Of a DNA stretch of 41,408 nucleotides, positions 1 to 41,408 are shown piece after piece. A model generated the notes under the pieces. The model searched no databases, was not told the DNA's origin, and saw nothing but the letters and a program-made list of their open reading frames with translations. The stretch is from a virus. A program made the translations under genes and the position numbers. Every line of letters begins with the position of its first letter. Positions within the stretch are counted from its first letter, which is position 1. The stretch spans positions 1 through 41,408 of IMG/VR virus record IMGVR_UViG_3300009183_000164; one strand, given 5' to 3'.

Positions 1-445
1 CTGTTTCTGAATATAATACATCTCCTTGATAGTAATTGCTATTCCAATCGTTTAAACTACCTAATACTGATGTTACTCCATCTTGTATTGTTCCAGCTAA
101 TGGAGTTGGGTTAAATCCTGCTACTAGCGAGCTTCCACTTAATAATAGTGAACCTGTTACTCGAGCATTTCCATTTACGTCTAATGTAGCTGTTGGTGTT
201 GTTTTTCCTAAAGCTAATTGACCTGATGCATCAAATGCAGACAATCCTGTATTACTTACATTTCTTAATTCTAATAAATTTCCTGTTTGTGATGTTTGAC
301 CTCTTACAATTAATCCTATTTTTGCTGCTTGCTGATTTGGTATGATGACTGAAAAATCGCTATTATTACCAATGGCACTAGGCGTATAATCTACTGTTGA
401 TTGTTTATTACCTACTATTTGCAATCCCCACCAACTAGTTAGTAC
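1..445 (-). CDS. tail fibre/adhesin, partial, runs off left edge
   Basis: An open minus-strand frame runs from the stop codon at 448-446 to the left edge with no further stop. Its translation is fibre-like: W-W-G-L-Q-I-V-G-N near the beginning, then LGKTTPTATLDVNGNARVTGS, a motif style common just upstream of tail-spike endosialidase/S74 chaperone domains. There is no ATG anywhere in this frame within the window; only weak starts such as TTG at 424 exist. It lies in the same frame as the upstream fibre gene and follows its TAA directly, so it is probably the C-terminal part of that protein, separated by a nonsense codon. It could instead be a separate gene with a non-ATG start. The fibre assignment is an inference from composition and neighbours. 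Confidence 0.55.
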
Positions 446-1381
446 TTATTGATTTCCTACTATTGGAGCTAAAGATAAATCTGATCCTAAAATATATTTT
501 GCGGTCGACGAAAGATTACCAGTTACAGATACATTTCCAGTTATACTTGCAGGATTTGTATTTGTTAATATTGTTTGCCTTACTGTACTTGGCGTAAAAA
601 ATAAATTAGTACCATCAAACTCCATTGTTCCAGCTTCTGGTGTTGTTAAATTAGTACCTGATGTAAGCTTAATAGGTGCAGTGTTTGCAGTTGCCGTTCC
701 TGCTACTATGTGTAGTCTAGCGGTTGCATTTATTCCTATACCAAACTTATTTCCACGAGGAAAATAATATTCAGAGTCATTAGTTGAGTTTGTTATGTTT
801 AATACATTACTACTATTAATATTGTATTTATAAGTAATTTCACCAGTTCTAGTTAACTCAAATAAAACATTTCCTGAGCTTCCTTCTACATGTAATGTAT
901 CAGCAGTAGCTCCATAAGTTAGCTTAGAACTATCAGTTAATCTTCCATTGGTAGTAACATATGGAATTCTACTTGAAGTTAAAGCACTAGTTGCTGCTAC
1001 TGCTATCTGTCTAGTTGATCCTGTTGTAAAAAATAAATTAGTACCATTAAACTCTACTGCTCCAGCTTCTGGTGTTGTTAAGTTTGTTCCTGCTGTTAAT
1101 TTAAGTGGTGCTGTTGATGCTGCTGCTGTTCCTGCTGCTATGTTTAATGATCCTGTTACAATTAATGAACCTGTTATAATTGCACTTCCTGTGTATGGAA
1201 AAGTTGCTCCTCCTGCACTAGGGGCATAAGAAGCAGATAATGCTTGAGTTGCGTAAGATGCTGTACCAGTTAAAGAACCTATAAAAGAGCCTGAAATGCC
1301 TGCTGTTACTGTTAATGATCCAGTCAAAGAGGTGCTACCCTTGACCATAAGACCTTCCCTAATGTAAAATAATTCTGCCAT
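446..1381 (-). CDS. tail fibre protein with duplicated adhesin-type module
   Basis: A 311-residue Ser/Thr/Gly/Ala-rich protein. It begins with the fibre-type repeats GSLTVTAGISGSFIGSLTGTASYA. A module of about 50 residues occurs twice (roughly residues 80-130 and 225-275), each carrying TAPxKLTxGTNLTTPEAG followed by EFxGTNLFFT; this block is frequent in phage fibres and surface adhesins. No enzyme motif is seen. It is the last gene before the partial frame at the left edge and is separated from it only by an in-frame TAA at 448-446, so the mature fibre may be longer. A hairpin lies just upstream at 1396-1418. The role in host binding is inferred from repeats and position. Confidence 0.7.
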   Translation of the reverse strand: MAELFYIREGLMVKGSTSLTGSLTVTAGISGSFIGSLTGTASYATQALSASYAPSAGGATFPYTGSAIITGSLIVTGSLNIAAGTAAASTAPLKLTAGTNLTTPEAGAVEFNGTNLFFTTGSTRQIAVAATSALTSSRIPYVTTNGRLTDSSKLTYGATADTLHVEGSSGNVLFELTRTGEITYKYNINSSNVLNITNSTNDSEYYFPRGNKFGIGINATARLHIVAGTATANTAPIKLTSGTNLTTPEAGTMEFDGTNLFFTPSTVRQTILTNTNPASITGNVSVTGNLSSTAKYILGSDLSLAPIVGNQ

Positions 1382-1395
1382 GTAAACTTTTAAAA

Positions 1396-1418
1396 CTAGT
1401 AGGTTATTAGCCTACTAG
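1396..1418 (-). terminator. hairpin between two fibre genes, possible weak terminator
   Basis: A perfect 8-bp inverted repeat (CTAGTAGG / CCTACTAG) with a 7-base loop lies between the stop of the fibre gene at 1427 and the start of the next at 1381. Read on the minus strand the stem is followed by TTTTAAAAG, a short U-tract. The placement fits an intrinsic terminator or RNA processing/stability hairpin; the U-tract is short, so efficiency is doubtful. Confidence 0.5.
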
Positions 1419-1426
1419 CTTATATA

Positions 1427-2887
1427 TTAAATAAGTGTGTATTCAAAATAAATGTTATGCTTGGTAGCAGCTCCATTTATCATTCTAATGTTATTTGATG
1501 TTGATACAGCAACGTCAAAATCAATTAATGAAGTATCTCCAATATCTTGTGTGGTAGTTTCTGTGATGTTTGCTGTGCTACCACCATCTTTTAAGTTTGA
1601 TACAACTACAATATTACCAGCTCTTGCATTAGTAGATGGTGCAGCATTATCAAATAAAGTGTATTTCATAAAAATTGCTCTATGTGAATATGTTGCTGGA
1701 TCAACACTCAATATTGCTGTTGTTCCTGCATTTACTTGTGCATATCCTGAAAATGTTTTACTGTATGACCCTGCTTGAACATATGTACTTGCTTCTAAAC
1801 CTCCAGTAATTACTACTGTCTGATTTAGATTATTAACATATGATGCAGTTGCTGCAAATGATGCACTTGTTACTGAACCTGCAAAGTAAGATGCGGTTGA
1901 TGCATTTAATGCTTGAGTTGCATAACTTGCAGTACCAGTCAAGTTTCCTTTAAAAGATGCTGTTACTGAAGTGACATTAATTGCTGATGGTAAGTAAGTG
2001 TTGCTTATTGTACCTGCATTAATATTTGAAGCGTTTGTGTAATAAGAACCTGCATTACCATTTAAAGCACTTGAATCACTAACTGCTCCTTTTACATTTG
2101 TACCTGCTATATATGATGCTGTACCTGTTATGTTAGTTACTGATAGTGTGTCTGTACTAGCATTGTATGTTAATGAAGTGCTATCTACACCTATAGATTG
2201 ATTTCCAGAAGTGCTTGATACAAAGGTCACATAAAAAGGACCTGCATTACCGTTTTGATCAGTTACACCAACATTAGCAGCATTAGTTGCGTCACCAGCT
2301 GTTGTGGCTGATCCGGCTGTAGTTGCTGACCCAGCTGTTGTTGCACTATTTGCAGTGTTTGCGCTTGTTGCAAATGTTGCAAATGATGCAGATACTGCTT
2401 GTAATACATAAGAAGCTGTTGCAGCTGTAGATGCATAAGATGCAGTTCCTCGTAAAGATCCAGTAATATTTGGAATGTTTACACTTCCAGTTACTTGCAA
2501 GCTACCAGTAATTATGGTAGTGCCCATTAAGGTTTGTACATCATTTGATGCATCACCAAATTGGTTAGATCCTGAAGAGTAAATAATAGAAGCAGATTCG
2601 TAAGTTGTGTTTAAATATGTAAATGAACCAGTACCATTAACAGTTACGTTTCCATTAAATACTTGAGCTCCTGTAAATGTGTTTGAACCTGTTGTTGCAA
2701 ATGCACCTGCTGTATTACCTCCAAAGGTTGCTGCATTGGTTGCAAATGATGATGATACTGCTTGTAGTACATAAGATGCAGTGTTTGCAGATGTTGCAGT
2801 ACCTTGGAGAGATCCAGTTATTCCTCCAGATACTTCCGTTGATCCAGATACTACTAGACCATGTTTTACTTGTAATTGATTTGCCAT
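1427..2887 (-). CDS. tail fibre protein with GTASY repeats
   Basis: A 486-residue low-complexity structural protein. It starts MANQLQVKHGLVVSGS and carries repeated GSLxGTAxxAxTASYVLQAVSxSFA units, seen near residues 26-50, 148-175 and 320-345. A short SATTAG triplication lies near residue 185. The C-terminal ~110 residues form a different, more globular domain (GYAQVNAGTTAILSV to the end), which is also recognisable in the broken neighbour at 2974-3488. A possible promoter-like TATTTATA sits 48 bases upstream of the ATG. Length and repeats match marine-phage fibre proteins I recall; the exact role (distal fibre, adhesin or baseplate-attached) cannot be told from sequence. Confidence 0.7.
   Translation of the reverse strand: MANQLQVKHGLVVSGSTEVSGGITGSLQGTATSANTASYVLQAVSSSFATNAATFGGNTAGAFATTGSNTFTGAQVFNGNVTVNGTGSFTYLNTTYESASIIYSSGSNQFGDASNDVQTLMGTTIITGSLQVTGSVNIPNITGSLRGTASYASTAATASYVLQAVSASFATFATSANTANSATTAGSATTAGSATTAGDATNAANVGVTDQNGNAGPFYVTFVSSTSGNQSIGVDSTSLTYNASTDTLSVTNITGTASYIAGTNVKGAVSDSSALNGNAGSYYTNASNINAGTISNTYLPSAINVTSVTASFKGNLTGTASYATQALNASTASYFAGSVTSASFAATASYVNNLNQTVVITGGLEASTYVQAGSYSKTFSGYAQVNAGTTAILSVDPATYSHRAIFMKYTLFDNAAPSTNARAGNIVVVSNLKDGGSTANITETTTQDIGDTSLIDFDVAVSTSNNIRMINGAATKHNIYFEYTLI
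2293..2349 (-). repeat. three 18-bp coding repeats (SATTAG x3)
   Basis: Within the fibre gene an 18-base unit encoding Ser-Ala-Thr-Thr-Ala-Gly occurs three times in a row, with synonymous differences between copies, then degrades into DATNAA. It looks like a small in-frame expansion of a fibre shaft segment. Confidence 0.7.
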
Positions 2888-2935
2888 TTTAGTTTTTTAT
2901 ACTTTTATTGTTTATGTAACTGGAGTACATTTATG

Positions 2936-2943
2936 TATAAATA
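2936..2943 (-). promoter_or_regulatory. TATTTATA promoter-like element
   Basis: TATTTATA in the gene direction, 48 bases upstream of the fibre ATG at 2887, in an 86-base gap. One of about 14 such elements in the window. Function is inferred from recurrence only. Confidence 0.4.
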
Positions 2944-2973
2944 TAGCTGAAGTGCTTCTTTCATCTATGTATT

Positions 2974-3488
2974 CTATACCATTCTAATAATTAATTTTGC
3001 TAACCATGTTGAAGATGTGACTACTGCATTAAAGTTTACATCAATTCCACTCATTGCAACATCCCAATCAAACGGACTAGTATCTCCTATATCCATAGTA
3101 GCCATGTCTGTGTAGTTAACCTGACTACCTAACCAAACTACTTTAAGTTGTCCTGATCTTGCATTTGTTGAATCGCTAATAGTATAATCTACAAATGCAC
3201 TTAATAAGTTGTTGAGGATATAGTATGTACTGTGGTTGTTCCTGTACTAACTGTTGCTTTGTTTGTTGTGTATAAAGCAGGTACTGTTGCTAGTCCTATT
3301 GTTGCTTGAGTTACATTAACATTTCCATTTACTAAAGATGCAGTTGAGGCATAAGATGCTGTTCCTTGCAATGAGCCTGTAAATGAAGTTGCTCTTAACG
3401 AACCAGTGATTTGAACTCCGTTTGATACGGTTAGTGTGTTTAGTGATGCATCTGAACCAGATACTATCACGCGTTTCCATGATGGCAT
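2974..3488 (-). CDS. small tail fibre protein, frame broken near 3200
   Basis: The gene starts MPSWKRVIVSGSDASLNTL, matching the N-terminus of the large fibre at 5243-7333, then has a GSLQGTASYAS repeat. The frame stops with TAA at 3203-3201 after 95 residues. The minus-one frame continues without a stop to a TAG at 2976-2974, encoding STNARSGQLKVVWLG and then TMDIGDTSPFDWDVA. That segment aligns by eye with the C-terminal domain of the fibre at 1427-2887 (STNARAGNIVVVS, QDIGDTSLIDFDVA). The intact protein would be about 171 residues. One missing T in the CTTATTA stretch would explain the break; a genuine frameshift or pseudogene is also possible. Confidence 0.65.
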
Positions 3489-3575
3489 ATTATCTTATAA
3501 ATTTAATTGTGGTTAGATACATACACTTTATGCCGTGTATACGCCTACTTCCTTTTCAGGCCAACAATTGTTTTA

Positions 3576-3583
3576 TATAAATA
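3576..3583 (-). promoter_or_regulatory. TATTTATA promoter-like element
   Basis: TATTTATA in the gene direction, 87 bases upstream of the ATG at 3488, in the 129-base gap that follows the stop at 3618. Same element as upstream of many other genes here. Confidence 0.4.
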
Positions 3584-3617
3584 TATGCTATTTTGCTTTA
3601 GACTTAATTAATGTGTC

Positions 3618-3812
3618 TTATTCTTGTTGATTTTGTAATGCAATATATTGTTGTTGTAGTTTAACAACAGTACTATAAACTGTTTCTAAAGTTTTACCTT
3701 TAAAGTTTGAGTTTTTAATAAGTACCAATAAGAATTCTATTTCTAATGCACTTAATTGTGCAACTGGTTGTGTTGCTTCTTTAGCTCTAATAAGCGATGA
3801 TATACTTCCCAT
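3618..3812 (-). CDS. small conserved phage protein of unknown function
   Basis: A small helical protein of about 64 residues from the start I prefer, MGSISSLIRAKEATQ at 3812, which lies 20 bases after the upstream stop. An upstream ATG at 3851 would add 13 residues and overlap the previous gene. The protein has an ALEIEFLLVLIKN helix, a KGKTLETVYSTVVKLQ helix and a Gln-rich tail. I recall similar short proteins beside fibre genes in marine T4-like phages but know no function. It sits between two fibre genes, so a structural or chaperone role is possible but unsupported. Confidence 0.6.
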   Translation of the reverse strand: MGSISSLIRAKEATQPVAQLSALEIEFLLVLIKNSNFKGKTLETVYSTVVKLQQQYIALQNQQE

Positions 3813-3831
3813 GACGTAACTAATTACTTTT

Positions 3832-5229
3832 TTATGTATAGACGTAAACATCTCCTGTATTTGAATCTATGTGTAAGTTACCAAATCCATTTGTAGTTCC
3901 TCCATATGTTGGATTAGTAGGTGGTGCTCCTGCAGACTTTTCTGCTGTTACAAGATACTCAGCTGCTGCTATTGACGTTGCTGTTGGTGATACTGAACTT
4001 GATATTGCCCAACGACCTGTGGTAGCTGGATTATTTTCCCAATATAAAGCTTCACCTGCGTTTGCTGCATTTTGTACTATAATACCACCATCAATAGTTG
4101 AACTAGATCCTGATGCTAGTAAGATAAATTGATCTTCAATAGCTACATTAGTAGTGTTTAATGTTACTGTTGTGCCTTGAACAGTTAAGTTTCCACTTAC
4201 TGTTAAATCATTTCCAATAGTTACATTATCTGGTAATCCAATTGTAATTGTTTGACTTGAACCTGATACTTCTACTTCACTTGCTGTACCTACTATAGTT
4301 AAAGCTTGTGATGCAAGATTTACATTTACATTTCCAGCTGATGATGTAACAGCTAATGTTGTAGCTATTCCAGTTAATTGAGATCCATCACCATAAAAAG
4401 ATCCTGTAAACGAACCTGATGCTCTTAAACTTCCACCACTATATACTAAAGTTGGAACTCCACCAAATGCACTATTATTGTTATATTGAATTTGACCGTT
4501 AGATCCTCCAGCTACTGCACCACTTGATGATACTGCCTGTATAGAAGCAGATAAAGCGGCAAGACTTGCGTCAACACTTGTTAAACGAGTAGATAATGAT
4601 TGACCTACATATTGGTAAGCTGTTAAGTAAACACGACCAACAGTGTTGCTAGTAATTACTGTTCCTGCAATTGCAGAAGAAGTAAATTGAAATATACCAG
4701 TTTTATAATCAAAGTTATAATAGTTTGGATTAATATCTGCTGATGTACTCAAACCATCACTTGAATATACAGCTTTTACTGCATAACCAGCTGGGTTAGC
4801 TTCTGTTGTGTTTGTTGATATGTCTGGTGCTGAGTATTTTGGAGATATAAAGTTAGTTTGTTGACTACCAGTTATTAATTGAGCTCCTGCCGAGATAGTA
4901 GAGGATCCAGAAATAAACATCCATACTTGTTCTCCTAATGGAGTGGCTAAGTCAGACTTAACCAATGCATGACGATACCAAAACCTCATTACATCATTTC
5001 CAGTAGGTGTAGCTGATACAGTGCTACCTGTTGTAAAGTAGTAGCTGTTTTGACTTGATCCTGAAAATGGAAGTGATGATGTAGGTATAAGGTTAGCTTG
5101 TGTATAAATCTCACTAGAGTTAATGTCAAATACACTTGTAAATGCATCTTGACCATCTGTGAACGCGTCTGTTGTGTAGCGCTTGTTTAAGAGGGTTCTA
5201 TTGGATTTTTTAGTTAAATCTACTGCCAT
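3832..5229 (-). CDS. tail fibre/structural protein
   Basis: A 465-residue protein. The N-terminal half (about 1-220) looks globular and starts MAVDLTKKSNRTLLNKRYTTDAF, possibly an attachment domain. The second half is fibre-like: GSFTGSFYGDGSQLTGIA near residue 275, DNVTIGNDLTVSGNLTVQGTTVTLNT near 345, then IEDQFILLASGSSSTIDGGIIVQ. The last block is typical of the fibre/structural proteins of T4-like marine phages as I recall them. The protein ends near GNLHIDSNTGDVYVYT. It follows the 696-residue fibre by 13 bases and is probably co-transcribed with it. No catalytic motif is seen. Confidence 0.7.
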   Translation of the reverse strand: MAVDLTKKSNRTLLNKRYTTDAFTDGQDAFTSVFDINSSEIYTQANLIPTSSLPFSGSSQNSYYFTTGSTVSATPTGNDVMRFWYRHALVKSDLATPLGEQVWMFISGSSTISAGAQLITGSQQTNFISPKYSAPDISTNTTEANPAGYAVKAVYSSDGLSTSADINPNYYNFDYKTGIFQFTSSAIAGTVITSNTVGRVYLTAYQYVGQSLSTRLTSVDASLAALSASIQAVSSSGAVAGGSNGQIQYNNNSAFGGVPTLVYSGGSLRASGSFTGSFYGDGSQLTGIATTLAVTSSAGNVNVNLASQALTIVGTASEVEVSGSSQTITIGLPDNVTIGNDLTVSGNLTVQGTTVTLNTTNVAIEDQFILLASGSSSTIDGGIIVQNAANAGEALYWENNPATTGRWAISSSVSPTATSIAAAEYLVTAEKSAGAPPTNPTYGGTTNGFGNLHIDSNTGDVYVYT

Positions 5230-5242
5230 GGTTATTTGTTTA

Positions 5243-7333
5243 TTAAGATACTGATAATGTTGTTACTGTTGCTCCTGGTTCTCCTTTATATCTAACTATA
5301 ACATAAAACTGATCGTATGTTAAACCATTCATAAAAACCTTAATAGTGTTATCTACCGATACTGTATAAACGTTACTAGAAACACTACTATTAATACCAT
5401 AATAATCAATTGCTGATCCAAATGGATTGGTTCCTGCTGTGTTGGCTGTAATGCCTGTTGTTATTAATCCAGCTGAGTAGTATGGGTCAAATAAACGTGT
5501 TGTAGTTAAACCATTCTGACCATTAACAGCACTTTTAAATACAAGTGCTACAGACACACCATTTGTTGTTGTAGTATTATCCCAAGCTATTAACGCTTGT
5601 CCTACACCTAATGTAAAAGAAGCAATAGATGTTGTTCTTTGAAATTTACGTACATAGTATTTATATGTGTCACCATATCCAGATGGATACCAATATCTTC
5701 TTGAACCACCTGGATCTACTAAATAGCCTGGTTTTACTTGAAGTTCTTTTGTTCCTAATACACTTGATGATACAAAAGCAGTTCCAGCAAATGTCAATAT
5801 ATTATCATCTAAAATAATGCGATTTGCCTCATCTTTGAAAGTTTCAGATGTAGCTGTTTGAGTGCTAATAGTTGGAAAACCAAAATAAGCCATAGATCCA
5901 GATGATGCTGGTTGTCCGTAACTACCTGGATCATGATAAGAAAATATTTGAGTGTCTGTTGTTGATGAGTTGGATCTGTTAACACCAGTTGAGGTAACGG
6001 TAAAAGTTGTTCCATTTAATCCAAACGGTGATACTAACGTACTTCCTGTTGCTTGAATATTAGTAGCTGATGCTGCACCTGCGTCAAAGGATAAACTACC
6101 AGATAGTTTAGCTATATCAGTTTCAAATGGAATTGTACTTGTTGCTCTGCGAGTAGCTCCTGTGGAATCAAAAACTGTATTAGCTGTACTAATTTGAGCT
6201 GATCCATTTATTGTTGCAGTTGAACCGCTATTTGTTGCAGCTGTTAAGGTTACTAAAGTGTCTGCTTCAGTTAAAGATGCAACAGTTGTAGCTGCATATA
6301 ATGGATTAAATAGTCCATTTATCTGACTTCCTACATACCAAGTTGCTGTTCTTAAATAAGGAGCTCCTGATAATGATCCAGAAGTTGCTGTGAGTGAACC
6401 ACTAGTCTTATTAGTTACTGTTATAGTTTGTGTTGGTAAACCGCTATTAATAGTTGCTGTTGGAGCCCAAAAGAAACGTTCAGCTGAAGTGTTTGCTGTA
6501 TTATACACGGGAGATGATCCACTTGCAATCTTAATAGATGCACTAATGTGATAGTATCCAGATGAAGATACGCTTGTTAAAGATATTCCTCCATTATATA
6601 ATCCTGAACTAAATATACTTGCAAACTTACCATCTTGGTAAGCTGCTGGAATTACAGCTGCATTTGCAGTTGGTATTTTACCTACTGTTAATCCAGGATT
6701 TGCTGTTGTAAATGAAGATAATGATAATAAATTTTGAGATTGTGATGTAGCTGTTACACCACCAGTACTTGCAGCTTCATAAGCCCAGTTCACTGTTCCT
6801 GATACAAAAAATGTATTTGGAGTATTAGCATCTACAATAGTTCCCAATCCAAATAATTGAGCATCTACTGAAGATGATACAATAGTTGTCCCAGCTGCAA
6901 CACTTGTGTATGTATTTGCGTAAGTAGAGCTGTTGTATGTTGTAAGACCTGTGTATAATAGCGATCCAGCTGATGCAAATCCTCTGTTAACTATATAAGT
7001 CACATCTGCTGCAGAATATCCTTGTGGTACATATCCTGCTATTGTACCTGTACCATTATTAGTAGAAGTTTTTGAAATAGAAGCTAATGTTTTAGTATTT
7101 GGAGATGCGTCAGGTGCTGATGCACTTAATAATCCTGCTACAAAACGTAAAATTTCTGATACGTTTGTTGCTGTTGTAAAGTTATTAAAGTAAGATCCAT
7201 TTAAACTAGTTTGCCAAGCATTTGCTGACGGAACACCTACGTTTATATTTGATGAGCTTATAGCTAAACTAGCAGTTAGTGAAGTTAATTCTGCATTACT
7301 TCCAGATACTATTACTTTTTTCCAAGTTGCCAT
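5243..7333 (-). CDS. large tail fibre/structural protein
   Basis: A 696-residue Ser/Thr-rich protein starting MATWKKVIVSGSNAELTSLTAS. This N-terminal signature is shared with the small fibre gene at 3488 and is probably a common attachment module. The middle is beta-rich and low complexity. The C-terminal part (about 560-696) carries aromatic motifs such as RRYWYPSGYGDTYKYYVRKF and ends in a compact domain with FMNGLTYDQFYVIVRYKGEPG. A TATTTATA element lies 31 bases upstream of the ATG, with an A-rich leader and no Shine-Dalgarno sequence. Tail-fibre or baseplate-associated structural role is inferred from composition and position after the neck genes. Confidence 0.7.
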   Translation of the reverse strand: MATWKKVIVSGSNAELTSLTASLAISSSNINVGVPSANAWQTSLNGSYFNNFTTATNVSEILRFVAGLLSASAPDASPNTKTLASISKTSTNNGTGTIAGYVPQGYSAADVTYIVNRGFASAGSLLYTGLTTYNSSTYANTYTSVAAGTTIVSSSVDAQLFGLGTIVDANTPNTFFVSGTVNWAYEAASTGGVTATSQSQNLLSLSSFTTANPGLTVGKIPTANAAVIPAAYQDGKFASIFSSGLYNGGISLTSVSSSGYYHISASIKIASGSSPVYNTANTSAERFFWAPTATINSGLPTQTITVTNKTSGSLTATSGSLSGAPYLRTATWYVGSQINGLFNPLYAATTVASLTEADTLVTLTAATNSGSTATINGSAQISTANTVFDSTGATRRATSTIPFETDIAKLSGSLSFDAGAASATNIQATGSTLVSPFGLNGTTFTVTSTGVNRSNSSTTDTQIFSYHDPGSYGQPASSGSMAYFGFPTISTQTATSETFKDEANRIILDDNILTFAGTAFVSSSVLGTKELQVKPGYLVDPGGSRRYWYPSGYGDTYKYYVRKFQRTTSIASFTLGVGQALIAWDNTTTTNGVSVALVFKSAVNGQNGLTTTRLFDPYYSAGLITTGITANTAGTNPFGSAIDYYGINSSVSSNVYTVSVDNTIKVFMNGLTYDQFYVIVRYKGEPGATVTTLSVS

Positions 7334-7364
7334 GTGTTAATGTTATTTGTTTGATTGCGTTATA

Positions 7365-7372
7365 TATAAATA
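7365..7372 (-). promoter_or_regulatory. ACTATTTATA promoter-like element
   Basis: Gene-direction sequence GACTATTTATATATAA, 31 bases upstream of the ATG at 7333 in a short intergenic gap. Matches the longer ACTATTTATA form seen also at 10677, 11410, 19483, 22971 and 24584. Confidence 0.45.
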
Positions 7373-7392
7373 GTCTGCGTTTAATTAAAGTG

Positions 7393-7791
7393 TTAATCTA
7401 ATCCAACATAAAACGAAGAAGAAGTAAAATAAATTCCTCCGTTTGGTGCTGTTCCTGATTGTATAGCTGATTGAGTTGCAAATATTACTATACCACTTTG
7501 ACTTACTCTTAATATGTTCTGATTGTTTGTATTTTTAATTAAAAACAAGTCTGTTGCACTACCCGATATTACTGTTGATCCTAAATTAGAAATGCTAAAT
7601 GGAGTAAATGTTCCAGATTGTATTAAGAAAATACTATTAGTTAAATTAACACTTGCTGTTACACTACCATTTGTTATAGAAAAGCCAGATCCACCTCCAC
7701 CAGTTCCTCCACTTAAAGCATAAGAAGCTGTTAAAGCATATGATGCTGATGGTATGCTTCCTGATATTTGACTTCCTCTTATTAATGCCAT
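7393..7791 (-). CDS. short fibre-like protein
   Basis: A 132-residue protein starting MALIRGSQISGSIPSASYALTASYALSGG, i.e. the same GS..ASYALTASYA repeat as the fibres, then a Gly-rich linker (GGTGGGGSG, about residues 29-37). The remainder is a beta-rich domain ending FTSSSFYVGLD. It starts one base after the gp15-like gene's stop (TAA at 7795-7793), so the two are probably translationally coupled. It may be a small fibre, a collar/whisker component or a tip protein; the sequence does not decide. Confidence 0.6.
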   Translation of the reverse strand: MALIRGSQISGSIPSASYALTASYALSGGTGGGGSGFSITNGSVTASVNLTNSIFLIQSGTFTPFSISNLGSTVISGSATDLFLIKNTNNQNILRVSQSGIVIFATQSAIQSGTAPNGGIYFTSSSFYVGLD

Positions 7792-7792
7792 G

Positions 7793-8977
7793 TTATGCGA
7801 ACTTTCCTATTGCTATTATTTCATCGGTTGCTTCTAAAGTGAATCCTAACTGTGATGTATTTAATGTTAATGTACATACACCATTGCTTTGAACAAAGCT
7901 TGTAATGGATGCTGTGTCTACATATTGACCATTTATAAAAAACGTAAAGTTGTTTACGTTTGTTGCTGGTAGTCCTGTTGGAGCAGTTAAAAAATTTCCG
8001 TTAAAGTAAGCTGTGTCTGGAGCTGATACTGATATTGATGTTGCTGTGTTGTTTGTGGATAGGTAGTTGACAGTTGTTCCGTCAGCTAAAGATAGTGGAT
8101 TAAGTGTTGATCGTACTGTAGGTGTTACAAAGGTTGTTTCACCTTTAGCAACCATTTGTTGGAATACTCCTGGCTCTGCATCTGGTGTCACTTCCAATAC
8201 AAGTTGTCTTATATCAAATGATTTTTCAGATTGTTTTTTGCTTAACTCTTTTGCTAACACATTAGGTACTATTTGACCAAATAATGTTATTGTAAATGTT
8301 GATCGTACTACTCTATCAGAATCTTGTAACAAATCTGTTGTATTTGTTATACCATCAATTTTAGTTCTAAATTTAAACTTTTCCATATCACCCCAATAAG
8401 TACCTTCAGTATAAATAACACTTTCCAATATACTATTCATACCTTCTATGTAATCAGTCCATATAACTACGTCATATGTGATGTCAACAAAATCTGGCAC
8501 TACTGTATTAATGTATGTTTTGATTGGCTTAGAGTTTGTTAAAACACTAAACTGATCGTATTTATTTATTTGATTGTACTTAACTTCTTGTGAGTAGTAT
8601 AGATTAGGAAAGTTGGCATCAATCTTACTGGTTAATGTTCTATTTTTAGTTACACCAGTTCTTTTATAAGCAATAAGTGGTGATTGTATTTTACCATTTT
8701 TGTCTCTGAAGTATCCATCAGCTTGTACATTCTTCCATTTTTCTGGAGAGCCGTACATTACTGGTACTTTTACCTTTACCCCAAACTCTTCTATTTCTGG
8801 TTTAATAATTTCTTCAAAGTAATACTTAATAGCATAGTCCATGTCATAAAGACCAATAGACAATGGTTTTATAGTGTCGTCGTCTCTACGAACATCATTA
8901 GCACGATCAAATGCATGATTCTCTTCACCTTTACTAAGTTCGTATTGTGTTTTAGGTATATTTTTTCTAGTATACAT
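7793..8977 (-). CDS. gp15: gp15-like tail terminator with extra C-terminal domain
   Basis: A 394-residue protein. Residues about 38-245 follow T4 gp15, which caps the tail and joins it to the neck: KVPVMYGSPEKW (T4 has a comparable RVPITYAS stretch), the Ile/Leu-rich PLIAYKRTGV region, VDITYDVVIWTDYIEGMNSIL, and a final RSTFTITLFGQIVP strand. It directly follows gp13 and gp14, as in T4. T4 gp15 is about 270 residues. The additional ~120 residues (from about 275) look like an appended beta domain with FTFFINGQYVDTASITSF and LGFTLEATDEIIAIGKFA. The start overlaps the gp14 stop (TAATG). Assignment is by remembered family pattern and gene order. Confidence 0.72.
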   Translation of the reverse strand: MYTRKNIPKTQYELSKGEENHAFDRANDVRRDDDTIKPLSIGLYDMDYAIKYYFEEIIKPEIEEFGVKVKVPVMYGSPEKWKNVQADGYFRDKNGKIQSPLIAYKRTGVTKNRTLTSKIDANFPNLYYSQEVKYNQINKYDQFSVLTNSKPIKTYINTVVPDFVDITYDVVIWTDYIEGMNSILESVIYTEGTYWGDMEKFKFRTKIDGITNTTDLLQDSDRVVRSTFTITLFGQIVPNVLAKELSKKQSEKSFDIRQLVLEVTPDAEPGVFQQMVAKGETTFVTPTVRSTLNPLSLADGTTVNYLSTNNTATSISVSAPDTAYFNGNFLTAPTGLPATNVNNFTFFINGQYVDTASITSFVQSNGVCTLTLNTSQLGFTLEATDEIIAIGKFA

Positions 8978-9486
8978 TAATATCTACTTTTTACAATTTG
9001 TAATCTTGTTACTCTTGTATAGTGTGCTACACAAACAATACTTAGACTTTCACCAAACTCAGATCCTACACTTTTTCCATAATCACCATCTTTACCTAAT
9101 ACAAATTGATTTTCATTAACTTGATCAATTTCGTAATAAGCACCTCTCACTTCCACAATATCTCCAGCATTTGGCACTAGGTTTATTTCTCTTAACTTTG
9201 GTTTCAAAAAACCAAAAGTCATTAGTTGTGTTATATCAATACCAAATTGATCATCTTGTATATATTCTTGATCGCCTCTTGTTAATAAACAAGTTAATCT
9301 AGTTGCTGTGTAGTATGTTTTTTGTGCAGATGCTTCACCATATACGTTATCGGTATCTTTACCTTTAGTTTCTGGTAAATAGTATTTATAGTAATCTACT
9401 TCTTGCTGTATGACATTGTCTAACAACTCCCTATTAACTTTTTTTATAAAACTAATATCTCGAGATGATCCAAATAATGCACACAT
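8977..9486 (-). CDS. gp14: neck protein gp14
   Basis: A 169-residue protein, shorter than T4 gp14 (about 256). Features consistent with gp14 are VYGEA near residue 49, an INLVPNAGDIVEVRGAYYEIDQV segment near 100-123 (T4 has 'GDLIYFP...FEINWVEP'), and location between gp13 and gp15. In T4, gp13 and gp14 form the neck that closes filled heads and receives the tail. The ATG is 1 base after the gp13 stop, and the stop overlaps the gp15 start, so the three neck/tail-joining genes form a tightly coupled unit. Confidence 0.7.
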   Translation of the reverse strand: MCALFGSSRDISFIKKVNRELLDNVIQQEVDYYKYYLPETKGKDTDNVYGEASAQKTYYTATRLTCLLTRGDQEYIQDDQFGIDITQLMTFGFLKPKLREINLVPNAGDIVEVRGAYYEIDQVNENQFVLGKDGDYGKSVGSEFGESLSIVCVAHYTRVTRLQIVKSRY

Positions 9487-9487
9487 G

Positions 9488-10660
9488 TTATTTAATATAA
9501 ATATAAAGTGGTACTTTAGATAACTGTGTTGATAAAGATGTTGCTATTATTGTTTCCTGTTCCATTTGACCTTGTCTAGTCATGCTCTGTAGTAATTCTT
9601 TTAAGTCAGTTGTGAGTGTTGTTTTATCTTCACGTCCTTGTGCAATTAAATCAGTTCCATTTAAAGTTGCTTCTGATCCTGGAATAGGTACAGTGCTATA
9701 TTTGCTACGAATCAATCCTAACATTTCTTTTGATAGTGCTAATGTGTACTTATATATCCACTGTATGCCAATATCTTTAATATTAGTAAACTGTATTCTG
9801 CTGTATGGTACATTACTTAAATCGCTAATGGATCCTGATGGATATTTTAATGGATTGTTTCTTTCAGTTATCTTAACATAGTCAAACCAAACTATAGTAT
9901 CTCTTGTCGGTATTGGAAAAAAATCTATTTTGTTATTTACTAGTCGAAAAGTATATGCTGATTTTCTAATGTGATCGTTCATTTCAATTGCTTGCATACG
10001 CAATAAATCTTCAAAAATTGGCATTACAAGAAAAGATACTGCTGGTGAGTATGAACCCCATCCAAAACTATCTAATTGTTGCTGTGTGCCACCACCTGTT
10101 CCTACATATGGATCAAAGTATCTTGTTATAGCTGGTGCTGCTTCATGAAAAACTCTTTTTATCTCTATACCACCAGATATGCTTTGGCTAATTGCCCAAT
10201 CTGCTAAATCATATGATTGAGTTAAAGCTGTTACATTTATATACCCTTTTTTATAATCAACATTACCTCCAGCACCAGACTCATTACCATAATTTTTTGC
10301 TAACTCAATAGTTCTACCCATATTAGTTGAGATAGTTCTACCACTTAATTGATTACTAGTTGGAGTTCCAACTAACGTAAGCATATAATCTTTAGCATTA
10401 TTCATGTTAACTAAAGTACTAAACTCAGTTACAGCTTCTTCAAAAGCAGCAAATAAGTTAAGATCTTGTAATTCTACATCCATTATTGGATAACCAAGTC
10501 TTTTAGCACACCAATCTGCCACTTTATCAGCTTCTAATTTGAATGTCGCGTCACCATCATAATAGCCAAATGGAGTTGGTCGAGTTGTACTAGATCCAGT
10601 ATAATAAGATGCAGATAATGCTGCGAAACTGCTTGATCCTGGCCAGATTGTAATGTTCAT
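9488..10660 (-). CDS. gp13: neck protein gp13
   Basis: A 390-residue protein, longer than T4 gp13 (about 309). The region ADKVADWCAKRLGYPIMDVELQDLNLFAAFEEAVTEF (about residues 45-82) matches the gp13 pattern in which a helix with 'RKLGAP..NIEVTDEQ' precedes the structural domain. A later region contains the aromatic segment VNNKIDFFPIPTRDTIVWFDYVKI. The protein ends in a helical TTLTTDLKELLQSMTRQGQ region. In T4, gp13 caps the head after packaging. It is followed immediately by gp14. A TATTTATA element lies 16 bases upstream of the ATG. Confidence 0.75.
   Translation of the reverse strand: MNITIWPGSSSFAALSASYYTGSSTTRPTPFGYYDGDATFKLEADKVADWCAKRLGYPIMDVELQDLNLFAAFEEAVTEFSTLVNMNNAKDYMLTLVGTPTSNQLSGRTISTNMGRTIELAKNYGNESGAGGNVDYKKGYINVTALTQSYDLADWAISQSISGGIEIKRVFHEAAPAITRYFDPYVGTGGGTQQQLDSFGWGSYSPAVSFLVMPIFEDLLRMQAIEMNDHIRKSAYTFRLVNNKIDFFPIPTRDTIVWFDYVKITERNNPLKYPSGSISDLSNVPYSRIQFTNIKDIGIQWIYKYTLALSKEMLGLIRSKYSTVPIPGSEATLNGTDLIAQGREDKTTLTTDLKELLQSMTRQGQMEQETIIATSLSTQLSKVPLYIYIK
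9496..9503 (-). promoter_or_regulatory. TATTTATA element inside the gp13 3' end
   Basis: TATTTATA in the gene direction, 9 bases upstream of the gp14 ATG and inside the last codons of gp13 (encoding the Tyr-Ile-Tyr-Ile tail). May allow separate expression of gp14, or be coincidental. Confidence 0.3.
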
Positions 10661-10676
10661 AGGTATTGACTTTACA

Positions 10677-10684
10677 TATAAATA
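10677..10684 (-). promoter_or_regulatory. ACTATTTATA promoter-like element
   Basis: Gene-direction TAACTATTTATATG, 16 bases upstream of the gp13 ATG and just downstream of a hairpin that follows phoH. Confidence 0.45.
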
Positions 10685-10701
10685 GTTAACATTTGTATTA
10701 A

Positions 10702-10720
10702 AAGACTTCCTAGTAGTCTT
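10702..10720 (-). terminator. hairpin after phoH
   Basis: A 6-bp perfect stem (AAGACT / AGTCTT) with a 7-base loop, followed on the minus strand by TTAATA. It lies 9 bases past the phoH stop and before the gp13 promoter-like element. A weak intrinsic terminator or processing site is plausible. Confidence 0.5.
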
Positions 10721-10728
10721 ATTATTAC

Positions 10729-11397
10729 TTATTTACCGTACTCGTAATCAAGTATCTTACCTACTAAATCAGATCTGTGGTTTTCTTTTAGTTTGACCCA
10801 CTTAATCTCTTCAATCTTTTTTGATATTTCAATAGCATACGATAATCCATTCATTTCACCAGTTGGTGTTTTAATGTCCATTTGTTCATTATCACCATTT
10901 ATAATAATTTTACCATTCTTGCCTAAACGAGTAAGTATAGCTAACATTTCAGACTTAGTTAGGTTTTGAGCTTCTTCAACTACTAACACGTCATCAATAG
11001 TTTTACCTCGTATAAATTGTACTGGAAGTGCTTTTATCTTTTCAGCTTCTACTAGTTTTGCCACTTCTCCTTTATCCGTACAACACTTCTTTAAGTTTTC
11101 AAGTAATGCTTCCATATAAGGATCAAACTTTTCACCTAATGCTCCTGGTAAGAATCCAAGACTCTTTCCCACTTCAATTGTTGCTCTAGTATTATAGATA
11201 CAACTAACTTGTTTTTTCTTAAGGAAATCTAAAGCGGCTTGTGCACAAACTAGAGACTTACCTGATCCTGCTCTACCTGTTATTATAACAATTTGATTTG
11301 CTACTATTAAAGCTTTTGCAGCTTTTTGTTCTTCATTTAGCTGTACTGCATTGATTGCTTTAATTTCAGCTTTTCTTTCTCTCTTAGGTTCAGTCAT
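10729..11397 (-). CDS. phoH: PhoH-like P-loop ATPase
   Basis: A 222-residue PhoH-family protein. Walker A is GRAGSGKS (41-48), Walker B is VLVVEEAQN (about 137-145), and a sensor-like GDNEQMD lies near 168. PhoH-like proteins are common in T4-like marine phages; the family is an ATPase often linked to RNA metabolism, but the phage role is unknown. The Walker B carries E-E rather than the more usual D-E. The gene lies between capsid and neck genes, flanked by a strong terminator upstream (after gp23) and a weak hairpin downstream, so it may be a separately controlled unit. A TATTTATA element is 12 bases before the ATG. Confidence 0.9.
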   Translation of the reverse strand: MTEPKRERKAEIKAINAVQLNEEQKAAKALIVANQIVIITGRAGSGKSLVCAQAALDFLKKKQVSCIYNTRATIEVGKSLGFLPGALGEKFDPYMEALLENLKKCCTDKGEVAKLVEAEKIKALPVQFIRGKTIDDVLVVEEAQNLTKSEMLAILTRLGKNGKIIINGDNEQMDIKTPTGEMNGLSYAIEISKKIEEIKWVKLKENHRSDLVGKILDYEYGK

Positions 11398-11409
11398 ATA
11401 ACAATTTTA

Positions 11410-11417
11410 TATAAATA
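11410..11417 (-). promoter_or_regulatory. ACTATTTATA promoter-like element
   Basis: Gene-direction GAACTATTTATATAAAA, 12 bases upstream of the phoH ATG and immediately downstream of the terminator after the capsid gene. The terminator-then-element order argues that this is where a new transcript begins. Confidence 0.5.
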
Positions 11418-11429
11418 GTTCTATAAAAC

Positions 11430-11459
11430 AAAAAAGCCCCATATTACTATGAGGCTTTT
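11430..11459 (-). terminator. strong intrinsic terminator after major capsid gene
   Basis: On the minus strand a 12-bp stem (AAAAGCCTCATA with TATGGGGCTTTT, one G-U pair) with a GTAA tetraloop is followed by six T residues. It starts 20 bases after the gp23 stop codon. This is the clearest terminator in the window. Confidence 0.88.
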
Positions 11460-11478
11460 GTATTAGATTTAGTTAGTA

Positions 11479-13080
11479 TTAGTAGTTACCTAAGTCACCT
11501 ACGTATACTTTTCCGTAAAATTCCGGACGAGTTACAACCTTAGCATAACGAGTCATTACACCACGACGTGGGATGAAGTTATTTGGATCGTAAACTAGTG
11601 GAGTTAACATTAATGGAATGTATGGAGCATATACTGCACCAGTTTCCAAGAATTGACTACCACGGAAGCCCATTAATACAGTATTTTCTTGCATGTATGG
11701 ATTCTTGTATACATCATAGCGACTAGTTAAAGCACCTACTTTTTGTACACCCATTGCAAATTTCATTTTAGTTCCGTCACCGTCAGCAGCATATCCTGGA
11801 ATTGATTCTAGAATAGTAGCGATATCAGGAGAACAAACTAAGAAATTAGCACCACCACGTAAAGTTTTAGCGTGAATCTTGTTTGATACTTTTTGTAATT
11901 TAGTTCCTAAAGTTGCAAACCAAGTACCTTGAATATAAGCTTGACCATTTATGTTAGAATCAGCAGCAAATGTTGAACCATTCCATACTTGACCTACTTT
12001 AGCTGACCAATATTCAGTTGTAGCAGCAGCAGAGATTAACATATCTAAGATCTCTAAATCGATTTCCATAGAAACGTATTCAGATAACATAGCTGTTAAT
12101 TCACCTTCAGCATCTACTGAGTGGTAAGCATTCAAATCTTGTGCAAATTCTGGAGTCCAGCTTGCTTTTAACTTACGAGTCTTAGCAGTAACTGGAATAG
12201 AACGCATTTGCAATTCAATTTCAGGAATGTTTAAGTTAGTGTCTAATGTACGACCAGCTGAAGTTTCAAAATCACTACGAGCATCGTTGGTAGGTTGTAT
12301 TGCATATCCTACAATACCAGTTGCAATTGATCCAGTTGACAAAGCAGAGTTCAATACGATGAAAGATTCAGTGTAAGCAGATGTAATTGTACTAAATTGT
12401 GGGTATATTTGTGATCCAGACAATAAAGTTGAACCTGAGTAAAGACTAAAAGCCCTTATTGCATATACGTCAGCTGTTGTCGGTACTGGGATAGTAATTT
12501 TACGATAGTTAGCTAATGATGCTGTGAAGTCACCGTCAAAGTTAACATCACTTGCAACTACTGCACTTGCACTTGCATTTGCAATAGCATTTGCCCATGA
12601 TGCAGTTACTGAGTTTACAGAGTAGCCGAAACGACCAGCACCATAAAGACCGTCAGTTGGAGCACCAGCTGCGTTAGTAATACCTTGTAAAGTTCCTGTT
12701 TGGTTTTGTCCTTGTGGAGCAAATCCAAATGGTTGCTTACTGTTACCATATTTAAAGTCTAAGTAAAATACTAGACCTGAAGGCAAGTTCATTGGTTGTA
12801 CGCTTACAAATTCTTTAGCATCAATCTCAGCAAAGATACGACGTACTAAAGGTAAAGCAACACCATGCCATTGTTCAAATCCAGTTCCAGATGTACCAGC
12901 CATATTAGCTGATCCTTCTTTTACTAATTGTTTTGCTTGGTTTTCTAAAAGGACTGCAACGGTTGATTTCTCATTACCTCCTCTTAAACCTTCCATTAGG
13001 CCTGTTTTAGACCATTTGGTAATCAACGGCTTCACTTCGTCAGCACGATTTACATTACCCATGTTTTCAAATAAATTCAT
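11479..13080 (-). CDS. gp23: major capsid protein gp23
   Basis: A 533-residue T4-type major capsid protein that forms the head shell. The N-terminal region has the gp23 order: a KWSKTGLMEG stretch, then TVAVLLENQAKQL (T4 'IIAKIFENQEKDF'), then WHGVALPLVRRIFAEIDAKEFVSVQPMNLPSG (about 70-102), the hallmark 'VRR...VQPM..P.G' block. Further gp23-like parts are EIELQMRSIPVTAKTRKLKASWTPE near 290 and a C-terminal MLTPLVYDPNNFIPRRGVMTRY. A prohead-protease site of LxE type is possible at LLE near residue 45. The start overlaps the scaffold stop (ATGA). The leader is A-rich without Shine-Dalgarno. Confidence 0.95.
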   Translation of the reverse strand: MNLFENMGNVNRADEVKPLITKWSKTGLMEGLRGGNEKSTVAVLLENQAKQLVKEGSANMAGTSGTGFEQWHGVALPLVRRIFAEIDAKEFVSVQPMNLPSGLVFYLDFKYGNSKQPFGFAPQGQNQTGTLQGITNAAGAPTDGLYGAGRFGYSVNSVTASWANAIANASASAVVASDVNFDGDFTASLANYRKITIPVPTTADVYAIRAFSLYSGSTLLSGSQIYPQFSTITSAYTESFIVLNSALSTGSIATGIVGYAIQPTNDARSDFETSAGRTLDTNLNIPEIELQMRSIPVTAKTRKLKASWTPEFAQDLNAYHSVDAEGELTAMLSEYVSMEIDLEILDMLISAAATTEYWSAKVGQVWNGSTFAADSNINGQAYIQGTWFATLGTKLQKVSNKIHAKTLRGGANFLVCSPDIATILESIPGYAADGDGTKMKFAMGVQKVGALTSRYDVYKNPYMQENTVLMGFRGSQFLETGAVYAPYIPLMLTPLVYDPNNFIPRRGVMTRYAKVVTRPEFYGKVYVGDLGNY

Positions 13081-14147
13081 TTGTTTGTTTGTTTGGTTTT
13101 AGTTAAATTAAAATAATTATTTTTTGTTGTTATACTAACTAGAGTTTTGAAACGACTGTAAACGCCATTGCTTTCTGAAATGATTTGGGTTTTCTTAGAC
13201 GGAGCTGAAGCAAATCCTTCATTCATTTTTCTTTTTGGTGTTACTGTAGGTTTAGCTTTTTTGTTACTAACTGATTCAGATAATGTAGCATAAATTAATT
13301 TAGCTTCACGTACGTTTTTAGCACGATCAAAAGTTTCAATAATTTTTACTTTTTGTGTTTCAGTTAACTCACCTTTTCTAAACAACTTGTTAACATACAA
13401 TAATTTTGCATTAAGTAAGTTTACTTCATTGATTTTAGTACGTAAGTACTTGATTACACCATAAGCTTCTTCTAGTTCTTCCATTTTCATCTTTCCTTCA
13501 GTTTCTTCTTCTTCCTCTTCTTCTTCCTCTTCTTCATCTTCTTCACGTAAAGCTGCAATAATTTCTTCTAAGTTGATTTCTTCATCCATCTCTCCATTCA
13601 TGTCCATGTCATTTGCATCATCTGGTAATCCAGCTGGGTTGCGGTCGCCATGTTCACCTTCTTCAGTTCCATCAACTTCAAGTTCACGTAAAAGCTCTTC
13701 TAACTCTTTGTCATTAACATCTTCATCAGAATAATCTTCTTCAAACTCATCTTCATCAGAATAATCTTCTTCGGATTCATCTTCGTCAGAATAATCTTCT
13801 TCAGACTCATCTTCGTCAGAATAATCTTCTTCGTCTGATGGTGGTGGCATGTCATCTACTGGCATGTCTTCTTCCTCTTCTTCCATGTAACTGTTCATAC
13901 CTTCATTTTCATCTTCGTCAGATGTAATTCCAGCCATTTTTTGCATTGCTTCCATTTGCTCTTGGTCTTCGTCAGAAACTGCTCCATCTTCCATACCATC
14001 TTTACCCATCTCTTCTTTAATCTTGTGAGATAGCATTGATTGTAGTTTTGGTGCAAAAGCTTCTTCCAAAGCGACCTTAGCATTAGCAAGAGCAGTTTCA
14101 CGTACGGCTTTAGCGTCAGCGATTGCGTCTTTTAATAATTTGTTCAT
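13077..14147 (-). CDS. gp22: prohead core scaffold gp22
   Basis: A 356-residue acidic protein directly upstream of gp23, matching T4 gp22 in place and style. The N-terminus is helical (MNKLLKDAIADAKAVRETAL). The centre is extremely Glu/Asp-rich, with a four-fold 10-residue repeat of EEDYSDEDES type at about 103-142 and a later run of Glu near 208-218. The C-terminal third is helical and basic, ending in the ISESNGVYSRFK motif typical of gp22 C-termini. gp22 fills the prohead and is digested by gp21. The last ~20 residues (ITTKNNYFNLTK...) look like read-through of a leader; an indel in the AAAA after TTTC near 13146 could have removed an earlier natural stop. Confidence 0.85.
   Translation of the reverse strand: MNKLLKDAIADAKAVRETALANAKVALEEAFAPKLQSMLSHKIKEEMGKDGMEDGAVSDEDQEQMEAMQKMAGITSDEDENEGMNSYMEEEEEDMPVDDMPPPSDEEDYSDEDESEEDYSDEDESEEDYSDEDEFEEDYSDEDVNDKELEELLRELEVDGTEEGEHGDRNPAGLPDDANDMDMNGEMDEEINLEEIIAALREEDEEEEEEEEEEETEGKMKMEELEEAYGVIKYLRTKINEVNLLNAKLLYVNKLFRKGELTETQKVKIIETFDRAKNVREAKLIYATLSESVSNKKAKPTVTPKRKMNEGFASAPSKKTQIISESNGVYSRFKTLVSITTKNNYFNLTKTKQTNK
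13721..13840 (-). repeat. four 30-bp tandem repeats in scaffold gene
   Basis: Four consecutive 30-base units starting CTTC(A/G)TCAGAATAATCTTC on the plus strand, in phase with the gp22 frame, each coding for an acidic EEDYSDEDxx decapeptide. Units differ at only a few bases apart from the diverged end of the last copy, indicating recent expansion. Confidence 0.9.
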
Positions 14148-14294
14148 TTTGTTTTTTGATTTTTTTGACTACTGTCATATAGCTATTGAAAAAGCTATAA
14201 TAAAATTCGGTTAATTAAGCACTATATAAAAGGATAGTGTATTTGAGTATAAATATACTGTTTATAACCAAAATATATTTTTTAAAAAAATATT
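14148..14294 (-). promoter_or_regulatory. 147-base leader upstream of scaffold gene with hairpins and a TATTTATA element
   Basis: This non-coding gap before gp22 holds TATTTATA at 14255-14248 within the palindrome AGTATATTTATACT, an inverted repeat CACTAT/ATAGTG at about 14220-14240, and a second inverted repeat TATAGCT/AGCTATA at about 14179-14201. It is the longest clear non-coding stretch in the window and probably holds the promoter for the scaffold-capsid pair. Function is inferred from position. Confidence 0.5.
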
Positions 14295-14732
14295 TTATTT
14301 TTTTGTTTTAAAGAATCTTTTAACGCTTTCTGATATGTCGTCAAAGTTTACAAGTATGTCTACACCATCAGGTTGTGTGGTTACTATAATTCCTTTTTTA
14401 TCAATACTTTTTACAACACCAGCATCACTTAAGAACTTTCCTGTGTTGTATCTTTTTACTTTATCAATATCAAACTTTATTGGAATACCTGCTGGTTTTT
14501 CTGCAACTGGGGCCGCTTCTCCTTCTTTTCCTTCTGCATCATCTACAGGAGCTGCATCATCTGCTGGTGCTGCGTCTGCTGCAGGAGCTTCGTCTCCACC
14601 TTTAGTAGGATTTGCAAATGGATTGTCTCCACCCTCTTCTTCAGCAGGAGGAGCTTCTTCTTCAGCTTCTTTTAAATACTGCTTGAATGACTTAGATATG
14701 CGATTCCAGTTTACTTTTTTAGTGGATTTCAT
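14295..14732 (-). CDS. acidic prohead core-type protein
   Basis: A 145-residue protein upstream of the scaffold gene. The basic N-terminus (MKSTKKVNWNRISKSFKQYLKE) ends in L-K-E, a T4 prohead-protease-type site, followed by an Ala/Pro/Glu/Asp-rich segment (about 22-80) and a small C-terminal domain (AGVVKSIDKKGIIVTTQPDGVDILVNF). Position and composition resemble the small T4 core proteins near gp21/gp22, such as gp67 and gp68, though I see no direct similarity. It overlaps the upstream gene by 14 bases. Function as core or internal protein is inferred. Confidence 0.65.
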   Translation of the reverse strand: MKSTKKVNWNRISKSFKQYLKEAEEEAPPAEEEGGDNPFANPTKGGDEAPAADAAPADDAAPVDDAEGKEGEAAPVAEKPAGIPIKFDIDKVKRYNTGKFLSDAGVVKSIDKKGIIVTTQPDGVDILVNFDDISESVKRFFKTKK

Positions 14733-15078
14733 AGTAACGTGATAATGTATGACCCATTTCTTCGTATAACGATTCTAATCTTTGTTGTAATTTACTAACT
14801 TCATTAACAGTTTTCATAAACTGCTCATTGTTAGATTTTAATGACTTCATATTACGTTTAACAGTCACTTCATCAAACCACTCTTCAGTTTCTTGTAATG
14901 CAATCTTTTCAGCATTTTCTACAATCTTATGAATTGCTGCAGCTGCTTCTTTCAACTCTTTTGTGCGATAGATTTTACTACCATATTCGTTAAAGCGCTC
15001 TACTTCAGCTAAGAATGCTGCTTTTTCGTTTAGTTCAACCTTTTGGTCAATACTTTCTTTAATTTTTGTTAGTTTCAT
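14719..15078 (-). CDS. helical prohead-region protein, unknown function
   Basis: A 119-residue, almost fully helical protein starting MKLTKIKESIDQKVELNEKAAF. An L-N-E triplet occurs about 18 residues in, matching the (L/I)xE prohead-protease pattern. The rest is predicted coiled-coil (for example NEQFMKTVNEVSKLQQRLESLYEEMG). It lies between the prohead protease and scaffold genes, so a core or internal capsid protein is likely. No known family is recognised. Confidence 0.6.
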   Translation of the reverse strand: MKLTKIKESIDQKVELNEKAAFLAEVERFNEYGSKIYRTKELKEAAAAIHKIVENAEKIALQETEEWFDEVTVKRNMKSLKSNNEQFMKTVNEVSKLQQRLESLYEEMGHTLSRYYEIH

Positions 15079-15101
15079 GTTGTCTAGCTTGTTTAATCTT
15101 A

Positions 15102-15383
15102 TTATTTAATAAAAGTGCTTTCGTCGTCAGACACACCTCTAAGTAGTGTACTATAATCGTTTAATTGCTTAATTACTAGTTCTATTCTTTTTTTTCTTTC
15201 TGTTGGATTTATTTCTCTTTTTAATCTCCACTCTTGTGATAGATATCCATCTATTCCTTTTTCGTCTTTTCCAAAAAGTATACTATTTAGTTTATCTTTT
15301 ATTGAAAATTCACTATCACTTGCTTCTTTAACTACTCTTCTAACCTCTTCACGGATTATCTTTTTAAATTCTGTTGTTTTCAT
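15102..15383 (-). CDS. small prohead-region protein with MKTT N-terminus
   Basis: A 93-residue basic protein starting MKTTEFKKIIREEVRRVVKE. The N-terminal helix closely resembles those of the genes at 21794-22030 and 22030-22359 and contains an I-R-E triplet fitting the (L/I)xE protease site. The remaining part is helical and charged, with no recognised domain. It is adjacent to gp21, separated by 2 bases. A capsid-targeted internal protein is inferred. Confidence 0.6.
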   Translation of the reverse strand: MKTTEFKKIIREEVRRVVKEASDSEFSIKDKLNSILFGKDEKGIDGYLSQEWRLKREINPTERKKRIELVIKQLNDYSTLLRGVSDDESTFIK

Positions 15384-15385
15384 AA

Positions 15386-15988
15386 TTACATTATTGATAT
15401 TATATCACTAATAAGTGAGTTGATTTTTAAATATTTATTTGTTTGTGTGGTTGCTTTTACACCTTCATTAAGGTTATCCATAAAAGCTCCTTGAGTAGAT
15501 GGATTAGATACTAGATCCCAGCATACAATTTCAAAATCATCTGCTACAACCACTTTACCTTCACCCAACTCTTTCACACTACCCATACCACGAGAACTAA
15601 TCCCTAGTCTGATACCGGCTTTTAATAATTCTTTTGCAATGTTTCCTGATGGAGTTGCTAGTATTTCTATTTTACCCATTAAGTCATTACCATCCCACCA
15701 TAAATCAACAACATTGTGACATACATTAGCTAAATTAACTACTGATGATTCTGGATGATCTAATTCTCCTAAAGCTCTTTTTTCAGCTACAAAAGTGTTT
15801 TTATATTTATTAGCTTCACGCTTTAATACGTCTAATGGATATTTTCTTTGATTTTGATTAAAAGAATTTCCTCTTTGCATTACACCACTAACAATCAATT
15901 TACCTTGATTTGAGCTGATTGATTCATTAATTTGTTCTGGTGTGAATTGTATTGAACCTATATAATCTACTATTACTTGTTTGTTCAT
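15386..15988 (-). CDS. gp21: prohead core protease gp21
   Basis: A 200-residue T4 gp21-type serine protease, which matures the prohead by cutting scaffold, capsid and internal proteins after (L/I)xE. The family pattern is clear: NQRKYPLDVLKREANKY near 47-63, the catalytic-His region GELDHPESS (His at about 78), and the catalytic-Ser region GIRLGISSRGMGSV (Ser at about 131/132). DLVSNPSTQGAF follows near 158-169, as is usual. An I-N-E near residue 22 might be a self-processing site. The start overlaps the previous gene's stop (ATGA). Confidence 0.93.
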   Translation of the reverse strand: MNKQVIVDYIGSIQFTPEQINESISSNQGKLIVSGVMQRGNSFNQNQRKYPLDVLKREANKYKNTFVAEKRALGELDHPESSVVNLANVCHNVVDLWWDGNDLMGKIEILATPSGNIAKELLKAGIRLGISSRGMGSVKELGEGKVVVADDFEIVCWDLVSNPSTQGAFMDNLNEGVKATTQTNKYLKINSLISDIISIM

Positions 15989-16737
15989 GGTTTGAATGTT
16001 TGTGCTATGTTTTTAATAAGCTCTTCTTCTTGTTTAAGATTACCAAGTCTAACTTCTTTGTTCATGTCTTGGTACATAACCTCATCTTTAATACAATCTA
16101 TGCCATACGGCTCTCCATCTATGTAAAAATCAAACTCATAGTTATCAGTACCTTTGTTGGTAGATGATACGTCTGCTGGATTAATTTGTATTCCAGCTTT
16201 ATTGAATGATTTGATTAACTTTTCTTTTACTGATGATATAGCTAATTCTTTTAGATTTGCAAGTTTGTTAGCTTTTTTAGTTACTTCAGCTAAACGTCTA
16301 CTGATTTTTAGAATAGCTTCGTTAGTGCGTTTCCAGTATTTTGTGTTGTCTAATTTAGACTCTTGTTTTAGTTTAATGCTATGATCTAATGATCTTGAAA
16401 TTTCTCTCAGCATTTTACTAACCTCTAATATCTTGTTGTTAACTTTTTGTATTTCATTAGTATTTGCATCTTCTTTAAAGTTTTTATAACTTGCTTCGTG
16501 CAATTTAATAAAATGTGGCTTTTTAGTTGATGCTTTTATTGAGTATGCATATTGATCATCTTCTAGATCAATTGCATCTGTACCGTCACCATCTTCTTTA
16601 CCAGTAAATGCTGCAGGAGTTAAATAACCAGGAACACCAGCAGTAGTACTGCCTTCTTTTCTTAGTTTGATAAATTGCTTTTTTGTATAAGCTTTTATCT
16701 CCTCTAATTCCTTTTTTGTTATTTTACTATTTAACAT
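15985..16737 (-). CDS. conserved protein between portal and protease, unknown function
   Basis: A 250-residue charged protein. The N-terminal part has a Gly/Pro-containing segment (GVPGYLTPAAFTGKEDGDGTDAI, about residues 34-56), then FIKLHEASYKNF, a central coiled-coil (about 90-170) and a C-terminal alpha/beta domain with NYEFDFYIDGEPYGIDCIKDEV. Proteins of this sort are common between portal and gp21 in marine T4-like phages as I recall, but their role is not known. It overlaps the upstream gene by 11 bases and gp21 by 4. A head-assembly role is inferred from position. Confidence 0.6.
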   Translation of the reverse strand: MLNSKITKKELEEIKAYTKKQFIKLRKEGSTTAGVPGYLTPAAFTGKEDGDGTDAIDLEDDQYAYSIKASTKKPHFIKLHEASYKNFKEDANTNEIQKVNNKILEVSKMLREISRSLDHSIKLKQESKLDNTKYWKRTNEAILKISRRLAEVTKKANKLANLKELAISSVKEKLIKSFNKAGIQINPADVSSTNKGTDNYEFDFYIDGEPYGIDCIKDEVMYQDMNKEVRLGNLKQEEELIKNIAQTFKP

Positions 16738-17578
16738 TTTTTAATTCTTTTAACAATTCATGGTAAAGTAGTAAAGATAATACATGCTCTTCTTTAATTG
16801 TTTTAATCTTTTCCAACTTAGTAAGCATGTTACACACTTCATTTAACTTGATAGTGGTAATTTTATCTTGTACTTTTGGTAAAACTTTCTTGATAGATAT
16901 GCTTAGTGATTTGCTTTCTAATAGTATAAAGTCTCTTAAAGCTGTGGTATTGGATATATTGTTAATATATTCTTTTAGTATGTTCTTTTGTTTAATAGAC
17001 AAATCATTATACTTCTCATTAAACTTATCAATCATTAATTTGTAAGCTAATAATCGTATTTCACCATCTTGTGATAGATAACTTTCAGTTCCTTTTTCTT
17101 CGTTTATTTTGCTCTTAGGCTTTCTAACTAAGTGTTCAAGTATTGTATAGCGACTTTGCACTACTTCAGATACTTTAGCAACGCTCACACCTTCAAACAC
17201 TCTATAAGTGGATGCGTAAATTTTGTACTCACTAAGGTTAGTTTTAAAGAAATTAGTTAGATTATAGTGTTTTTTAATTTCACGAATCAACTTATACTTT
17301 TGCTCTTTTAATTGATTAGAGTTTAGCTTGTTGCGCAATTTAATTACAGTGTTAAGTAAGTAGTTTGCTTTTTCAGTATTGTTATACTTTTCCTTAAGTA
17401 AGGTTTGGTATAGCATAAGTTCTTTTGCTAATGCTGAATCAGCTTTAAAAAACTCCTTAATAATTGAAAGAGCTGGTGAAGATTCAACACCACTAATTGT
17501 GTCTGCTGCAACTTGACGTGACAGTAACTCAAACAGAATTGCTGTGTTTTTAATTTTGGAGTGTGTTGATTTTTTCAT
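16727..17578 (-). CDS. conserved helical head-region protein, unknown function
   Basis: A 283-residue, Lys/Leu/Ile-rich, all-helical protein starting MKKSTHSKIKNTAILFELLSRQVAADTISG. The KIKNT.ILFELL.RQ..ADT pattern is one I recall from a conserved hypothetical family next to portal genes of marine T4-like phages. No enzymatic motif. A TATTTATT variant of the promoter-like element is found 13 bases upstream (17599-17592). It lies directly downstream of the portal, so a portal- or head-assembly function is a reasonable guess. Confidence 0.6.
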   Translation of the reverse strand: MKKSTHSKIKNTAILFELLSRQVAADTISGVESSPALSIIKEFFKADSALAKELMLYQTLLKEKYNNTEKANYLLNTVIKLRNKLNSNQLKEQKYKLIREIKKHYNLTNFFKTNLSEYKIYASTYRVFEGVSVAKVSEVVQSRYTILEHLVRKPKSKINEEKGTESYLSQDGEIRLLAYKLMIDKFNEKYNDLSIKQKNILKEYINNISNTTALRDFILLESKSLSISIKKVLPKVQDKITTIKLNEVCNMLTKLEKIKTIKEEHVLSLLLYHELLKELKNVK

Positions 17579-17612
17579 CTAGATATCTAACAATAAATAT
17601 GCTGTGTGTTTG

Positions 17613-17936
17613 TTATTCCTCTGGTAAAATATTGTTTTCGTCTAATAAATTACCCTGTTCTTGATCTTTACTCTTTGTAAAAGTCTCAGTTAATGCTCTT
17701 TTTTTTAAAACACTCATGCTTCTTATCAAACTATCATAACTATCCAAGCTTTTTCTAGAACCTTCATACACCTTTCTAATAGCTTTATTACCTAATGGAT
17801 CCCATCCTAAAGGATGTCCATGTGTTCCGTGTGTTCCAGGCTCAGGTGGTCTTCCAGCTCCTGGCCAACCTCCAATAGGTACTTCATTGTTTTTTTCATC
17901 ATAGCCTCTTGGAATGCCACCATCTCCTTTATACAA
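17613..17936 (-). CDS. gp20: portal protein C-terminal part, shifted frame
   Basis: This frame encodes LYKGDGGIPRGYDEKNNEV, then GGWPGAGRPPEPGTHGTHG and HPLGWDPLG, a Gly/Pro-rich tail I recall from portal proteins of marine T4-like phages, followed by a helical end. It has no ATG; translation would need the TTG at 17936. It joins the portal frame at about 17935, where one additional T (CATTTGT instead of CATTGT on the minus strand) would make a single portal of about 618 residues. It is therefore best read as the portal C-terminus, not a separate gene. Confidence 0.75.
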   Translation of the reverse strand: MYKGDGGIPRGYDEKNNEVPIGGWPGAGRPPEPGTHGTHGHPLGWDPLGNKAIRKVYEGSRKSLDSYDSLIRSMSVLKKRALTETFTKSKDQEQGNLLDENNILPEE

Positions 17937-19468
17937 TGTTCAATATCATGTGCTGTACCGAATGATTGACCTGTTTTAACAGGATCATTACCTTCAGTTT
18001 TAATCTGTTCTAATCTGAATTGAGCTTTGGCATCTTCAACAAGTTTGTTTTGTTCTTCTAAATACTGCTCTTCTGATAGGTTAAATAGGTTTTCATATAT
18101 CCACGTTCTGCTGAATAGCTTTTTTTCTATCATGTCACCAGCTAAAACTACTTTGGTAGTCCATAATTCAACTTTTTCTTTTTCGTAAACTGACGATGGT
18201 GCGGTTAAGCTTAAACTAAAATCTACTAAATCATCATCATTAAATCCTTGAGCATACAAATGCACAATAGCTATTTTATATAATTCAGATGCAATGATTC
18301 TTTGTACACGCTCTATTGTTCTTGCAAAACGAAAATCTTGTGATGCTAAGGTTGCTTTACCAGTGGTATCTTCTTCATATCCTAAATAAGCTTTTGGTAT
18401 TTTAAGAGAACCTAATAGTCTGTTTTTTAAATAATCAATGTCAGCAATACTATCAAAATTAATACCTGCTAAAGTATCAATTGATGTTCCACTTTCAGCT
18501 CCACGTACTGGAAGATAAAAATCTTCTAGTAGGTTTTGCATGTTGTATTTCAAGTTGTAGTCTCCTGTTTGTGGATCAATATATGGAACTTTTTTCATTT
18601 TGTTAACCATATTTTCCATAAACGAATCAACCTCACTTGGTGGTATATTTCCAATATCTATTTTAAATATTCGCTTGTCTGGTGCTCTCATTATACGATG
18701 GATTAGCATGGCATCTTCCATCAATGTTATTTGCTTCCATACTTTTCTAGTTGGTTCAATCATAGATCGCCCGTATGGTAGATAGTTTGTATCTGTTAGT
18801 AATCGGAAATGTGCAATCTCGTAGTTATCATACACGTCAGCATCTGGATCAGATGATGTTATGTATTTAGTTGAGGAGGTTGAGCTGTAATCTCTTTTAA
18901 ATTGTACTATATGTGGATTTGCTGGATCAAAGCCTTCTTCTCTTATCATTTCATAAGGAGATATTGGTTCAATACCAGTAATGCCATATTTTTCTGATAT
19001 GTTTAAGTATAGAAAAAAATCACCATACTTTACAACATTTCTAATCCATGGCCATAGATTGAACTCTACGTTCATTATATCATAAAACAGATTATGTAAA
19101 ACCTTTTGAACTCTTTCGTTACTAGTTTTGATTGTCAATACATCACCAAATTCATTTTTAGCTGTACACTCATCTGCATAGATGTCTAAAGCTGATGATA
19201 TGATACTATCTGTATCCATTGCCTCATAGTCACGAAACAATTCTAATCGTGTATATAGTTGTAATTGCCCTTCTGAATGTGAGAATCCTGTCTTACCAGT
19301 AAACATTCTTGAAAAGCGGTCTATTCTGCTATTTGTGCTTAGATTGCCGTTAGACTGTATGTGAGATGTGTCTACAACCTTTAGTTGATTTCCACCTACA
19401 TTACGTATTATAACGTCTGTGCTAAATAATTTTCGTAATCTGCTAAATAGTGTTTGGTTTTCGGCCAT
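17807..19468 (-). CDS. gp20: portal vertex protein gp20 (frame broken near C-terminus)
   Basis: T4-type portal protein, the dodecameric channel at the packaging vertex. It is recognised by its order after terminase and by typical motifs: YADECTAKNEFGDVLTI near 100, RIMRAPDKRIFKIDIGNIPPSEVDSFM near 260, and RGAESGTSIDTLAGINFDSIADIDYLKNRLLGSLKIPKAYLGYE near 323-366. The annotated frame is 553 residues, but from about residue 511 onward (GTAHDIEH) the true protein continues in the minus-one frame, where a typical Gly/Pro-rich portal tail is coded. The final ~40 residues of this frame (CIKEMVAFQEAMM...) are thus probably spurious. The upstream element TATTTATA is 14 bases from the ATG. Confidence 0.9.
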   Translation of the reverse strand: MAENQTLFSRLRKLFSTDVIIRNVGGNQLKVVDTSHIQSNGNLSTNSRIDRFSRMFTGKTGFSHSEGQLQLYTRLELFRDYEAMDTDSIISSALDIYADECTAKNEFGDVLTIKTSNERVQKVLHNLFYDIMNVEFNLWPWIRNVVKYGDFFLYLNISEKYGITGIEPISPYEMIREEGFDPANPHIVQFKRDYSSTSSTKYITSSDPDADVYDNYEIAHFRLLTDTNYLPYGRSMIEPTRKVWKQITLMEDAMLIHRIMRAPDKRIFKIDIGNIPPSEVDSFMENMVNKMKKVPYIDPQTGDYNLKYNMQNLLEDFYLPVRGAESGTSIDTLAGINFDSIADIDYLKNRLLGSLKIPKAYLGYEEDTTGKATLASQDFRFARTIERVQRIIASELYKIAIVHLYAQGFNDDDLVDFSLSLTAPSSVYEKEKVELWTTKVVLAGDMIEKKLFSRTWIYENLFNLSEEQYLEEQNKLVEDAKAQFRLEQIKTEGNDPVKTGQSFGTAHDIEHCIKEMVAFQEAMMKKTMKYLLEVGQELEDHLSLEHTEHMDIL

Positions 19469-19482
19469 TATACTTTATTTTT

Positions 19483-19490
19483 TATAAATA
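19483..19490 (-). promoter_or_regulatory. ACTATTTATA promoter-like element
   Basis: Gene-direction GACTATTTATAAAAAA in the 31-base gap between terminase and portal, 14 bases upstream of the portal ATG. Confidence 0.45.
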
Positions 19491-19499
19491 GTCTTGTTA

Positions 19500-21080
19500 T
19501 TAGAGAAGCCAGTTAATATCTTCGGAATTACCATTAGGTAGATGCATTTTATATGGATCATTACTTACTGATGGTCTGTTGTATATAGATACTGTTGATT
19601 TTATATTTGCTACTGCCATTCTATTAATTTCTATTCCAGCTTGTCTTAATTTTAATGCCGTATCTCTTACCCACAATCCTTCACAAAAACTCATAATCAA
19701 ATCGTCGTTATATCCGGATGCTGCTTCTGCTCTTGCGTTTTTCCATATAAATACATATAGTTCATCTACTAATCGTTTACTTCTAATAATACAACTTTTT
19801 TCACGGATATACAACTCCATTTTACTAATTGCTAATGGTCTTGTTTTTTGACTCATTGTAAATCCAGCAACCATGTCAGATTTGTTGGTTAAATCATATC
19901 CTTTTGTTAGAAACTTGTCTGAGTCTAATACATCGTTTTTATAGGTGTAATACAAGTTCTTATAACCCCTTTCTATAATTTGTTGTAATGTAGCCCAACC
20001 AACATTAGCATTTTCAACAACAAGTAATGCATCATTATATTCAGTGCCAACTGCTACTAACATATTCCCATAATCCTTTGTTGTTAGTTGTCCAACATAT
20101 TCAGCTACTTGTCTACAAGATTCAATTTCTATTACATGAAATGCTGAATAGTCACTACCATCTCCACGTGCAACGTCAGCTGCTATTATATAGTTTTTTG
20201 AGTAATCAGGTATTTCCCATACCCAAAAGTTACCATCAAAACCTCTTTTTTCAATTGGCTCTTGTACATATGTTTGTGCATAGTATGCTATCATTTCTGG
20301 AGATACTACTGTGTTACCGGATGTTGAAAAGTCACAGTCGCATTCTTGTGCTGCTAATCTAACTCCTAATTCTTCATCTTGTCTATCTCTCCAAGCTTGG
20401 TTTCTTTCTGGATGTACTTGCCATGGAAGTCTTTTTGTTTTAAATTTGTTGTATGTTCCACCAGCTTCTGCTTTAACCCATGTTTTATGGAAAAAATTAC
20501 CAGTTCCATTAGGAGTTGATAATATAATACCTCTACCACCAGTACTCAGTGTTTGTTGTAGTGATGCCCATAATTCTTCAGCATTATCAACGAAAGCAGC
20601 CTCATCTATAATTACTAATGATAATGCTTCTGACCGTCCTGATGTTCCTGAACTTGCTACTGCTTTGATTTGTGATCCATTAGATAGTCTAATAGATAGT
20701 TTATTGCTTTCATCTGCTTTTAACTTTAACCAAGTTGGTAAGTTATTAAACATTACGTGTACTTTTGTAACTAGGTTTTTAGATGTGTTTTGATCTATAG
20801 CTACTACTAGTATGTTTTTATCGTTGTGAAATAATATTGTCCATAAAGAATATCCTGCTGTTAGTGTTGATATACCTAACTGTCTTGATTTAAGTATTAT
20901 CATCCTATCATTGTCTTGAAAGTCTTGTAGAGTTTCTTCTTGAAATGGATATAAATGAAATGGTACTTTGCCTTTTGTTGGATGTTGAATCATACAATAC
21001 TTTTTCATAAAGTATGATGCTGATTTGGCGCACTTGACGTACTCCTCTTTAATTATGTCTTTAAGGCTCTTTTCGGCCAT
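19500..21080 (-). CDS. gp17: terminase large subunit gp17
   Basis: A 526-residue packaging motor ATPase/nuclease. The ATPase domain has the adenine-binding-type FHLYPFQEETL near 41-51, a Walker A variant KSRQLGIST (64-72), Walker B with catalytic Glu LVIIDEAAF (155-163), and the coupling motif STPNGTGN near 188-195. The nuclease domain has the three acidic sites expected for gp17: Asp in AADVARGDGSD (about 302), Glu in VVENANVG (about 356) and Asp in GYNDDLIMS (about 459). Slightly shorter than T4 gp17 (610). Expected small subunit gp16 and sheath/tube genes are not adjacent. Portal follows after 31 bases. Confidence 0.95.
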   Translation of the reverse strand: MAEKSLKDIIKEEYVKCAKSASYFMKKYCMIQHPTKGKVPFHLYPFQEETLQDFQDNDRMIILKSRQLGISTLTAGYSLWTILFHNDKNILVVAIDQNTSKNLVTKVHVMFNNLPTWLKLKADESNKLSIRLSNGSQIKAVASSGTSGRSEALSLVIIDEAAFVDNAEELWASLQQTLSTGGRGIILSTPNGTGNFFHKTWVKAEAGGTYNKFKTKRLPWQVHPERNQAWRDRQDEELGVRLAAQECDCDFSTSGNTVVSPEMIAYYAQTYVQEPIEKRGFDGNFWVWEIPDYSKNYIIAADVARGDGSDYSAFHVIEIESCRQVAEYVGQLTTKDYGNMLVAVGTEYNDALLVVENANVGWATLQQIIERGYKNLYYTYKNDVLDSDKFLTKGYDLTNKSDMVAGFTMSQKTRPLAISKMELYIREKSCIIRSKRLVDELYVFIWKNARAEAASGYNDDLIMSFCEGLWVRDTALKLRQAGIEINRMAVANIKSTVSIYNRPSVSNDPYKMHLPNGNSEDINWLL

Positions 21081-21095
21081 ATGTAACTTGTATTA

Positions 21096-21515
21096 TTAAC
21101 GTATTACGAATCCTAGTGCAGTGGTTACAAGTAACCCTGATACAGCTATTCTAAAATACTTGTTTGCTTTTTTTGCTTTAACAACATCTTTTTCTAAACC
21201 AAATACTATGGTATGATACTCAGTTTCTTTTTTTCTATATAACTCGATTTGTGATGCATAGTTAGATACTTTGTTAACATACATTGTAACCAATCTATCA
21301 CTTGTTTTAGTTTTTTCTTCTAATTGACTTACTAGTATGTTAGTCTTAGCTAATTCTACTTTTGCAGAATCTCCTCTTACTAAATCAATTGCAATTTGTT
21401 TTGCAACGCTATCTGGAAAACAATGAACTTTTTTATTTGTACCTGTTTGTGAAAAAGTCGCCAAGCTCATCGTGATTAGCACTACTAATAACCTTAATTT
21501 TTTTACCGTAATCAT
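21096..21515 (-). CDS. signal-peptide/coiled-coil/C-terminal TM protein, lysis-like
   Basis: A 139-residue protein with a Sec-type signal sequence (KKLRLLVVLITMSLATFSQ, residues 5-23), then VHCFPDSVAKQIAIDLVRGDSAKVEL, a coiled-coil, and a C-terminal membrane segment (about 120-137, VSGLLVTTALGFVI). I recall very similar proteins ('CFP..VAK.IA.DL.RGDSAK.EL') in Bacteroidota phages near lysis genes. No lipobox Cys is obvious at the signal cleavage site, so it is not a classical outer-membrane spanin. It overlaps the upstream gene by 83 bases in another frame, an arrangement typical of spanin pairs. Envelope/lysis function is inferred. Confidence 0.65.
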   Translation of the reverse strand: MITVKKLRLLVVLITMSLATFSQTGTNKKVHCFPDSVAKQIAIDLVRGDSAKVELAKTNILVSQLEEKTKTSDRLVTMYVNKVSNYASQIELYRKKETEYHTIVFGLEKDVVKAKKANKYFRIAVSGLLVTTALGFVIR

Positions 21516-21780
21516 TTTGTATTTTTTTTATTTTGTTTTTTGTTGAGTCAATTTGTGAATCCATTAAAGATAAACTATCTTTATAAACCGCAATAGTGCT
21601 ATCGTATTTAAGCTGTATCTCTTCTAATGCACCAATACATACTGTCAAGCTGTCTATTTTTTGTTTTTGCTTGGCATATGGATCTAAATCGTTTGTATTA
21701 CTGCTTGTTGATATAAATAAACAAACAACTAATATTATTATAATGATTATAAGTGTTGCTGTAAATTTATCTATTTTCAT
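21433..21780 (-). CDS. inner-membrane spanin-like (Rz-type) protein
   Basis: About 115 residues from the preferred start MKIDKFTATLIII at 21780 (an earlier ATG at 21837 would overlap the previous gene). A single N-terminal membrane helix (about residues 7-24, TATLIIIIIILVVCLFIS) is followed by a periplasmic-type coiled-coil (IDSLTVCIGALEEIQLKYDS to KNKIKKIQNDYGK) and a short tail ANHDELGDFFTNRYK. This is the layout of i-spanins/Rz and similar phage lysis proteins, and the tail resembles those of small coiled-coil proteins in Bacteroidota phages. The downstream overlapping partner at 21096-21515 supports a lysis pair. Confidence 0.6.
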   Translation of the reverse strand: MKIDKFTATLIIIIIILVVCLFISTSSNTNDLDPYAKQKQKIDSLTVCIGALEEIQLKYDSTIAVYKDSLSLMDSQIDSTKNKIKKIQNDYGKKIKVISSANHDELGDFFTNRYK

Positions 21781-21793
21781 AACTGTGTTTTTA

Positions 21794-22030
21794 TTACTTT
21801 TCGTCTTTGGATGTGTAATTATTGTCCACGTAATCAAAGAATTCTTTTTTCTTTGCTGGATCTTTTAGATCTGCTGGTGAGTTAATTTTAAACTTATCCA
21901 TAGCTTTTTTAAAGAACTCTTGATAAGCTGTATCTTCTTTAAGACGTTTTACAATCATCTTAGTTTTGTTTTCGTTTAAAGCTTTTTTAATTTCGTTACG
22001 AACTGCTTTTCTTAAATTAGTTGTTTTCAT
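21794..22030 (-). CDS. small protein with MKTT N-terminal helix and C-terminal helical domain
   Basis: A 78-residue basic protein. The first ~20 residues (MKTTNLRKAVRNEIKKALNE) form an amphipathic basic helix ending in L-N-E, a candidate prohead-protease site. The remaining part has the sequence DTAYQEFFKKAMDKFKINSP then ADLKDPAKKKEFFDYVDNNY, a small helical domain I recall at the C-termini of several marine-phage proteins. Start and stop overlap the upstream gene's stop (TAATG). A capsid-targeted internal protein is the working inference. Confidence 0.6.
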   Translation of the reverse strand: MKTTNLRKAVRNEIKKALNENKTKMIVKRLKEDTAYQEFFKKAMDKFKINSPADLKDPAKKKEFFDYVDNNYTSKDEK

Positions 22031-22359
22031 TAGTGAACAATGTTTGTTTTAATTGTTTTTAAAATATTTAATTTTTGTTCACTTGAATCTGTAAAACGCT
22101 CAATTACACTAGACAACATTTCTGTTAATTCTTCTGTACCTACTTGAATACCACTGTCTTTTAGCTTTCTAATATACCCACTAGTAATTGCTTCTAGTTT
22201 TGGATCTAATCCTTGTTCCTCTTCAGGTTCAGGTTCAGGTTGCTTTTCTTGTTTTGGAGCTTCTTGTTCCCCTTCAACTTCTAACAACTTGCTAATTTCT
22301 TTTCTAAGCATTGAACGCAAAGCGTTTTCGTTTATTTTGGGTTTTCTAGTAGTTTTCAT
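22030..22359 (-). CDS. small acidic/helical protein with MKTT N-terminus
   Basis: A 109-residue protein. The basic N-terminal stretch MKTTRKPKINENALRSMLRK continues into EISKLLEVEGE, with an L-L-E triplet, then a Gln/Glu/Pro-rich linker (about 36-52) and a helical end (LEAITSGYIRKLKDSG...). The N-terminus parallels those of neighbouring small genes. It is coupled to both neighbours by ATGA and TAATG overlaps. No known family is recognised; internal head protein is inferred from the shared N-terminal pattern. Confidence 0.55.
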   Translation of the reverse strand: MKTTRKPKINENALRSMLRKEISKLLEVEGEQEAPKQEKQPEPEPEEEQGLDPKLEAITSGYIRKLKDSGIQVGTEELTEMLSSVIERFTDSSEQKLNILKTIKTNIVH

Positions 22360-22766
22360 TTTTGTTTATCTATTAATTTTATAAAATCAGTTGCTTTATT
22401 ATTAAAGTTTTTCTTGTCTTTGTTATCAAATATTATTCTTTCAATTTGACCATCTTTCTGTTTCATTAAACAAACAGTTGCTTCAAATTTTTCAAGACCA
22501 GTAAGTGTGTATACAATACCAAATACTGCATATTTTTCAGTCACTTTAGCATATAGCTTAGCATCTGCTATAATTAAATCTAGCATTCCAAACTGAGTAA
22601 GATCAGCTACAAAGATATTTTCTTCATTTTTTACACCTAAAAACTTAAACATTGGTTTGTATCCATGAGCTGTTTGAAATTCACGGAAATAAGGGATTGC
22701 CATTAGTTCTGGTGTTGGTTGATCCTCTTCAACTTCTCTTAGTGGTATTAGATTTATTAGTTTCAT
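22356..22766 (-). CDS. small protein with MKLxNLIPLREV N-terminus
   Basis: A 136-residue protein. The leader MKLINLIPLREVEED is almost identical to that of the next upstream gene (MKLVNLIPLREVDEN) although the bodies differ, and both contain L-R-E, a fit to the (L/I)xE prohead-protease site. The body (about 20-136) looks like a compact alpha/beta domain with NIFVADLTQFGMLDLIIADAKLYAKV and IVYTLTGLEKFEATVCLMK. The domain is not recognised. A shared cleavable targeting leader is the simplest reading. Confidence 0.6.
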   Translation of the reverse strand: MKLINLIPLREVEEDQPTPELMAIPYFREFQTAHGYKPMFKFLGVKNEENIFVADLTQFGMLDLIIADAKLYAKVTEKYAVFGIVYTLTGLEKFEATVCLMKQKDGQIERIIFDNKDKKNFNNKATDFIKLIDKQK

Positions 22767-22767
22767 T

Positions 22768-23139
22768 TTATTCGTGTTTTTTTAATTCTGTATATAATCC
22801 ATCATATAACTTTTTTACTCGCATGAAATCAGCGTCCTCTAAAGTATCTGATAACTTGTCCATGTATTTTTTTATTTCTGGAGCTGCAAGTAGTGATAAT
22901 AAATTGGATGTTGGGTTTTCATCAACTTCTCTCAATGGTATTAGGTTTACTAGTTTCATTTTTTCTTTATTATAAATAGTCTCTGTTAAGCTAACTATAC
23001 TCTCGTTTGCATTTATGTATAAAGCAGCTAAATATTTTTTTAAAGCCTTTTTATTACCTGCTGTTGCACCAACACGTTTACCAGTGTCTTTTTTATACAC
23101 TACATATTTATCACCTTGTTTTTTAACTTTGTATGGCAC
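22768..23139 (-). CDS. composite ORF: MPYKV small protein joined to MKLVNLIPLREV protein
   Basis: The 123-residue frame has two parts. Residues 1-48 (MPYKVKKQGDKYVVYKKDTG... KKYLAALYINANES) resemble a short stand-alone family common in phages. Residues 61-123 begin at an internal ATG (22959) with MKLVNLIPLREVDEN, the same leader as the next gene, followed by a short helical body. The TATTTATA element lies at 22978-22971, inside the frame and 11 bases before this internal ATG. Two separate proteins are likely: 22768-22959 (63 residues) and an upstream small protein whose own stop may have been lost, for example by one missing T near GTTAGC. Confidence 0.55.
   Translation of the reverse strand: MPYKVKKQGDKYVVYKKDTGKRVGATAGNKKALKKYLAALYINANESIVSLTETIYNKEKMKLVNLIPLREVDENPTSNLLSLLAAPEIKKYMDKLSDTLEDADFMRVKKLYDGLYTELKKHE
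22971..22978 (-). promoter_or_regulatory. ACTATTTATA element inside an ORF
   Basis: Gene-direction GACTATTTATAATAAAG, 11 bases upstream of an internal ATG at 22959. Its spacing matches elements before other genes and supports an independent start there. Confidence 0.45.
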
Positions 23140-23140
23140 G

Positions 23141-23746
23141 TTATGATTCTAAGTGGTTTGATAATACTCCACCAATTGATGTAGCATAATTAAATAGATG
23201 ATGAACGTCTTCTGGTGTTAATTTTACTTTTTTCTTTGTGTAATCCATACCTAAAGAACCTATAAACTTACCATCAAAACCTTTGATTGCAAATATATAG
23301 CCTGATTTACATCCTGTGTCTTCTGCTATATACTTTAATCCATGAGTAGATATTGTCTCGTCTTTATAATCTGGTATTTCTATTATATCGTGTTCTAGTA
23401 AATAGTTTATTGATTTACTAAATAAATTTACTGGTATGTTTTGAAAGTTGTTTTGTACTGAGCCTACTCCTATGTTTACTGTTTCATATATCAAGCTAAA
23501 TTTAGCTATTGATTTTCCGGTTGGATAATAATGACCTCCATTATGAAATTGTGTTATCCAAACACGATCTGCTTCATACTCAGCTTTAATATGATCAAGC
23601 TTGTCCATCACTTTTTCACTAGTTTCTAGTGCATCAGTTAGTATGTCTGGTTTTTCTTTCTTTTTTTCAATATATTGTCTGATTACTTGGACTAATATTG
23701 GTCCCGCAAATCCTGTTATGAATGCTGCTATTATTGATGGATTCAT
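23141..23746 (-). CDS. membrane-anchored GAF-like domain protein
   Basis: A 201-residue protein. An N-terminal membrane helix (about residues 4-22, SIIAAFITGFAGPILVQVI) leads into a charged linker and a domain starting near 60 with DRVWITQFHNGGHYYPTG and ending with SGYIFAIKGFDGKFIGSLGMDY and a helix HHLFNYATSIGGVLSNHL. The strand/helix order is that of a small-molecule-binding GAF-like fold; this is a fold guess, with no ligand motif visible. It overlaps the upstream gene by 4 bases (ATGA). Function unknown; a membrane sensor or structural role is possible. Confidence 0.55.
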   Translation of the reverse strand: MNPSIIAAFITGFAGPILVQVIRQYIEKKKEKPDILTDALETSEKVMDKLDHIKAEYEADRVWITQFHNGGHYYPTGKSIAKFSLIYETVNIGVGSVQNNFQNIPVNLFSKSINYLLEHDIIEIPDYKDETISTHGLKYIAEDTGCKSGYIFAIKGFDGKFIGSLGMDYTKKKVKLTPEDVHHLFNYATSIGGVLSNHLES

Positions 23747-24252
23747 TTAGTATTTTTAAAGTCTTGTACTTTTTTAGTTATGTCTTCGACAACTGAGTCT
23801 GTGATTTTTTTCATTTCGGTTTGATCTGCATCTCTCCATTTTTCCACTTGACCATTTTCAGTAACGTGTGCTTTTGCAACTCCCTCTTGATTGTAATCGT
23901 CCATATAACTAATTAAGTCCTTTAAGAAACCTTCAGCGTTAGCTGTTATTTTTGCTTTTTCATATTCTGCCCATTTTCCAGCTTTCCTAATTACATGTTC
24001 TGCACTTATAACGCAGTTAAAGCATGTTTTATGAATTGCCCACATTTTTTCGTCTAAATGATGTTTCATAGATGCACCACAATTTGGACATGCTAATGGA
24101 GTTGAAAACTGTTTACGAGCTTCATCCATTTTAGACACTGTTCTTTTGATACCATTCTTAATAGTCCATAACTTTCCACGTTCTGTCCAAACATCACCTT
24201 CAATGTGCTTAACGTGTTTTTCTTCTGTTGTAACAAATAAACTATTTTTCAT
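23743..24252 (-). CDS. zinc-ribbon protein of unknown function
   Basis: A 169-residue protein with a four-Cys zinc-binding site, CPNCGASMKHHLDEKMWAIHKTCFNC written as two CxxC pairs (about residues 55-58 and 77-80). The flanking regions are helical and charged (WTIKNGIKRTVSKMDEARKQ before, and a KAKITANAEGFLKDLISYMDD helix after). Similar zinc-ribbon proteins occur near head genes in marine T4-like phages as I recall. Start and stop overlap neighbours (TAATG, ATGA). No specific function can be assigned. Confidence 0.65.
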   Translation of the reverse strand: MKNSLFVTTEEKHVKHIEGDVWTERGKLWTIKNGIKRTVSKMDEARKQFSTPLACPNCGASMKHHLDEKMWAIHKTCFNCVISAEHVIRKAGKWAEYEKAKITANAEGFLKDLISYMDDYNQEGVAKAHVTENGQVEKWRDADQTEMKKITDSVVEDITKKVQDFKNTK

Positions 24253-24566
24253 TACTTAATTTGTAATTTATATTTATCTATTACGAATTGCACATGTTTA
24301 TCAAACTTACGTAAAGCTCTACGTAAATCTAATCTAACACCTTCAGTTAGTTTGTTACTCTCTTCTCTATCGCTTACCCCACGAAAAAACACTTTTCCTC
24401 CAGTTGATGATACGCTTATTGTAAAATCAAACTCTGGTGTTCCTGCTTCACCTACTTGTGTAAAGTTTGCATCGTAGTGAATAGTCATGTTTGTGTTATT
24501 GGAAGTTGCAATTGCTTCTTTCTTCTCTTCTAACTGCTTTTTGTTTATTAAATTTTTTAATTTCAT
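24252..24566 (-). CDS. small protein with MKLKNLINKKQLEE leader
   Basis: A 104-residue protein. The basic leader MKLKNLINKKQLEEKKEA includes L-E-E, a candidate prohead-protease site, and resembles other leaders in this block. The body has beta-type TIHYDANFTQVGEAGTPEFDFTI and SSTGGKVFFRGVSD followed by a helical, basic end (LDLRRALRKFDKHVQF). No family recognised. It is preceded by the ACTATTTATA element at 24591-24584, 17 bases upstream of the ATG, and is the first gene of a coupled run extending to about 21.1 kb. Confidence 0.6.
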   Translation of the reverse strand: MKLKNLINKKQLEEKKEAIATSNNTNMTIHYDANFTQVGEAGTPEFDFTISVSSTGGKVFFRGVSDREESNKLTEGVRLDLRRALRKFDKHVQFVIDKYKLQIK

Positions 24567-24583
24567 TTTGTTAAATATTTAAT

Positions 24584-24591
24584 TATAAATA
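24584..24591 (-). promoter_or_regulatory. ACTATTTATA promoter-like element
   Basis: Gene-direction AACTATTTATAATTAAAT in the 62-base gap after the nucleotidyltransferase-ligase gene, 17 bases before the ATG at 24566. Confidence 0.5.
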
Positions 24592-24628
24592 GTTTTGTTT
24601 TTTGCAATAACTTAGTATATTGTGTATT

Positions 24629-26515
24629 TTAAAATCTCATATAGCCTAATAACTGGTTAATTGGAGCAAAGGCTCCAGTTAATTTAAAAAGCTTTTCATT
24701 ATATTTAAAAACTATTCCTTCTGTAGGTAAAATGGCATTGAATCCACCTATATCTTGTAAGCGAGCTAATTCTCTTTTTAAAAACTTTAGTGCTACAATT
24801 CCCTCATCAGTTGTGTCTGTTTTTGCAAAAGACTTGATTTGCTCAATTGCTTTTTTAAGATCACCTTTCATCTGTCTAACACTATTATTAGGGTTTAGTG
24901 ATACTAGATTTTCAATGTTTCCAAGTGTGTAAACTCCTAATCTTAGAAACAAGTTTTCAATTGGTTTGTTTGCTATTTTCTTTTGTTCAGCGTATTCTTT
25001 TTTATCAAAGTCCATTACCCAATTTTTAAACCCATCATTATCAATACCATCACGAATTACTCTAATATTTACTTCTTTGTTTCCAAAAGACCATCTATTA
25101 ATTAACTGCACTATTGTGTTTTCAGGTACAGTGTATTGGTATGTTTTTGCTATTTGGTTAATGTAATTTTTCCACCAAGCTTGATAATAAAGACCTACTT
25201 TATCATTTGGTTTTAGCTTGTATATAGACATTAATGATGCAATAATTTTAGTTAGCTCTTCTTTCTGAGCTTTGTAATCTGCAGACTTTTTTATTGTGAT
25301 TGGATCTGTTACTCTAATCTCATAGGTCTTTTGGTTTTCTGCTTGTACTTGTCGAATAGCTCCCTGTAACTGTCTTACTGCTTCAACGTCTTCACTAACT
25401 ACATTACCCGCTTTATCGTACTCTTTAATGTGATGCAATCTTAATTGTGAAGCTCCATATGGAACTACGTTAGCTGTTTCAGGATACAGTACTTCTAAAT
25501 TTACAAACTTAGCTCCGTTTGCAAAAAACTTTTGTTTTTGATTTACTGATAATTTGTTAATGGCTGCTTCCAAGTCTTTCATTGCTTCTGTAAATGCTGC
25601 TTGGATTGGACCTCTACCTGTAAACATGTCTTCAACTTGCTTTACTGTAAGTGAGTTGGCTGCAAAGTCCTTTACTTGACCTTTGTTTCTTGCTGCTCTA
25701 ACTTGACCATCTTTATAGGTAACCATTAAGTTTTGTCCATCTAGTTTCTCTTGTGCAGACACTAATGTACCGCCTAATGCAGCATCAATCATGTTTTGTA
25801 CATCTTTAAAGGTAAGATCATAATCTTCGTATGGATGTGCAAGATGTCCTGTTGCTCCTCCTTCTAATAACACCATAGATTCAGACATTGCTCTTGTCTT
25901 TTTTGTTAAAACATCATATATTGCACGAAGAATGTTCTCAGGTATTGTTGATGGATAGTTTGTTTTAAAATTTTTGTAATCTTTTTTTGCTAGGTCTTTT
26001 CTTAATGTTGAAGAACCTACGCCTTTACCATTTAATCCATCTGTTCTTCCAGTGTATGGTAGTGGTCTTGTGTTTATAGGTAATTCAACTACTTCCACAC
26101 CAGTTTTATGGTACTTAGATCCTTCTGCATGGCCTTGTACAAACTTTTTAACACGTTCGTAATCTTCACCTTTACTGCTTGCTGCTAATGCATAAGTTCC
26201 TGGTTTAGCTACTTCAATGTATTTATAAGCAGCTAGTAGCGGGTTGTCTTCTGCTACCTTTTGTACTGTTATGTTTCTAGCACCTATCAATAACTCATTC
26301 CATACTGCTATGCTTTGCTCTCTAGTAATACCTTCACGTTCTTTTGGACCAATTAAGATCCTTACTTCAGAAACATTTGGTAGTTTTGAGTATCTTACTG
26401 CTAAGTCTAAATGACCTCCATGAGGTGGTTTAAATCCGCCAGGTAACAATACAATAATGCCTGTTTCAGCTTCTTGCAATATACCTTCTACTAAATACTT
26501 AGTTAAATCATTCAT
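24629..26515 (-). CDS. bifunctional nucleotidyltransferase (HIGH-type)-nucleic-acid-ligase-like fusion
   Basis: A 628-residue two-domain protein. Residues about 18-205 are an adenylyl/cytidylyl-transferase-type domain: LLPGGFKPPHGGHLDLA with the HxGH site (HGGH, 32-35) and VGSSTLRKDL near 166-175, equivalent to the ISSTxxR motif. Residues about 214-628 are a covalent nucleotidyltransferase (ATP-dependent RNA/DNA-ligase-like): motif I EKLDGQN (Lys at about 257), KFVNLEVLYP near 336-345, motif IV TEGIVFKY (about 598-605) and motif V LFKLTG (about 609-614). A similar 'cytidylyltransferase' is annotated in T4-like marine phages as I recall. The N-terminus MNDLTKYLVEGILQEAET contains two LxE triplets. 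NMN adenylylation, RNA repair, or both are possible; substrates are unknown. Confidence 0.82.
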   Translation of the reverse strand: MNDLTKYLVEGILQEAETGIIVLLPGGFKPPHGGHLDLAVRYSKLPNVSEVRILIGPKEREGITREQSIAVWNELLIGARNITVQKVAEDNPLLAAYKYIEVAKPGTYALAASSKGEDYERVKKFVQGHAEGSKYHKTGVEVVELPINTRPLPYTGRTDGLNGKGVGSSTLRKDLAKKDYKNFKTNYPSTIPENILRAIYDVLTKKTRAMSESMVLLEGGATGHLAHPYEDYDLTFKDVQNMIDAALGGTLVSAQEKLDGQNLMVTYKDGQVRAARNKGQVKDFAANSLTVKQVEDMFTGRGPIQAAFTEAMKDLEAAINKLSVNQKQKFFANGAKFVNLEVLYPETANVVPYGASQLRLHHIKEYDKAGNVVSEDVEAVRQLQGAIRQVQAENQKTYEIRVTDPITIKKSADYKAQKEELTKIIASLMSIYKLKPNDKVGLYYQAWWKNYINQIAKTYQYTVPENTIVQLINRWSFGNKEVNIRVIRDGIDNDGFKNWVMDFDKKEYAEQKKIANKPIENLFLRLGVYTLGNIENLVSLNPNNSVRQMKGDLKKAIEQIKSFAKTDTTDEGIVALKFLKRELARLQDIGGFNAILPTEGIVFKYNEKLFKLTGAFAPINQLLGYMRF

Positions 26516-27053
26516 TAATGGTGTCTTGGTTATAAATATGCTTGTTAGTAAGTTGACGCTTTAAATTGGCAACTTCTAATTGTAATTTTTCTGTTTTACT
26601 TATTAAATCTATTATTATTTTGCTTAATGGTGTGTCTTTTGTATTTTCATACTTTTTAAAGTATAAATCATCTGCTACTATGTTACCGTCAACAAATAAC
26701 TTACAATTACTATACGCTTTTTCATCCAAAGATTGACCAATATAAATCTTTTCCATGTTACGATATGGTATTATTTCACGCATCTCTACATCTTTTGTTA
26801 GTGGATTGTAGGATAGGTAGTGTAATATAAAGTAAATGGCATCGTTTTTAAGTTGTGAGTCTGTTGATGGCATTCCAATACGTAGTGTATATGGATTTGT
26901 TTCATGCTTATCTTTTATTTGTTTTATATTTTCACCTTGCCAACTTTGGTAGATGTTTTTAATAATTATTTTACCTAAAGCATGTTCATTAACCATTCCT
27001 TGTATTGCTGGAAATGGTACTGTGCAGTTTCTTATTGTTTTGTTGTTAATCAT
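26508..27053 (-). CDS. unknown protein with C-terminal coiled-coil
   Basis: About 181 residues from MINNKTIRNCTVPFPAIQG at 27053, 4 bases after the previous stop; an ATG further upstream at 27089 would overlap that gene. The body includes YQSWQGENIKQIKDKH, YTLRIGMPSTDSQLKND and KLFVDGNIVADDLYFKKYE, then a C-terminal coiled-coil (IDLISKTEKLQLEVANLKRQL). A short fibre-like or oligomeric structural protein is possible. It overlaps the ligase-fusion gene by 8 bases. No family recognised. Confidence 0.55.
   Translation of the reverse strand: MINNKTIRNCTVPFPAIQGMVNEHALGKIIIKNIYQSWQGENIKQIKDKHETNPYTLRIGMPSTDSQLKNDAIYFILHYLSYNPLTKDVEMREIIPYRNMEKIYIGQSLDEKAYSNCKLFVDGNIVADDLYFKKYENTKDTPLSKIIIDLISKTEKLQLEVANLKRQLTNKHIYNQDTINE
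26531..26538 (-). promoter_or_regulatory. TATTTATA element in the 3' end of the upstream gene
   Basis: Gene-direction CATATTTATAACC, 15 bases upstream of the nucleotidyltransferase-ligase ATG, within the final codons of the preceding gene. It may give the enzyme its own transcript. Confidence 0.4.
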
Positions 27054-27057
27054 AATG

Positions 27058-28392
27058 TTAGCCTCCGTCAAAATTAGTACCACCAGCAATTATGCTTGCT
27101 TGTTGTGCAAGATCTATAACAGTTGTTGCTATTGATGTTGGTTTAATAAATCTTGGATCAGTTGTTACTCCTATTTTACACATTTTAAATTCATCAACAA
27201 CAATGCCAAAATAAGTATTGTCCGTAAGTGAACCACTAACCTCTAAGCAAAGTTGTGCTGGGTATCCATATTGTATTAGGTTAAAGTTAAACTTTTCAAC
27301 ATAGAATCCTGTTTGTATGTCATAAAAAGACAAAGCTGCTGTTCCATTATATTGATTTCCGATGGTTACTATGTTATTTGCTGGAGGATACCATCCTGGA
27401 GCTCCTGCTACACAGTTTGATGAAGATGGTATTTGTGGTGTGACGTTGTGAATAAAAGCAGTCATAAAACTACCTAAGTCTGGATTATAATCAAGTGGTG
27501 CATACTTTTTTAAACTAAACTGAACATTATATATTCCGCCGTTATCATAAAAAATACTATCTACATGTTTACCTGTGCTTCTTGCAAACCAATAATCCGT
27601 TCCTCTTGTTGTACCACTTCCACTATATGGTACTGGGAAGTATAGTCTTCTTGCTTTTAGTGCTTCAGTTTTGTTTTTTAATCCAGTTGCTGAATTGTCT
27701 GTAGCGTACGCTAATGCTGTGACTAATGACTGGCTTATTTCTGTCTTGCTTATGCCTACTCCACCACTTTGATCAAAATACTGATTGTCAACTGATGATG
27801 TTGATCTACTATTTACTGCTGGCCATGTTATGTCGTAGCCATAGTATGTTCCTATATTAGGTTGACCAACTTGTGTGTATTGAATAGTGGTACTCTTAGG
27901 ATCAAACGCTTTCCAGCTAGATGTAACTGAGTAGCTGCTTGATGTAGAAATTCCATAATCTGAGCCTTTCTGATACGTAGTGTTTAGTTGCTTGCTCCAC
28001 TCTCTACTAAAAAAACTTTTTGAAGTGTATGTTGTATACCAAAGCACGTATCCAAATGGATACTCACCATCAGTTCCTGTTACAAAGGACCAAGATGGTG
28101 TTAATACATTCCATAAAAAATCTCCAGCTGCAGATCCCCATGGTAATGCTTGGTATGTTGCATTGCTTGCTGAGTTTCTTGTTGTGGTCCAAAGAGTTGT
28201 TGTTGTTCCTGGTCCTGGGTAACGCACCGTTCCATCTTCTGGAAAATTTAAGAAGCTTTTTGAGACTCTTGCAAATGACGGTCCAGTTGATACTACAGCT
28301 GCTGAGTTTTTGTCGTACCAATCGGATGGTAGGCTGCCTGTTGGTCCAAACCTTTTATAAAAAAAATCAAAAGCTTTTGTTGTAAATCCCAT
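27058..28392 (-). CDS. putative structural protein, unknown
   Basis: About 444 residues from MGFTTKAFDFFYKRFGPTG at 28392, which lies after the upstream stop; an ATG at 28425 would add 11 residues with overlap. The protein is Ser/Thr/Tyr/Gly-rich and beta-type, with many aromatic motifs (for example GTYYGYDITWPAVNSR and TDYWFARSTGKHVD). No catalytic motif is recognised. Composition and its place after a 713-residue structural gene suggest a tail or fibre component. The ending IIAGGTNFDGG is Gly-rich. Confidence 0.6.
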   Translation of the reverse strand: MGFTTKAFDFFYKRFGPTGSLPSDWYDKNSAAVVSTGPSFARVSKSFLNFPEDGTVRYPGPGTTTTLWTTTRNSASNATYQALPWGSAAGDFLWNVLTPSWSFVTGTDGEYPFGYVLWYTTYTSKSFFSREWSKQLNTTYQKGSDYGISTSSSYSVTSSWKAFDPKSTTIQYTQVGQPNIGTYYGYDITWPAVNSRSTSSVDNQYFDQSGGVGISKTEISQSLVTALAYATDNSATGLKNKTEALKARRLYFPVPYSGSGTTRGTDYWFARSTGKHVDSIFYDNGGIYNVQFSLKKYAPLDYNPDLGSFMTAFIHNVTPQIPSSSNCVAGAPGWYPPANNIVTIGNQYNGTAALSFYDIQTGFYVEKFNFNLIQYGYPAQLCLEVSGSLTDNTYFGIVVDEFKMCKIGVTTDPRFIKPTSIATTVIDLAQQASIIAGGTNFDGG

Positions 28393-28408
28393 TTTATTTG
28401 TTTTTAAT

Positions 28409-30550
28409 TTATGCACCACCATCAAGAACTGCTACTTCGGTTGTAGCTGTTCCAGATGTGTATTCAAAAATAAATATATCATCTTGACATGTGTTTGATT
28501 GTACATCTCCTTTTAAGTTTAATACCAAATCGTCTATGTATGTGGTATACTCGGATTGTTTACCTGTGTAATCAAAGTAGTCTATTTTAAAATCTATAGA
28601 TTGTGATAGTGTTGCTGCTGCAATTAGTTCGGTTGGTAGTGGTATTGCATATTGTACTATGTTTGGTGTAAACCCATTTAATAAGTATGGCTTAATACTC
28701 ACATCACTAACATAAGCACTGCCAGTATAACCAGCCATGTCGTCTATAATTTTTGATCTGAGTAGAGGTCTACCAAAACCATTACCATCTGTGTCAAAGT
28801 CAAACAAGACTCTTCCATAGTATTTTTGGACTGCTCTATCGTTTTTAATCTTACCTAAATATTTACCAAATCTGTTTTGTGATCCTCCATATCTTGACTT
28901 CTCATTGTTTGCTGACTTTAAAAAGCCTCTCGGATATGCTAGTGATGTTATGACATAAGCACTTAGTGGATCACTATTCATGTACACTTCTAGTTCAGTA
29001 TAAGGTTCTAAAGTTAAATTAAATCCTAATGTATAAGTTTGGTTTTCGTTGTAGTTTTGATTGAATTGTGTTGTAAGTAATGCTGACTGTGTGTAGCTTG
29101 CTTGTACTTTGGCTGAGTCTATTTGTGTTGAGTTGTTTACTGATCCTGTAATTGTATCAAATCCTTGTGAATCTTCTAGCAAATTAAGCCAATAACTGTC
29201 TAATATAGATTGTGCTGTGAAACACCCTATTAATCTATAATCACTTTCATATCTTGCATAGTTGAGTGTATTACTAAAATTAGAGTCTGTTAAGTATTCT
29301 ACTGGTATAATTATTTGATCATTTAGTACTTTGTAGTCGCCTGTTATTGATCCTAGTTTTGCAGAAGTTTTAATTCTATATACTTGTCCACTTATTGGAT
29401 TCAAATCACTAAATGTAAATTCAACATAAGAGGAGCTTACAGTTGAGCTTGTTGCAAATGCATCTGCTGATGGTACGTATGTTATACTACCACTAAAGGA
29501 AGATGCTTTTTTATATGTAAAGTTTGAATAAGCTCCTAATGATAGGTTGTTGTCGTCAACTGTTATTATGTTTATTGGTTTGCTTATTACAGCTTGTTTA
29601 TCATTTATTACGTCCACAATTGTAGAGTAATAGCTTGCGAGTTGGTTTGATACACTATCATATGCTGAGTATCCTGGTGGTAGTGCTGGTGTTAGGTTTG
29701 TTGGTGTACTTGCAGAACTAGCAAACTCAAAGTAACCTCCTAAATAAGCTTTGGTAAAAAAGCTACTTGTTGCTTGTAGTATGGTGTTAAATCTATTTAC
29801 ATAATTAATTACCGATCCATTTGTTATATCTTGATCTGTGTCACGGATGTTAGTTGGAACGTTATTTGCTGTTTTTGGAGCTCCTTTTGGATTAACAGTT
29901 ATTGCTCTCAATCTGGCATCTAGTATGTCTTCGCTTGAAGCAAAATCTCTATCGTATCCAAAAAAGTTGGCGGATGTTATGGATAGTAAACTTGGATTTG
30001 TTATGGAAGATGTATAGTTGTACGCACTTGACGTTGATGCTATGGCCAATCTTGTTGGTGTAATTATTTGTGCCACTGATGTTTGTGGTGGTTGGTTAAA
30101 AAGTAGTTCACCATTATTTCTTTCAAAAGGTAATATATTAAAATTCTTTGACCACCTAACATTATATTTTTTTTGTTGATTTTTTGGTATTTGGTTTCCT
30201 TGCTGATCAACATCAGCTTCACCTACTATGTAAACTGTAGCTAAGCCTTGAGCTGTTATATCATACACATCAAATGCAACATAGTAGTTGTTAAATCTAT
30301 CAACAAAATCAACTATTTCTACATATACATTTTGACCTTCTGCGTCAATAATCTCAACATCTACTGACGAACCTATTCTTAAATTAGTGCTACCTTTTAT
30401 CTTAATTACATATCGCCCACCACCAACTACTAACGGAAAATCTTGAACATCAAAATAATCCGGTGAAGTTTCTGTTGTGTCTTCAATGTAATAAGTTTGT
30501 CTTGAATACTCTCTTTGTATTGGTATTTTATATGTGGATAATAGTGTCAT
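28409..30550 (-). CDS. large structural protein, baseplate/tail type
   Basis: A 713-residue protein. The N-terminal ~170 residues form beta-rich domains (GGGRYVIKIKGSTNLRIGSSVDVEIIDAEGQNVYVEIVDF), resembling Ig-like/OB-like modules of phage structural proteins, followed by VRWSKNFNILPFERNNGELLF. The middle is Ser/Thr/Asn-rich, and the C-terminal part has GRVLFDFDTDGNGFGRPLLRS and FKIDYFDYTGKQSEYTTYIDDLVLNL. Similar long proteins occur in marine T4-like phages as I recall. A TATTTATA element sits only 4 bases upstream of the ATG. Tail or baseplate role is inferred. Confidence 0.62.
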   Translation of the reverse strand: MTLLSTYKIPIQREYSRQTYYIEDTTETSPDYFDVQDFPLVVGGGRYVIKIKGSTNLRIGSSVDVEIIDAEGQNVYVEIVDFVDRFNNYYVAFDVYDITAQGLATVYIVGEADVDQQGNQIPKNQQKKYNVRWSKNFNILPFERNNGELLFNQPPQTSVAQIITPTRLAIASTSSAYNYTSSITNPSLLSITSANFFGYDRDFASSEDILDARLRAITVNPKGAPKTANNVPTNIRDTDQDITNGSVINYVNRFNTILQATSSFFTKAYLGGYFEFASSASTPTNLTPALPPGYSAYDSVSNQLASYYSTIVDVINDKQAVISKPINIITVDDNNLSLGAYSNFTYKKASSFSGSITYVPSADAFATSSTVSSSYVEFTFSDLNPISGQVYRIKTSAKLGSITGDYKVLNDQIIIPVEYLTDSNFSNTLNYARYESDYRLIGCFTAQSILDSYWLNLLEDSQGFDTITGSVNNSTQIDSAKVQASYTQSALLTTQFNQNYNENQTYTLGFNLTLEPYTELEVYMNSDPLSAYVITSLAYPRGFLKSANNEKSRYGGSQNRFGKYLGKIKNDRAVQKYYGRVLFDFDTDGNGFGRPLLRSKIIDDMAGYTGSAYVSDVSIKPYLLNGFTPNIVQYAIPLPTELIAAATLSQSIDFKIDYFDYTGKQSEYTTYIDDLVLNLKGDVQSNTCQDDIFIFEYTSGTATTEVAVLDGGA

Positions 30551-30554
30551 CTAC

Positions 30555-30562
30555 TATAAATA
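30555..30562 (-). promoter_or_regulatory. TATTTATA element directly before ATG
   Basis: Gene-direction TATTTATAGTAGATG, leaving only 4 bases before the start codon at 30550, in the 16-base gap after the gp46/47-like gene. A promoter here would give a nearly leaderless mRNA; the element may have another role. Confidence 0.35.
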
Positions 30563-30566
30563 TCTT

Positions 30567-33500
30567 CTAACAACTTATATAGCTAAAATCATTTTTGCGA
30601 TCTATTGTTATTATGTTGTCAACCATATCCCTAACAACATCAATGTGGGAGATCACTAAACTAAACCTAAAAACATCCTTCATATATGTAAATAATGTGT
30701 GCATGGAGTTTAAATTATTACTATCCAATACTCCCAGTCCTTCATCTAATGCAATGAAATCAGGCTTTGGCAAGTTGGTAATTTTGATCAAAGCTATACG
30801 CAATGCTAAAGAAGATAAAAAGCGTTCCATTCCAGAGCTCAACTCTAATGGCCATTTAGCATCATCATAGCAAATAAAGACGTTAATATTTTTCCCATCT
30901 GTCTCCAGTTCAATTGTAAAGTCAATCACTTGGTTTAGTATGTTGTTAACGTATTGTTGTATGTATGGAACAGCTTTACTTATCATTACATATGGTATAC
31001 CATCTTTACAAACCGCTTTACAATACAAGTCATAAGCTACTTGCTTGTCAGCTAATTCTTGCATGTGTTTGATTGAATTATTACACTCAAGTATAACCTG
31101 TTCAGCTACCTTTATTTTAGCATGAAAATCCTTTACTGTGTTGTTTGCTTTGGATGTTTCTATCTTTTTTAATGCTATTTTTCCTTGTGTATCTTTGATT
31201 TGAACGTGGATTGCTTTGTTGTTGCTAAGTATTGCCACATTGTCTTTATACACCTTTATATCCCCTAGAATCTTGTCTATTTTGTGTTTTTGGATATCTA
31301 TGTCTTTCTTGATACGATCGTGTATGTTCTGCAATCTCTCCACTGCTATTGTAGCTTCTCTATGATTGTTAAGTACTATTTGTAGCTTGTTAGCTTCTTC
31401 TTGTATAAACTTGTTTTTTTCAATGAAATCCGATACCTTACCTATCTTTTGTAAAAAGTCGTGTACTGTTTTTTTATCATCTACCAACTCTACTTTAGTG
31501 TCAATAGCATCTTTTACAAACACGTTTGATGTACAATACTTGCAGTTTGGATCATACTCGTGTTTTTCGAGCTTTTCCAGCTTTGATAGCTTGTTTGCTA
31601 TTGTAAGTTTCATTGTGTTGAGTGTGTTGTCCAACTCATTTTTCTCTTGAACTTTTGCATTGTACTCTTTGTATAGGTTGTTATCAAAAGAGTTTTTAGC
31701 TGTGTCTAGATCTTGTGTGAATTGGTGTAATAATGCCTGTTTGTCTTCTAGTTGCAAATGTGCTGTTAAAGTGTCTTGACCTAGTTTGTCTAAGTTTGTT
31801 TCTGCTAATTGCAATTCTTTTTCCAATACTACAATATCTAAACCATCAGCTGTACATGGCTGTAATTGTTTGTTTAAATCGAGCTGTTGCTCACTTAGTA
31901 CTTGTAACTCAACTTCAGTGTTATCTAGAACTTTTTGAGCGTCTTCGTGTTTCTTTTCATTAACCTCTTTAGCAGTCTCAGCATCACCTAGTTTAGTTTC
32001 AAAATCTTGTTTTTGATACTCTTCTAACACTATAACAGCTGCTCTGTTCTCTTTATTAGCTAACTCATACAGTGAGTCAAATATTTTTAAATCTAAAAAG
32101 TTAGCTAACAAATCCTTTCTCTCACCTTGAGTCTTGTCAATAAAGTTTGAGTTGTTACCTTGCAGTGATAATGCAGTTAAAATGAAATCATCAAAGGTTC
32201 CTACGTAAGATTGTATGATCTTGTCTGTGTCTCTTCTTTGTTCTCCATTCAATAATGTTTTATTGTTATCAGAATCCACACACCAGAAATCTATATCCAC
32301 ACGAAGCTTACCAGCTAACGGTCCTTTTAAATACTTTGTAGCTTTTTTTTCTACAAAATAATCTAAACCACCTAACTCAAATTGAAACTTACACCAGAAG
32401 CCATCCTTCTTTCTATTTAATACTTGGTCAGCTTTGTTAGCTCTAAAAGAGTGATCAAACAAACAAAAGCATAAAGCATCTAATATGGCTGACTTACCTG
32501 CATGATTGGGTGCAAATAGTCCACATGTTCCATCTAGTTTTTCAAAATTTATTACGTTGCCTTCACCATAACTAAACATGTTATCAAACTCAAACTTTTT
32601 TGGTTTCCAAACTACGTTACGAGCTGTTTCTCCTTGATTTAATGTTTGGTTCAGTGATGTATTGATTTTTATTATAGATTCCATTAACTCCGTATCAACA
32701 TCAAACTGATGCAAGTAGTCTGTGATAAGCTGGTTTTGGTGTTGTACATTACGTACATCTCCTTGATGCAAAGATTCTCCAAATAATTGATTATCGGTAG
32801 CTCCTAGATTTTTATCTAACCTTTGTACAATAACATCACTGTTACGATATGTTTTTCTTATTGTTGCTAATATTCTCTTTACTTCTGCTGTTGAAGTGTT
32901 TCTAGTTCTTAGTCGTACGTTTGTTTTAGAATTGATTGGTAGGTTGTCAGGTAGTATTCCAGAATCTACATCTAATGTATAGAATCCATATGGATTTGGA
33001 ATATCAAAAAACTCATACTTAATGTCTCCTTTAGTTTTTAAATCACAAAGAGCATATCCATGTCCTTCAAAAGATTCTCCAAAGTTTTGTTGAACTAACG
33101 ATCCTGGATAAAATATAATTGGTTCGCTTTTGCATAACACCTGTCTTTTATGAATATCTCCTAACAAAACTAAATCAAAGTTTGCAAAAGTATCCCAATC
33201 TAATCCGTGTGATAACACTAAACCACTATCAACTTTGCTATTAGCAATAGTACCGTGATACATTGCTATTGTATGTTTGTAATTTTTATTTTGTGGCAGT
33301 TTATCAGCTGTTATATAATCTGTTACTGGATCAAGTAAAGACATCACACTTATAGCTACATCTCCAATTTCATACACTCCTGAGTTACGTAGGTAGTACA
33401 GGTTAGGATGGTTGTTAGCTTCTATTATTGGAGTTAAAGCATCTAATCTATTGTTGTTATTTAGGTTTGTGTCATGATTGCCACAAATAACTATTGTTGG

Positions 33501-33752
33501 TCTTCTTGTAGCTAACTCATTAAACAAGTATGAAGTCATGTTGATCAATTCAGGACTCATGTCAGTTTTAGCATGTACAATGTCACCACCAACAGTAACA
33601 ATACTATTGTCTGGTAACTCATCAACAGCTACAAGTAATTTTTTAAACACTTCTTTAAACTCAACATGTCTTTTCCAATTTCGCAAATGAATATCTGCAA
33701 TATGTAGTATGTGATCGACTTGTGTTAGTTTGCTTTTAATCTTATTAATCAT
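30567..33752 (-). CDS. fused gp47-gp46 (Mre11-Rad50/SbcD-SbcC) recombination nuclease
   Basis: A single 1061-residue chain carrying both subunits. Residues about 1-340 are the Mre11/SbcD/gp47 phosphoesterase: ADIHLR (19-24), VGGDIVH (54-60), CGNHD (90-94), MYHGT (164-168) and LLGDIHKRQ (196-204). Residues about 385-1061 are the Rad50/SbcC/gp46 ATPase: Walker A APNHAGKS (about 414-421, first Gly replaced by Ala), long coiled-coils, a zinc hook CKYC (737-740), signature LELSSGMERF (969-978) and Walker B DFIALDEGLG (about 998-1007). In T4 these are separate genes 47 and 46. The role is end resection for recombination-dependent replication. The start overlaps the primase stop by 4 bases. Confidence 0.93.
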   Translation of the reverse strand: MINKIKSKLTQVDHILHIADIHLRNWKRHVEFKEVFKKLLVAVDELPDNSIVTVGGDIVHAKTDMSPELINMTSYLFNELATRRPTIVICGNHDTNLNNNNRLDALTPIIEANNHPNLYYLRNSGVYEIGDVAISVMSLLDPVTDYITADKLPQNKNYKHTIAMYHGTIANSKVDSGLVLSHGLDWDTFANFDLVLLGDIHKRQVLCKSEPIIFYPGSLVQQNFGESFEGHGYALCDLKTKGDIKYEFFDIPNPYGFYTLDVDSGILPDNLPINSKTNVRLRTRNTSTAEVKRILATIRKTYRNSDVIVQRLDKNLGATDNQLFGESLHQGDVRNVQHQNQLITDYLHQFDVDTELMESIIKINTSLNQTLNQGETARNVVWKPKKFEFDNMFSYGEGNVINFEKLDGTCGLFAPNHAGKSAILDALCFCLFDHSFRANKADQVLNRKKDGFWCKFQFELGGLDYFVEKKATKYLKGPLAGKLRVDIDFWCVDSDNNKTLLNGEQRRDTDKIIQSYVGTFDDFILTALSLQGNNSNFIDKTQGERKDLLANFLDLKIFDSLYELANKENRAAVIVLEEYQKQDFETKLGDAETAKEVNEKKHEDAQKVLDNTEVELQVLSEQQLDLNKQLQPCTADGLDIVVLEKELQLAETNLDKLGQDTLTAHLQLEDKQALLHQFTQDLDTAKNSFDNNLYKEYNAKVQEKNELDNTLNTMKLTIANKLSKLEKLEKHEYDPNCKYCTSNVFVKDAIDTKVELVDDKKTVHDFLQKIGKVSDFIEKNKFIQEEANKLQIVLNNHREATIAVERLQNIHDRIKKDIDIQKHKIDKILGDIKVYKDNVAILSNNKAIHVQIKDTQGKIALKKIETSKANNTVKDFHAKIKVAEQVILECNNSIKHMQELADKQVAYDLYCKAVCKDGIPYVMISKAVPYIQQYVNNILNQVIDFTIELETDGKNINVFICYDDAKWPLELSSGMERFLSSLALRIALIKITNLPKPDFIALDEGLGVLDSNNLNSMHTLFTYMKDVFRFSLVISHIDVVRDMVDNIITIDRKNDFSYISC

Positions 33753-34675
33753 AAGGACATTTTAAAGTTTATTAGGTCAAAAAAGTCTACCTTTTTAGCT
33801 CTGCTCATAGCCTCAATCATAGATACATAACCAGCTTCACTAGGATCTTTTCCTGGTAAATTTACTAAATACACTTCTATGCCATTGTTCATAAAGTATT
33901 CTATCTCTTTCACACTACTCTTAAAAGCATCAGTATCTAACGACAAATATAGCTTTTGTACTCTCTCAGTTAATATCTTATTTCTTAAGGTACTTAATAT
34001 AATTTTACCAAACAACGGTATTGCATTCCTTTTAGTTGCTATTGCATCAAAGGCACCTTCAACAATGATTATAGGTTCCTTCCAGTTGACTTGATTATCA
34101 AATCCAATGATATCTTTGGTTACTGGTGGGTTCTTGTGCTTGATAGTAGCGTTGTCATAAAAGCTTCTGCCTACATAATAGTTGATCATATTGTGATCAT
34201 TATAGCTTGGAATAATCAACATACCAGCATAAGGTCCTTGTTCACAGTAACCTACTTCATATCTTAATATATCCATAGGAGTTAGTCCTCTAACTTGCAT
34301 TGCATAGTGCAAAGCATTTTTATAATCAGGTGTGCTTTGTGGTATATATAGTGGTTTATAATGCTCTGGTAGTCCAACTAACTCTCTACTAAAGTTATTT
34401 TTGTTGCTAAAGTTATTGTCTCCATAAATCTCTTTAATCTTCTGATAACTTTGATTTGGAGCATTACTTTTTCTAAGTAGTGATGTTATTGTTTGTCCTT
34501 TACTATCACATGTCCAACAATTCCACTTTTGTGTGTTTATGTTGACTTGTAATTTTCTTTTGTGATGGTTACAGAATGGACAGTAGTAGCTTATTTCCCC
34601 ACTTTTCTTGTGTTGCATGCTAGAACCTAGATGCTCATCAATAATATGTTTTACTTCCAATAAGTTTAAAGTCAT
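33749..34675 (-). CDS. DnaG-type primase (zinc finger + Toprim)
   Basis: A 308-residue primase. The zinc finger has CPFC (32-35) and CWTC (53-56) with HxxKRKLQVN between. The Toprim core follows: IIIVEGAFDA (about 202-211, catalytic Glu in VEG) and YLSLDTDAF (243-251, the DxD site), then VYLVNLPGKDPSEAG. It resembles small phage primases such as T4 gp61 and would make RNA primers with the replicative helicase, which is not in this window. The region 130-190 includes LRYEVGYCEQGPYAGMLIIP, common in DnaG-like proteins. It is coupled to the following recombination nuclease by an ATGA overlap. Confidence 0.9.
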   Translation of the reverse strand: MTLNLLEVKHIIDEHLGSSMQHKKSGEISYYCPFCNHHKRKLQVNINTQKWNCWTCDSKGQTITSLLRKSNAPNQSYQKIKEIYGDNNFSNKNNFSRELVGLPEHYKPLYIPQSTPDYKNALHYAMQVRGLTPMDILRYEVGYCEQGPYAGMLIIPSYNDHNMINYYVGRSFYDNATIKHKNPPVTKDIIGFDNQVNWKEPIIIVEGAFDAIATKRNAIPLFGKIILSTLRNKILTERVQKLYLSLDTDAFKSSVKEIEYFMNNGIEVYLVNLPGKDPSEAGYVSMIEAMSRAKKVDFFDLINFKMSL

Positions 34676-34715
34676 ATTTTAATATACAACTTTTATTTTA
34701 TAAAACAAAGGATGG

Positions 34716-35117
34716 TTATTTCAACCAGTCGTTTGGTATAGTCTTGTCTGCGAATACAAATCCGTGTTTAATACACCAATCTGCGTAACTTGTTTTAGAT
34801 CCTTTTCTAATCTTTCCTTTAGAGTTTTGAAACACAAATCGAATATCTAACTCGGGATGCTGTTTTCTTATAAGAATATGCTTTGCCCTATCTTCAGTTA
34901 CAAATCTTCCTTTGGTTTCTATAAAGATTCCATTAGGTAGCTTAAAGTCAGGTGTGTATGTGTGTTCAGATTCTGGTATAGTATATTTGATTTTATGTTT
35001 TTCATACTCTCCGTCAATATTATTTTTAGATAGCAATTCATTTACATCTGCTTCCAAGCCACTTCTATAACCTCTTATTAATGCTGCTTGTCTTTTTGCG
35101 AATCTTACTCTTTTCAT
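34716..35117 (-). CDS. T7 endonuclease I-type Holliday junction resolvase
   Basis: A 133-residue protein closely matching T7 gp3 (149 residues). The catalytic residues line up with an offset of two: Glu22 in RSGLEADV, Asp57 in HTYTPDFKLPNG, and Glu67 and Lys69 in IFIETKG. Later QHPELDIRFVFQNS, SYADWCIKHGF and FADKTIPNDWL also match T7. It cleaves branched DNA before packaging; T4 itself uses an unrelated enzyme, endonuclease VII. The N-terminus is basic (MKRVRFAKRQAALIRGYRSG). It lies 13 bases after the repaired end of the upstream LamG-type gene. Confidence 0.92.
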   Translation of the reverse strand: MKRVRFAKRQAALIRGYRSGLEADVNELLSKNNIDGEYEKHKIKYTIPESEHTYTPDFKLPNGIFIETKGRFVTEDRAKHILIRKQHPELDIRFVFQNSKGKIRKGSKTSYADWCIKHGFVFADKTIPNDWLK

Positions 35118-35130
35118 AACTTTTTTAACT

Positions 35131-36893
35131 TTATCTATCGTATCTGACTATAAATGTTGTATCCATGTTAGTTGGTAGCTGTATTCTGTATTTAGTTTTC
35201 CAACTAACAATAACTCTCCTGCATCATTGTATAAGCCTATAGTTGTAATATATGGTCGAAAGTCAGGGCTTTGTATAAAAGACCTAAATACAAACTGATT
35301 TTGTAATGGATCATATTCTTGTAAAGTTCTATTGTAGCTTAAATTAAATTCACCTGGATTTGTAGTGCATGAAATTTCGTTTTCCCACACTGTATGTGTG
35401 CCTCTACTCTCTACTTTGTTTATTGTCAGAGTTTTTGCTGTTATTGCTCCTAGAACCATCATACCATGACTGTAGAAAGCATTGCCTAAATAGATGTTGC
35501 CAACACCCAATGTATGGTGTAGTATTTTTATATCATTTGCAGATACAATACTATTGTACATTTTTAAATTATCTATCGTACCATTAAATCCTTGTGTGTT
35601 TGTTATTGCATTACCTACAATTAAGCTTGATAAATTAGAAGTATGTTTATCTAGAATGGTTGTAGTTCCTGTGTCAGTTGAACTTGTTGTTAAACTATTT
35701 ACATATAATGACACAAGCGATCCTGTTTTAGTTGCTACTACATGATAAAGAGTGTTTATACTCATTGATATGCTACTAGTTAGTGCAAAGCTGCCATGTC
35801 CTCCTCCACTTATTTCAAATAATACTTTATTACTTCCAGTGGTATACGATAATCTATATGGAAACTTATTTGGGGTTGTTTGTGTAAAGGTATTACCGTT
35901 AAGGTCTAATTGTAATTGATTCCCTGGTCCTTCTTTTGTTAAAAGTATGGAACCTGATGCATGTGTAGGTTTTTGTGTTGGTAATACCATCATACTAATG
36001 GTATAATTCCCATTTTCAAAACTATAATATTTATTGTAGTTTGGAGTACCAGTTGATGTTATTACTAAACTTGAACTATTTGATGCAGTGAAATGCATTT
36101 TGGCTCCTAATAAATCTATATCTGATGTTTGTGGTGCTGTGCTTCCTGTTGTTGTGCTGATTGCTACGTTATTGTAGGTTGTATTCATTGGCCATACTCC
36201 ACGATTTGTATTGGTTGTAAAAGTTGTTGTACCAATATCAGCATATTTATATAATTCATCAAGTGGCCATTCTCCTACAGTTGCTTTTTCAACAGATGAT
36301 GAATAGTTTGTGTAAGCTCCGCCAACATATTGACCATAAACTGATAAGTAATTGCTTCCAGATACTTTTAGGTTTCCAAGTTCATCATCTACAATAGTCC
36401 ATGATCCACTTCTATTTGCTACAGAGCTTGTTGTATAACTTCCACTACTAGCTGCAAAAGACCAACTCACCGATATCATAACAGAGCCTGGCAATATTTG
36501 TTGACCAAATTTGGATTGAGGCATGCTTATTACTTGTGCTTTGTCTTCTAGCAATCTAAATTGTGTTTCTATATTTCCACCACCATAAGAAGCTTTGTTA
36601 TTTGTTAAATAGTATTTATAGTATATCCGATCTATTGATGCGTGTACAATTCTTTGATATTTACCATTAATTGTAGTTGGCTCATTGGCTTGTAAAATAG
36701 GATTTCCTTGATCAAAGCTATCTTTTAATGGATCTTTGTCAGGATGGTTTGATATTGGGTTATAATCTGCCTGGTATATAGAATATATAGATCCACTACC
36801 ACCACTTCCAATAGTATCTCACCATAGCTTGTAAGTGCGGAAAGGCGTAATCCGTATGTCAGCTTTATCTAAACTTTTAAAAACTCCAGCCAT
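35131..36893 (-). CDS. LamG-type tail fibre protein, interrupted by TGA and a frame break
   Basis: The true start appears to be ATG 36893 (MAGVFKSLDKADIRITPFR), preceded by a TATTTATA element. Codon 25 is TGA (36821-36819), in the sequence TYKLW-stop-DTIGSGG. The frame then stays open through GSIYSIYQADYNPISNHPD to a concanavalin-A/LamG-like domain (about residues 250-440, with FENGNYTISMMVLP and NTLYHVVATKTGSLVSLYVN). Near 35184 the frame needs one added A; the tail then reads EIQLPTNMDTTFIVRYDR and ends at TAA 35133-35131. In the given frame the protein instead ends at 35148. The last ~80 residues resemble the C-terminus of the neighbour at 36976 (YITTIGLYN / YITTIGMYN). A fibre or baseplate role is inferred. 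Confidence 0.7.
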
Positions 36894-36897
36894 TTTA

Positions 36898-36905
36898 TAT
36901 AAATA
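36898..36905 (-). promoter_or_regulatory. TATTTATA element directly before ATG
   Basis: Gene-direction GATATTTATATAAAATG, 4 bases before the ATG at 36893 and just after a hairpin terminator at 36919-36942. Confidence 0.4.
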
Positions 36906-36918
36906 TCTTGTAAAAAGG

Positions 36919-36942
36919 AAACCCTCCTATTATAGAGGGTCT
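36919..36942 (-). terminator. intrinsic terminator
   Basis: On the minus strand a GC-rich stem ACCCTC/GAGGGT, extended by A-T and G-U pairs, with loop TATAATAG, is followed by TTTCCTTTTTA. It lies 34 bases after the stop of the gene at 36976 and before the next gene's TATTTATA element. Confidence 0.75.
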
Positions 36943-36975
36943 ATCAATGAATACTATTCAAAGAGAGGTTCCATT

Positions 36976-37345
36976 TTAATAGTCTAATTTTACTTTAATT
37001 AGTGCCTCACGATTAAAGGATTTTAATAGTGGTTTGCTTAGTTTAGCAACTGCTACTAATTCGTTTGCAGTATTATACATGCCTATAGTAGTAATATACA
37101 CACTTGGATTGTTTATCATACTGCTGTGTTTAAACACACCATTACTACCAGTTGTAAATGTTGGATTATTTGTAAAATTATTATCCATATTTTTTATACG
37201 AATAAAATAATGTGTTGATGTTATTTTTTCTTCACTTCTAGCTGCAAAGTAATTAGAGCCTGATAAAGCTAAAGACATTGTCACATGATTACGTGCTTGT
37301 ACTGCTGATGCTGTGTTGTATGGATGACCTAAATTAGATCTAATA
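36976..37345 (-). CDS. structural protein C-terminal part, shifted frame
   Basis: This frame reads FIRSNLGHPYNTASAVQAR, then NHVTMSLALSGSNYFAARS, then EEKITSTHYFIRIKNMDNNF and YITTIGMYNTANELVAVAKL, ending ALIKVKLDY. It is the natural C-terminal half of the protein begun at 38019. The join is near 37342, where one additional A (TTTAATTAGA for TTTATTAGA on the minus strand) would restore HAGL-IRSNLG. An internal ATG at 37284 could start a 102-residue product if the break is real. I recall the same C-terminal block (ARSEE...STHYF.R.KN) from structural proteins of T4-like marine phages. Confidence 0.65.
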
Positions 37346-38019
37346 AACCAGCATGAAATACAAAAATACCTTGATCTGGATAAAACAAGCCATATTGTGT
37401 GTTTGATTGTGTTACACCACCTGACCCACTGTATATACCAAACACACGACCAGATGCTCCAACTTGTGGATTTTCACCTGCTCCACTATCGTCAATAAAC
37501 GTACTATACTTAGTACCACTACCTGTCATGTTTGCTCCACTACCACTTCCTAATCTTAATTCCCAATTACCTGGATCAATTTTTTGACGAAAGCGAGCTC
37601 TTGCAACGTTTAATACGAGAATTTCACTTGAATCCACAGTACCAAATGTAAAAATACGATCCGCAGGATCTAATAATGTGTTAGCATATTGTGAGTATAT
37701 TGCACGTGATGGTGTATCATTTGCATTATTACCAACTGTGTTAGCATCACCTACTGAACCACTACCTCCTCTATGACCATAAGCAATTGCAAGTTGTATT
37801 GCTGCTGTGGAGTCAGATTGTGGATTTTTATGATATATGTTTACAAGATAATCACCTGACTGGGATAATTGTGCTGATGATGTATACCATCCTATACCTG
37901 TAGCCCATGCTGTTGTCCATGGATTCATGTCTTGCGACCAGATTGGTTGAGAGATTATTTGTAAATGGTCCAACAACGTCGTCTGTTGTATTAATTGTTT
38001 GATATATACCAAGTGCCAT
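37329..38019 (-). CDS. structural protein N-terminal part (tail/baseplate type), frame broken
   Basis: The best start is ATG 38019, giving MALGIYQTINTTDDVVGPFT, an N-terminus I recall from marine-phage structural proteins. That frame is lost near 37940-37960, and the main frame continues with WSQDMNPWTTAWATGIGWYTSSAQ, GDYLVNIYHKNPQSDSTAAIQLAIAYGHRGGSGSV, NANDTPSRAIYSQYANTLL and KIDPGNWELRLGS, stopping at 37329. The remaining C-terminus lies in yet another frame (36976-37345). Whole protein about 347 residues. In the main frame only a TTG start (38012) is available, which would give an untypical N-terminus. No enzyme motif is seen. Confidence 0.65.
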
Positions 38020-38060
38020 ATATGTGTTATTTTAAATGTTTGTGTATTTTTTGTTTTAAT

Positions 38061-38708
38061 TTATACTTGTACTGTTATTGGTATTGTGATAAATCCACCA
38101 GTTTCGTTTCCTATGATAGTTAGTGTTGCGTATCTTGTCATTATTGGGTCAGTTGGTTCTCCTCCGGTTTGAGGTATTGGTGTTACTGTAAATATTGTTC
38201 CTTGTCTAGTTTCACTAATACCCATAGAACCAGCACCACTCATGTCGTTTGCAAATGCATTGTTTGTAATAGCACCTGCTCCAGCATCTGTATTACTAGT
38301 TAACATTGCAATTGTATTGTCGTTTATAATAGCTGTATAAGTTTGTGATGATTGGCCGCTTAAAGTTGCTGGAGTTACAGTAGCAGGATTAACTGTTGTA
38401 AATAGTAGTGCTGTAGGTTGTACAGATATTTGTGGTATATACTGTGTGCTTTTTGGTAAAGTCACAAGCTTAGATCGCAACATTTGTGTTTCGTCTGGTA
38501 ATGCTTCTAGTATAGGCATGTTTTCAATAACAGCTCCATAGTAATTTGTACCTAATGTGTGTGCTGGATTCCATAAATCGTAATCAATTTCATCATCACT
38601 TAAAGCAAACTTTGTAATGCCTAATGTACCACCAGCTGCTAAGATCTGACGACCTTTGTTTGTTAATATTGCGTCTACAGTAACGCTTGAATTATCTAAA
38701 TATCCCAT
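38061..38708 (-). CDS. conserved structural protein (MGYLDNSSVTVDAILTNKGR family)
   Basis: A 215-residue protein starting MGYLDNSSVTVDAILTNKGR, then GTLGITKFALSDDEIDYDLW and AVIENMPILEALPDETQMLRSKLVTLP. This N-terminal block is one I recall from a conserved structural family in T4-like marine phages. The C-terminal half is Thr/Asn-rich and ends in an Ig-like strand pattern (YATLTIIGNETGGFITIPITVQV). An upstream TATTTATA element is 27 bases from the ATG. It sits between two tail-type genes, so a baseplate or fibre-connector role is likely. Confidence 0.72.
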   Translation of the reverse strand: MGYLDNSSVTVDAILTNKGRQILAAGGTLGITKFALSDDEIDYDLWNPAHTLGTNYYGAVIENMPILEALPDETQMLRSKLVTLPKSTQYIPQISVQPTALLFTTVNPATVTPATLSGQSSQTYTAIINDNTIAMLTSNTDAGAGAITNNAFANDMSGAGSMGISETRQGTIFTVTPIPQTGGEPTDPIMTRYATLTIIGNETGGFITIPITVQV

Positions 38709-38735
38709 TGCTTATTTATTTGTTGTTTGTTTATA

Positions 38736-38743
38736 TATAAATA
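38736..38743 (-). promoter_or_regulatory. TATTTATA promoter-like element
   Basis: Gene-direction CATATTTATATATAA in the 71-base gap after the large structural gene, 27 bases before the ATG at 38708. Confidence 0.4.
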
Positions 38744-38779
38744 TGTTGTGTTTTGTAATTATGTGTAAATATTTTTAAA

Positions 38780-41408
38780 TCAACCTAATGTGTTTTGTGG
38801 TCCTGCTGCTATACTTGTTTTTGATACTTGAAAATTACCTTTGTTAATTTGAGATTTAACTTTTAATTGTTGACCTCCACCAACGGTTATTGATACAACA
38901 GGTCCATTATCAATAGTATCAGAGCTGTTTATATTCCAATCAGCTGAACTCATTTTACATCCATTATAGCGAGCATTCAACATTCCCTTACTGTTTTGTA
39001 AATGAAAATCTTGTGTTTGTGATCTATAATTTAAAGGTTGTATTTTTAATGATTTTATATAGGTTTGATATGCAGTTTGTCCAGAAGTGTACACTCTCAC
39101 TCCTAACCAAGGACCAGTTGCTAATGTTGTAAATGTGTATGTTGTATCCGTAGTTGTTGGTACCATTGATCCAGTTAATATACAATCTAAATCACCAAAA
39201 TGCAACTCTATTTTACCACTCGTTCCGGAAGCGCGAGTATCACCAACAACTACTGTTATTGTGTATAGGTGGTCATGTGTTTTTGGTTCATTTGGTTTGT
39301 AATAAAATGCTGGTAGCTTTATTGATCCTGTGTATGTGGTTGTAGTTGTTGTATTTTCAAAAAACAAACCTAAGCTTCCAGTTAATCCCCAAAAAGCACT
39401 ATTTGTGTATGGTGTGGATTGTAATACATTATTTGCTTTTAAGGTTTCTACTTTTAAACCATACCTACTTGTCCAATTATTTTCGTATAATGCTGCTGAT
39501 GATGTATATATTGTTTTTGCAGCTGTTGTTCCAAGTCCATAAGTATTTGAATCTGATATAGACCTTAAATAAAAAATATTGTTATTGTACTTTTTACTCT
39601 GCACGTTTGCTATACCACTACCTGCTGAGTCTATTACTATTGGATTAATTGGATCGTGATAGTCATACCTACTTGCTGTTACTAGATATGGTTGTGATAT
39701 TACAAAATCTTGTGTTGAGTAGACATAGGTTGTGTCGTAAGTAGATGCTCCATAATAACTAGCAAATGCGCTTTGACTAACCATATAAGTCATAAAGATA
39801 TATTGAGAGCCTCGTACTCTTGTATCTCTACCATAACTAGAAATTCCAAAGTCTACTGTGCCTATAGGTGTTTGTGACATACCTACATTAGTAAAGTAGT
39901 TTGCTGTACCTGCTAATGATATTGTGTTTAGGTTTTGAGTACCTGTTATTACCTGTACACTATCGCCTATTAAATCTTTTGTTTTAATCTGAACTGTTCC
40001 AGGTTCAATATAGCTAAGATTACCACCATCACTATTAGAACCCGTTGCTACTATTATGTCTGGTAGGTTAATTGATGATGTATAAGCAGAGCTAAGATCC
40101 GTGTATGTTGGTGGATTAGTTGGTAGTTTGCTTCTATGTAGTATTGATGGTTCTATTAATAAGCCAGTTTGTGTATTGGCCCTATAAGGTACAAATTTTT
40201 TAATTAGCCTAAATAAAGATGCGTCATAGTATTTTAAAAGTCTAATATAGTTTTGTGCACCAGCTTTACTTGTGTATTTTTTTGTATACTCTCTTTGTAA
40301 TGATTCTAAATCAGGATAAGTTTCTTTGTTTAGATCAGCTGGGTTTCCAATAAAGTCGTCAATACTAAGACCTCCAAATTGCTCTGCAATGTCTTGATTA
40401 ATTTCATTTAGTGGTGATAAATAAATGCCCAAACGAGGACTATCAGGTGGATTACTATCCGATCCAGCTCGTTCTGTTTTTGTGTTTTTATATAATTGAT
40501 TGCCACCTATTGTTGTGCTTGTTCGGGTTGTTGTATCAATCCTAATTTTATTACTTACACTTCTATTCCCACCTAAATCTGGCCATTCAAGTGAATGTAT
40601 TTCTACAACAGAATTAAAATAAGATCCTGAAAAGTTGTAGAATGAACCACTCAATCCGATTATTGTTTGATTTGGATGTTGTGAGTTTATACTGCTAGTA
40701 GTTGCTAAATTTATTTTTTTATTATCAGCTCCTAAACACAATCTAAATCCTAAGTCATAAAAACTTGAAGTGCTACCTGTGTGAGTGTCTACTAAGTTTC
40801 CTTGAAAACTTGTAGGTGCTAATGCATGATTATCTAATATAGAATCTTGTAATGGTGTTGTCCAGTATCTTAATTCTTGAACACTTCCCGATAAAATGTT
40901 CATGGAATGCGAAGTCGCTGCTAAAAATGAGCCAGATCCTGGAATCCATAAACTTCCTGTACTCGTATATGATGTATTGTAGGAGCTACTAGTAGATCCA
41001 TCAATGTATAATGAAGCTGATACTGTGGAAGTTACCTTTAAATAATTTACTCTTTTTACAATTAAATTATAAGTTTGATTTGTACTACTATTATCACTTG
41101 CTACTGATCTTTCTAATGCAATGTGGTGAAATACATTTTCATATATTGATGAACTAACGCTTGCTGTTGCCCAACCTTGTGAGCCACTTAAAAAGAACCC
41201 TACGTAATTGTTACTTGCACTTTGAAAAGCCTTAACTTGCCATTTATTTGGTACCTCAAATATTGTTTGTGTTTTGGTTTGGTTTTGAGCCATTTTAACT
41301 CGCAACTCAACTGTTGATGGCATTGTATTGTTTGCTGTCAATGGTTTCCAAGGTGCTTCTATTAGTTGAGCAACTTGTCCAGATGTTTTTCCATTATATC
41401 CTACAGTA
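38780..41408 (-). CDS. very large LamG-containing structural protein, partial at right edge
   Basis: The frame is open to the right edge (876 residues visible), so the start is outside the window; a TTG at 41341 is not a credible start because GQVAQLIEAPWKP precedes it in frame. A concanavalin-A/LamG-like domain occupies roughly the first 200 visible residues (STVELRVKM, YENVFHHIALERS, SASLYIDGST, GSVQELRYWTTPL). Then comes NPPDSPRLGIYLSPLNEINQ, LESLQREYTKKYTSKAGAQN and LLKYYDASLFRLIKKFVPYRANTQTGLLIEPSILHR, a block I recall from giant tail proteins of marine T4-like phages. The C-terminus holds NARYNGCKMSSADWNINSSDT. Host-binding or baseplate role is inferred. Confidence 0.75.
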   Translation of the reverse strand, partial: TVGYNGKTSGQVAQLIEAPWKPLTANNTMPSTVELRVKMAQNQTKTQTIFEVPNKWQVKAFQSASNNYVGFFLSGSQGWATASVSSSIYENVFHHIALERSVASDNSSTNQTYNLIVKRVNYLKVTSTVSASLYIDGSTSSSYNTSYTSTGSLWIPGSGSFLAATSHSMNILSGSVQELRYWTTPLQDSILDNHALAPTSFQGNLVDTHTGSTSSFYDLGFRLCLGADNKKINLATTSSINSQHPNQTIIGLSGSFYNFSGSYFNSVVEIHSLEWPDLGGNRSVSNKIRIDTTTRTSTTIGGNQLYKNTKTERAGSDSNPPDSPRLGIYLSPLNEINQDIAEQFGGLSIDDFIGNPADLNKETYPDLESLQREYTKKYTSKAGAQNYIRLLKYYDASLFRLIKKFVPYRANTQTGLLIEPSILHRSKLPTNPPTYTDLSSAYTSSINLPDIIVATGSNSDGGNLSYIEPGTVQIKTKDLIGDSVQVITGTQNLNTISLAGTANYFTNVGMSQTPIGTVDFGISSYGRDTRVRGSQYIFMTYMVSQSAFASYYGASTYDTTYVYSTQDFVISQPYLVTASRYDYHDPINPIVIDSAGSGIANVQSKKYNNNIFYLRSISDSNTYGLGTTAAKTIYTSSAALYENNWTSRYGLKVETLKANNVLQSTPYTNSAFWGLTGSLGLFFENTTTTTTYTGSIKLPAFYYKPNEPKTHDHLYTITVVVGDTRASGTSGKIELHFGDLDCILTGSMVPTTTDTTYTFTTLATGPWLGVRVYTSGQTAYQTYIKSLKIQPLNYRSQTQDFHLQNSKGMLNARYNGCKMSSADWNINSSDTIDNGPVVSITVGGGQQLKVKSQINKGNFQVSKTSIAAGPQNTLG

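Follow-up and report, generated by a model that had tools for sequence, protein, structure and literature searches.

Head genes and leader-bearing genes of the window

The window, by which we mean the whole 41,408-nucleotide stretch of DNA analysed here (IMG/VR record IMGVR_UViG_3300009183_000164), is an uncultured fragment of a far-T4 phage (T4-type) and carries the head genes gp17, gp20, gp21, a gp22-like scaffold gene and gp23. The gp21-type prohead protease, whose presence had been claimed in a preliminary description of this DNA, is indeed encoded there and displays a DHP motif at residue 77 and an SSRG motif at residue 131. The acidic scaffold protein encoded between gp21 and gp23 has an N-terminus, MNKLLKDAIADAKAVRETA, that is common to relatives. 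The head genes and leaders considered below are as follows:

11479–13080, minus strand, gp23 major capsid protein (phrog_138, E=1.2e-72)
12916–12930, minus strand, QLVKE, end of the gp23 propeptide at the putative maturation site QLVKE/GS (cut between E and G)
13077–14147, minus strand, gp22-like scaffold protein
13131–13157, minus strand, C-terminal scaffold peptide SRFKTLVSI (in relatives RMQKLAGI, RFKKLAGL and similar)
14667–14732, minus strand, leader MKSTKKVNWNRISKSFKQYLKE of the 145-residue acidic gene 14295–14732
15055–15078, minus strand, leader MKLTKIKE of the conserved small core-region gene 14719–15078
15324–15383, minus strand, leader MKTTEFKKIIREEVRRVVKE of gene 15102–15383, which adjoins gp21
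15386–15988, minus strand, gp21-type prohead protease (phrog_207, E=2.7e-56)
21971–22030, minus strand, leader MKTTNLRKAVRNEIKKALNE of the 78-residue gene 21794–22030 (from translation; motif model positive)
22279–22359, minus strand, leader MKTTRKPKINENALRSMLRKEISKLLE of the 109-residue gene 22030–22359
22734–22766, minus strand, leader MKLINLIPLRE of the 136-residue gene 22356–22766
22927–22959, minus strand, internal leader copy MKLVNLIPLRE in ORF 22768–23139 (GTG start), beginning at an internal ATG at 22959
24525–24566, minus strand, leader MKLKNLINKKQLEE of the 104-residue gene 24252–24566
26471–26515, minus strand, leader MNDLTKYLVEGILQE of the 628-residue nucleotidyltransferase/ligase-like protein 24629–26515 (cytidylyltransferase)

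The preliminary description had reported a family of such leaders, on six neighbouring genes at 21794–26515 and on three genes beside gp21, an observation that is partly confirmed. Its peptides agree with the translations of the window genes, and of the nine genes it named, eight open with a short basic peptide of 8–27 residues ending in hydrophobic-x-Glu. Five of the six neighbouring genes begin as reported, while the sixth leader, MKLVNLIPLRE, is an internal copy in a longer ORF; genes 23141–23746 and 23743–24252 in the same stretch are leaderless. Beside gp21, the (L/I)xE leaders of 14295 and 15102 stood, and the ELNE proposed as the leader end of 14719–15078 was rejected, the conserved leader being the earlier MKLTKIKE. 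Searches of the leader-bearing window genes against Pfam and PHROGs assigned almost no function.

Conservation of the leaders among related phages

A comparison of leaders across related phages, which had been proposed as a check, revealed that in orthologs the leader is conserved and the linker following it varies, and that leader ends are conserved in most families having orthologs. The leader of 14295–14732 ends in KQYLKE followed by AEE, and its orthologs in L005, L006 and L010 carry L(R/Y)EAE(E/K) at the matching place. MKLxxILxE is conserved in about a dozen relatives of 14719–15078 (MKLKKILSE, MKLTNILKE, MKLKQLLQE). In the orthologs of 22030–22359 (L004, L005, L006, L007, L010), a basic helix corresponding to MKTTRKPKINENALRSMLRKEISKLLE runs to a cut-type end, E/A(E/D), and is followed by a variable acidic linker. 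For 22356–22766, MKL(I/V)NLIPL(K/R)E is kept in L005 and L006 ahead of a variable linker and a body about 70% conserved. In the cytidylyltransferase leader MNDLTKYLVEGILQE, positions L4, L8 and E15 reach at least 90% conservation across 10 relatives and a variable-length linker comes directly after E15; the L073 cytidylyltransferase has no leader.

Bodies and leaders are also recombined. The body of 24252–24566 is preceded by MKLKKLLE in L005 and by MKLKKLIEKQMLDE in L007, and in L010 the cytidylyltransferase, which bears a leader, carries it as a C-terminal fusion. The layout of ORF 22768–23139 recurs in L030, L037 and L042, where a KxGDKY domain is followed by Met..IKLASLI(P/K/N)L(K/Q)E and then the body, and L005 encodes the N-terminal KxGDKY domain in a 67-residue gene of its own. 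The leader MKTTEFKKIIREEVRRVVKE recurs on different bodies in L006, L009 and L030, and the body of 15102–15383 has no relative at E≤1e-3 among the fetched loci. Two of the nine named leaders belong to the window lineage alone; MKTTNLRKAVRNEIKKALNE is taken as lineage-specific because the orthologous bodies of 21794–22030 in three close relatives (L005, L006, L007) have no leader.

Leader types matching the scaffold ends

In a set of 366,105 residues, RMQKLAGI-type peptides were found 26 times: 20 end gp22, one lies in the window gp22, and the remaining five are N-terminal cargo leaders, with none elsewhere. In viral contigs such peptides were C-terminal in 66 of 81 cases and N-terminal in 13. 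KDLLKE occurs nine times in the same residue set, always N-terminally, six times in gp22 and in three cargo families. As judged from these placements, two leader types in relatives match gp22 termini, KDLLKE the N-terminal and RMQKLAGI the C-terminal one. The gp21 gene was found in 2 of the 13 RMQKLAGI-leader contigs, most of which are shorter than 16 kb. No cargo leader of the window itself reproduces the window gp22 ends exactly.

The match of leaders to scaffold ends was unexpected. Our literature search found no mention of MQKLAGI, and the portion of the far-T4 genome paper reached by keyword search held nothing on leaders.

Since two leader types match gp22 termini, the simplest docking mechanism would be that cargo imitates the scaffold ends. 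It is, in our view, about as likely as not that T4-type phages outside the classical T-even group take up an open-ended range of effectors by such mimicry, through copies of KDLLKE (followed by a gp21 cut) or of RMQKLAGI, so that any gene gaining one tag could become cargo.

Probable cleavage of the leaders

We consider it probable that the leaders act as propeptides that target proteins to the prohead and that gp21 then cleaves, functionally like the capsid-targeting sequence (CTS) of T4 and different in sequence. The gp23 maturation site, placed by alignment with T4, bears on the cleavage: QLVKE/GS of the window aligns with FLTE/AE of T4 gp23 and with Q(L/I)(I/V/L)xE/(A/G/N) of 20 relatives, and the leader ends follow the same pattern, with hydrophobic P4 and P3 and Glu at P1. 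Alternatively, the leaders might bring proteins into the head by binding scaffold or capsid and stay uncut by gp21, their Glu belonging to a helix pattern. RMQKLAGI-type leaders, which have no LxE at one fixed distance, would suit such plain docking, as would their scaffold C-terminal copies, after which no cut site follows, and the residue following the leader Glu, which varies widely as if any were allowed. However, the gp23-type pattern at the leader ends and the conserved E15 of the cytidylyltransferase leader, with its variable-length linker behind, speak for cleavage, and we regard docking alone as unlikely.

A portable peptide on unrelated proteins

The targeting reading also draws on the modularity of the leaders, which in relatives are a portable peptide on unrelated bodies. 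MIKLKDLLxE is found in at least 120 stretches of viral contigs, compared with none for the scrambled MLKIDKLLxE; it is almost always N-terminal, and its 82 ORFs fall into about 45 unrelated body families, including Nudix, kinase, HAD and lysozyme. A search for the peptide that did not demand an ATG returned 85 instances, 49 right after ATG and five after GTG/TTG, and in most of the others an ATG lies 2–4 codons upstream. The gp21 gene was detected in 20 of 40 MIKLKDLLxE contigs against 4 of 40 controls (p=0.0002), the half without it being counted among contigs that are mostly fragments; when gp20, gp17 and gp23 were sought in the 20 without gp21, four more proved T4-type by gp20 or gp23.

The variety of bodies bears on another explanation, in which leaders are restricted to proteins of head assembly (the core), structural and not effectors for delivery, and any enzymatic body would serve as a degraded core filler or a morphogenesis factor. 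In its favour, the conserved core-region gene 14719 has a leader, leaders look like the N-termini of gp22 and gp23, and T4 gp22 and gp67 are core proteins cleaved by gp21 (PMC9026906). Yet many bodies are enzyme-like (Nudix, zeta-type kinase, HAD, lysozyme, nucleotidyltransferase/ligase) and, unlike essential core proteins, are not conserved among close relatives, and a restriction to core proteins seems to us quite improbable.

Still less credence is due to a by-product of recombination, whereby 5' sequence is copied between genes for its start region and has no targeting function. The DNA at the two starts, 22959 and 22766, is nearly the same (29 of 33 nucleotides by direct reading), and modules are shuffled and fused among relatives, as such copying would produce; but the 85 peptide instances comprise 70 different nucleotide versions, which shows selection on the peptide and not copied DNA, and identical peptides also stand at scaffold ends.

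Tests against chance

The enrichment test compared N-terminal [LIVMF]xE in head-block genes with that in other genes. In the window alone the excess was modest (11/21 against 3/20, p=0.013), the comparison genes being mostly tail-fibre genes of odd composition; it was strong in Flavobacterium phage immuto (NC_055915), a relative with a complete genome (24/31 against 40/154, p=1e-7), and weaker in Microcystis phage Mel-JY01 (11/22 against 43/165, p=0.02). An equal frequency at the N-termini of non-head genes, which the preliminary description had named as fatal to its view, was not seen. Its remark that chance does not easily explain the repetition was borne out as well: with a leave-one-family-out motif model, 36 of 456 body families lay above the 1% null, where 4.6 were expected. 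The N-terminus of gp17, a protein that T4 does not package, reads SLKDIIKEEY and also scores with this model, which tells against the targeting reading.

The leaders are genuine, and the chance occurrence of (L/I)xE near the N-termini of lysine- and glutamate-rich proteins, to which the small window-only excess over compositionally odd genes might be ascribed, has next to no plausibility against the leave-one-family-out test, the scrambled control, the N-terminal placement and the ortholog conservation, and is ruled out for the family as a whole, though chance may account for individual genes, 21794 among them.

Proposed function

The capsid-targeting interpretation of the preliminary description is, overall, partly supported: modularity, N-terminal placement, the gp21 link, the gp23-site match and the scaffold peptides agree with it, and the T4 IPII/IPIII leaders that our model does not recognise, the leaderless relatives of 21794, the one internal leader and the one misplaced site do not. 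A tag on many unrelated proteins probably sends them into the forming head. Through its short basic amphipathic N-terminal peptide, each protein would dock into the scaffold core while the head grows, gp21 would cut after the hydrophobic-x-Glu end and free the mature cargo inside the head, and this cargo may leave together with the DNA; packaging, cutting and injection alike are what we infer for the leader-bearing proteins.

If this is right, virion-borne proteins of uncultured T4-type phages, a class known so far mainly through the T-even signal sequence and the proteomics of a few phages, could be predicted from sequence alone. T4 internal proteins block host restriction enzymes (PMC12373910), and the list of leader-bearing genes would therefore be a ready source of candidates for counter-defence. 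The scaffold match, if right, would suggest how a 10-residue tag gets recognised.

Comparison with known systems

The CTS of T4 IPI–IPIII and Alt is likewise an N-terminal peptide of 10–20 residues with a hydrophobic-x-Glu end, borne by unrelated proteins of a gp21 phage, and the T4 ip genes were discovered via their common leader (PMC9026906; PMC12373910, citing Repoila 1994). The far-T4 leaders differ from it in sequence and comprise several types, two of them matching scaffold termini, and their cargo is far more varied. Applied to the 234 T4 proteins, the far-T4 model ranked only gp24, gp68 and gp22 high and left IPII/IPIII (MKTYQEFIAE) unrecognised at ranks 137–138; thus, we do not claim that the leaders and the T4 CTS are homologous in sequence. 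T4 gp22 shares a leader-like N-terminus, MLKEQLIAE, cut before A. The LAGI peptide ends far-T4 scaffolds and gp214 of Agrobacterium phage Atu_ph07, whereas T4 gp22 is not known to end in it. In T4, the internal proteins and gp22 purify together, and an Asp placed at position 10 of the IPIII leader leaves targeting intact while preventing the cut (PMC9026906).

Head proteins of SPN3US/phiKZ also begin with propeptides, which a gp21-like protease cuts, and the SPN3US paralogs gp53 and gp54 combine diverged bodies with an identical N-terminus (PMC5694885). In contrast to the far-T4 leaders, these propeptides mostly exceed 100 residues, the cleavage motif is A/S-x-E, and a counterpart of the T4 scaffold gp22 is unconfirmed there. 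Atu_ph07 is a RaK2-like jumbo phage with leaders of another sequence type, but it resembles the far-T4 phages in having tandem leader genes in a virion-protein cluster and a scaffold-like gp214 that ends in LKRLAGIKK. Its CDS 31–76 include ten genes in tandem whose leaders read M(K/R)W..L.E (expected cut after E), and 29 proteins, a figure for the cluster, were detected by MS in virions (PMC6102473). At cluster level, the virion proteomics of Atu_ph07 fits the prohead-targeting reading.

Gene organisation and leader peptides of the window

The 41 kb fragment derives from a far-T4 phage, and its main genes are all on the minus strand.

Main genes of the window
19500-21080, minus strand, gp17 (terminase)
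17807-19468, minus strand, gp20
15386-15988, minus strand, gp21 (prohead protease)
13077-14147, minus strand, gp22-like scaffold
11479-13080, minus strand, gp23 (major capsid protein)
10729-11397, minus strand, PhoH

Among cultured phages, Flavobacterium phage immuto and Microcystis phage Mel-JY01 come closest in gp23 (~54% identity). Eighty loci were fetched for their related gp17 (L numbers denote fetched loci), the gene starts in metagenome loci being calls from a custom script. An unassigned ORF with a TTG start (17613-17936) overlaps gp20 at its end but is read in a different frame.

The preliminary description proposed capsid-targeting leaders, short basic N-terminal peptides ending in (L/I)xE, on nine genes. 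The peptides quoted there are present in the window translation, and eight of the nine genes start with one, whereas MKLVNLIPLRE (ATG at 22959) lies inside an ORF with a GTG start, whose residues 1-45 form a KxGDKY domain. Since L030, L037 and L042 share this layout, with a KxGDKY domain, Met..IKLASLI(P/K/N)L(K/Q)E and a body in that order, the internal leader is no accident, and it may serve either to start translation within the ORF or as a cleavage site there. In these loci (7482-8228, 12809-13549 and 10929-11951, respectively) a single ORF combines the KxGDKY domain, the internal leader, a 14719-like core body and a 21794-like body; the domain and both bodies are separate genes in the window. 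For gene 14719-15078, the conserved leader is MKLTKIKE rather than the peptide ending in ELNE suggested earlier. Genes 23141-23746 and 23743-24252 carry no leader; the former encodes a membrane-anchored protein kept in relatives, whose FHNGG motif hints at a GAF-like domain.

Comparison across related phages showed that leaders are kept for several window genes, but the orthologs of the 21794 body in L005, L006 and L007 and the cytidylyltransferase (24629-26515) of L073 are leaderless. MKL(I/V)NLIPL(K/R)E is conserved in L005 and L006, where the following 10-15 residues vary, and cytidylyltransferase orthologs keep L4, L8 and E15 ahead of a variable-length linker. The 24252 body is preceded by MKLKNLINKKQLEE, MKLKKLLE or MKLKKLIEKQMLDE in the window gene and its orthologs, and the 15102 leader occurs on differing bodies in L006, L009 and L030, always adjoining gp21. 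In L010 (122-2323), the leader-bearing cytidylyltransferase carries the 24252-24566 body as a C-terminal fusion, and LTEE is retained at the joint.

Enrichment and portability of the leaders

Counting LxE in the window only gave p=0.013, with an odd comparison gene set. In the cultured relatives, an N-terminal hydrophobic-x-Glu was found in 24/31 head-block proteins versus 40/154 elsewhere in the complete immuto genome (p=1e-7), and in 11/22 versus 43/165 in Mel-JY01 (p=0.02). To avoid bias, 456 families were formed from 1,239 proteins according to their bodies, and each was scored with a motif model trained without that family; 36 families exceeded the 1% null, compared with 4.6 expected. The model learnt Leu or Ile at both P4 and P3, followed by Glu at P1, and basic residues upstream.

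The leader MIKLKDLLxE has at least 120 matching stretches in the viral collection, where the scrambled control MLKIDKLLxE has none. The matches listed include 82 ORFs of 50 aa or more, with bodies from 45 families such as Nudix, zeta-type kinase, HAD, lysozyme and zincin, although some families may be remote homologs left unjoined by BLAST. A search without the start codon returned 85 instances in 70 different nucleotide versions; ATG directly precedes 49 and GTG or TTG five, while the others mostly have ATG 2-4 codons upstream. This placement and the diversity of nucleotide versions thus indicate that selection keeps the peptide at N-termini. T4-type gp21 was found in 20/40 contigs with MIKLKDLLxE versus 4/40 random contigs of similar size (p=0.0002).

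Other leader types are present in immuto (L082-L084, NC_055915), mainly at 102294-127000: (F)(D/N)LKKFLVENKLTxNS on four bodies, one beyond this block, KSQLRxIIKEEL on several, and SEQFxRMQxLAGIITE on two bodies in the genome.

Peptides shared with the scaffold

RMQKLAGI, part of an immuto leader, mainly matches the gp22 C-terminus: of 81 matches, 66 are no more than four residues from an ORF end, 39 of these in ORFs with the gp22 N-terminal signature, and 13 are at N-termini of small unrelated proteins. The 26 occurrences of a relaxed form in a 1,350-protein set comprise 20 gp22 C-termini, the window gp22 and five N-terminal leaders, with no other placement in that set. In 341,000 residues there are nine copies of KDLLKE, each of them N-terminal (six gp22 and three cargo families). 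Thus, terminal peptides are common to cargo, i.e., leader-bearing proteins, and scaffold, and the simplest reading is that both would share a binding partner while the head is assembled. No cargo leader of the window exactly copies the ends of the window gp22. Several gp23 proteins start with MSLKNILGE or MDLKNILNE, and scaffold-like gp214 of Agrobacterium phage Atu_ph07 ends in LKRLAGIKK.

The window gp22 carries the version SRFKTLVSI followed by 17 further residues (13077-13130), while relatives end near the LAGI-type peptide; its C-terminus is possibly frameshifted or extended. Proteins in L372, L374, L429 and L440 also end in RMQKLAGI without the gp22 N-terminal signature, so this scaffold peptide may also be used as a C-terminal tag.

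Relation to the prohead protease site

T4 gp23 is cut at FLTE↓AE, which aligns with Q(L/I)(I/V/L)xE↓(A/G/N) in 20/20 relatives and with QLVKE↓GS in the window. Hydrophobic P4 and P3 and Glu at P1 are common to this site and the independently derived leader model. The leader end fits the gp21 protease, and from the alignment we infer cleavage at the far-T4 sites. The window gp17 starts with leader-like MAEKSLKDIIKEEY. Because terminase gp17 is not packaged in T4, a leader motif alone is no proof of packaging.

Comparison with known systems

In Atu_ph07, gp53 contains a homolog of a far-T4 leader-bearing kinase, and gp53-gp62 (L484, NC_042013.1, 19485-29508) are ten tandem genes with M(K/R)W..L.E↓ starts and a YRG motif reminiscent of Alt-type ADP-ribosyltransferases. 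They fall within CDS 31-76, a region with 29 virion proteins identified by mass spectrometry, just two of them earlier predicted as structural (PMC6102473). This region-level count provides independent experimental support.

T4 internal proteins reach the core by means of capsid-targeting sequences (CTSs) of 10-19 residues, which gp21 removes by cutting after L/I-x-E; reviewers have proposed that the CTS could offer T4-like phages a route to package varied proteins (PMC9026906). T4 IP1-3, inhibitors of GmrSD enzymes, have the leader alone in common (PMC12373910). The mechanism is therefore already known in kind. Far-T4 leaders and T4 CTSs are separate sequences, and a common model fails to recognise T4 IPII/IPIII. 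As far as the literature was searched, what is new is how widely the mechanism extends in far-T4 phages, that the leader sequences are separate ones, how broad the range of cargo is, and that leaders match scaffold termini.
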